Positions 1 to 64,000 of a stretch of 64,000 bases of DNA are shown here, piece after piece. A model generated the notes under the pieces. That model was not told the DNA's origin, did no database searches, and saw only the letters and a program-made list of their open reading frames with translations. The position numbers and the translations under genes are program-made. Source of the stretch: Antedon mediterranea (taxonomy: Eukaryota > Echinodermata > Crinoidea > Comatulida > Antedonidae). The stretch is taken from NCBI RefSeq assembly GCF_964355755.1, contig NC_092680.1:15601001-15665000 (forward strand). The letters are read 5' to 3'. Numbering within the stretch: the first letter of the stretch is position 1; every line of letters starts with the position of its first letter.

Positions 1-324
1 CTCAACTACATAGACTACTATACCAAGAACAAAATATAAAAAAAAATATTTTAGTAAAATGTAAATGAAATGTATGTGTTTTAAATTTATCGTCCCCAAA
101 ATCATGAAAAATGAAGATAATAAACAAAAATAGATCATTTCAACAATATTTGCTTTAAATTACAGTTTTTTTAGGTAAATTTTTTTTTATCAAATTTTTT
201 CTCAGAGTGCATAAACATTATTAATTTAAATGACATATTCAACAAAATCATTAGAAAAATTATTTTTTCAGGGAGACAATATATTTTTTATTCTTTCTTT
301 AATTGAACATGAACATTATTTGTC

Positions 325-500
325 GCGCCGCGGCTCTAGCCAGCTATGTCCCAGGAGGACACATTCATTAATAAGCTGTTTCATAGCGGTAGCTTTAGTA
401 TCTAAGGCTGACAGTTTTGTGAATTTGGAAACTCGACTATAATTTATAGGTAGCTGCTGGACCCAAAAAAACGTCTGGGAGAAGAGAGTCTATATGAAAG
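325..500 (+). repeat. Decayed copy of an exon-like segment also found at 40013-40190
   Basis: The segment resembles 40013-40190 over about 170 bp. Both copies contain a 'gctctag' acceptor-like start, a short open frame ending in 'DSF..(M/L)ET..' followed by a TAA stop, and then a shared non-coding tail with 'acccaaaaaacgtctggga'. It looks like a duplicated terminal coding exon plus 3' UTR of an unidentified gene, or part of a dispersed repeat. I do not recognise the protein. Confidence 0.4.
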
Positions 501-1210
501 CCTTTGCTGATAATACAGTATTATTGAGATGTAGACGGAAATCTGTAAAATCTTGTTCAATAAATAATAACTTCGTTTTGCTGTCAACCAGGCCGGTATT
601 ATAATAAGTCACTGTCAAATAATCATTCGATAATGGTCAAAACTTTATTTTGGCTCTGTCAACATAAAGGGAGGTATTTACAATGACTTTCTTTTGACTG
701 TCAATCTAGGCCAAGGTTATAATAATACGCCGTCAGATATTAAATCATTGAAACAGTCCTGGTAAATTTTTTTTTGGTTATCAGATGCCGGGGGGGGGGG
801 GTCCAATCAATTATCGTCAGAAGGTGAACAATCAGTCTAGGTAGCAGCAGCAGATTATTATTAACGCCTGCTCCATTAATTAATCCAGAAAAAGGTTTGT
901 ACATTATCTATTTGTTTATTAGCCTTCTCCTAACACAATTATATTTTCTTTAAAAAAAGGTTTTATAAGTGGTTTCAACATTTACGATAGTAATTTCACA
1001 GTTCTGTGTCTGGACGCAAGTTCATAGACCTACTAGTTATATTATTCATATTAACTGATACTTACTCTTCATTTACCGTAAAGTTCAGTTTTAATGAAAT
1101 ATATAATATAAATTGGCTTCGTAACAATTAATTAGTGTTGAAAAGGTTAGTTTTTTGGTGATAGGTGAAAATGACATGTCACTTCGTAATCAATTTATTT
1201 TTTTGGTATA

Positions 1211-1573
1211 AAGGCCCAATTACACTATGACGATAACGACGGACGATAAATATATAGCATGCATTTTTTTTACATAAACCAAAAGAAATTAGAAAGGTTT
1301 TCGTTCTAGACCTATAGGATAATCATTTATGCTGTCTTTGATAAAAATAATGTTTTTCAAATTCCAATCAAATGACGTCATGATAAATAAAAACAATAAA
1401 ATCGCTGTATTGTCACGGTATTATTGGTCTTACTAATCATGACGTCATTTGATTGGACGTGTGAAAATATAATTTTCATCAAAGGAATTGTTTATATTTC
1501 TTTTGGTTTATGTATTAAAAATGCACATTTGTCTATTTATCGTCGATCGTTATCGTCCTAGTGTATGGGCCTT
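1211..1573. mobile_element. MITE-like inverted-repeat element (AAGGCCCAATTACAC family)
   Basis: Imperfect terminal inverted repeats are visible. The left end reads aaggcccaattacactatga and continues with a cgataacg..cgataaat stretch. The right end is its approximate reverse complement, ending ..cctagtgtatgggcctt. Inner parts also pair: 'caaatgacgtcatgat' near 1370 against 'atcatgacgtcatttg' near 1440. There is no coding capacity. This fits a non-autonomous DNA transposon about 360 bp long. Confidence 0.65.
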
Positions 1574-1879
1574 ATGCTGTAAATGTTCAATTAATTGATC
1601 ATTCCGATTTGATTAGTTGGACTCTTGCACAGTTGCTGTCTAATCGTTGTTGTGTAATATCATTTCGAACCATATTAAAATCATAAAGAGATTCATATTC
1701 CTTAACATGTGGCTGTGCATGGAAGTCCGGTCTACAAAAACTCGGGCCCGGGATCATTGTTATTGGGCCTGAAAGTGTTGGTGAATTCATAATTATACTT
1801 AATATTATATTTATATATATATATATATAATTATATTATTATACAATTGAAAGCAAAACCCATTGAATCTCAAATCATT

Positions 1880-2930
1880 AGGACTAGAAATTTGGCTTAT
1901 CAATCAAATAAATACTCTCGTTCAAAATGAAACTCCAACCTCTCTAATCAAAAGATTGAACTCGAAAACGGACCGTTTTTTGAATTGGGTATGTTGAAAC
2001 ATTTCAATATTCATTTAAAAAAGAACATTAATTATGGTATTGATCAGTGGCTATAGAGGCGTAAAAACCCTCGGTCAATATCATGTAAAATGCACTGTGG
2101 AAGGGTCATTATTAAGACTGCAAAATTGGGCTTATCAACAAATAAATACTTTCGTTCAAAATGTAAAATCAAGGCTGAAAAATTGGGCTTATCAACAACA
2201 AAATATTTTATTATTAGACGCGATAACATCAAGGATAGTCAGTATAATTATTAATATAGCCACTGTTACTAGTTTTATTCTACATGCTAAAGTAAATAAA
2301 AATCCACTAGAAAACAAACCAGTCTGAATGTTATGCTTATTAGCCATGTTATGTTTGTTACTGTAGGCCTATGATTGTTTGCAATGTCCACATATTATTT
2401 CCGTGGGCATATCCATAGTGTATCACTCACAAAAAAGACGTGTGAGGTTCTTTCTTTAGATTTTGAAGAATGATTTGTGTTACAGGTTCACACAAGAGTC
2501 AAATGCTCAAGATATCGGCTAACGCCATGGGACCCTTGGCTTATCAATGAATAATAAATACAGTACTACTTTCGTTCAATTGAAATCAGAATCTGACCGT
2601 TTCATTAAATTGGGTGTGATTAGGCCTAAACATATAATAATTTATTAAAAAGGTACAATAAAAACAAATGCATCAGAGGCGTAAAGAACCCACGGTCAAT
2701 ATCATGTAAAATGTATATGGTATAAGCACTGTGGAAGGGGTCATTATTATTAAACTGGAAAATTCGGCTTATCAACAAATAAATACTTTCGTTTAAAATG
2801 TAAAATAAGACTGCAAAATTGGGCTTATCAACAAATAAAATACTTTTTTTTCAAAATGTAAAATTAAGACTGGAAAATTGGGCTTATAAACAAATAAATA
2901 CTTTTTTTCAAAATGTAAGAAAACTTTTTT
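1880..2930 (+). repeat. Dispersed and tandem copies of an 'attgggcttatcaacaaata' unit
   Basis: A unit of roughly 58 bp containing 'attgggcttatcaacaaata' followed by 'aatactttcgttcaaaatg' recurs near 1888, 2125, 2183, 2540, 2760, 2817 and 2877. Several copies sit in direct tandem and others are separated by unrelated sequence. The short open frames here are by-products of the repeat. Confidence 0.6.
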
Positions 2931-2942
2931 TAAATATAATCC

Positions 2943-3101
2943 TTAAGCTCTGTCTATACTATCAAACTAAATATGATGTGCCCATATTATATAGACATGA
3001 CAATGTCATATCACTACGATATTCGGGCATATCACTACCATATTTGGGCACATCACACTTTTTTTTTGTTAAACTAGTTGGGACAGTGTAGACACAGAAC
3101 T
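2943..3101. mobile_element. MITE, 'AGCTCTGTCTACACTATCAAAC' family, copy 1
   Basis: The ends are inverted: aagctctgtctatactatcaa at the left and ttgggacagtgtagacacag at the right. The interior has the family's 'gatgtgcccata' and 'gggcacatcacactttt' arms. Other copies are at 7777-7919, 34207-34437, 36556-36640, 36681-36820 and 44012-44150. Confidence 0.7.
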
Positions 3102-3814
3102 ATGTGATCGAAACATAAGTCGGAATTGGACTGACGCGATTGATTTAATTGGGTATTTTTATTAATGTAACGATTCATTAAAAACTATAATACCGATGCG
3201 CGTTTGGTATTGATCAATGGTGCAAAAAACCCTGAGAAATAATGTTATAACGCGATTTGGTGATAGCTTAGCAATAATACAACCCATATACTATTATTAT
3301 AAATACCTATATTACAAATCCATTCATATAACTTTTCATCGCGAACCGAAAATGTATAAATGTTATTCTACAGACAGTAATTATATATTCAAAAGCCATA
3401 TTATTATTATTATCAATACCTAAATGCGATAGTAATAACCACATAAACATACATTATTCCTATTACAAGTTTGTGCGTTTAATTCTAGAAAGAAACGACT
3501 GTGCTGACAGTCCAATGACATAAATCACAAGTAAAGTCCCAATTGTTCACTTGCGTTTTGATTGGCCGACCTATTATATTAAATTAATGAAGACTGTTCT
3601 TACAACTGTCCAGTCAAAAAGTTACGCGGCGTTTTTTGTAAGAAATATTTCTTGTTTATTTCTTTTTATAATAGGAAGCAATTGTTCCATACATGGCCTG
3701 TTCATGAGTTCACATAATGAGACTCACTATTTATTTTGTCATCAAACACAAAAATGTTGTCTCTTTTCCAAAAGGTTCATTTTCATTTTTTATTCTGTTT
3801 GAATTTGTTAACAG

Positions 3815-6800
3815 ACCAACTGGACATGATGAGATGTGCAACTTTTACATGATGTACTATACCGATTCAGAACTTGGCTCATCATTTGAACAATGCCTCA
3901 ATAATCAGAATCCCCAACTCTTTAAAAAGGTTCTACCTGGATCCGACGACCCACCCCCAGACCCAATTGGATTCGAACCAGGCATGATGCATCATCACCA
4001 TAATGAAGAAAATCCTGTTGAGATCTCTATACCAGCGTACGACCATGCGCATGATATTGATAACGGTGTTCATGAAGATTATGTGGCAAACGAGGGGGAT
4101 GATGTTCTACTGCAATTGACCACTCCGTTGGGGAAGGAAGCGACTCATCAGCCTGAGACAACAATGGAAGAAATATCAAGTGTTGCTGCCATCCAAAGTC
4201 CACAAGGGGACAATGAAGGTCAACAACTTCAAAGTAAAGCAGGTAAATAATCATAAAAGCTTTGCATAAATTAGCACCTAAATATGGATCTCAGATATAT
4301 CTGAGTTTTCTAGTGCCATTCTTCAACTAGAAAACTCAGATCATCAAATGGATTGTTTCATTATTAATTAATTAGGTTTAGCATTTAGGCCTAGCTAAGC
4401 AAACTTGTGAAGTAGGCCTATATAGGCCTACTAGCTAGGCCCATGGAGTAAGGCTTAGCCATAGCGAGTAGGCCTAGCATTTTTTTTTTGAAATTCACAT
4501 AACTCTAACTTGTAATACCAGGCAACTCTGCCTAAGTCGAATCTAATGGGGCAATCATAACAAGTTAATTAGGTATAAGTTAGCCAAGTTTGGTACGAGT
4601 TGGCATGGCTGGGGCGGATCCAGAGGGGGGGGGGGGTCCATGGGGTCCGGACCCCCCCTAAATTTTAAGGGTGCCCTTTTTTTAGAGGTTCAATATTTTA
4701 TTCGTGTGACATATATGTGTGTATATTAGTATGTACAGAGTAGGCTACACTAACCCCAAAAATTAAAACAGAAATTTATCACAATGAGCGCGATGTTAAG
4801 TTACGGCAGCCAATCAAAGAGCATCGTGAGAGGTGGTGACGCGTGATGATCTCTACTTAAACTTCTAAAAATAGATCGTTTCACATACTACAGAGGGCGC
4901 ATGTAAACTTTTTACGATTCAACTCCGCGTACATTACCATGCGCGCTATGTCATTGACGCGATTATTTGTCCATTGGTAAACACATTTTTATGTATTATT
5001 ATTCTGAAAATAATTGAACTGTAAACATAATTCTTTTGAGTATTTGTTTATTTACATATCATTCCATCAGATCAACTATTTTTTATTTCCATTACATCCA
5101 ACCAAACATGTAAAAATGTAGTTAAAATATCGTACTATCTAGCGCGTACGACCATACGCGGTAGATTGTTTACTCAAAAATCATCGAACGGTCCTTACAC
5201 TATTCAACCTTGTTTTTGTAGTTGAGCCTCTCATGACCTGGGATTTGTTTGTCTTCCTACGCCAAGATAATATAGTTCTACAAGCCATGTGCTTTTTTCT
5301 CTGAGAAATATTTATTACAAGTGCCAAAAAAATGTTTTTTTCTCGATATGAAGCCTTTATTATTCAAATCTTTTAAAGAAAAATCACACATACCATAAAG
5401 AATTCATTTATTTCATTTTTGAAACAATATTTGTGAAAATTACGTGAGGCTCAACTACAAAACCACCATTTTGTGATATGAGGTCATCGTAAGCCAATCA
5501 AAGCTGAGTTTTCCCGCGATCGGCAGAGCTTACGGTTGAATGATTTTGGATTCTGGCTATTTGATTGGTGGACGCGAATCACCCACAGCGGAATGTTTTC
5601 TCTCGCGTGTACCAAGAAGTCACGTGATCTCTCTGTACTGAACGGTACTACACAAATTTAGAGCAATGAATTTGTACGAATTCCATTAAATAAACAACTC
5701 TATATATTTTATAAACATTTAATAACATATTTTATTGATATAAAACGTAATTATATGTAATTATTTTAGCGAAAAATGGCACAATTTGTTTACAACGTTC
5801 GTGGCTATAAAGCGTTGTTCCCACTAGCGACGCAACACAAGGACGTAACGCAACGCAAGTGAATTGACCAATCACAAGCAATGGGTTATTCGCTTGTGAT
5901 TGACAATTGACAATTTTAAATATCTTGGACTTACATTTGATTCATTTATGTCATGGAAACAGCATGTTGAACAAGTAGCTTCTAGAGTATCACAACGTAT
6001 CGGTATTATTCGTAGATTAAGATATTATATTCCAAATTTTGCTTTAAGACTACTTGCTAATGCAATAGTATTACCCTGTTTTGATTACTGTAGTAATGTT
6101 TGGTCAAATTGTAACTTAGAACTTGTTAATCGTCTTCAAGTACTTCAAAATAGAGTAGCTAGAATCATTCTTTATGCTGATATGTACACCCCTATAACAG
6201 AATTGATGTCCTCACTAAAATGGAAGAGTGTGGGAAAATGATTTATTAATTATGTTATTTAAATGCCTACAGGGTTTAGCACCATCTTATTTAGCAAATC
6301 TATTCAAATTTATGGACACTTTTCACACAAAAAATACAAGAAGTCAATCAACTAAAACTCTAAATGTTCCAGCATGGAACAATATTTATGGAAAGAGAAT
6401 GTTTAATTATAGAGCATCAACCTTATGGAATAATCTTCCTGTACATATCCGTAAAAATTATGAGACACTTAGTCAAGTTGAATTTAAACATCTTGTATAA
6501 CTTCTATTGTACATAGTTTTAATATAGCTTTTACTTTTATTTTTCTTGTATTTTTTTCCAAATCTGGACCTCTTGGGAGACCAGTACTTGTGTATTGAAA
6601 GAGCTATTCCAGAATAAAGAAAGAATTGTATTGTATTGTATTGTATTGCTAACTGTATATAACTTTGCTTGTCATTGGTTAAAACGCTTGCGTTGCGTTT
6701 ACGTCCTTGCGTTACGTTCTAGTGGGAACCAAGCTTTAACGATCATTTTCGGCAATGTTTTAGACCCTATATTTCGAAAACTACAAGTCAGATTTTCGTA

Positions 6801-9800
6801 ATTCTTTCTTTATTGGAATATTGAAACAAAATACCAACAGATAATGTTTAAATTGGTTGAAAAATAACAACTTTTAATTTTGCATTGTTATCCCTGCTAA
6901 TAAAGTGTTATTTCCGGCGAACTAGAAAGGTGCCATTTATCATGGATTTTGCGTGCGAGAGTGCCATTTCCGGCCATCTAAGTGTGTCCTGTAACAAAAT
7001 TTGCTTTGCCACAACCCCCACCATGGGGGGGCTGTGGCTCAAATACTCAATATCTGATGTGCCCTTTTTATTGGCGGACCCCCCTCTCAAAAATGTCTGG
7101 ATCCGCCCCAGCATGGGTACATGTTAGTTTGGTAACGAGTTGACCAGCACCCTCTGATATATCTGAGATCATCTGAGTTTTCTGGACACCCCCTAAATGT
7201 GTCTAAAAGAATAATTTACAATACATAAATGTACTACAAAAATGTTGGAATCAGTGGCATTGTACTGTACAATTATTATATAAAAATATCAAAAAAAAAG
7301 AGAATATCAATATATATACATAAAATATAAATTCATTTAAAGGGAAATCATTTCAACAAATATACAGACATTCAATGAATGGAGGCTAGAATTATAGGTT
7401 CTGGTACTAAATATTTCAATAACTTAAAATAACAAAATTTCAATAATGGTGAGGCTCATTTTGTAACGAGATATAACATTTGTCTGTTGTACCAAGCTAT
7501 CCTTAAACAGAAATGACAGTTGATCAAGTAAATTTAGATTTTAAAACTTATTAATATTTCTAATTCACAGAGTTACAGTATGTTAAGAACTGGCCAGAGA
7601 GTGATTTAGGTTTGGGTCAAGTGTCGGGTGTGGCTGTTGACTCAAAAGGAACTGTACATGTGTTCCACAGAGGTGACAGGGTCTGGGATACCAGGTAGGT
7701 AGACAAAAATGCAGTGATATAACTATACTATTCTATCTATCAATAAAACTTACTTACAGAAACTACAAGAGTGGCCTTAAGCTCATCTGTTTATACTATC
7801 AAATTAAGTTTTACAAAATAGTTTGATTTGCCCAAATATGGTAGTGATATGACAGCATCATGTCCATATATAGGCATATTACATATTTTGTCACATATAT
7901 TTTGATAGACAGAGCTTTATGTCCTAATGAGATGAATTTTCCATACCTCTTTATGAGCAATTCAAATCACTTAAAACTGAACATACGTTTTTAATAGTTT
8001 ACTTCTCTTAACACTATAAAGAACATTCACTTTGCTTGTGTACCTTTTAGTAAGTCCCAACAGATGCTCCTTAAATGCTGTAATGAAGCTTCGTCATAAA
8101 AACTGGAAATTGTAAGGCTGTTGATGTTGATTTATGTAGTCAAATCAATTTCTCACCCTAAGAGTTTATTCCAAACAAGAACATTAGTCGAAATATCGAA
8201 TAAAATGATATGAAAGATTAATCCAATTTATTTATATAGTTCATTTGATCGCAACAACAACTTTGTAGGCAAAAGTGCCATAGAACAAGATACAGTGGTG
8301 ACGCTTGACAAAGACACAGGCAGTAAGAAAGAATCTTGGGGAGCCAGTCAGTAAGTACAATATATTATAGTATTTTATATAACACCTAAATAGATTCTTT
8401 TGGTTGGATGATTGTAGGTCACACGATAAAAATAAGTGCCCTATTTTTACGCTCATGAGTGCGGTGTATTTCTATATTTGTCGGGGGAAGACCAGATGGT
8501 GCAAGACGTTAACAACAGTACAGCAACAAAGCTTTGAGCATGCTCTTTGTTTAGTGGAATGGAAGAATGGAACTACGCCACCTTCCTTTCACCTCATGAA
8601 ATTATTTGTACCATTTCACTCATAAGCATTATTTCATTTCATTTTGTAGATTTTCTGTGGCATGCTGTCCATTATTTTTCAAGTAGATTCTTGACAAAAA
8701 TCTACTTTAGTCTATCGGCTTAAAAATATAAATTTTGGGTAGATTATTAGAAATGTGATTTAAATGCATATTTTGACATCACCTTTTCATATAATGTTTC
8801 AGTTGGCTGTTTTAAACATTGTTTAATGTTGGCGATACTAAAATTTGTATTGGTGCGTATCAGTTCTTAGAGATAGTTTATATAGAAATTAATTTCAGAC
8901 CCATCAACAATATTTATAAATTTGTTAAAAATGGTAATTTCTAAATACTGTTGAGGGAATGAATAGACGGTAGAACATTATATATGTTATTACCTCCGCC
9001 AAGGAGGTTATGTTTTCACCCCTGTATGTTTGTGTGTGTGTGTGTGTGTTTGTGTGTGTGTCTGTGAACAGCCTGGAGGCCACAGTTTTTATCCGATTCT
9101 AACCAAATTTGGACACAATGATATATGCCCAAAAAGCTCGGACGAGTTCGAATTTGAGGGGGAAAGGTCATAGGTCAAGGTCACAACTAACGAAAAACTA
9201 TTTTACTGCCTAGAGACCACAGTTTTGATCCGATTCTCACCAAAGTTAGCCACAATGATCAATGACACATCATATAATTGTGGTTAAATTTTAAAGGGTC
9301 AGGGTCAAAAATCAATGTCCACAAAAAAAAAAAAAATAAAAAATAAAAAAATAATAAAAAAAAAAAAAACCCTCAGTGGGACTTGAACCAGCGATCTCAA
9401 CTGTGAGTGGCTGGATACATAACCATTACACCACACTGTCATCCACAACTTTGTAGTGTGCAGTTAACATATTTACACTTAGAACTAATAAAAAAAAATG
9501 TAAAAAAAAAAATATTCAGGGGGCATTTTATGTTGGGGAATTTTACAGTAGGCGGAGGTTTGTACTCTCGGAGTACCCTCTAGTTATATTATCTTAAGGA
9601 TGAGTATCTGTTTTCATAACACATGATCCTACAGACTGTATCCTCACAAATTTCTTGTTATTGCTTGATTTAAAGAGTGATAAATATAGTTCCTTTATGC
9701 AAATCCAGCATCATTGCTTATACTGTGTTTCTTTTTTCTTTTTAACTTACCTTCCTTCCGCTCTGTCATGAAAGAAAAAATGAAGTATTTTATTTATTGT

Positions 9801-12800
9801 TTTTCAAAAAAATAAAACAATATTATTTCAACATCCTTGTGATATTATGCTAAGCAATCCAGCTTCTGCTTTGTCTAGAAAAAACAATTAAGTATTGTAA
9901 ATAATTGGTAAAATGTATTTATTATTGAAAACAAAATTGATAAATTAAACAATACTTCTTACAACTTTCTTGTGATGTCATATGCAAAGGAAAAAGTAGA
10001 CAAAACACAGAAAATAGATATTAGAAAAACCATTTTTCAATTCAAATATAACAACACGGAGCCATGTTTTTTTAAATAAATAAAATTGTTAGATGCCTCT
10101 ATATAATGTTTTCCACGGATCTAAACAAGTATGTGATAATACCTATATACATATTTGGTTGATGATCATAAATATAATATAATACATATCAGTTCAGTTC
10201 ATTTATTTTTTATTCAACTTATCACTAAGATGTACATCCAAAGAAATTAGTGAAGAATTGGACCAACAGGTGGTAAACACCTCTAAAACAGTCCGGTGCC
10301 AATTGCACAACGAGCCCAGTTATGATCAATGTAACCACCTACTCGTCTCGAAAGATGTACTTTAAGGTTCTTTAAAGTGCACATGAGCTTGATTTGTAGT
10401 CCTTATCCACGACTCGAGTGTGCCTCGAACCCTTGCTGATGTTGGCTTCGTAATAACGGTTCCACCACTCACTAGCCACTAACTTACTCTATAGTACATT
10501 TGTCAAAGTCCTTTGTTGAACTGTAGACATTCCTATTGAAAGTCTCTCCGTTGAATTATATTATCCATCAATTCAGTTCTTCTACCACGTCTTCCACTTG
10601 CACATTTCTCTCCCTCTGTTGTTACCATCACCAAGCTGTCACTTTTTCCAATGACTATACTTCCTCAATTGTCACTAAACTTCCTCAATTTCCATCTTGA
10701 TACTACTTTACAGCATACCATTCTCAGTAGGCACGCCTACTTCCCTTTTGTCCAAAAAAATGTGTGTCCTTCAGGCTCTGCGGCAAGTTCACATCTTAAG
10801 GACCTCAATTTTCTTTTCCTTTGTAAAGTCCAACTTTTACCATACTATATATAGGTATTTATTCATAAAAAAACACATAAATAGTACAAACAGAAGGCAG
10901 CCCAACGGCTGAACAATTCTGCAAACAACGTACAAAGTAAAAATTTTTAAGACTCTAACAACAATATAATATATACAAGTACACAGTAAATCAGATCATT
11001 AAAAAGACCCAGATAAACCAAAGCATGCGGTAATCACTAATTCGTTAATTATTATTAATGTTATAAACCTACAAAGTTTTAGTTTTAGAAGCTTCATTCA
11101 TTCTATAAAGCTACACTCCACACAAGTGCTTTAGCAAACTTGGCTTTCATTTGTATGTCTTTTGTTGTAGATCTTTTGACTTTCACACATCTGTCCTACC
11201 CTGATTTTGATTATTTATTTCAACAACAAAAATAATAATATAAGTTGAAGGTTACTAGGTAGGTTATTTAATACTTTATGTGATTGTTTTACATTTCACA
11301 TTATTTATTATTAATATGCTAAATGAATAGGTCATTCAATCTTATATTCATTTGTATGCTTTTATATCCATGACAAATATAAAATTATTATTTAACATTT
11401 TTTTCTTGTTTATGTAGGTTTTACATGCCACATGGCTTAACTATTGACCAAGAGGACAACATATGGCTAACAGATGTTGCATTGCACCAAATATTCAAAT
11501 ATCCTGCAGGTGGAGCTACACAACCGCTATTGACAGTTGGAGAGCGCCTTGTAAATGGTAACGATGATGCACACTTTTGTAAGCCTGCTGATGTTGCAGT
11601 AGAGGCAACTGGAGAATTCTTTGTTGCGGATGGCTACTGCAATTCACGTATAGTAAAGTTTTCACCAACAGGAAAACTACTTTTTGTATTTGAAAACCAT
11701 GGTCAAATTATACGTAAGTGATTATTCATAAAGTATTGAAGGTTTGCGTAATCAATATGTTGATATAAAGTTTGTTGTCTTTTCAGAACTATATATTCAT
11801 GGTGTATCGCAAATTATATCAACATTTTAGTATAGCAATGTATAAAGATAAGCGCCTAATAGTACAACCCCTTATTTTTTACCCCTATTAAGGGGATACT
11901 CCCCATGGAAAAAATCAGCGGCCAATGAATGGAAATAATAGCTATTCCATTTTCAAAAGTACATTTGTTTAGGGAATGTTTTAGTGCATGAAAGGAGACA
12001 GCGACTAGGCTGTTTATTACATATAAGATCTTGAAGGAAATCAACAAATTATTTTACTGTTGTACTTTGAAAAGGAATTGCCATAATTTTGAACCTTTTT
12101 TATTTGTCGTCCCCCCCCCCCCCCTTCAAATGGGAAAGTATTTCTCCATTACTATAGAGAATAATTTATAAAGTGTTCTTTTTCTAGAATTACAAGGACC
12201 ATTAAACATCCCACATAGCTTGACATTGATTCCTGAAAAAAATCAAGTTTGTGTAGCAGATCGAGAACAAGGACGTATTGTATGTATTGATAGTAACAGT
12301 GGCCAATTCATAAAATACTTCAAATCTAGTGAATTTGGAAGTGTCTTTGCAATAGAAAACAGTGTTGGTAAGGCAATTTTTGATTGGCAAAATTAATAAA
12401 ATGTTTTCCCATCTTCACTGAATAGGAAAAATAAAGGGCTCTGTTTTTCCAATTCTGTTCTGTGGAAAATTTGAGTTTTTAGAAGTCCTTGTGACAACCA
12501 AGTTGTAAAAAGTAACTTTAACCGTTTCTATTATACAACTAATGTATTTTTGAGTTAGATGGTACAAGTAATTTCTTGAGGTAAAATTTTGTTTTCATGA
12601 GGCAAGGAACAAATAAATTATTTGTACCATTGCATGTATAAAAAAACTTTCTTATTACTCTGATCTTGTTGTGAAGGAGATATGTGCGCATTTCTGTCGG
12701 TCTTTTTACACAAAATAAGTACTATTACACAATCATTAAATAGTACATATTATATAACACCTATATAAATTCCTGTCATTTGATTGGACGAATGTGGGTC

Positions 12801-15800
12801 ACATGGCGTGCAATAGTACGCACTATTCAACGATCGTTAAATAGTACTTTTTGAAACATTTTTGTGTACGAAAAAAAAACGTCTAGATGTTATATAAAAC
12901 AAATAATGAATGTTTTGTATTCGTGTAATGGTACAAATAATGGCACTTGGTGAATGATGAAAGGTTATATCAACTCGGCTTTGCCTCGTTGATATAACCT
13001 TTCATCATTCACCTCGTGCCATTATTTGTACCATTGCACTCATAAACATTCATTATTTGTATACTATTGCCAGCCATGTAACCCACAGTCTTCTAATTAA
13101 ATGAAAAGAAATTATTTCATAACCTATTCGTGCATGGTATTATTGAAAAGTTAATATTTATCTTTTGTTCCATATGTTATAATTTTTACACCATTTTGGT
13201 GAGAAGATTCCAAAAATTGCACCAGTACTCTAACCAAAGTTTGAGCTGATGCATTGATATGTTGTTACTTGGTGTTAGCAAAATTACCCTCGCTAGTCGC
13301 TCATTGGGCAACCTGCACCCCAAGACAAGGACTGATAATGAGAGTTAGGCTATAACTGGCTATATACATTGTACCTAGTTATTTTGTATTGGTGTTATTT
13401 GATATTTATTTTACTTTTTTTTCTTTAAACTTTTAATAAATTTTAATGTTACTTTTTGATTTAGTATTATATTATTTATACATTTGTTGTTTATAAATCA
13501 TAATATGATGTTCAAAACAATATAAATAATCATAAATTTTCATTCATTTAAATTATCCAATATTCTATGAATATTATAATGAGGACTATTCCATTATATG
13601 GAAAGGGGTGGCTATTTTTGTGTACTGTTCTGTACAATTGAATTGATTTGTTAGCAATATATATATGTTACTCTTATTAAAAAAACAATATAAAATCATA
13701 TAAATATTATAATGAGGATTATTCCATTATATTCTTGTACTGTTACAATAACAAAAAAAAAAATTACAATAAATATATTACTGTTATTAAATAAAATACA
13801 TTTTGTTATACCAGTATGTTTATTATTTTCAGATGGCAACATGTATGCTGTGAATGGAGCATCTCCAAGTGGGAATAAAGTGAAAATACAGGGTTTTAGT
13901 ATAGATATTGCAGATAAATCTATTTTGCAGAAATGGTCACCAGATGAGGTCAGTTTTTTATAAATTAGACAATTTTTAAAATTGTTCTTCATTAATCCAA
14001 ATGCCAACTTTATGTCAATGGCTAGTACTGTACTATGAAGACGGTTACTAAAACCAGTACTAGTATTTTGACCTCAATCAGTTTAGTGCGAATGGAGCTT
14101 TAGGCATATTTTCACTTGTTCAACTATGTATTATGTATAATATTTGTTTCTCATTCAGGGTTTTACCAAACCCCATGATGTAGCAGTGTCCCCTGATGGC
14201 AGATCAGTGTATGTGTCTGAAATCAATCCTAATTCTGTATGGAAATTTCAACTCGACTTAAGTATGTTATTGCATTATTATTATTACTATATTTATTAAC
14301 GATATTAGTATTGTTATGGTTTATTCAAATCAATTTTCATCATGACCCGAAGGCCAATTTGCGAAAAATGTTACAATAAAATAAATGGTAAAAACAGGTA
14401 CATTAAAAAACATCCAAATTCCTTCACTTGCACTGATGAAGGGCTAGTGTTGCCCGAAAGCTCTGCTAACTTTTTTGGCTGTTTTACTTCTCGTTTTGAT
14501 TTAGCTTTTCGCTTTTATTTTGTATCTCCATTGAGATCCAGCCACTGATACCCACAGCATTGTCATTTTTTCAGTAATTTGCCTTTGGATTTATATATAT
14601 ATATATATATACTCAGAGACAGCGCTTGCCTGATATATCTATCTATCTTGTTCAAGTACCTTCACTTGCACTAATGAAGGGCTAGTGTTGCCCGAAAGAT
14701 CTGCTAACTTTTCTGGCTGGCTTTATCGTTTTGATTTATCTGTTCGCTTTTTTGTTTGTATCTCCATTGAGATCCAGCCACTGATACCCACAGCATTGTC
14801 ATTTTTATTCTTTGGATATATATATTATATATATATATATATAGAGAGAGAGAGAAAGAGACAGAGAAAGAAAATTTATGAAATGAAAATAGATGTTCCC
14901 ACTGAAACTGTTAGAAATGGTATTGCTCTACATTCTGTATTACACCAAAGTTCTTCTTTTCTGTTCCTTAAATTATAACCCGATTTATTCTGTCTCTATT
15001 GGGAAATGAGTTGGTGCATCTTTAATGTAGGGAGGGTTTTTACAAATGTTTGACAAAGTTCTAAGCATCTGTTTTCCTGTGAAATGTAACTGCATAGCTG
15101 AAGTGCGTTGGTGCACAACGATTTCACACATACATGTTGTAGAAAGAGGATGATATTTAATACATGTTTAATTTATCCTACATAACTTATTCATTACTGT
15201 GATATACTCCATTTTATAATATAAATGCATTTACCAGAAAAGCTGTCGCTAGTAACTGCTAACAAATTATAATTATTGAAAAATGCTATTGAAAATTTGG
15301 GGTTTTTTTTTCTGAATAAGTACATCATATCTTGAATTATCTTAAATACCTTTGAATAGGACTTTAAGAACTATGCTCATTTTTCCCTCTTGATCATTCT
15401 TGAAAACTTATGATTTGAATTTATTAGGAAAATCACACAAATATATACAAAGAGATAACATAAATTACTAACATTACAAATAAATACATTTATAAGAGAT
15501 TTTCCAGGAAGCTTATTAGCTTATTTCCATTGGTATCCTTTTATAATCTAAAATAGCAAATATAAACATTGCAAAGTATTTTATTAGTATGGAAATTAGT
15601 GGTGATCAGACCATATTTTCTCTAACCCAGATTTTAATCTATTTAGGGAAGAAACACAAACAACATTTTGAGCCATATTGGTCTTCAAATGTCCACTGTT
15701 TTTAAAAATTCAACAAAAATAATTCACCAATCACAGTCACACTAGGTCATATTTCCCTTAATTAATAACTACAGTGTTTATAAATGATAATTTAAGATTT

Positions 15801-16753
15801 CTGTTCAGTGTGTTTCCCTTAGCCTATGTGTGTTTGGTGAATACAGCCACTGGTTTACATTAGTAAAATAATTTACCCATGAAGAGGTAACATTCTAGTT
15901 CCACTTCCCCCTCCCCCTCTTCTTCAATTCCCCATCCCAACTGAAACTGCCCATTTTGTTCTCATGTATCGTAGAGCTATTTTTAATTGTAACACATCAT
16001 ATATTAGCAAGTAAAGTGGCGAAGCTGTTTATCGTACACAGATAGCCAACGTTGATTCATGGCCGGCTCGCTCCTAGTTCTGGTGCTGAAACCAGTCTTC
16101 TTGGATAAGGTCTCTAAACCGCAGGTCCAGTGTACAAAGTTTACCCCGGTAAACTTGTTCACAAAATAGCCCCTGTATCTGGAGATTACCATCTATCTGA
16201 CAGGACAGTGATTAATTTTACTAATAATTCTTGGCCAAAGATACAAAATATAAAAAGATATGAAATATTTATTCTTTTCGTTCAGTCTTGCAATGCAAAA
16301 CTAATTACTTATTTACATCCTTTTTTCTAAGTTGTTCAAGAAAAGGACAAAAAGAGCACACTATCTTCAGTTTCAGAAGACAACTTTAATGAGGATGAAT
16401 CAATAAAAACATTCAGAAAAAATGCTCAAAACAAAAGTCCAGTGATGTCTAAAGCTGCGCATGCCGCAACTGCCATTGTCGTTTGTATTCTCATCGTACC
16501 CATTGTCTGTATATTCATCGTCGCGATTTTCGTCCGACTTCGTGATCAAGGTCACTTTGGGGTCATAAAAGGAATTCCCCGTTACAAATCAACACAGGAT
16601 AGATTCAGTGTCGGGAATTTTTTCAACAAACGTAAGGGTTTCAATCCGGTGACGACGGAAGGAAGCGACGTCGAGGACGAAGGCAGTTGGAGTGGTGGAT
16701 CAGATGTAGAAGAATACAGCAGGTTAACTGGAAATAGAACGCAAAATTTATAA
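3815..16753 (+). CDS. Peptidylglycine alpha-amidating monooxygenase (bifunctional PHM-PAL), 3' part
   Basis: PAM converts glycine-extended peptides to alpha-amidated peptides in secretory granules. The visible exons are 3815-4242, 7571-7694, 8240-8350, 11418-11713, 12188-12367, 13833-13948, 14159-14261 and 16332-16753. All phases close in frame (592 aa plus stop). The first exon carries the end of the PHM domain, '[11 protein letters not shown]', which includes the family's CuM-ligand methionine, then a linker with 'MMHHHH'. The PAL beta-propeller follows with [46 protein letters not shown] and PHDVAV. This gives three zinc histidines and the catalytic Arg and Tyr positions. The last exon encodes a linker, a hydrophobic membrane segment (about 16460-16540) and a cytosolic tail, '[20 protein letters not shown]', very like vertebrate PAM tails. 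One oddity is FTKPHD where mammals have FDMPHD. Upstream PHM exons are not in the window. Confidence 0.93.
4380..4480. repeat. AGGCCTA-rich low-complexity patch in a PAM intron
   Basis: The words 'taggcct', 'aggccta' and 'ctagcta' are crowded together here, as in the longer block at 41040-41345. The function is unknown. The same short words are scattered over the whole window. Confidence 0.5.
5810..6735. mobile_element. MITE of the 'GGTTCCCACTAG' family, split by a LINE fragment
   Basis: The left arm (gttcccactagcgacgcaac, then the 'aaggacgtaacgcaacgca' arm) and the right arm (..gcgttacgttctagtgggaaccaagc) are inverted copies. An uninterrupted copy of the same family is at 19079-19240. Between the arms sits the LINE 3' end. 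Confidence 0.65.
5895..6655 (+). mobile_element. Non-LTR retrotransposon (CR1/Jockey-like) 3' fragment
   Basis: Two overlapping open frames (about 5900-6241 and 6228-6500) form the C-terminal part of a LINE reverse-transcriptase ORF broken by a frameshift. Visible motifs are '[18 protein letters not shown]', '[18 protein letters not shown]', '[12 protein letters not shown]', and then '[16 protein letters not shown]'. The element ends in a (TTGTA)n tail at about 6625-6650. It is 5'-truncated and dead, as is typical of LINE copies. Confidence 0.85.
7777..7919. mobile_element. MITE, 'AGCTCTGTCTAC' family, copy 2
   Basis: The left arm is aagctcatctgtttatacta and the right arm is ..ttttgatagacagagcttta, with 'gcccaaatatggtagtgata' between them. 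It lies in a PAM intron. Confidence 0.65.
8370..8640. repeat. Repeat related to the 12.77-13.08 kb inverted-repeat element
   Basis: Shared words include 'tatataacacct', 'ggttggatga..gtaggtcaca' and 'attatttgtaccat..cactcataa'. The short open frame at 8404-8625 lies inside this repeat and shows no protein family. Confidence 0.5.
8990..9587. mobile_element. 'CCTCCGCCAAGGAGG' element with a tRNA-like core
   Basis: It begins tacctccgccaaggaggtta and ends aggcggaggtttgtactctc plus 'ggagtaccctcta'. The two ends are inverted at the CCTCCGCC/GGCGGAGG core. Inside are a TG microsatellite (about 9029-9062), A-rich tracts (9320-9370) and a minus-strand tRNA-like stretch (9372-9444). Such elements are widespread in marine invertebrates, from my general knowledge. 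Confidence 0.6.
9372..9444 (-). repeat. tRNA-like (SINE-type) sequence
   Basis: On the minus strand it reads 'tggtgtaatggttatg', resembling an A box, and 'ggttcaagtccc', matching a pol III B box, with about tRNA spacing. It has no credible cloverleaf of its own and sits in the larger repeat, so I call it SINE-like and not a functional tRNA gene. Confidence 0.55.
10195..10495. repeat. SINE-like repeat, 'ACTCGTCTCGAAAGATGTAC' family, copy 1
   Basis: It shares 'acctactcgtctcgaaagat', 'ggttctttaaagtgcaca.gagct' and 'gcctcgaacccttgc.gatgtt' with copies at 59560-59850 and (partly, reversed) 54040-54145. The 'cgaacccttgc' stretch is the complement of a B-box-like motif. Confidence 0.6.
12770..13080. 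mobile_element. Long inverted-repeat (hairpin) element in a PAM intron
   Basis: From about 12910 to 13062 the sequence is a nearly perfect hairpin. The arm 'aatggtacaaataatggcac' with 'gaatgatgaaaggttatatcaa' is answered by 'ttgatataacctttcatcattc' and 'gtgccattatttgtaccatt'. The loop is only a few bases ('ctcggctttgcctcg'). Confidence 0.7.
14415..14585 (+). repeat. Repeat with hammerhead-like CTGATGA..GAAA core, copy 1
   Basis: It contains 'ctgatgaagggctagtgttg' followed by 'cccgaaagctctgc'. GGGC and GCCC can pair between CTGATGA and GAAA. The conserved tail is 'tgtatctccattgagatcca' plus 'gccactgatacccacagc'. A second copy follows at 14655-14815 and a reversed one is at 60060-60225. AT microsatellites flank it. 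Confidence 0.6.
14655..14815 (+). repeat. Tandem second copy of the CTGATGA..GAAA repeat
   Basis: It reads 'cactaatgaagggctagtgt' then 'tgcccgaaagatctgc', with the same downstream tail as copy 1. CTGATGA is mutated to CTAATGA. A TA/GA microsatellite (about 14815-14870) follows. Confidence 0.6.
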
Positions 16754-19700
16754 ATTTTGATTTTGATTTTATTTTGTTCCTTAGTTGGGTAATAGGACAT
16801 GTGTTAGATATGTAAACAATAATGTACAGTGTGTTAGTGTTATTATCCTAAGACCTGTATAGTATATTTTTGTAATTGTATTATTTGTCTAAAAATTTCA
16901 GAATCATAGTTAATAATACAAAATATTGTCTTTAAAAATAATATAAAGATATTATAAGAAGATTATAGTCCCAATATTATTTTAACAGAAATGGATGATT
17001 TTAAGAATGTTTATTGACGTACGTGATATTATGTTTTTTTTTTTTTTTTATAAGTTTGTTCAGTTCTTAGGACTTGTACAGTGTATTGCCCAGGAATCCG
17101 ACATCAACCATGCAGAGGAGAAAACCACCAATTACGGACTGTACCATTGCTGAATGGGTGTCTATCTCTACAATATTATATTAATTCTAGGCTCACTTAT
17201 TGGTTGTCCAGTTAACTTTTCCATACATCTGTCCAAGTACATTGATCTCTGCAAAACCTAGTTCAAACCATAATCAAACCATTTCTATTTTTGTGTGTAT
17301 GTTTTAAAAGCTATTTATATATTTTTGCATTCATCAGAATGTACGAGGTGCAGGCATGTAAAATAGTGACTTTTAATTTTATCATTTCAATTGTTTTATC
17401 AGCTACATTTAAATAGGTTTATATTTTGGGTTTTTCTTATATATTATATATATTATATAGATCAGAATTAAATATTTATTTATAGTTTATTTTATAGTTA
17501 TATTTATGATATGATTTTATTTAATTTATAAATTAAATATAGTGACCTATTCTGTAAGTATTTTACATTGTGTTTTATTTAAATATGAGAAATTCAAATA
17601 TTTATTGTATCTGTATATATATTTCCCTAAAACATGGCAGATTAGAATTGCATATAATACCATATCATAAAATATAATAGTAAAAAATTTGAAAAAACCA
17701 TTTTGTCTTGTTTTTGTTGGACAGACATCTTTTATACATGACATAGGAACTAACGTACATCCTAGCCTATAAGTTGGAAAATGTAAATTATGTAAATAAA
17801 CAAAAAAAATTATGTCACGCATACCATTAAAATGTATTAAAAAAAACTAAAACCTCCAATAAGTTAAAAATAATATAGAATAATTATGATAAATATAATT
17901 TAAACATGAAAATATTACGTATGCAAAGCTAAATACTTGGACCTTCAAAAATAATTACATAAACGTTTATATAAAATATGTCTTTTGTAAAATGAAATAT
18001 ATTAAAAATATCGAAACAATTTTAATTAGGTCATTAACCAACACAGTAATCAAGCCATTTATTTAGATGTCACGTTATGTCCATATTTTTGTGACGTAAT
18101 GACAATTATTAAAATTTAGCTTAATATTATAATATGGAATAATTAATCCTCCATTGTTTTAACCTGGCCTGATTAAATATTATAGAACATGACGTAAGCA
18201 GACTCTGCAATGTGTTCAAAATCATGTGTGTCTTAATTCCTTCGTTAACTAGTTAATACTTAAACTTGCCTATGTTGGTAGAAAAATCGATTAAATTGAA
18301 TATCAAATGTACTTAATGTGATAGGTGATCGGTTACATTTTAGAAAAAATATAATGAAATTCTATATAGTTGTAAATATTGTAGCTAATTTTGTTGTATA
18401 AACCCAAATGTTTATGTGTTTATGAATATATTATACAGAAATGTTCGTGTTAGTCGGGTATTATAATCAGATTCATTATGTCCTATATTAATGTATTTCG
18501 TACAATCCTAAGAGATAATGCATTGCTATCTGGTGCGCATGCTCGGTGCAAAAAGGTTAATTTATTCATGAAATGGACGCGGATTTGGACCGGACGATGT
18601 TGGATGGAAGAAGAGTAAATTTGATATGTCAAATGTATTCATATCTATTTCACTTAACCTTCTGTCGTAATTGACTCCCGGTTTTAGTAAACCAGTGATA
18701 AAAGACTGATCATGGTTTACTACTAGCATCTTTAATTTACAGTACAATTGTTTAGTTGTCGAATTTCTCTGGTTTATTTTGAGTACACTACTCTATAATA
18801 ATATGATTATGATTATCACAGCTTGTCATTGCCTGTTTTATGTCGGATATCATATTAATGTGTAAACGGTATAAATATTTTATTTTCACTCTTTCACTTA
18901 TTTGACATTGCCTATTTTATAAGTGCGCATGCTCAAAGGTGTTTGTAGTACTTGTCTTCTCACATATTATACTAATAGGTCAGATTCAGCAAAAACAACG
19001 GTTGCTCTCAGCTGTGTTTTGTGTTATTCTTGTATGTAAAATGTTTAAATTTAAACAATTTCCAAGATTCATTACTACTTATGATTGGTTCCCACAAGAC
19101 ACAACACAAGGACGTAACGCAACGCATGTGAATTGACCAATCACAAGCGATGGATTATTCGAACTGTCGCTTGTCATTGGTTAACACGTTTGTGTTGCGT
19201 GTACGTCCTTGCGTTACGTTCTAGTGGGAACCAAGCATAAGTAGGCCTATAATGCTGAGCGTGTTGTTATTTTGAGTTGTGCGTTTTAAGATTGGCGACC
19301 CTCCATTTATGTTCATTTCTGTGTCGCTATACTCGTGGATACGATAAGTGTTATATCAGGTGTTTTATTCTCAGATATTATTTATTTTATTGTATTTAAT
19401 GTGCATTAATGTTTAAAGAAAGCATGAAGATAATAAATGTCACTTTGTATATTAATGCATTTAGTTGCCTGGTTTCCACGATTGTGTGAAAATATAGAAA
19501 AATGATCACCGGCGTTTATTATGTAATAATGGACGAGTCTAAATAATAATACATTTATTACATGCATATCACCAAAGAAAAGAAATATTTTAACAGATTA
19601 AAAATTGACTGCAGATCGGCGACTGTAAATAATTAGCAGTATCTGTCCGTTTTCTTTATCAAACAAATCTCCTGTGTTCGCCTATACCCCTCACCAATAC

Positions 19701-20669
19701 GATTAGACGATTTCACGGCTGCATTGTAACTATTGCGTACTAAGTACTAAACTGTGACCAACTAAACTATATATCTGTAAAAGCGAATTCCACCAATAAC
19801 AGTCATAAGTATATGGTACAGCTAGAGCGTCATACAGTAATATTGGAAAGATTCAGAGTTACACCTATTCCCACCTAATAACACTAATTCAAACTTGTAG
19901 GTCCGATGAACCAAAACAAAATGGTGGACTTTTGAATTTTTCTATGCAAATGTGGACTTCTTTATTTTTAAGGTATATCTGAATATCCTTTTAATGGTGG
20001 AAACACCATCTGTCATCATCGCGAAAAATCACTAACATTTGAAAATATTTTTTTGTTCTATATATTTTACACATGACATTACACACACACAAAACATATC
20101 AAATATTTATCCACATTCAGCAATACCATGCTGAGTCGATCACCTCGTCTTCGTATAATGACTGCATAAAGTGCTCTTATGCTCGATCATTATTGAAGCC
20201 ATTGTAATTAATTATGTAATCATGTAGGCCTACAACATGATTCTCCTAATGAATCTGAAACACAACTGTGCCTAATTACGACATGTTGTTTATAACATGT
20301 CAGTGTAATTATATAAATTAGCATACGGACGCTACACGTACGTGTATTTTACATGCCCATGAATAATAATTTCACATATTAGAGAATTGTACGAACCGAA
20401 CCAATCATTAAGTGCATTCAATTGTGACAAATTTTGCCTTATATTAAAATTATTCAGGCATTCATAATACGATCGTTTCCAGGACAACAGCAAAATATAA
20501 ATATATTTGTTGTAGTTGGAATTAGGTATCAACAAAATATTCGCGGCCGTGCTTATAAAATAAATGACAAAATATGGCAGCGGCTGTGTAGTAAGCTCAG
20601 AAGGAAACAGAATAAATTATTTTAATATATTTTAACATACGTAGCTGATAAGTCATCACGGAATAGAAG
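16754..20669. other. PAM 3' UTR and intergenic region before PACRG
   Basis: This is AT-rich sequence with no open frame that I recognise. It contains a poly-T tract (about 17035-17050) and one MITE (19079-19240). The PAM 3' UTR must begin at 16754, but I could not fix a polyadenylation site. No Parkin-like exon is visible upstream of PACRG on the minus strand. Confidence 0.55.
19079..19240. mobile_element. MITE of the 'GGTTCCCAC' family, intact copy
   Basis: About 160 bp, nearly palindromic. The ends are ttatgattggttcccacaag and ..ctagtgggaaccaagcataa. The inner arms are 'aaggacgtaacgcaacgcat' and 'gtgttgcgtgtacgtccttg'. It is the same family as the split copy at 5810-6735. Confidence 0.75.
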
Positions 20670-22125
20670 ATGTCTACACGAACATGTCAGCATTTCGACG
20701 TTCATCAACATTCGCCTAGAAAACCATTGAACGTTGATAAAGAATGCCCATCTAAAGCCTTTACGATTCGATCGAAAGGTGAGAGGATCCGACCGCCTCC
20801 GTCAGCGGGAGCATTTAGAGAGAATCCTGCCCCGCCATCAGGGTTCCGTTATTTCTACGACAGAGGTGATTTCCCTGTAAGCATATTACATAATGCTACG
20901 ATAAAGGTGGCCTGGCAGGTAAGATTTGTTTTATCCTATTTAAATAATAATAATGATATAAGCCTACTCATTGCTATATTGACTATCACTTATGCTTTAT
21001 ACTTGGTCATTTATTCGATGCATTCCAAGATAATTTGAACGATTTTAACTTTCGGACGGATGGATCACTTTTATTTCTGAACGTAATTGTCCTTTAAAAA
21101 CAAACTGAGGCTACAAACTACGACAGATATCAAATCAATGTCTGTCACCATATCTAATGAAATATACGGTAATACATTATACAAATATAATATGATAAAT
21201 AATTAATAGTGTTTTACTTTTTTATAGTGATGATAATTTATGTTGTGGCGATGTATTTTGTTGGCTAGCTCACTAGTAAATCTGTTATGTTACATGCTGA
21301 CAAACGTGTCACCAAATAACACATTTCAGAATTATAGAGATTCACTTTACAATTGCAACAGTTAGGCATATTGTTAGATGGAAACATTTGACTAAAATGA
21401 AGGGAATTTTTCCGTGGTTATACAACTAGTTAATTTATTAGAAATTCAATAGCATTCGACACTATAGCAATACAAATATATCAATATTCTATTCATAAGA
21501 AAAAAAAGGTACGTAGACAATGGTACTATAATGATAATAATGATAACAACCAGGTTAATGGTGTGTCCAGAGAGAGAAATAAAAGTTCTAATTTAATCAT
21601 TCATTAATTTATTTATTCATGCGCTTATTCTCATTTCAGGTTGAGATAGAAAAACTAGATTTTCATCATTATCTTCCTCTTTTCTTTGACGGGTTATCAG
21701 AAACAAAGCATCCCTACCAGTTTTTAGCTCGACAGGGTATACACGATATGCTGACCCATGGTGGCTACAAGGTCCTCCCAGTTATCCCTCAACTCATCTT
21801 ACCATTAAAGAAAGCTCTGATGACTAAGAACAAAGACATCATATGTGCTACGTTGAAGGTTATTCAGGATTTGGTAGTGAGCCATGAGCTAGCAGGGGAG
21901 GCACTAATACCGTACTACCGGCAGCTGCTACCCGTCATGAACCTATTCAAGAATACGAACAACAACCTAGGTGATGGTATCGAGTACGACCAATGGAAAG
22001 GATGCAACGTTGGTGATATGGTGAACGCTACGCTAGAGCTACTAGAGAGACGAGGCGGGCAGGACGCATACATAAATATCAAATATATGGTACCGACGTA
22101 TGAATCATGTGTATTGACATATTAA
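20670..22125 (+). CDS. Parkin co-regulated gene protein (PACRG)
   Basis: PACRG is an inner-junction protein of ciliary and flagellar doublet microtubules. There are two coding exons, 20670-20918 and 21640-22125, joined in phase 0 by gtaaga/ttcag sites to give 244 aa, close to the usual 250-260. Family landmarks in order are '[20 protein letters not shown]', 'FYDRGDFP', '[20 protein letters not shown]', '[20 protein letters not shown]', '[18 protein letters not shown]' and the terminal '[14 protein letters not shown]'. The chosen ATG opens a short variable N-terminus. The whole helical-repeat region lies in one uninterrupted exon, so the gene is intron-poor. The next gene, the PAL paralogue, is convergent. 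Confidence 0.95.
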
Positions 22126-22455
22126 TGTTATTGTATGCCCTATTTTATGTTCTGAGTCTATGATGTTAATAAGTAAGGTCAAATCTGTTGGGGGAAAACC
22201 CCAATTATAAGTCTTTTATGAAATTTACTTTCATAATTTATTTATAATACACTTCCATTGGTCTATTATCAATAGATAAACGTAACTTTGTTTAAGTGAG
22301 TGATTTTTATTTAGTCAGTTTCAGGAAAACATATAAGCAATTTAAAAATTAATGACTGTTTATTGATTTGGCCATTTCTTATAAATAGGAAAAAACGTCC
22401 TGAAAATGTTTTACTTATAAGCCCTGTTTTAATACTATCTCAATTTAAGCAAAAA

Positions 22456-22704
22456 GATTAAAGATGTATTGTCCCCCCCCCCCCACCCCAAATGAAGATT
22501 AATAAAATGAGACTTTAACTAGGCCATTTTGCAGTTTTAATAAAATTATTCATTTCTGTAAAAAAAAAAAAAAAATTATTTCACTTATAAAAAGACAAAT
22601 AAACGTTTAATTTTAGCCAAAAACCATTGTCATTAAGTATTTTTTTTGCTTTGAATTGTATTTTATTCAGGTCAATATTTTTTTAGAGGGACAATATATC
22701 TTTA
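22456..22704. mobile_element. MITE, 'AAAGATGTATTGTCCCCC' family, copy 1
   Basis: The left end 'aaagatgtattgtccccccc' is answered at the right by 'gggacaatatatctttaata'. A second full copy is at 36038-36375 and a partial copy at 63294-63405. Confidence 0.65.
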
Positions 22705-23526
22705 ATAAATACCAACAGTTTTGTTTTTTTTTTAATTACACTACGCCTAATATCCTAATAAGGTTGTACTAATATGATCATCACTAGAATTGTATTCAAA
22801 CTCTACCAAAATGAGCCATTAGAACAAGAGTCGAGCGTATTTTTTTTCATACAGTTTCAAACGATAACTTTACTGTATAATGATACATTAATTTATTAAG
22901 ATAGATTTATAGATAATTAAGATAACGTGCAATCTAAGTTGTATTTCATATGCTTGCTGTAAACAGAGCTTTTTACGCGCACGATAAATACGAAATAATT
23001 AAACATACCATGTTTAGTATACTAGTTATAAAAAAAAGATCTAAAATAGATGTTCATATAGAGCTTTACCATGAATAATTGTATATAAGTATGACCCAGA
23101 TAATAATAATACAACTGCATATTTAATATGTTACTATATAGTGTAATGTAATAAGCCTGGGATTAAATGGCCACCTATCCCACTATGACTGGATGAAGAA
23201 ATAAAGCATATCAGTAGAATAACTGATCAGTCTTAAATTATGTTGTGTTTGGTATTTTAGTTTGTCAAAATAAAATGAACCCAAAACCGATTTGAGGCTA
23301 ATTTGTGCATGACAGAAGCAAGCAAGATGCTATAGATAGTGATTGTTGTAAATAGATAGTGATCATGTATGTGTATGCATCATGACGACAGTTGACTATA
23401 TACTAAATGCATTTATGACGGTAGGAATCGCAAAATTGCTTACCTATTTCCTATTATCTTTCTTTCAAATTAGAAAAAAACAAATATTTTCCATTTATTA
23501 AAAAAAAAAAAAAAAAAATACGTAGA

Positions 23527-23590
23527 AATCAAACCCAAGGTGAGCTCATTCTCAAAAACAGAGCATTAATTGCCCGTTACACCACAGAGT
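23527..23590 (-). repeat. tRNA-like (SINE-type) sequence
   Basis: On the minus strand it reads 'tggtgtaacgggcaattaat', an A-box-like region, and later 'gggtttgatttc', a degenerate B box. The upstream A tract (23500-23519) would be the tail of an A-ended repeat on the other side. It is not a functional tRNA. Confidence 0.45.
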
Positions 23591-23727
23591 ACGTGACTGA
23601 ACGTACATCTGTTCAGTCTATTTATATGCTTTCACATTACGTAATTCATCGTTACGTCATAAATATGCATATTCATATTAACTTCTTTTTGAGGAAACAA
23701 ACCAGTATTACCATGGTCGTCGTTATA

Positions 23728-23975
23728 AAGAAGACGATCGGTTAACTCAGTCGACTAAGCGTCGTGTTTCAACACGAGTCATGTACGAATCCCATGCTGG
23801 TCAGAACGTTCAACAATTGAAGCTCATTCCTCCATTTTTAAAACTATGCGACCTACTGTATTATGGGTTCACAGAATAATACGTCCCTTTCCACCACATA
23901 TGAGGCGGAACATCAATGCATCTGATGTCGTGGAACCGACCTCAATGATGTGGAAGGGCCTTAGTGCTGAGGCAG
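23728..23975 (+). repeat. tRNA-derived SINE-like element
   Basis: It starts with 'gatcggttaactcagtcgac' (A-box-like). 'gtacgaatccc' (B-box-like) follows about 45 bases on, and then a longer unrelated body. It is probably a SINE. Confidence 0.45.
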
Positions 23976-25861
23976 GGAGAGTATCATAACATTTTTTTTT
24001 GTGGCTTCTTACGCCAGCATCTGTATTTGATCTCGTAACTGTGTATATTTAGCGCCCTCGAATGTAGGAGCACTCGTTATGTAAGAAAATTATGAATAAA
24101 TAGAACATTTTAGCGTCCAAGTGGGACGTAGGCCCTACCTGACCGACGTTAACAAGTTTATTGAGTATTAGGATTACGAGGTTTTATAGTAGGCCTATAA
24201 TAAAGAGTGTAGTATGATTCTTCCCTGGTTAGGTCTATTGCTATTGGAATCCACTATTCCACTACTGATAATCTTCCTGCCAACACCACCTGTCATTCTT
24301 TATTTAAAATAATATATTCGTTTTATTCGAATAACAGCTCTGGTTAATGCATTTTGTGTATAAATGGTTATTGTGAAAGCGTATACAGTATAAATAAAAT
24401 AATTTTTTAAAATAGCATTTTCGTTTGTCTGAACTGAAGATTGCGTTGTAAAAAAAATCTGAATACAACAGCACTGCTACTGGTGACGTATCAAAACGTC
24501 ACGACGGTAAGTTATTCCAAAAAGATATAGCTATTTGTATGAACACAGTAAGCATACACAAAAACATAATTAAATGAACAAATAAATTGAATCTTTATTT
24601 TAACTGCACAATGTATAGACATTTCAGTTTCAATAGTTCAACAAGTAGAACAATTACATTCACACAAAGCGCTCAAAAATCGTCAAAATCCTTACGTGAT
24701 TTATAATTAATTACATTATAGACTTGCAATTTATATCCGTGTCTAATTGAGAACAGGTAAGGATTTTTAACTTACGCCTAAAAGTACATATTAATCAAAA
24801 TAGCTTGTTTTTCTTTATAAAAAAATATATGCAATAATTCGAACCCAACATTTTCCACTATTTAAAAATAAATCAACATTCCCGTTAACTCTGGATACAT
24901 TAACTTTGTGTTCCCTACAATTACAGAAGATTATTGTTGTATTGTATTGTAGGCCGCACATTAATTAACTAAATGAGACACAGTCAAATAGTGGTAAAAA
25001 ACATGGGCAGGGAAGAGTGGAGGGTAGAGGCATTCTTAATGCTACTGGCGGTTAAATATAGGGCATGCTAGTTTCCATCCCTCACAATGGCATTGAAACA
25101 GTATCAGCCAAATGCGAGTGGTTAATTACATATCTGTTTTACACCTCATACACTCGGTTTCGAATTGAAGATTGAAGGTTAGGACTATTTATACAGGAGG
25201 TCGTTTTCCCACTTTTTCTGGTCAAGGGGAAAAGATTATTCTTTGCACTTGTCATTTATCCTTATTATGAGAGACAATATTTAGAGAGTTTGTTGTATAA
25301 TAGGAGGTATTTCCATCATGCGAATTCTAACGACCTTTCTATTCTTATGCATTTTATAGCCATATAGGCCTAGTATAAATGACAACAATTGTAGTATTTT
25401 CTATAACATTAAAGTCACGTCATATCTGAGGAATAACATTTAGTGACAACCACAGTGTTAAATTGAATTGGATTACAATTTTTCATGAGATATATCTTTA
25501 TTGCACAATATACAGGACACCTAGAATTGTGCAATTCTTTAATTGAGTCGAATTGTTTTATATTTTTTATTTCACCCAGTAGGCTAATATGATATTTTAC
25601 TATTTTTATCCTTAATTTCCCAAGTCTCAAATGTCACATTACGCCACAATATACATATTAAAATTTTACAATTTTGTTACTTTATACAGTCAACCGGTAT
25701 TCGAAATGACATAAAAATATCATGTGACGAATATTCTTCAACATTCACATTGTCTAAACACCTTTAAAAAACTAGAAACAAAAAATCAATGTACGTTTTT
25801 ACATTTAACAAAATATACATTAGGCCCTATATCATATTATTCTCATTGGACTTGTTACATA

Positions 25862-28800
25862 TTACATATTGTTATCTTCGCGTAAAAACCTAAATACCCC
25901 CTCATTAATTACGTCAGCAACGTACACGTAGTTCCCGTCTGGCCCTACTGCGATGTCATGTGGCATTTGAAATCCCTGTTGGAAGAAGGAAAACAATTAT
26001 TATTTATTATTAATTTTAAAATTATTACAGTATGAACTGTATTGCCTGATCATGGATGAGATTATCTTAAAAATAATAATTAACCATTAATTTGAATTTT
26101 ACCGATATTAGAGAGCTTTCGCTATCTCAATCGGGAACGAGCCGCCGAGAAAGTAAGGGTTTTTTGAACGAGTACGAGATCGAGAACCGGTAATTCATGC
26201 TGGTTCTCGTTCCCGATCCGAGATAGCGAAAGCTCTCTATTAATGTTTACTTTCAAAATGTTACTACATTTTAACATTATTCTATCGTGTAACAATTAAG
26301 AAATGCATTGGTTGACTTGATTGCACATAAACACAATATCGTGTTTTTAAATAAATTACGTTACGTTATTAGTAACATGAGAACTTTGTCACTAGCAATG
26401 AACCATCAAAAATCGAATGTATTGCATTTTTTAGATTTATTTTCAAAATTGGCGTCAGTTTCAATTTACTGACAATGTTGAAGCGTAAAAAATCGTGTGT
26501 CATTTTAAAATGAGAAAATAAAACAAAACGTTACTGGAAACAAATAATGTGAGGAGTCAATATTCCTGGTTCTTGATAATATTATAGTATAGGTTGAAGG
26601 TGCACAAAAAAAAAACAAGTTCCCATGCTGCTACATAAACGAAGTGAATTTGAATCAGAAAACCAGGGTAACCACCCCACCCCCTCCCCACCCTACTCAT
26701 TACGACAGATACCAGGTCATATGATCAATATTATGGTTGAATGTCAATATACTTTCATTTCTGTTTGGTTATATATATTTTTATTTTACGATATTTTAGT
26801 TAAGTTTAAATTGTAGGCCTATGGCTCAATTTTTGTCGCTAAGAGTTTTGTTCTAGTGCTATATCTCTCTTGCACCATTTAGTTGTGCATATGTGTTGGT
26901 TGTCGTTCTTTTGCAGATCTCTTTCATTAGTATATGGTATGAATATGATAGGGGCATAAGACATTATTATGTGCTCGTTTTTTTATTTGACATCATCCAT
27001 TGTGTTTGGCCAGTCGACATTTTGGCCAACATGGTGAATTTCTTACCTGTGGCGGTGCCCATGTTTCAAGTATTTCACCTGTTTGTATATCTAACGTGTA
27101 TCCTTGTGTTGGAATCCTTTCTGACAGCCCATTTACTGCGTACATAACATCTGATGGTAGAAACAAAATCATCTTTTTCAAATAATAGTATAACAACATT
27201 TAGGTTAGGACATCGATCGTCGTAATATTTAAAATAAGATAACTTTATTCGTCAACACGTAGAACTTATGTAGGCCTACTTTTAACCTAGCTATGAATTA
27301 AACGGTCAATATTGGGCGGGAAAAAAATTAGTTGTAATAGTTTTGTGGACTTCATTAAATCTCTTTCTTGAAGAAAAATAATCTTTATATAAAATTCAAC
27401 AGAACACTCACCTAAAACCCTGTCGTACGCTATTGCGAAAACCTGGCCTCCAAATTCCCTCTTTTCTATTTCATGAATGAAGTCACCGGTTATCGTATTG
27501 AAGCATTGTATTCTTCCGTTCTCTCTGTCAGCGACGCAAATCATCCGACGGGACTCGACAATAGCCAAACTATGAGGAATGTTGAAATTCGATTTTGCTA
27601 GGCCTAATTATAAAATAGGAAGAATTAATTATGTCTTCATTTTTATTAATATATTAATGATAATGTGGAACATTTTTGTCGAGGTGACTTCCAAATTTCC
27701 TGTGCAAACACTATTTTGTTACTGTACAGTAATTCAGCTAAACACAATTTAATTTTAAAACTTAAATGATTTTATTAAAACATCTGAGATTGTCAATATT
27801 CTTGCAGTCAGGTCTTCATCACATATTTATTATGTTTCAATATTTTGATTATTAAAAAAACTCATTAAAATGCGTCCCTGAAGTTCTACAGCCAGTTGTT
27901 TTAAATGACGCTTTCATTAATTCCCTTGATATATAATAATTTATAACTAATTTTACCACCGGTACAGCACTGATGTGTAATGGGCATTTATTTTTTCATT
28001 AGGCAGGTTCATAACCTCTTATATTGCAAATAATTCATCATAAATATCTATTATAGGCAACTGTTACCTTTATTATGTGCTTTGATCTCTTGAAGAAATG
28101 TCCCATTGGACGAAAACTTTAACACCCGTTTGTTGCAATAACTATAAATAAAACATATTTTTAATAACTAAATTGATAACAAGGTTAATAATCTTTCTAA
28201 TTTCGGTTCAACTTAGACTTAGAAGTTTATTTTTAATTCCATGTACATATCGCATTCCCCTTTTTTTTAGTATCATGAAACCATATTTTAAATGTTCCTG
28301 ATAGGAATCAATATGTAGATTGTTCACGCGATTTAAATAGGTAATGATAATGATAATAATTTTCAAAGAACTATGAATGTGTTTTATTTGCTGAGTGATG
28401 TTTTGGTAATATTCTTAATAAACGTTATGTGGAGCCAACCAGGAAAGGAGGAACGAATAACATTAACAAGTAACCGACAGTACATACGTACTACTGTATA
28501 AGCTCCTTAACCACGTGAAGGGACACAATAATAATAACTTTCTTACCCATCTGCTACGAAAACATTTCCAGTTGCTTTGTCGACAGCTACATCAGTGGGT
28601 TTACAGAAGTGATGGTGATCTTCTCCGGGAACAAAGGCTTCGCCTAATGTCATCTCGGTCTTAAATGTTTTACCAGAGACTTTGAAGACTTGGTGAAGTG
28701 CAACGTCAGTTAGCCAGAGGTCCCCATTGTAGTCACAAGTTAGACCATGCGGCATATAGAATCTGATGTAAATTGAAGGGTACAATATTATTTACAGGTA

Positions 28801-31800
28801 TAGCATGCAAATATACCGTGTGTAAAGATATGAAGTAAATTTGAGAATACTGTGACATTTCTTTCGTTATGCTACAACCGGACATGGTGTACCACAAAAC
28901 TTGCTTTAAAGAAGTAAGAAGTAGGAAGAGGTAAACATTTTAAAAAAAGTAATAAAATTAAACAGAAGTATGAAATAAAAAGAAATAAGAAGATGTGATA
29001 AGAAATATTGATTAAAATGAAGTAAGAAGTATGAAGAAGTAAGAAGGAAGTAAGAAAAGTGTGAGAAGTAAAAATAGAAGAAAAAGTAAGAAGTAAGATG
29101 TAGGAAGAAGTGAGAAGAAAGAAATAGAAAGAAGAATAAAATGTAGTAAGAAGTAAGAAATAAGAAGTGAGAAGGAAAAGAATTAAGAAGGAAGAAATAA
29201 ACAATAAGAAGTAAGAAGTAAGAAAAGTGGGGGAAGTAATAATAAGAAGAAGAAGTGAGAAGAGGTAACAAGGAAAAAGAAGTATAAAATGAAAATAAGA
29301 AGTAAGATGTAGGAAAGAGTGAGAAGAAGTAAGAAGTGAGAAGTAAAATGAATTAAGAAGAAGTAAAAAATAAGTATGAAGAATTTAGAAATATATAGAA
29401 GAAATAAAAGAAGTGAAAAGAAGTAAAAAAAATAAGGAGTGAGAAGTAGTAAAAAGAAATAAGAAGTAGGAAAATGTAAGAAATAAGAAGAAGTGAGAAA
29501 AAGTCAGAAGAATTAAGAAGCAGTTAGAAGATGTAAGCAGTAAGAAGAAGTAAGTAGTTAGAAGATGTAAGCAGTAAGAAGAAGTAAGTAGTTAGAAGAT
29601 GTAAGCAGTAAGAAGAAGTAAGTAGTTAGAAGATGTAAGCAGTAAGAAGAAGTAAGTAGTTAGAAGATGTAAGCAGTAAGAAGAAGTAAGTAGTTAGAAG
29701 ATGTAAGCAGTAAGAAGAAGTAAGTAGTTAGAAGATGTAAGCAGTAAGAAGAAGTAAGTAGTTAGAAGATGTAAGCAGTAAGAAGAAGTAAGTAGTTAGA
29801 AGATGTAAGCAGTAGTTAGAAGATGTAAGCAGTTAGAAGAAGTAAGTAGTTAGAAGATGTAAGCAGTAAGAAGAAGTAAGTAGTTAGAAGATGTAAGCAG
29901 TAAGAAGAAGTAAGTAGTTAGAAGATATAAGCAGTAAGAAGAAGTAAGTAGTTAGAAGATGTAAGCAGTAAGAAGAAGTAAGTAGTTAGAAGATGTAAGC
30001 AGTAAGAAGAAGTAAGTAGTTAGAAGATGTAAGCAGTAAGAAGAAGTAAGTAGTTAGAAGATGTAAGCAGTAAGAAGAAGTAAGTAGTTAGAAGATGTAA
30101 GCAGTAGTTAGAAGATGTAAGCAGTTAGAAGAAGTAAGTAGTTAGAAGATGTAAGCAGTAAGAAGAAGTAAGTAGTTAGAAGATGTAAGCAGTAAGAAGA
30201 AGTAAGTAGTTAGAAGATATAAGCAGTAAGAAGAAGTAAGTAGTTAGAAGATGTAAGCAGTAAGAAGAAGTAAGTAGTTAGAAGATGTAAGCAGTAAGAA
30301 GAAGTAAGTAGTTGGAAGATGTAAGCAGTAAGAAGAAGTAAGTAGTTAGAAGATGTAAGCAGTAAGAAGAAGTAAGTAGTTGGAAGATGTAAGCAGTAAG
30401 AAGAAGTAAGTAGTTAGAAGATGTAAGCAGTAAGAAGAAGTTAATATTAAAATGAAGTAAACATTAAAAAAGAAATGAGAAGAATTAAAAATAATTAGGA
30501 AGAGGTAAAAAGAAGTGAGAAGTAAAAAAGAATTAAGAAGTAAGAAGAAGTAAGTAGTTAGAAGATGTAAGCAGTAAGAAGAAGTTAATATTAAAATGAA
30601 GTAAACATTAAAAAGAAATGAGAAGAATTAAAAATAATTAGGAAGAGGTAAAAGGAAGTGAGAAGTAAAAAAGAATTAAGAAGTAAGAAGAAGTAAGTAG
30701 TTGGAAGAAGTAAGCAGTAAGAAGAAGTTAATATTAAAATGAAGTAAACATTAAAAAAGAAATGAGAAGAATTAAGAAGTAAGAAGAAGTAAGTAGTTGG
30801 AAGAAGTAAGCAGTAAGAAGAAGTTAATATTAAAATGAAGTAAACATTAAAAAAGAAATGAGAAGAATTAAGAAGTAAGAAGAAGTAAGTAGTTGGAAGA
30901 AGTAAGCAGTAAGAAGAAGTTAAAATTAAAATGAAGTAAACAATAAAAAAATGAGAAGAATTAAAAATAATTAGGAAGAGGTAAAAAAAATTGAGAAGTA
31001 AAAAAGAATTAGGAAGTAAGAAATAAGTAGTTGGAAGAAGTAAGCAGTAAAAAGAAGTTAATATGAAAATGAAGTAAACAATAAAAAGAAATGAGAAGAA
31101 TTACAAATAATTAGGAAGTTATAAGTAAGAATTAAGTAGTAAAAAAAAGAATTAATAATTAAGAAAGAAAAATTAAGTATAATAATTAATAATAATGTTA
31201 ATACCTGTCAGCTCCTGCTTTCTCTTTAATATAACCACCTCGTTTGCTAAGTAGTAACAAGACGTCTGCCTCTATTGGTCCACGTTCATTGCCATTGATA
31301 AATATGTTATTTTCATCAAAGTCACTGTGAACGTCAATTATTATTACCACATTAACACAAGACACTGGGTATACTCATTTTAACAATAAGCAAAATATTA
31401 TTATTATCGAAATGGTTTTCTTTGCTTTTCGATTTCTTTCACCATGTAGAAATGTTTCTCTTTTCAAATACGATTTCTCAATTAAAACATTAAAATACTA
31501 TACAACTCTGAGGCGCAATCCAATATGTCATGCCTTAAATAAGTAGTGAGTGGAGCTTGGTGGTTAACGTTGTTGCCTTCCTATGCCAAGGTCCAGGGTT
31601 CAATCCTGGCCTAGTGTTACGGCTCTTTTAACTCCATTTCCTAAGCCTCAAATGAGACTTTATAAGCACGATAAATTAATAATAGTTTATCCATCCTGTA
31701 ATTGGCGAGTTGCTCGCTGTTGGATGCGTATAAAATAAAGATCCGCATTAACCCACCAAAGCTCATTATTAAACTCTTTGAGTCTATTCAGTACTTTTAT

Positions 31801-34800
31801 AATTTTAGAGCGAAAAATCTAAAAATAACCTACCTCAATTGCCATGTCCTCTCTCCTCGATGAAACACAAAAACGTCACCAGTGTCTGGCTTAGCGTCAA
31901 CTCCCGTTACTTGTCCAAGATTAACATTAGGGGCGGGCCACGTTAGGTCCTGGACCAATTCAGGGTCGTACCCCCAGGAACTTGAGTATGTTTCATCAAA
32001 ACTCGTGCCTATTCTGTTATCTTGAAGGTTTAATTGCTGAGAACTGTCGTCATAATCGTAAGTGGCGTCATAACTTTCGTCCTGCCATTTTATAGTTTCC
32101 AAAAGTCGTCCTAAATCGTTTAACTTTTCGTCACATAATGGATCAACAAACTGTGAATAGTACCTAGACAGGTAGTGTGCATCTGTTTCGGTGCTAAAAA
32201 TATTAAATAATACGTTATGCCGACTTTGACGTTTGAGAAATTATGTCTAGTGTAATGTTTTGCTAACATAAAGAATCAATAATTTGTACAAAGAAAACAA
32301 TTGTAGAATTGTTATAGGAAACATCTCTTCAAGTTGTACTAAAAACAAGACGATTCCCGTACAAAAAGCTTAGCTTAAATTAACTTAAAATTAAGCAATC
32401 AGTTTGATGTCAGTCGGTTCAATTGTATGATGGACGGTGCAGATTTACCATGGTTTTTATAATGCTGTTGTTCTTGTTTCATGTTGTTATTAAAATACTT
32501 ATTGTGTAAAAAACGAAATAGTGTATGTACAATATTGTTTACGTTTTGAAAAACACTGAATTGTTTTGCATTGGTAAAAAGAAACCAAAGAAAGGATTCA
32601 TAATGTTGATAGCCAAGTAAAAATGAAACTTTAGTAGTAAATTTTGATGTTGGAAATCATAAATTTCTTAAAAATAAACATTGACAACGTTTATTTTTTA
32701 TTTAGGTTAATAAGAATAAATTACCGTATATATAATAGTTATATGATATGTTCGTTTAATCAAATGTGAAGTAGGCTTAAAAACAAATCCTAGCCCTTGA
32801 CATTATAGCTTTCATAGCTTCATCTTCAATTATATTTGAACTGCTCAGCGTTAAATGTCAGTACAATTATCATTCCTCTAACTAATATGTTTTATACTTA
32901 CTATTCCCCCGACAGAAGTTTCAACTCTAGTGCAGACGAATCTTGTATATCACCTAATATCAATATTAAAAAATAATAAAATAAATAAAATACTGATTTT
33001 CCCTCTGAGTTAACTTAATTCTTTCTTTCTAAAAATAGTTTTAACCACTCTCACTTTTGATTAAACCAACTCTTGTTGAGGTTTATCATTGTTTGCCCTA
33101 TTGTCCCATGTCCTATTGGATATGGGTTATGGCAATTTCATCACAATTGTTGACATTATCACTTTAACATTTGAACAAAATATCTCCTCTTTGATTCTGT
33201 CTTCTAGACGTCCGGCAAATTACACAAAATTCTGTGATACTAATGAATATTGTGTCACTTTTTTACATTTTTTTTATTAAAAGAAATACAATTAAAATAG
33301 TTTGCTATTCATAAGTCTGTGTAGAGGGTTAGCCACTGCAAAATGTAGGCGCATTCGTGTATTCTTTTAGTAGGTGGGTAGGTAAATGGAAATAATTATG
33401 CAGCCTAATAAATTTGTGATTACCGTCTTTGTAATGAACCATTAGGACTATATCTCTGATGTAAGCTCCGCCAACAATTAACACTTGCTGTTTCCGCTCT
33501 CCAATCATATCACATGATCTGCTCCAACTGTAAATAATTGAACTTGGACCGCTGCATACAGTCTTCTCGATATGTGGATTACATGACCTAAATATATTAG
33601 TATAAAAGGTAAAGGGATTCAAACAATGTAGGACTACTGCAAATTGTAATAATATGCATCCTATATGATTATGTTCTCCGATAAGAAAAAATACCTTGCT
33701 ACACATTGGTACAATGCATTACAAATTTGAAATATTGTGCCTACAATTTAATTTGTGCTGCATTTGAAAGAATGCGCTACCCATTTTAGCAACATGCTAC
33801 AAAAGTGAAACTGTAAAGTACTGGAGAACGGAGCGGTATAAAGGGTTCCTCTGCTTTTTTCTTGTTTTCTTTTTGGTTATCTTAGGATTTTATGGATCAT
33901 TTGTGTGTTTAAAGCGCTTAGAAACATTGTATTAGGCGCGTTATATAAGCCTACCATTAATATCATTATTAAACAAATTGTGCTACACTCTCTAAATAAT
34001 AATGCTGCACATTTGAATTGTGCTAATTATTTAAAACCATTACAATAGAAAAGATTTTTTACCCATTATAAACAATTTCCTACCCATTGGAGAATAATGT
34101 GTTTCTCATCAGAAAAACAGTACGCTATTGCCAACATGTGTTTTAACAAATGTACTATCCTTTTTAAACATTATGCTAATATGCTCACCAAAACTATTTT
34201 CAGTAAATAAGTTCAGCTCTCATGTCTACACTATCAAACTTTAGGTGATAACAAAATGTAATGAGCTCATATATAATATATATGAGCACATTACATTTTT
34301 TTATCACCTTAAGTTTTGATCCATATTATTATGGACACGAAGACGTCATATCACTACCATGTTAGGTCATATCACTACCATATTTCGACACATCAAATTT
34401 TTTGTCAAACTTGTTTGATAGTGTAGACAGAGCTTTAGATACGTACCAAGCTGTATTTGATACAGATGGCTCTTCCAGACATCCGTACACAGTCATTGCA
34501 TCAACCGATTCATTTTGAGGTAGGGGTACATATCCAACTAACAAAAAAATAAAAGTTGTATCCCTTGAATTACTGTATACTTATGTTTTAATGAATATTT
34601 CAAAACCAAATTAATATCGTCCTTATACGTAAATGAGTGGACTGTTTTATATAACATCGTAAGAAATAGCTTCAATGTACCAATGACTGGGAATCATTAT
34701 CAAAACATTGGCACCATACCTTTCTACCAATGGTTGTGTTTGGCTCAAGTTTTGAGCTAACGTATCTTGTAGACGGGTTATGTTCACAGTCAATGTATAG

Positions 34801-37800
34801 CTTCACTATGCAGAAACCATTTTAATTAGCTCTAACTTACTTTAACATAATTTTAGGCCTACTGTAACGGTTACTACGTACTGTGTACAATTTTGATACG
34901 AAACCGTATCGTTTTCAATTGTGGGAGATCCGGGAATATACATTATGTCTGTTTTACAAATCACAATGCATTTGTGGATAGGTATTTTACCAGGGAAGAG
35001 TCACTCTTGTGTGCTTATAGTAGTCACGTGTGCCTATAGTAGTCGTGTGTGCTTAGAGTAGTCGTGTGTACTTATAGTATGGGTGCTTATAGTAGTCACA
35101 TATGTTCATAGTTATAGTCGTGTGTGCTTATAGTATTTATGTGTGTTTAGAGTGGTCATACTTATAGTATGGGTGCTTATAGTAGTCACATGTTTATAGT
35201 TATAGTCGTGTGTGCCTATAGTATTCACGTGCGCTTATAGCAGTCATTGTGTGCTTATAGTAGTCACATGTTTATACTTATAGTCGTGTGTGCATATAGT
35301 ATTCATGTGTGCCTATAGTATTCATGTGTGCTTATAGCAGTCATTGTGTGCTTTTAGTAGTCACATGTTTATACTTATAGTCGTGTGTGCTTATAGTATT
35401 ATGTGTGCTTATAGCAGTCATTGTGTGCTTATAGTAGTCACATGTTTATAGTTATAGTCGTGTGTGCTTATAGTATTCATGTGTGGTTATAGCAGTCATT
35501 GTGTGCTTTTAGTAGTCACATGTTTATACTTATAGTCGTGTGTGCTTATAGTATTCACGTGTGCTTATAGCAGTCATTGTGTGCTTATAGTAGCCACATG
35601 TTTATACTTTTAGTCGTGTGTGCTTATAGTATTCATGTGTGCTTATAGCAGTCATTGTGTGCTTATAGTAGTCACATGTTTATACTTATAGTCGTGTGTG
35701 CTTATAGTATTCATGTGTGCCTATAGTATTTATGTGTGCTTTTAGCAGTCATTGTGTGCTAATAGTAGTCACATGTTTATACTTATAGTCGTGTGTGCTT
35801 ATAGTATTCATGTGTGCCTATAGTATTCATGTGTGCATATAGCAGTCACTGTGTGCTTATAGCAATGAACTATAACATGCTTGAGTTTAATGGAAGAAAT
35901 CATCTTATGTTTTTGTTTTATTTCATCAAGAAACTCACCAATCCAACTTTGTTCTGTACTTAGTGATACACCTGCACAAGCGTACATGTCATTCTAAAAA
36001 GGAAAGAAAAAAATACATTTCTCTCAAATGTTTAAGCTTTAAAGATGTATTGTCCCCCTGAAAAATAATTGTTGTTGTTGAATATGCCATTTTAATGTCA
36101 CATAATAGTTATTGACCAAAAATTGGATCGAAACAAAAATTATTTACCTGAAAAAACTAGAATTTAAAGCCAAAAATTGTCAAATTGGCTGCCAGCCAAT
36201 GGATTTTTGGTTGAATATAACCATTTATCATGTTATTTTATAAGTGAAAACATTATTTTTTTTACATTTTTTTTTTCTACGGAAGTGATTCACTTTATTA
36301 AAACTACAAAATAACCTATTCAAAATCTGATTTAAATAATCTTCTTGTTTTTGGGGAACAATACATCTTTAAACAATATCATAAATATCAAGTGTATCGA
36401 CTTAAAAATAATATTAATTTAATGACGTCATCAGGACAAAACAGAGATTGAAAAATGTTCATTTGCAAACTGTAGTATACGTGATAATAAACTCGCGTGT
36501 ATCGAGTTAAATTCGAGGGCTGAATGATCAAGTAAACATTTGATGACTTGATATAATCTAAAGCTCTGTCTACCATCAAAAAAGCGATGTGCCCATATAT
36601 GGACACATCACACTTTTTTGTCAAACTAGTTTGATAATAAACTCGCGTGTATCGAGTGCAATTCGAGGGCTTGATATTATATCTAAAGCACTGTCTACGC
36701 TATCAAACTTTATGTGACAAAAACAATGTGATGTGCCCATATATGGACACGATAATGTCATGTTATATTTGGCCACATCACACTTTCTCAAACTAGTTTG
36801 ATAGTGTAGACATGGCCACGCACGCCACATATACTACACACGTATGTGACATATTTGGCCACATCACACTTTCTCAAATTAGTTTGATAGTGTAGACATG
36901 GCCACGCACGCCACATATACTACACACGCATGTGACACGCATGTGACACGCGAGGTAATGATAATTCAATTAATACACTCAACATTGGTCCATCCAATAA
37001 TTGATTTTCAACTCAAATATCTGTTCATACCTATTAAATCTAAATTCGTATTAATTGATATGCAAAATTGGTCACAATGAACAATTCTTAATAGAAAGAG
37101 TCACTTGCGAACGTTAACATTAAATGTCATCGACACTCGTAGTTTAGTAGTAATCGAAAGGCAATTACAGAGCATAGAATGAAGAAGGATATACTATTTG
37201 TCTTTACCTTATAGGCCTAGAGTTACGAACCTTCGAACAAGAAGGAGGTATCATTACTACGTTGTGTTTTTAGCCCGGTTTTTAGTTAACAAAGAATTTA
37301 TATCGTGCCGTGTACATTAAAGAAAACAATACCTAGTGAAATAGTGATACGGATCCAACCCAGAAGAAATGTATTTGATTTGGACCAACACACGCCATAG
37401 TGAGTTAGTATCGAATCACTAAAGATGTAACGTTTAATACACGTAGTGCATGGGGTAACGTATTTTTATATCGCTTGAGAAAATGTGATTATTTTTTCTG
37501 CAGGCGCGGGTACAAGAGTAACGTAATTATGATATCGCTTGAAACAATTCGAAAAGTTTTTCTTTCAGACGCAAGTACAGGAGAAATATAATACTATGAT
37601 ATCGCTTGAGAAAATCGAACAGTTTTCTCTAAATGTGCTAAAAAAGAAAATACAATAACAAAAAATTTAGCGCTGCCATTCCAATTCATAAGCGGAATAT
37701 GGAGAAATGCGTCTTCGCGTCAGTGACTAGATTCATAATTCAATTCAATTAAAAAATCATTCAATTCAACTCAAAATCAATTTGAAAATTAAGTTGATTA

Positions 37801-39055
37801 TTTTTAATAATTGTATTGCATGCGAAAACCGTAGTTATTGAATAACCACTTATTAGCAAGATTCTATCCAGAATTTCAAAACAATGACTAAGAGCTATTT
37901 GAAACTATGTTAGCCCGTGCTTACAACGCTTTCGTTATAATAATTATACAGCATCGCATGGTGGTAAGTGACGTTGGTAACGCTATATAAACGTTTTTAT
38001 CGTTTTAGATAACATGTTTACGTTGGTAACGCGTTCGCGCCATGGAATCAGTATAAATAGTGCTTGTGCTTTCACTATGTAAAGGCTTTTATACGTTATA
38101 GACAGCATAACATGGTGATAAGTGACGTTAGTAACGTGTTTGTAACATCCTTTTTATGTTTCCATCAGTATTTTAGATGAACAACAAATGTGTTTGCGCT
38201 ATATATAGAACGATATAAATCATTATGCTCTTTCTCATAAAGTACACTTTTCATTACAAAGTCTATTTATAGGTTTCCAATTTACATTTGCTGTTAGTTC
38301 TTAATTGTTTTCGACTGCGTTTGAAATATACATCAATTTGAATGACATGTGTAGGTAGTTAAAATTGCATTTTAACATTTACGGGTAATTCGCAATAACG
38401 CTTTTGGAAAAACACAACTGTATTTAAAGAAGATGTTGTTTAAACCGTCTCAAGCCAACACCCTTTTCGTCGGGGTAATTTAAAACGATCTTTTATAATG
38501 TGTTTATTGGTGTGTTTAGGTGACCGAAAGAAGTACTTTGAATGGCTTGAATAAAGGTAGTCGGTTTGGTTGGAATATACAATTATGATTATTTTTTGCA
38601 TCAGTGATAGTAATCAATGTTATCCTTTATAGATCTCAATACTGAAAGTCATGATATCAATTTAAAAACATTACGTTGTTTTAAGCCTTTATTCGACACG
38701 GCAAAATGTTCTAATGATCCTATAAAAGCATTCAACATGCCTATAATAACAATTTAAAAGTTCTTACCTCTTCTGGGATTACTTTATCCATTCGTATAAT
38801 CTTTGTGTGGACAAAAGGGGGATCGACACTTTCGGTATTTTCGTCCTCTTCGTCCGTCCCATCCTTACCTTCGGCGACACCATTCATGCCGTCCTCATTC
38901 TCATCACTCTCTATAAGTATCCCCTGTTTTATTTCACCCGCTGTATCTTTATCAATTGACGGTACATCCTTAGACGTTGGTAACGTATTTGTAGTAACGC
39001 TGAAAAGGCCTAGGAGCAAGGCTACGACCACGACATACAGGTGAAAGATGTTCAT
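25862..39055 (-). CDS. Secreted PAL paralogue with a degenerate half PHM domain
   Basis: Twelve exons (high to low): 38768-39055, 35939-35993, 34447-34537, 33424-33587, 32902-32953, 31834-32193, 31205-31324, 28547-28762, 28068-28141, 27412-27597, 27047-27150 and 25862-25975. The frame closes exactly (607 aa). Residues 1-24 look like a signal peptide, followed by an acidic stretch. Residues about 83-216 match the first PHM sub-domain, but the usual copper-binding His-His is Asp127-Ala128 ('VDAMTVYGC'); a lone His196 remains ('VLMVHYKD'). The second PHM sub-domain (HTHH and the Met ligand) is absent. The PAL domain is intact: Arg329 (FHRGER), His382 (MPHGL), Tyr450 (ADGYCN), His482 (IPHSL), Arg498 (ADRENGRI), Met574, His576 and Asp577 (MPHD). 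The protein ends there, with no membrane anchor. Predicted activity is cleavage of peptidyl-hydroxyglycine to amide plus glyoxylate, without hydroxylation. Confidence 0.92.
26108..26242. mobile_element. MITE with 'TTAGAGAGCTTTCGCTATCTC' ends
   Basis: About 135 bp in an intron of the PAL paralogue. The left arm is tagagagctttcgctatctc and the right arm ..gagatagcgaaagctctcta. A second internal pair is 'atcgggaacgag' and 'ctcgttcccgat'. It is a nearly perfect foldback. Confidence 0.75.
28905..31190. repeat. 2.3-kb purine-rich satellite-like tract in a PAL-paralogue intron
   Basis: The + strand is almost free of C and built from 'aagaagtaagaag' words, so the minus strand, which is the gene's sense strand, is C/T-rich. 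It begins as irregular GAAGTAAGAA repeats (28905-29520), becomes the regular 34-bp array (29524-30440), and ends in a longer unit of roughly 100 bp ('gttaatattaaaatgaagta', 'aacattaaaaaagaaatgag') to about 31190. Open frames in it are artefacts of low complexity. Confidence 0.9.
29524..30440. repeat. 34-bp minisatellite array
   Basis: The unit is gttagaagatgtaagcagta followed by agaagaagtaagta (34 bp), repeated more than 20 times with few changes. A variant block that skips part of a unit ('gcagtagttagaagatgtaa') occurs near 29810 and again near 30095. A larger block of several units therefore appears to have been copied, which indicates recent expansion. Confidence 0.92.
31542..31765 (+). 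repeat. tRNA-derived SINE, copy 1
   Basis: 'gcttggtggttaacgttg' (A-box-like) and 'cagggttcaatcctgg' (B-box-like) lie about 40 bp apart. A body follows with 'cctcaaatgagactt', 'tccatcctgtaattgg' and 'gttggatgcgtataaaataa'. A reversed copy is at 44518-44720. Confidence 0.6.
34207..34437. mobile_element. MITE, 'AGCTCTGTCTAC' family, copy 3 (expanded)
   Basis: The ends are cagctctcatgtctacacta and ..gtttgatagtgtagacagag. The interior has an extra palindrome, 'tcatatataatatatatga'. It lies immediately downstream of exon 3 of the PAL paralogue, within 10 bp of the splice donor. Confidence 0.7.
35000..35870. repeat. Minisatellite with about 76-bp higher-order unit
   Basis: Variants of 'gtgtgcttatagtattcat' (about 19 bp) alternate in a fixed order: ..tagtagtcacatg, ..tttatacttatagtcgtgtg, ..tgcttatagtattcatgtgt, ..gcttatagcagtcattg. 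This makes a unit near 76 bp repeated about nine times in an intron of the PAL paralogue. Confidence 0.88.
36038..36375. mobile_element. MITE, 'AAAGATGTATTGTCCCCC' family, copy 2
   Basis: The left end is aaagatgtattgtccccctg and the right end ..ttggggaacaatacatcttt. The interior includes 'ctacggaagtgattcacttt', shared (reversed) with the partial copy at 63294-63405. Confidence 0.75.
36556..36910. mobile_element. Cluster of 'AGCTCTGTCTAC' MITE copies with a local tandem duplication
   Basis: A short copy spans about 36556-36640 and a fuller copy about 36681-36820. The stretch 'ggccacatcacactttctca' through 'cacgccacatatactacaca' is then repeated directly (36771-36842 and 36852-36926). 'taataaactcgcgtgtatcg' also occurs twice (36485 and 36635), so the block has been shuffled by local duplication. 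Confidence 0.7.
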
Positions 39056-40012
39056 ACTGCGGTAGAAATAACTAGATGAATACTCCTCAGCTCGGAATAT
39101 TATTATCCTAATTTACGATATTTCTATCTTGTGTTAATTATGAAAATAATGAAGTAAGCACGATCTCAGATGTAATGTAGAGCGTTATCTATCGAAAATA
39201 AAAATAATATAGATGATCTTGTATTTAGTAACATCGATGATTGGTTAGCCGTTGCTGCCCACGCTTCAACTGATCATTAATTATAATAGCATCATCTTGA
39301 ATTCGTCCGCCATATTCCTCTTAAGAAATGCTATCGAGCGTATTAATAACGGGAGAAAATGATTTTAAATGAGAACGAAAATTCCCAATGCGTCAGAGTC
39401 AACTGAATGCCATCTGCGCATCATGTTGCGCAAGTTATTGTCCTTTTAAGCTAATTATTATTCGACGTTTCTTACGTCATAACTTCTTGTTGCTAAGCAA
39501 AAGCATGATGATTCCATTGATGCAGTAATAATTTGTTTTGGTAAACCAAGAAGTTATCATTAATCATGCAATATGTAGATAATAACATATATTGAATTAA
39601 AAAAATGTTTTAAATTCGCTTGTTTGACGATTCGATTGCGGCGGTGCGAAAGGGGTCAAAATTGACTCGGACCTTTAAAGTAAAATAAAACATAATAATA
39701 TAATAAATTATTTAAGGGCTTACATTTTAAATAAGCTAAATGTCGGAATCAATTTCTATTGATAGTTTCTCTATAGACGTGACATTTATAAAAATGTAGA
39801 CGACCATGTAATAAATCCATTCATCATTTCTTATAATCATTATTGTACATATAAAAATATAACATAACACAAATACAGTACCATATAACTTTAACTTCAT
39901 TGTTATTCAAATTTATATTTTTATTTTTGCATATAAAAATTAAATATTGGTATAAGAAAAACGCAAGATATTATTATATCATCCCAAATTGCCACTTGCC
40001 TTGCATTTTTCA

Positions 40013-40190
40013 CGCTGCTGCTCTAGCCCGCTACGTCCCATTACGACTACTCAATCAGAAGCTAAAGCAAGCAGCAGTTATAGTTCTAATGACGACAGTT
40101 TTGCGAAGATGGAAACTCCAGTATAATTTATTGATTCCAGCTGCTACAGTAGACCCAAAAAACGTCTGGGAAAAGAATCTATTAGGACAT
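40013..40190 (+). repeat. Exon-like segment, better-preserved copy of 325-500
   Basis: After a 'gctctag' acceptor-like site the frame reads through 'ASSSYSSNDDSFAKMETPV' to TAA. It is followed by a tail shared with 325-500 ('acccaaaaaacgtctggga'). It may be an orphan terminal exon. I could not join it to any gene. Confidence 0.4.
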
Positions 40191-41039
40191 GTCATGCTAA
40201 AATTTCAATTAAAGCATTTCTGATGGTATATTCACTGTCAGATATTCATTGAATTATTATCGAAACAGTCTATTAAAGTTTGTGTTTGTAATAGGATACT
40301 TCACACTTGAAATATCTAGGGTGATGAAGTGACCCCCAGACTTGACCTTAGCAATAAAATTAACTAAAGTGACAGAAATTGAGTATTCACTTCTGTAACA
40401 AAAAAAATATATTTATTCACATATAAAAAGGGAATAGACAATTTAAGTATTTGTTGCTTTAAATTACATTTTTTTTTCAGGTAAAATAACTATTATGTGA
40501 CAATAAAATGACACATTCAAAAACATTTGAAATAAAAAATATTTTTCAATAAGCGAGCAGCGTTTTTTTGTAAGAAATATTTCTTGTTTAAATTTATTTT
40601 CTGGGATGGTAACATCGGGTTAAACCTGCTTGAAAAGAGTCATATTATTGCTATATTGATTCATATTCATAATTTCTTTCGTATTTCTTGGAGGTGTTTT
40701 ATGCAAAAAGAAATTAGAGAGTGGGTTTGAATTCAATTTAAATACAGGACACTACAATTATTCATATTTCTAATAGTTTGTATTTAGAAAAATTGTTTAA
40801 AACGGAAAATGTTTATGTGAAAGAAATTCTCAGCAGTAATCAGGAACAGCAGCTCTATGCTACATAACACTATCTTTTCTACTGCTGCTCATCTACTGTT
40901 ATAAATAGAGAGAACTATGCTTTCCTTTTGTGTGTGTTTGCGCCCTCTCCAGATGGTTAGCATGACTACACACCAAGCGCAATATAAAGTCCAAGAAAGG
41001 TCTGTATAAAACTTAGCTAATATCTTACAGTTATAAAGA

Positions 41040-41345
41040 TATATATATGGCCTAGGCCTATACTGCTCGTAGTAGACGTAGAGGCGGTATATATAAGTAT
41101 CTAACGCCCTAGGCTAGTAAGCCTAGATTTTATTTATACTATATTTAGCTAGGCGTATTAGTTAGGCTAGCCTAGCTAGGCCTAACTAGCCTAGCTAGAG
41201 GGTAGGATTTTTTATATCGCGCAGCCAACAACAATAAAATAGCCTAGGCCTAGGCCTAGCCTACCTCTAGCTACTGTAGTACTAGTAGGCCCCTAGGCCT
41301 ATACCCTAGCATCCAAGTAGGCCTAGGCTAGGCCTAATTTATATT
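41040..41345. repeat. AGGCCTA/CTAGGC-rich block upstream of FAM221B
   Basis: About 300 bp dominated by 'cctaggcct', 'gcctagcta' and 'taggccta' words, many of them self-complementary. It lies just 5' of the first FAM221B coding exon, in the likely promoter or 5' UTR intron. Confidence 0.7.
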
Positions 41346-41441
41346 TTAATACAAGTATTATTAAGTATATAAGCCGGCTGTGAATTAAACTACTGTAATA
41401 CGATATTAAACATTTGTATTTAATTTCAGGGATGCTTGAAA

Positions 41442-44400
41442 ATGAAGAAATCTACAAAACCCCAAAGTGGCCCTTCAGTTTCAGGTGCTCGTTCCAAGAC
41501 AAACTCAATAAGCAGCACAAAACAGAAAACAGGAAAACCAGTAGTGAGTAGAGCCGTAGTACCAAAGAATGCACAAAATAAACTTGTTAAAACTCCTAAA
41601 ATGCAGGCTATACCAATGAAAAAGATGGCAGATGGTACACTGCATCCTGAAGGTGGGTTGAAAGGGTGAATCGTTTAAAGTATACATAGGCCTAACCCCA
41701 GCTTAATAATGAATGAATAAAATACTTTTGTTCTTTGTTTACAAATATAACACTAGGCCTAGCTGTGGATAGATGTACTTGTGGTTGAGCCAATTTAAGT
41801 AGACCAGTACATCTTACAAAAAGCTCAGAATTTTACCGTGGAGAAAAGCCCTTCTAGATGGTTGGATAGATTGATGGATGAATGATAAATGTGTTTAAAA
41901 CATTCTTAGACCGTTATGTAATGTAATATTCAGAAGCATTTAAAAAAAAGCCTTACTGTACACTTTTTAATTATTATTTATTGATCAATATTGAACTTTC
42001 TCAATTAAATATAGAACAAAGGAAACAATATGGATTAAAATGTATTGAGATTATTTGAAATAACCATATATAATTGTATGTTTTATTAGGATATACAGTA
42101 AGGCCTGTTATTCCTGCAGAGAAGGCAGAATTAATATCTGTTGCTAGGGCTATGCATCGTGAAGAGTTTGGTCCAAGGATGCAGAAATTGTTTCAACCAG
42201 AAACTGACGCAGCATTGCAAGCAATACAAACAGGTACCACATACACTTACAGCATTATGCACTTGCCCATTCTATGACCCACTATACAAAACCCGGGAGA
42301 GGTGCATCATTTGTCTGATGTGCATCATTTTTCCGATGTGCGTCATTTGTCCGATGTGCGTCATACCTTATAAATACCATGACCCACTCCTGCATAAAAA
42401 AAAGTGACTTACCTTTAGGTGACCATGACGCACCCATTTTGACGCATTGTGACCATGTTGTTCATGATTTGGTGGGTTGTAATGTGACGGACATTGACAC
42501 ATCACTGTTCATTATAGGTCAATAATTATTTGTAAATGACGCATGTTAGACAATTAGGACCTACAGTATGATGTCATGGTAATTTATTGTGCGTATGCAT
42601 TTGAGTTTGGTTTGGAAATTTGTAAGTCATCTAACCCACTTTTGTCAATTTTATGACAACCTTTTGGATTCTGTTGTAACATATATACACATTTCCACCC
42701 TTTTTTTGGTGTACAGACACAACAAATGAAATCGATACAGTATACTATATACTGTAGTATGCATAATTGTTGTAGGTCGTAGAAAATCAAAAGCTTTATT
42801 GGTAAATTGTTTTTTCAATAAAAAAGTCCTGTTACAGGAATCTGAGCATTCCCGTTTTGTCTTTAGATTCAAAGAGTTACTGACTTAATTACGTAATCCT
42901 CTTCGGATCCTTGCACACGTCATGTTGTTTTTACCACATCAGCGGTCTCTTTGTAGCATGTTCCGTTCTGCTGTTAGTAGAGGTACTGTAGCCTGGTATC
43001 ATCTTTTAGTTGCTCCTTCCATCTCTTTGGCGGACGACCTCTTGGTCTTTTGTTTTTAAAGTCTGTTTTGTAACTTTTGTTAACATATGTGTTTATAGTG
43101 CACCTAAACACATCCAGTGTATTCGTTTTTTTAAAATTATTTCGAAGATTATTTCTTTTATTCCTAATGTGTACCTTATGTCATCATTACTCCGTCAACC
43201 AACTCTTCGCTTCGTTCATCCAGCAGACTTCTTCTAAAACCTGGACCCCGTTCCAGAACTCGGTTTTACGGTGATCGTGCTTTCGCTGTCGCAGCCCCAA
43301 AACTCTGGAACACGCTCATCAAAATCTGTTATCACATTTAAAACTAAACTCAAAACTCATCTCTTCAGAGAAGCATAATCGCACGCTACTACTTGCACAG
43401 ATCTTGGAAAACACAGCGCTTTGAAACCTCTGTCTCTTGCGCTTTATAAATGTTATTTATTATTATTATTATGTCTTACAGTAGTCTGTCCCAACGCGTA
43501 ACACCAAGTATTGCTCTTAAGCATATTATTTCAAATGTGCTTTAATTCTGTTGTCATTGGTTTTTATATTTCATGTTTCTGATGCATATGTCGCAATGGG
43601 AACGATTAATGCATTGTATAATCTAATTGTTACTTTTTTATTATATTTCTTTTGCTTCATATCGGGACTTTAAGTTTTCCAAATGCACTTGCTGCTAGGG
43701 AGATTATGAAGAGTTATGAACTCCCCAAATGAATTTAATTTTGTTATGTATTCTATAAAGTGAATACATTAACACTCAATGCCAATATTTCACACTTTTT
43801 TTTGCTAATAGGTGTGTATGTTGGATGGAGGTTACCAGGATACAAGTTTGATTGCATTCGTGTTGGTCATCTTTCCCGTTGTTTCTGTGGCCATATCCTT
43901 CAAGACCATGCTAAATATAATGGTAAGCTTCATTTAAAAAAAACTTGTATGTTTACATTCTGCCAGGAGTATAAATTGTTACTTTTGTATATTGTATGAT
44001 TTGTTTGTATCCTAAAGCTCTGTCTACACTATCAAAGAAAATGTGATGTGCCCATAATGGATATGATGATGTCGTATCACTATCATATTTGGGTACAGTA
44101 CATCACACTTTTTGTCAAATTAGTTAGATAGTATAGACTGAGCTTTAAATAGATTTTTTTATTCAGTTCTTATACAGGATTACATAATTCAACATCATTA
44201 ACTTTATTTAACTACTGTACTACATTTTGTGATATTGTTCAATACCTCTAATATATTAAGTAAAATAATACAAATGTCAATTGAACTCCTAGCAAGGAGT
44301 CTAAGGGTTCCTTGTGGCCACTGTGAATGCAAGGCATTTGCTTTTGTTCCTGGAAGGCCTGAAGACGTTGGAGAATTCTGGTTTCAGCGACGAAGAAACT

Positions 44401-45924
44401 TTGATCCATCAACGTGGCGAGCAAAATGCCGCTGTAAACACACACATGAAGAGCACAAATGTACAGGCATGCGACACTGTAAAATTAGAGGTTAGTTTTG
44501 TATTCTTTTAAACTATTATTTCATGCGCATCCAACACAGAGTAACTCACCAATTACAGAATGGATAAATTATTTTATAATTGATCATCAACTAAGTCTCA
44601 TTTGAGGATTAAGGAGTGAAGTTGAAACATTCATGAATTATAACCCTGGCACTAGGTCAGGAATGAACCCTGAACCTTAGAATTGGAAGGCACCACCAAA
44701 ATATTTTTCTTCCTGCATTTCTAACTCATATTATTAATGTAGCATTAGGTCAACATAGAACTCAACTCAACAACTAGTCGAGCGCCATAACCGACTTCTA
44801 CTGTGACAAAACATTAGCATAGTTCATTTGCTTTCAGTTGAAAATAACTATCATTACCGTAACTAGTTGCAATCAGTTTGTCGATGTTGACAAAAGTGCT
44901 TATCTTTCAAATTTAAATTTCTCCATGTGTAATATTAGTTTGCTATTAATCAAAATGTTGACTTGATTACAGTACGCACACAGTTCTGTTCAGTAACTCA
45001 AAAGTCGACACAATTCTGTTGCATACCTTGAAATGTGCTTATCTATCATAAGGTTACCCACAATGTTACAGATGGAGTTTCAACAAGTTGTATTATTCGT
45101 TTATTTTTAGGATGTGGTTGTGGGGCATTTAACTCTAACTTTTTATGTGCTGCTTGTGATAAACACTGGGAACAACATGAAACTGTATTTGAAGGAGAAT
45201 CTGAACGAAGACAAAATGGCATTCCATGTGGTAAGAAATATAATCAAATTATATTCATATTATGCAATATTAAAGTTTTCCACAAGCTGTATTTGATAAC
45301 AGCTTGTATACCATCATTGTAAAAGTAACTTTAAAGCTTGGTTAAAGCAATCTACGCAATGTAAGAAAATGCCCTTCCAATCATTGGGTTAACCCCTGCC
45401 TGCGTGCAATCAAAGCTACGATGTTTGCAGCACTATTGCGTCGTCGGTTCCGCCCACTTGTGATTACGCAATACAGCACTTTGCGTCAATACGTCGCTGC
45501 GTAGCGTTCTAAACCACGCTTTCTATTTTCTAAATCAAAGATCTTTTTTTTTTTAGTTTTCATTTCTTCTAGCAATTTCCAACAAAATTAATTTATTCTT
45601 GCAAAAACTAACAATAAGTATAACAGTGAATAATTTATTTAGACCAAAACTTAACATTTGTTATATACTTGTCTTGTATCTAAATAATGTTTTTTGCACT
45701 TCAGTCAACAAAATAACAAATGTTCAATTTCAGGCGAGGAATACCTACCATTTGCTGAAATGCCTGACCTGCGCAATATGGCGTTGACCGGAGTAGACAG
45801 TGATCCTGGAATTTACCGGGAACTAGTGGAAGGGAAAGGATCAATACCTCAAGGAAGACAAATCACACAGGACACCCCAGTTAGGCCAAATGCTACCTCA
45901 GCTTTTAAACCTGTCTGGGATTGA
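41442..45924 (+). CDS. FAM221B-like protein
   Basis: Six coding exons, 41442-41652, 42090-42233, 43812-43922, 44293-44490, 45111-45230 and 45734-45924, all in phase 1, give 324 aa. The N-terminus is a Lys/Ser-rich tail. The Cys/His-rich FAM221 region follows: 'RCFCGHILQDH', 'PCGHCECKAFAFVPGRPEDV', 'CRCKHTHEEH', 'CGCGAFNSNFLCAACDKHWE', 'HETVFE', then 'EEYLPFAEMP'. The cysteine and histidine spacing suggests metal binding, but the molecular function is not established; vertebrate FAM221B is mainly testis-associated as I recall. The ATG at 41442 was chosen by frame. Another ATG at 41432 starts an overlapping short frame that ends in TAG, so translation may start by leaky scanning. AATAAA lies near 45963. 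The last two exons have a decayed duplicate at 62382-62850. Confidence 0.92.
43190..43475 (+). mobile_element. CR1/L2-like LINE 3' end
   Basis: A broken frame reads 'LLLKPGPRSRTRFYGDRAF' then 'AVAAPKLWNTL' and '..KTKLKTHLFREA', the usual C-terminal end of L2/CR1-type ORF2. It is followed by a (ATT)n tail near 43450-43472. It lies within an intron of FAM221B. Confidence 0.8.
44012..44150. mobile_element. MITE, 'AGCTCTGTCTACACTATCAAA' family, copy 6
   Basis: The left end is aagctctgtctacactatca and the right end ..agttagatagtatagactga plus 'gcttta'. The centre is 'gatgtgcccataatgg..gtcgtatcactatcatatttg'. It lies between FAM221B exons 3 and 4. Confidence 0.75.
44518..44720 (-). repeat. tRNA-derived SINE, copy 2 (reversed)
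   Basis: Read on the minus strand it has 'caggttcattcct..', 'cactccttaatcctcaaatg', 'agactta', 'tccattctgtaattggtgag' and 'tgttggatgcg', matching the body of 31542-31765. It lies within an intron of FAM221B. Confidence 0.55.
45335..45520. mobile_element. MITE with 'AAGCTTGGTT..' and '..AACCACGCTT' ends
   Basis: About 185 bp. The left end is aagcttggttaaagcaatct and the right end gtagcgttctaaaccacgctt. 'caatctacgcaatgtaag' and 'gtgattacgcaatacagc' are internal arms. It is non-coding and lies in a FAM221B intron. Confidence 0.5.
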
Positions 45925-46369
45925 ACATAAATAGTGCAATAATAATTATGTTATATATTTATAAATAAAAATACAATTTTAATTGATTAAAAAAGAGTTT
46001 AAATTAATTATGTAAAATAGATTTTAAGTAAAAGACAGAAGTTGACTTATACCATAAGTTATTTAGAGAGTAGAATATAAATGCGTAGTAACCAGGGAGT
46101 ATTGTGTAGCAAGTTATTATTTACCCGATAAAACTGTAATTTTAAGGGGTGAAAAGGCCAACCACCGGGAAGCCCGTTGTCTGGAAGTCAATGTTTTTCT
46201 GGTTAAATGTGTGACAGTTTATTTTTATTTTTCATAATTTTACTGACATTTAATTTAAAAAAAACAATGCACGCACGTTAAAATACGATCGCAAAATGTT
46301 GATGTATGCCATCCTATGACCTGATGCAGTATACGCTTTAGTGCTGTGTTACAACCGTTAATGTAGAAA

Positions 46370-46515
46370 ACGCCAGCTAAGTATAACAATTCACCGCTAA
46401 TTTCGTAAAACCTCCAGCTAATGTATAGCCTAAACACCAACAGCTTATGTAGTAAATAAAAATCAACACCAGCTAATGTAGAACGGCTAACAGCTAATGT
46501 AGTTACTATCGCCAA
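46370..46515. repeat. Degenerate 'CAGCTAATGTAG' tandem repeat
   Basis: Variants of 'ccagctaatgtag' appear at least six times at irregular spacing of 20-35 bp. Confidence 0.55.
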
Positions 46516-46589
46516 CTAATTATATATTTTACAAAACTGTGTATCATGTGCAAATGCATCTCTTTAATTTGCTCTCAGTCAATCCACTT

Positions 46590-46865
46590 CTCGTAAGCGA
46601 CCAACTTTCTGAAATAACCACACATCGTTAGCAACCATCTCTCTTAAGGGACCGCCTCTCATAATCGACCACCTCCAGTAACGACCACCTCTTGTACAGT
46701 AAATGACTCCCTCTATTGAACGACCACTATCCCTCATAAGGGACCGCTTCTCATAATCGACCACCTCTTTTAACGACCACACCACTCCTAAGTGACCAGT
46801 ACCTCTTTTAGAGGACCACCTCCTCTCGTAATGGTTCCGCTTTTCATAATCGACCGCTTTTTCTA
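46590..46865. repeat. Degenerate 'CGACCACCTC' tandem repeat
   Basis: Words such as 'cataatcgaccacctc', 'taacgaccacctct' and 'aagggaccgcctctc' follow one another at about 20-bp spacing. It is an old, diverged minisatellite. Confidence 0.65.
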
Positions 46866-47029
46866 ATCTAATAATGTGTTAAAAGGGTGTTATGAAGCCA
46901 CTGATTGGAATATGTTTATGGATTCTTCGGAAACTTTAAATGAGGCTACGTACTGTAGCAATTGTTGAATAAATAAAATTCTGTCAAAATCTGATCTTGC
47001 CTAAAAAGAAAATTAGAATATTTAATAAT

Positions 47030-47290
47030 AATAAGCCTTGGCTCACAAAAGATGTAAGGAAGGAATTACTCAATTGTTTTTTATTTACACAAATATGTTA
47101 TGCCTACAAAGGTACCGGCATCAACTATAAAGAAGATAAAATACATTAAACTTTAAGAAAAAATGACGATATAGCCAAACAAAATTAAGTTTTAATAATA
47201 GTTTACAAAGTAAATTAATGAAGTTACTGACAATTATAAACGACTGATCACGAATCACACAGAATACACAATATTATTTCGACAGATGAT
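47030..47290 (+). mobile_element. Decayed LINE ORF2 segment (possible)
   Basis: An interrupted frame begins 'NNKPWLTKDVRKELLNC', resembling the linker between endonuclease and reverse transcriptase in LINE ORF2 proteins. Stops follow. Without a search this is tentative. Confidence 0.35.
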
Positions 47291-47454
47291 GAGGAATATC
47301 TATAACAATAATATAACAACGTATTGAAAGAAAATAAGGCCATATGGCTGCATTCGCGTGCTCAAGTTAGTGTTTACCGACCGACAGACATAGTGAGCTG
47401 TAGAGTCGCGTTGTACGCACGCGGCTAAAAACAGTAAAACTTTTTTTGTCTAAT

Positions 47455-47577
47455 TTTGAAAATTACTTTTTGTTTCATTTGAATATTCAACAATATGGCT
47501 CCACTGTGAAATTGAGTAATTATTTTCTTCTGTAAATTGAAATTGTTGAATGTTCAAATGAAACAAAAAGTAATTTT
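47455..47577. mobile_element. Small MITE next to a palindrome
   Basis: The left arm 'aaaattactttttgtttcat' plus 'ttgaatattcaacaat' is mirrored at the right by 'attgttgaatgttcaa' and 'atgaaacaaaaagtaatttt'. About 120 bp in all. Confidence 0.75.
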
Positions 47578-47635
47578 CCTTCTCTGTGGTGTCACACTAT
47601 AGAATATATTCTATAGTGTGACACCACAGAGAAGG
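47578..47635. repeat. Perfect 58-bp palindrome
   Basis: Two 29-base halves are exact reverse complements around the centre 47606/47607 (..agaata|tattct..). The outer ends are ccttctctgtggtgtcacac and gtgtgacaccacagagaagg. There is no spacer and no mismatch. Confidence 0.95.
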
Positions 47636-50012
47636 AACATTTTACTTCTAGAAAGTGTAGACTCGGAGAATGGTTCTCGGAATGATAATGACTCGGGTAA
47701 AACGTTTTAGAAGGACATTCTCCTGGACGATTTCGGGTGGGTTACCATTATTGAAATGCTTTTGATATTCGTAAAACTAAACCCACTCATTAACCTGTTT
47801 CACACTGTCTTAGATTATAAATAGCGTTTTACGTATAGTGTTTATTGCATAGATATGAAAAGTCGTAAAAAAGAATAACAAATGCTTGGTAATTGTAGAT
47901 AACAGTGCGATGAAATCTACTAAAAATAGTAGGCCTATAGTTGTGTTAAAGTAATACAATATTTTGTGTATAAATGAGGATGGGCGTTTATTAGATGGTA
48001 TTTGGATGAGAGGGGGGGGGGGGGTAGTGGCGATAATTATTTTAATTGATGTTTTATTGGGGAGGTGTTCCGGGCGTTTATTCAAATAAATACTAATTGG
48101 TATAATTAATACATTATTCCGCGACACAGTGAGCCGTTTTGGCCTAAGAAGGAAGACGGCTTGCAACATGGGCAAAAGTATCCCAGGGTCTTAACGGGAC
48201 GCGATAACGGGACACAGCGCAAACATAAAGTCCTGGCAGCTGACCGTCTACAACTCGGCTATCGGGGTTTCATTCATTTCAAACAAAAGCTCTTATCATC
48301 AGTTCTCTCGATGTAAACGGTAATTTTATATAATTATTTCCCACAATTTACTCCTATGTTTTATGAATATATTTAATTCTTTTATGTACTATATCTTCAC
48401 ACGCGCGGTCTGAAAATAAAAATAAAAAATGGCTATCGCCAAGCACCAACGGCCAACTTAGTTGAAACAGGGAGTTGTTTTACAACTCCCTGGTTGAAAC
48501 CACGCTTTTACTGTGAACCCGGAAATTACTTCTAACGCACGTAGAGTTAAAAATTACCGATTGAAATCAGTATTTTTTTTATAAAACCCTTTATTTAAAA
48601 CTAAAAATATGGAACAATATCGTAATAGTGGAAACTAATTTTATAAAATCTATGTTTCGCGATACATCTGAGATAGATAAGGTAGGTAACCTAGGCGGAG
48701 ATTAGTACCGAAGTTTTTCCATTGTGCTCGCCTATGTCAGTATTAACCATAATTTATATATAGATTCCATATTACGATATATAAGACTAGCATTTGGTCC
48801 GTTATGGTTCATTTCACAAGAAAATTGATTTTATAATTCTTCGTACAATAGGCTATAAAAAGATCAAGTGTGTTTACCAATCATTTTGCGTTCCACATAA
48901 TGAACCGATCAATTGTGTTTCCGCAGTCATTGGGTAAACGCTGTGTTCATGAGGCCAATATATTATGTCTGTAACGCTTTACTGGTAAGTCTGTATCACA
49001 TAAACGATTTTATCTATATTTTAGAATGAATGAATTATATTCTACTGTTGTTCATTCATATACATAGACTGTAAGAATGAACGTCATGTTTATGGTAGGC
49101 CTATAAACACGATTTTCGTGCAACCAAGCCATTTTGCATAGCCTAGATGACAAACGTCGTGGTTAGCCTACTGAGATTTAAAACAAAATAAATTCTTTAA
49201 ATCCATCCAAGGCCTACAGTGATGTAAGATAATCTTTGTTCAAAAATATGTTCTTATACGACCCCTTCATTCAGAATTACACTTCTAAAATTAACATAGT
49301 GTCGGGAAATCCCTTAGAAAACGCATTGTTATTTATTGTTATTTGGTTGTTTTGTTTAATACGCTTTGCTGATCACGACGTTTGTCATGTCTGTATGATG
49401 GCTTCCGTAGCACGTAAATCGTGTTTTTTCAAAGTTCACTATATACTGTATTATAGGCCTATAGTATACATTGTAGCAGGAATAGAGTCACTATAACAGT
49501 TATGATATTAGGCTATGCACAATATAACGTGAACTAGTCTATTTATATCTCGTTTACATTAGCTTGCAAATTGTTCAGAAGATTATATAATTATATGTCT
49601 ATTTGATCTAATGAATTTGTTTTTTTTTTCCAAAAGTGACTGGAAACATTCTTATTGAATTATTACACTGCGCAGGGTACGTAAACGTAATTAAGGATTC
49701 CACCATAGATACCATACGAAGACCATCAATTGCTTTATGGTAAGGGAAACTAACCAGCAAATCTAAGTTAGGCTTACTGCTCCAAATTTAGTAGTTGTAT
49801 CAGGGAGTTAACTCCCTGGTTGTATTAATTTCTTTTTTGTAAATAACATGCGCATTTAATTATATGCGTACCCTGACGTGATTTTAGTTTAGGTATTATC
49901 ACACAAATTCATTTCAGTGTTCAGGACTGCACGTGTTTCCAGGAATAAAATGAACCAGTCCATTTACTCCAATTTATTTATTTGCAGGTCAAATGCATCA
50001 GCCTAAACCGGA

Positions 50013-51980
50013 ATGACGCATCAGCTACGTGCGTTCCTACGGGAGTGTAAGGCCAGTTCTTATAAATGGCCTAACGGCTTTAATTCTGCAATTTTCGAAG
50101 CGAGTAGTATGCTTAAAAGAAATCGCAAACTTGAGCAAGCCATCTGTGATATAGATGACACGATTATTAACTACTACATTCAGTGTATAGATAATATGGA
50201 CAGATTATTTGTTTCTATAGGAAGTACACCGGAGGGAATATCATTAGCGTCATCAGATAGAGACGTTATGTTCCTTTCATTAAAATTGGCAGCTACAGAG
50301 CGTAACGTTCATCGCAGTGAAAAGGGAATTTTACAGATTGAGTACACCACCAAACCGGGTTATGTTAGACTGCGAGTTCCCTTAGCCACAGCTAGATCAT
50401 ACGGCATGATCCCCGGTCATGTGCACGTGGAAAAACGACGACTGTACTTGAAGAACGATGCGTGGAAAGAAGGAATTCTGAATAATGAAGAAAATCCTGA
50501 CATATCGGAAGTTCACGGACCGGCTCTAACAAATGAAACCGGTTTGCAAGACACTGTCCACGGAATCCACTGTGCTCAATGGCCAAGTTGCGCTAAAGGT
50601 TTTCAACGAAGAAAACGTGCAATTTCCAAGTGGCCATCGTCGAAAGTCATGCGAAGTATTATGCAGAAGGGTTGTTGTTTGGTGCCGGTGGGTCATCCAA
50701 TGCATCACCAGGAAAACCAGCTGTGGAGAGTGTCATTCAACATGGCTGAACAGGAGTTACTTCGTAGTTTCAATGACACCCAGGTCTTTTGCTGTTTTAT
50801 GTTAAAGATGGTGCTTCGTTATCATTTTCCAGAGGAAACTGTGCTGTGTTCTTATTGGTGCAAGACCGTCATGCTGTGGCTTGTTCAGAATACAGAACGT
50901 CGTTGCTGGATCAGAAAACATTTTATTAGAAACCTTCACAAAGCTCTGTATTTGCTGCATCGTTTTATGGAACACCATTATTTACCAATGTTTTTTCTCC
51001 CAGAGAACAACCTCATTTCTCACAAGGACAGACATGCTTGCCTTCGTGTTGCCAAAAGCCTCGAAGATATGCTGCATGTTTCAACCTTCGTTCGCGCAGT
51101 GCTAGACTGCTTAACTTACTCGACCATTTCAGGGGTGACCACTGACGAGTGTCCAAATAACAGCAACGGAGTGTCTTTTCAAGTAGACGAGTCACAGAAT
51201 CAAACTAATGTAAAGTCTTTCCTTGATTTTATGCAATTGCACTGGCAGAAAGATCACATTTTGCCACATCGTCATTGTGGTGTGGCAGAAGAAGCTCAAC
51301 TCCTTGCTACCTTCTTGGAGGTGTATGAAGAAGATAACCCCCGCGCCATCGAGTACACACAATCAATGATACGAGAATCCGATGATGACTTCTTAAAGAA
51401 ATTTGATGTTCTTCTACAACACAAACTTGCCAAAAGTATGTTATTTGATTATCATACGACAAGACTAAGCATGCAGAAAACTGAAGAACTTCTTGAGTCG
51501 TCTCGAGTAATAACGTACCCCGTAAGTGGCTACCAAGATCTCATTTATGGGACAGTATACTCTTCTTTCTTGCTTTACACTCGATCGAGGGACAGTGAGT
51601 CGTTATGCAAACTACAGAGCATAGAAAAAGATCTTGTCGAGGCACAGACCGATTCCTTCAAAATAATTTCCATTGCTCTGTCTGATATTCAAAAGTGTCT
51701 TCTAGAACGAGATAAAGTTTTACGTAGTTTAATCGACAGTATGGCGCTGACAAAAACAAAAACTTACATAAACAGCGTGGCGTTTGCATTTTATTTAATG
51801 TTGAGGCTTTCTGCTAAGCTTCAGCGAAACACGCGCGCTCCACTAGTGCGCCGCTACGTTAGACTGTTCCGAGGATTTGAAAAATATTTGCACAATCTTC
51901 CTAGAGAGCAACTGGACGTGTACCATTTCTTGTTGGAATACATAAATGTTGAAATGCTGACTGACGGAAATTTCCAGTAA
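50013..51980 (+). CDS. Mab-21 domain, cGAS-like nucleotidyltransferase
   Basis: One 655-aa coding exon behind a tttgcag acceptor at 49987. The nucleotidyltransferase core begins near residue 60: 'FVSIGSTPEG' (67-75), then 'SDRDVMF' with Asp82 and Asp84 in the place of the cGAS E-x-D pair. A third candidate, Asp180, sits in 'QDTVHGIHCAQWP'. The Mab-21 helical lobe follows: 'LVPVGHP', 'WRVSFNMAEQELL' (238-250), 'LCSYWCKTVMLWL' and 'LPMFFLPENNLIS'. About 300 further residues are helical without a recognised domain. The cGAS zinc-thumb HCCC motif was not seen. Known relatives (cGLRs) make cyclic dinucleotides on sensing nucleic acid and signal through STING; others in the Mab-21 family are inactive. 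With three acidic residues apparently present this one could be catalytic, which is inference. Confidence 0.85.
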   Translation: MTHQLRAFLRECKASSYKWPNGFNSAIFEASSMLKRNRKLEQAICDIDDTIINYYIQCIDNMDRLFVSIGSTPEGISLASSDRDVMFLSLKLAATERNVHRSEKGILQIEYTTKPGYVRLRVPLATARSYGMIPGHVHVEKRRLYLKNDAWKEGILNNEENPDISEVHGPALTNETGLQDTVHGIHCAQWPSCAKGFQRRKRAISKWPSSKVMRSIMQKGCCLVPVGHPMHHQENQLWRVSFNMAEQELLRSFNDTQVFCCFMLKMVLRYHFPEETVLCSYWCKTVMLWLVQNTERRCWIRKHFIRNLHKALYLLHRFMEHHYLPMFFLPENNLISHKDRHACLRVAKSLEDMLHVSTFVRAVLDCLTYSTISGVTTDECPNNSNGVSFQVDESQNQTNVKSFLDFMQLHWQKDHILPHRHCGVAEEAQLLATFLEVYEEDNPRAIEYTQSMIRESDDDFLKKFDVLLQHKLAKSMLFDYHTTRLSMQKTEELLESSRVITYPVSGYQDLIYGTVYSSFLLYTRSRDSESLCKLQSIEKDLVEAQTDSFKIISIALSDIQKCLLERDKVLRSLIDSMALTKTKTYINSVAFAFYLMLRLSAKLQRNTRAPLVRRYVRLFRGFEKYLHNLPREQLDVYHFLLEYINVEMLTDGNFQ

Positions 51981-53248
51981 AAAAACATTTGGTTTAGGCC
52001 TATAATAGTCGTTTTTTTTGTAGCGATATCATCATGTTATAAAAGATCAGCTGTTCCCACTTTGACGCAACGACGTAGGTGCAGCGCAAATACATTGATT
52101 TTAAACACAAGTGCTTTTCAGATAAGTATGCTCGCCGATGCGAGCTATCAGTACAATACAGATAATTTATTTGAATGGAGAGAATATTTCTTTAAAAGTG
52201 ACGGTTCTATTTAGAAAGGTACATTCGAGTTAAATAAAATTTAAAAAAACACCTCCTATTGTATTGAGTAAAAGGTTTAGGCCGGATTAACACACCGTCG
52301 TTTTTACTGAACATTGTCTTATTTATAGAGATTTTATTTACATATTTGGAAAATATAGCTTTTTTCTCTTTTGTGATGTGAACCATCACTTTAATCATGG
52401 AGATGCTTTTATTCATTCAATAATAACATATCAATACAATGTATCAAAATTATTTATAAACATTCTATATCCTCCATTTTTTCATAATTTTCTTATTATT
52501 TCATTTTCTGTTTTGAATGACGAAAGCAATATTAATGAACTGAGAAGTAGTACATTTTCCATTAATAAAGATTGAGTATTATATGTTTTTAGTTAATTAA
52601 TTGTGTCATTCGTTATAATCCACAGATCTTTAATATTTACGATATATTTACATTCTTGTTATTAGTATTGAAGGCAATGTTCCACTTCCTTTTAAATCTT
52701 AATGGCCAAATGGTTGTAGTAATGTTCGAATGGTATATTTCAAACACATTCTTGCTATATGATTCTTAATTATATTTATCGAATCTTTTGGAATGGCATC
52801 AACTATGGAAGCTTATTCTATGAGTACAAAAGTAGCATTGATATTTTATTTACATTGATATTATTATGCCAAGAGTGCATGCAGGAAAAAAAACATGTTC
52901 GTACCAAATATTAAGCCAAAGTAATGATACAGTAACACACCGGGTTGACATTGAAAATAAAACATGTTGTTACAAAGTGTGACGTAACAACATTCCTTTT
53001 ATAACCTAAATAATTTCTAAATCGTGATTAGTTCTTTATTTCTTCCAATCCACAATAATGGCATTTGTTTTACTTTTGTTAGGGCTCATACCAGATACTT
53101 TATACAAGAGAAAATGTCACCCGCTAATGGAAAGAGGTGTTTTGGTGTCTATCCACCTTTTTCTCATTTGTTCACAACTTTAAATTTAACTATTAGTATT
53201 ATGGTACAGCTGTAGCATCCATTGCATTTTTGTTTCTCTCTCATTTAG
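51981..53248. other. Intergenic region between the Mab-21 gene and the Src-family kinase
   Basis: AT-rich, no gene recognised. A candidate polyadenylation signal, AATAAA, is at 52564-52569. The first kinase exon starts at 53249 or 53257, depending on which AG is used. Confidence 0.5.
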
Positions 53249-53265
53249 GCTCACAGACTACTATT

Positions 53266-61651
<8,386 letters not shown>

Positions 61652-61657
<6 letters not shown>

Positions 61658-62018
61658 ACTAGTATTCTATGGTAAATAAACATTGTTTGGTGTTCAGGAT
61701 ATGATGTAGGCCTACCCGTCATTCTGTATAGCTTTTGTTCATGTTTCTCTCTTCATCAGTAATAATATTTAAATCGTCTTTGTTATTAAGTTTAATTAAA
61801 GTTTAATTAAAACGTACAGAGTTGATGATTAATGGTAATAGAATAAACTAGTATTCTATAGTAAATAAACATTGTTTGGTGTTCAGGATATGATGTAGGC
61901 CTACCCGTCATTCTGTATAGCTTTTGTTCATGTTTCTCTCTTCATCAGTAATAATATTTAAATCGTCTTTATTATTAAGTTTAATTTGTAACGTACAGAG
62001 TTGATGATTAATGGTAAT
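61652..62018 (+). repeat. Tandem duplication over the kinase stop codon and 3' UTR
   Basis: The stretch from 'gaataaactagtattctat' to 'gttgatgattaatggtaat' (61652-61840) is repeated at 61841-62018 with only a few changes and a short deletion. The first copy overlaps the stop codon. AATAAA hexamers at 61653-61658 and 61675-61680 are therefore present twice. Confidence 0.9.
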
Positions 62019-62381
62019 TTACTGGACTACCTACAAGTTTAATATAACCGTAGGCATATGTTTACACTCCTATGAGTAGTTTTTGCTAGTTTTACATATT
62101 GAATGATTTCTTTCGTGAAATATGTTATTAAATATGATCGCATTTTTAAAGTCAATGATTCGTCACAAAGAGTAGTTTGTTAATTTCATCATGGATAATC
62201 TCGCCTCTACTGCTTGTGTTTCTCTTCTTCAGCTAATGAATAATTATTAAAGTGAAGCAGATTTGATATTTAAATATCGATACCTGAATCTATTTTCTAA
62301 AATCTTTTTTTTTACGTAAACAAAAATGGAATGTGTATTTGTTTTTTTATCATTGGTTTTATGTATTTCGTTTATTTTTAG

Positions 62382-62850
62382 GGTGTGGTTCTGTTATATT
62401 TAACTCTGTTATGTTCTGCTTTGTGATAAAAACTAAGTCTGTATTTTAAGGAGAATCTGAACGAAGACAAAACGGTATTATATTATGTTGTAATTGAAAT
62501 TGTTTAATATTGTGCTATGATAAGGGGGTTTCTTAAAAGCGATATTTGCTAAAGGCTTGTAAACAATTCTTATGTTTGTACATATCCAGTCTCATAAGAT
62601 GTTCAGCCAAAAAATTTATTCAAATAATGTACTTTTTCAGGTGAGGAATACCTACCATTTGTTGAGATGCCTGACCTGCGTAACATAGCGTTGGTCGGAG
62701 TAGACAGCGATCCCGGAATTTACCGGGAACTAGTGAAAGGCAAGGGATCAATACCTCAAGTAAGACACATCAAACAGGACACTCCAGTTAAGCCATGTGG
62801 TAAATCAGCGTTTAAAAATCTGTCTAGGATCAAACAAAAATAGTGCAATA
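62382..62850 (+). pseudogene. Decayed duplicate of the last two FAM221B exons
   Basis: 62382-62476 matches FAM221B exon 5 (45111-45230) with deletions and an in-frame TAA. 62641-62841 matches exon 6 closely ('EEYLPFVEMPDLRN', 'VDSDPGIYRELVKGKGSIPQ'), but the end is altered. The intron between them is kept in reduced form, and the 3' UTR word 'aaatagtgcaataat' is shared, so it came from a DNA duplication and not a processed mRNA. It lies about 17 kb from the parent, in the same orientation, beyond the kinase gene. Confidence 0.9.
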
Positions 62851-63158
62851 ATTTTTTATATAATATTTATAATATGAATGATTATATTATTTTTACCTGA
62901 AAAAAGGGTCTCTGGATCCGTATATGAGATTTTAACACAATTTTCCGAGTAGAACTTAACATCTTTATTATCCTATTTTTGCAAATAAATACATATTAAT
63001 AATTGGTATTTAAATTCATAGATAGGATCACTTTTGCCTACAGTAGTTTTTTTTTCATCGCACGCTCATTTCATGGAGGCTAGGAAAACACTCCACTGAA
63101 TATTATAACCATACAGAAATTAAACAGAAATATTTCTTACAAGCCCGCCGTTTGTCTT

Positions 63159-63223
63159 ATACCCCTTTCACACCAAAAGCAAAACTCCGGAGACACTCCG
63201 GAGTTTTGGTGTGAAAGGGGTAT
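63159..63223. mobile_element. Short inverted-repeat element with 'ATACCCCTTTCACACC' ends
   Basis: The left arm is atacccctttcacaccaaaa (then a 6-base extra 'gcaaaa' and 'ctccggag'). The right arm is ctccggagttttggtgtgaa followed by aggggtat. A five-base loop, acact, separates the arms. Confidence 0.75.
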
Positions 63224-63293
63224 TATTGTCAATTGTGAATTTGTTTTTTGTCATTAAATTATGTTTTTTTGAATTGATATTCTATTTATTAAT

Positions 63294-63405
63294 TTAAAGA
63301 TGCATTGTCCCCCAAAAACATGAAAAAGAATAATTAAATCAGATTTTTGAATAGGTTATTTTCTAGTTTAAATAAAGTGAATCACTTCCGTAGAAAAGAA
63401 AACGT
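63294..63405. repeat. Partial 'AAAGATGTATTGTCCCCC' MITE
   Basis: It reads 'tttaaagatgcattgtcccc' and, later, 'gtgaatcacttccgtagaaa', both shared with the element at 36038-36375. The far end is missing. Confidence 0.6.
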
Positions 63406-63617
63406 AAGATATATTATGAAATGCTCTATAATTTCACTTTTTACAAATACCAGAAAAAATCAACAAAAATGGATATAGATAAAACTCGTTATAATTTATT
63501 CCACGAGATAAATAAATATATACATATATATAATATTATATTCGGTTAAACATTGACTGAAATATCTGGGTAAAGCTGATACTTTGAAAGTGTAAAAGTG
63601 TGCTTCAAATGATAAAT

Positions 63618-63920
63618 TTAAAGATCATAATGTTCTTCCGGTGCAAAGTAAGTGTTGTCTTTTTCTACTTCAACTTCCAAATCCAACCTCTCTTGTTCAA
63701 GCCTATCTCGTTTCCTGTACCTGACAGCCCTCTGATGCTGGTTTGTGGCCATACAAGTAATTATCTGCCTGTGCTCTTTCTTCATCATCACTAGTCTACA
63801 GGTTTCTTCCTTCTCCTTAAGTACTTTCTGTGCATTTTCTCTGATTGTATCGTCAATGCGATCAAATCTTTTTCTGACATCCTCAATATTCACTTTCTTT
63901 GTCTTTTGAAGAAGTTGGTT
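63618..63920 (-). CDS. Terminal exon of an unrecognised coiled-coil protein (partial)
   Basis: Read on the minus strand, a splice acceptor (tattag) at 63921-63922 is followed by 100 codons in phase 0 and a stop. The protein is almost entirely charged helix: 'VRKRFDRIDDTIRENAQKVL', 'KEKEETCRL', 'RKRDRLEQERLDLEVEVEKD', then 'NTYFAPEEHYDL'. Such a tail fits a cytoskeletal or ciliary coiled-coil protein, but I cannot name the family. The upstream exons lie beyond the window end. The gene is convergent with the kinase and the FAM221B pseudogene. Confidence 0.7.
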   Translation of the reverse strand, partial: NQLLQKTKKVNIEDVRKRFDRIDDTIRENAQKVLKEKEETCRLVMMKKEHRQIITCMATNQHQRAVRYRKRDRLEQERLDLEVEVEKDNTYFAPEEHYDL

Positions 63921-64000
63921 CTAATATGAAAACAATACACAATGATAGAAATTTAAACCTATTCTGCATTCTTTGACTGAAAATCTCCTTTATTATTACA

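What the first reader, a model, noticed from the sequence alone, without database searches (positions are those of the whole stretch)
33424..39055. PAL paralogue keeps half a PHM domain with the copper site destroyed
Residues 83-216 align with the first PHM sub-domain by cysteine pattern and 'VHY.D', but the CuH histidine pair (VHHMLLFGC in PAM) is VDAMTVYGC and the whole second sub-domain is gone. The exons have good splice sites and the 607-aa frame is intact, so the remnant seems maintained. It might serve as a folding, targeting or peptide-binding module for a lyase-only enzyme.
Basis: partly seen in the sequence, partly recalled or inferred. Interest (0 to 1): 0.75.

Follow-up and report, generated by a model that had tools for sequence, protein, structure and literature searches.

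The report
Lyase keeping a dead half-monooxygenase
Feather stars carry a peptide-amidating lyase that still bears half of the partner copper enzyme with its copper site gone, and relatives in starfish, sea urchins, sea cucumbers and acorn worms keep the same odd combination, so the broken half is probably useful and not just debris.

Summary
The window is from the feather star Antedon mediterranea. Twelve minus-strand exons (39055..25862, GT-AG, in phase) encode exactly the annotated 609-aa protein P0001: hydrophobic start, PHM domain I (about 80-199), one strand of domain II, linker, complete PAL propeller. The CuH pair His107-His108 is Asp-Ala; no CuM exon was found in the locus. The architecture recurs in another crinoid, a sea star, three echinoids, a sea cucumber, an unnamed close relative of it and two hemichordates. 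In the PAL tree these ten proteins group apart from true PAMs, support 87/91. With an amphioxus candidate, none of 11 shows more than one of three CuH ligands. In five close pairs domain I is 67-91% identical, PAL 60-89%; in four distant pairs domain I falls below PAL (32-42 against 46-53%). Seven PAL residues checked are kept in 11 of 11. Best reading: an ancient soluble PAM paralogue, a trans-acting lyase with a pseudo-PHM accessory domain. What that domain does is inferred. A genuine PAM gene lies on the plus strand of the same window.

The parts
38768..39055 (-). exon 1: start codon, hydrophobic signal-like segment, acidic stretch, start of domain I (aa 1-96)
   Evidence: gene model equals P0001; hydrophobic segment; helix 2-21 in the model
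35939..35993 (-). exon 2: PHM domain I, Cys102 (rat Cys81 equivalent, numbering recalled)
34447..34537 (-). exon 3: destroyed CuH pair (VDAMTVYGC), Cys134
33424..33587 (-). exon 4: Cys147, Cys156, family-specific Cys170, and VHYKD with the third CuH histidine
32902..32953 (-). exon 5: 52 nt, first strand of the former CuM half, no copper ligand
   Evidence: strand 207-214 in the model
31834..32193 (-). exon 6: linker with conserved Cys237, start of PAL (HRGERTW)
31205..31324 (-). exon 7: PAL
28547..28762 (-). exon 8: PAL, His382 (YMPHGL; zinc-ligand role recalled)
28068..28141 (-). exon 9: PAL, Tyr450 (YCN); the intron before it has no counterpart in the window's PAM
27412..27603 (-). exon 10: PAL, His484 (IPHSL) and Arg500 (VADREN)
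27047..27150 (-). exon 11: PAL
25862..25975 (-). exon 12: PAL, His578 (MPHD), stop codon; no membrane segment
3815..14263 (+). genuine PAM paralogue, approximate ends: end of the CuM half ([11 protein letters not shown]) and PAL exons; the PHM part before that was not seen in the window
   Evidence: tblastn, exon reading

Best explanation
The gene is a PAM paralogue, made by duplication of a PAM gene at the DNA level, most simply no later than the common ancestor of echinoderms and hemichordates. It lost the exons for most of the CuM half of PHM, the membrane anchor and the cytosolic tail, and kept the CuH beta-sandwich, a linker and the PAL propeller. The protein is most likely secreted or granule-stored and cannot hydroxylate peptides. 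It probably acts as a soluble lyase that finishes alpha-hydroxyglycine peptides made by PAM elsewhere (second step of amidation, in trans). The copper-free half domain, predicted to be a folded sandwich with the four PHM cysteines and a family-specific extra cysteine pair, is kept as a non-catalytic accessory: a fold-stabilising, granule-sorting or partner-docking module tethered to PAL by a flexible acidic linker. Shown by sequence: architecture, loss of copper ligands and of the CuM half, intact PAL residues, conservation in the family. Inferred: lyase activity, secretion, disulphide pairing, and the role of the half domain.
Against: No activity, secretion or localisation data. By the hydropathy threshold only 6 of 11 half proteins show a hydrophobic start; three of the other five models look cut at the N-terminus. 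In four distant pairs domain I is less conserved than PAL (42, 35, 32, 41% against 48, 51, 53, 46%), though above the linker (19-21%). The loop 171-177 beside Cys170 has pLDDT under 50. The half-domain fold was not tested by fold search, because the propeller filled the lists. Absence of dibasic sites is weak evidence, since basic residues are few in these linkers. Clade support of 87/91 is not decisive. Both genes in one species are seen only for Antedon (window) and Acanthaster.
Confidence: 0.6

Rival explanations
1. The half domain is a decaying relic with no present function; only the PAL part is under selection.
For: Copper ligands are gone and differ between classes; the amphioxus protein is still further reduced and the annotated Acanthaster protein lacks the start of the domain. 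In four distant pairs domain I is less conserved than PAL.
Against: Domain I is about as conserved as PAL in close pairs and more than the linker in 9 of 9 pairs compared; the four PHM cysteines are kept in 10 of 10 proteins that cover all four, and two extra cysteines are invariant in alignment A3 of ten; AlphaFold predicts it folded. Decay over the age of Ambulacraria should have erased it (inference).
Confidence: 0.12
2. Docking or inhibitory pseudoenzyme: the half domain pairs with true PAM or PHM (for example competing for the CuM half or for a chaperone) and brings the lyase to it, or damps amidation.
For: The domain is homologous to the half that packs against CuM in PHM; PAM is present in the same genome, and in Acanthaster both proteins are listed with the same longest-contig length of 780,615; the linker is long and predicted disordered.
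Against: No interaction data. In one search, 16 domain-I columns are 75% or more one residue in six PAMs and never that residue in the ambulacrarian halves, so the old contact surface may be gone.
Confidence: 0.2
3. The protein is not a lyase of the amidation path; the propeller has a new substrate and the whole protein a new role (for instance in matrix or mineral).
For: The position of rat Met784 varies (Met in 2 of 11 half proteins); acidic linkers.
Against: Seven checked PAL residues are kept in 11 of 11; Met784 also varies in genuine PAMs.
Confidence: 0.08

Closest known systems
Bifunctional PAM (PHM-PAL), EC 1.14.17.3 / 4.3.2.5
   Same: Domain order, PHM domain I homology, PAL domain, PAL intron phases and places
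   Different: CuH ligands lost, CuM half missing, no C-terminal membrane segment
Soluble monofunctional PAL (scorpion PALm, likened there to Drosophila PAL-2), as described in PMC6669573 (passages read)
   Same: Lyase-only paralogue existing beside bifunctional PAM; soluble; key residues kept
   Different: Scorpion PALm is 356-366 aa, signal peptide and catalytic domain; here a pseudo-PHM half and a long acidic linker are kept
CuH-site mutants of rat PHM (H107A, H108A, H172A; PMC6123673, passages read)
   Same: The same ligands are lost; such PHM is reported inactive
   Different: Laboratory point mutants with the CuM half present

Membership tests
PAM, bifunctional | three CuH histidines in PHM domain I | tested here: not met
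   Asp127, Ala128, His196 in P0001; at most one of three seen in each of 11 proteins, one of which covers a single site
PAM, bifunctional | CuM half (HxH and Met ligands) | tested here: not met
   no PF03712 in P0001; no CuM exon found in the locus, with working control
PAM, bifunctional | PAL domain | tested here: met
PAM, bifunctional | C-terminal membrane segment | tested here: not met
   hydropathy: present in 3 of 3 echinoderm PAMs, absent in 11 of 11 half proteins
PAL (peptidyl-alpha-hydroxyglycine lyase) | zinc histidines and catalytic Tyr/Arg (roles recalled from the rat structure) | tested here: met
   11 of 11 keep Arg533, His585, Tyr654, His690, Arg706, His786 equivalents
PAL (peptidyl-alpha-hydroxyglycine lyase) | cleaves alpha-hydroxyglycine to amide and glyoxylate | not testable with these tools
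   needs an assay
Cu2_monooxygen (PF01082), N-terminal domain | profile score above the curated cut-off | tested here: met
   42.8 bits, cut-off 30, for the 147-aa fragment; not listed for the full-length protein; 6 of 10 full-length family members matched
PHM domain I fold | match to PHM by fold comparison | tested here: inconclusive
   the propeller filled the fold lists, so domain I was not tested
Half-PHM PAL family (proposed here): amphioxus P0133 | half domain shared by common descent | tested here: inconclusive
   For: profile of ambulacrarian halves E 2.9e-9 against 0.0054 for PHM; [VI]Cx[GS][PQ] and Cys-x8-Cys, each in 0 of 157 PAMs; 0 of 16 PAM-specific columns kept. Against: PAL groups with vertebrate PAM 80/82, joining the halves costs 4.02 log units, AU p 0.178; it shares 1 of 7 half-specific columns

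The most novel reading that the evidence does not exclude
A pseudo-PHM-PAL gene arose before the deuterostome radiation, is still carried by Ambulacraria and amphioxus, and was lost in vertebrates; in it a dead monooxygenase half became a docking module that turns PAL into a separately secreted, partner-directed lyase, so that the two steps of peptide amidation can be uncoupled and regulated apart.
Probability: 0.25. Interest if true: 0.75.

Novelty: new variant of a known kind. Interest (0 to 1): 0.55.

Why it matters
PAM is the enzyme that amidates animal neuropeptides, and separate PHM or PAL genes are known, but I found no description of a conserved fusion of a dead PHM half to a live-looking PAL (ten searches; open-licence library only, judged mostly from listings). 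It suggests that echinoderms and hemichordates have an extra, soluble lyase beside PAM. It gives a natural test of whether the CuH domain has a job apart from copper, and warns that some proteins annotated 'PAM-like' in these animals should not be able to hydroxylate.

Tried and rejected
Search of the own genome for PHM-C (genome search) did not complete: the same request each time; so the number of PAM genes in the genome and the 5' exons of the window's PAM stay unknown. Fold searches of the two models showed propellers in the 50 rows listed, so PHM did not appear; this says nothing about domain I. My first gene model (588 aa) missed a 52-nt exon and used a wrong acceptor, so it lacks 21 residues after position 199; searches used it. 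The fragments span that gap, but the matches to PHM reported there end at 203, four residues past it. In one search the Acanthaster row wrongly held its PAL part (pattern missed); corrected. One search crashed and was rerun. The domain-I tree (ligand columns removed) split 11 halves from 6 PAMs at 98/100, but the amphioxus branch is 3.29 long, so I do not use it for amphioxus. A retro-copy origin is rejected by the shared introns. The PAL tree held 21 of 170 fetched proteins and the window's PAM; its PAM rows are mostly vertebrate. P0121, an Apostichopus record whose frame begins in the linker, was not counted among the halves. Class names of the animals are recalled, not looked up.

Protein searches list at most 120 rows and score only the candidates that share most words, so absence of half proteins in protostomes or vertebrates is not shown.

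Full report
What is there. The window is genomic DNA of the feather star Antedon mediterranea: a protein found by homology and named as from that species (P0001, 609 aa, 'peptidyl-glycine alpha-amidating monooxygenase B-like') is reproduced letter for letter by twelve minus-strand exons between 39055 and 25862, all with GT-AG sites in phase. Exon 1 has a hydrophobic start; exons 1-4 encode PHM domain I; exon 5 (52 nt) the first strand of the CuM half; exons 6-12 a linker and the whole PAL propeller. My own first model lacked exon 5 and gave 588 aa.

Is it PHM? Yes for domain I. The fragment matches rat PHM entries at E 9e-11 to 1e-8 from IRM to VHY and passes the Pfam cut-off of Cu2_monooxygen (42.8 against 30 bits), although full-length scans of the protein did not list that family. 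A profile of 154 PAM PHM domains finds nine of ten ambulacrarian proteins at E 7.4e-15 or better; the tenth, the short Acanthaster protein, was not listed. Copper ligands: PMC6123673 (passages read) states that H107, H108 and H172 bind CuH and that changing any one to alanine inactivates PHM. Here they are Asp, Ala and His. No CuM half was found: 139 PAM domain-II sequences match no credible exon in the locus, but do match the genuine PAM at 3819-3932 on the plus strand.

It is a family. Profile searches bring proteins of the same build, PHM-N plus PAL without PHM-C, from Anneissia (crinoid), Acanthaster (sea star), Lytechinus, Strongylocentrotus and Diadema (echinoids), Apostichopus (sea cucumber) and an unnamed relative close to it (P0006), Saccoglossus and Ptychodera (hemichordates). 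In the PAL tree these ten, Antedon included, form one group (87/91) and the window's own PAM falls with the PAMs. His107 is lost in 10 of 10 proteins (amphioxus included) that cover the site; His108 survives in the three echinoids, Apostichopus and P0006, His172 in the two crinoids and two hemichordates; none shows more than one ligand. The annotated Acanthaster protein begins behind the His107-His108 site. In five close pairs the half domain is 67-91% identical, PAL 60-89%, linker 46-78%; in four distant pairs the half domain is at 32-42%, PAL 46-53%, linker 19-21%. So it is constrained, well above the linker, but over long times less than PAL. The four PHM cysteines remain in 10 of 10 that cover all four, and two further cysteines (Antedon 170 and 237) are invariant in the ten-row alignment A3; in A4 one is shifted by a residue and the other gapped in several rows. 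That they pair is my inference.

Origin. Five introns read in the PAL part of the window's PAM have the same phase in this gene, three at the same place and two within one residue of a gapped alignment; this gene has one more, before the YCN motif (hand reading). So the copy was made from DNA, not from a transcript. In Acanthaster the half protein and a full PAM are listed with the same longest-contig length, 780,615, which suggests linkage there too. None of 11 half proteins has the C-terminal membrane segment that 3 of 3 echinoderm PAMs have. A hydrophobic start passes the threshold in 6 of 11.

Amphioxus. P0133 (520 aa) has a still shorter version: four cysteines, Asp-Arg at the His pair, no domain-II strand. 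The ambulacrarian half profile scores it E 2.9e-9 with 0 of 1100 shuffled sequences listed, and it shares the [VI]Cx[GS][PQ] motif and Cys-x8-Cys spacing, each absent from 157 PAMs, most of them vertebrate (the motif is in 10 of 11 halves, the spacing in 8 of 11). It keeps 0 of 16 PAM-specific columns but shares only 1 of 7 half-specific ones. Against: its PAL sits with vertebrate PAMs (80/82), though joining it to the halves is not rejected (p 0.178). One origin or two cannot be told.

Expression. P0006 is a 681-aa reading frame listed with a longest contig of 3001 bases. For a gene that spans 13 kb in Antedon this fits a spliced transcript, but I did not see the contig. Apostichopus and Lytechinus entries are named as isoforms.

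Literature. Ten searches of the open library showed no description of a half-PHM lyase; most papers were judged from the listing, and passages were read in PMC6529398, PMC6123673, PMC9793003, PMC5006589 and PMC6669573. Subscription papers are not covered.

Verdict. The larger result is a pseudo-PHM-PAL family found in crinoids, a sea star, echinoids, a sea cucumber and hemichordates. Novel as a variant of a known enzyme, with an open question that can be tested directly.

Noticed in passing
window 3815-14263 (+): Genuine PAM gene (CuM end, linker, PAL) on the opposite strand, about 11.6 kb from the half-PHM gene; its 5' part is not in view.
   Followed up: partly
window 21592-22122 (+): Exon of a Parkin co-regulated protein (PACRG) gene, Pfam E 9.5e-69, between the two paralogues.
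   Followed up: partly
window 29019-31058: About 2 kb purine-rich, strand-asymmetric tandem array (units of 17 and 34 bases, GC skew 0.40 in 28001-32000) inside an intron of the half-PHM gene.
   Followed up: no
window 35008-35862: Tandem array with 39/78/97-base units in the intron between exons 2 and 3.
   Followed up: no
window 36765-36937: Two copies of an 86-base unit; similar stretches ('tttgatagtgtagaca') seen by eye near 34.2 and 36.6 kb look like a short mobile element.
   Followed up: no
window 5900-6500 (+): Reading frames that by eye resemble the end of a reverse-transcriptase retroelement within the PAM gene; no Pfam match for 5900-6238.
   Followed up: partly
P0122, Babylonia areolata: PAM with two PHM units in tandem before PAL, like the four-PHM Lymnaea precursor mentioned in PMC6669573.
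   Followed up: no
P0010, Operophtera brumata: PAL prediction with several near-identical repeated blocks, perhaps an assembly artefact.
   Followed up: no
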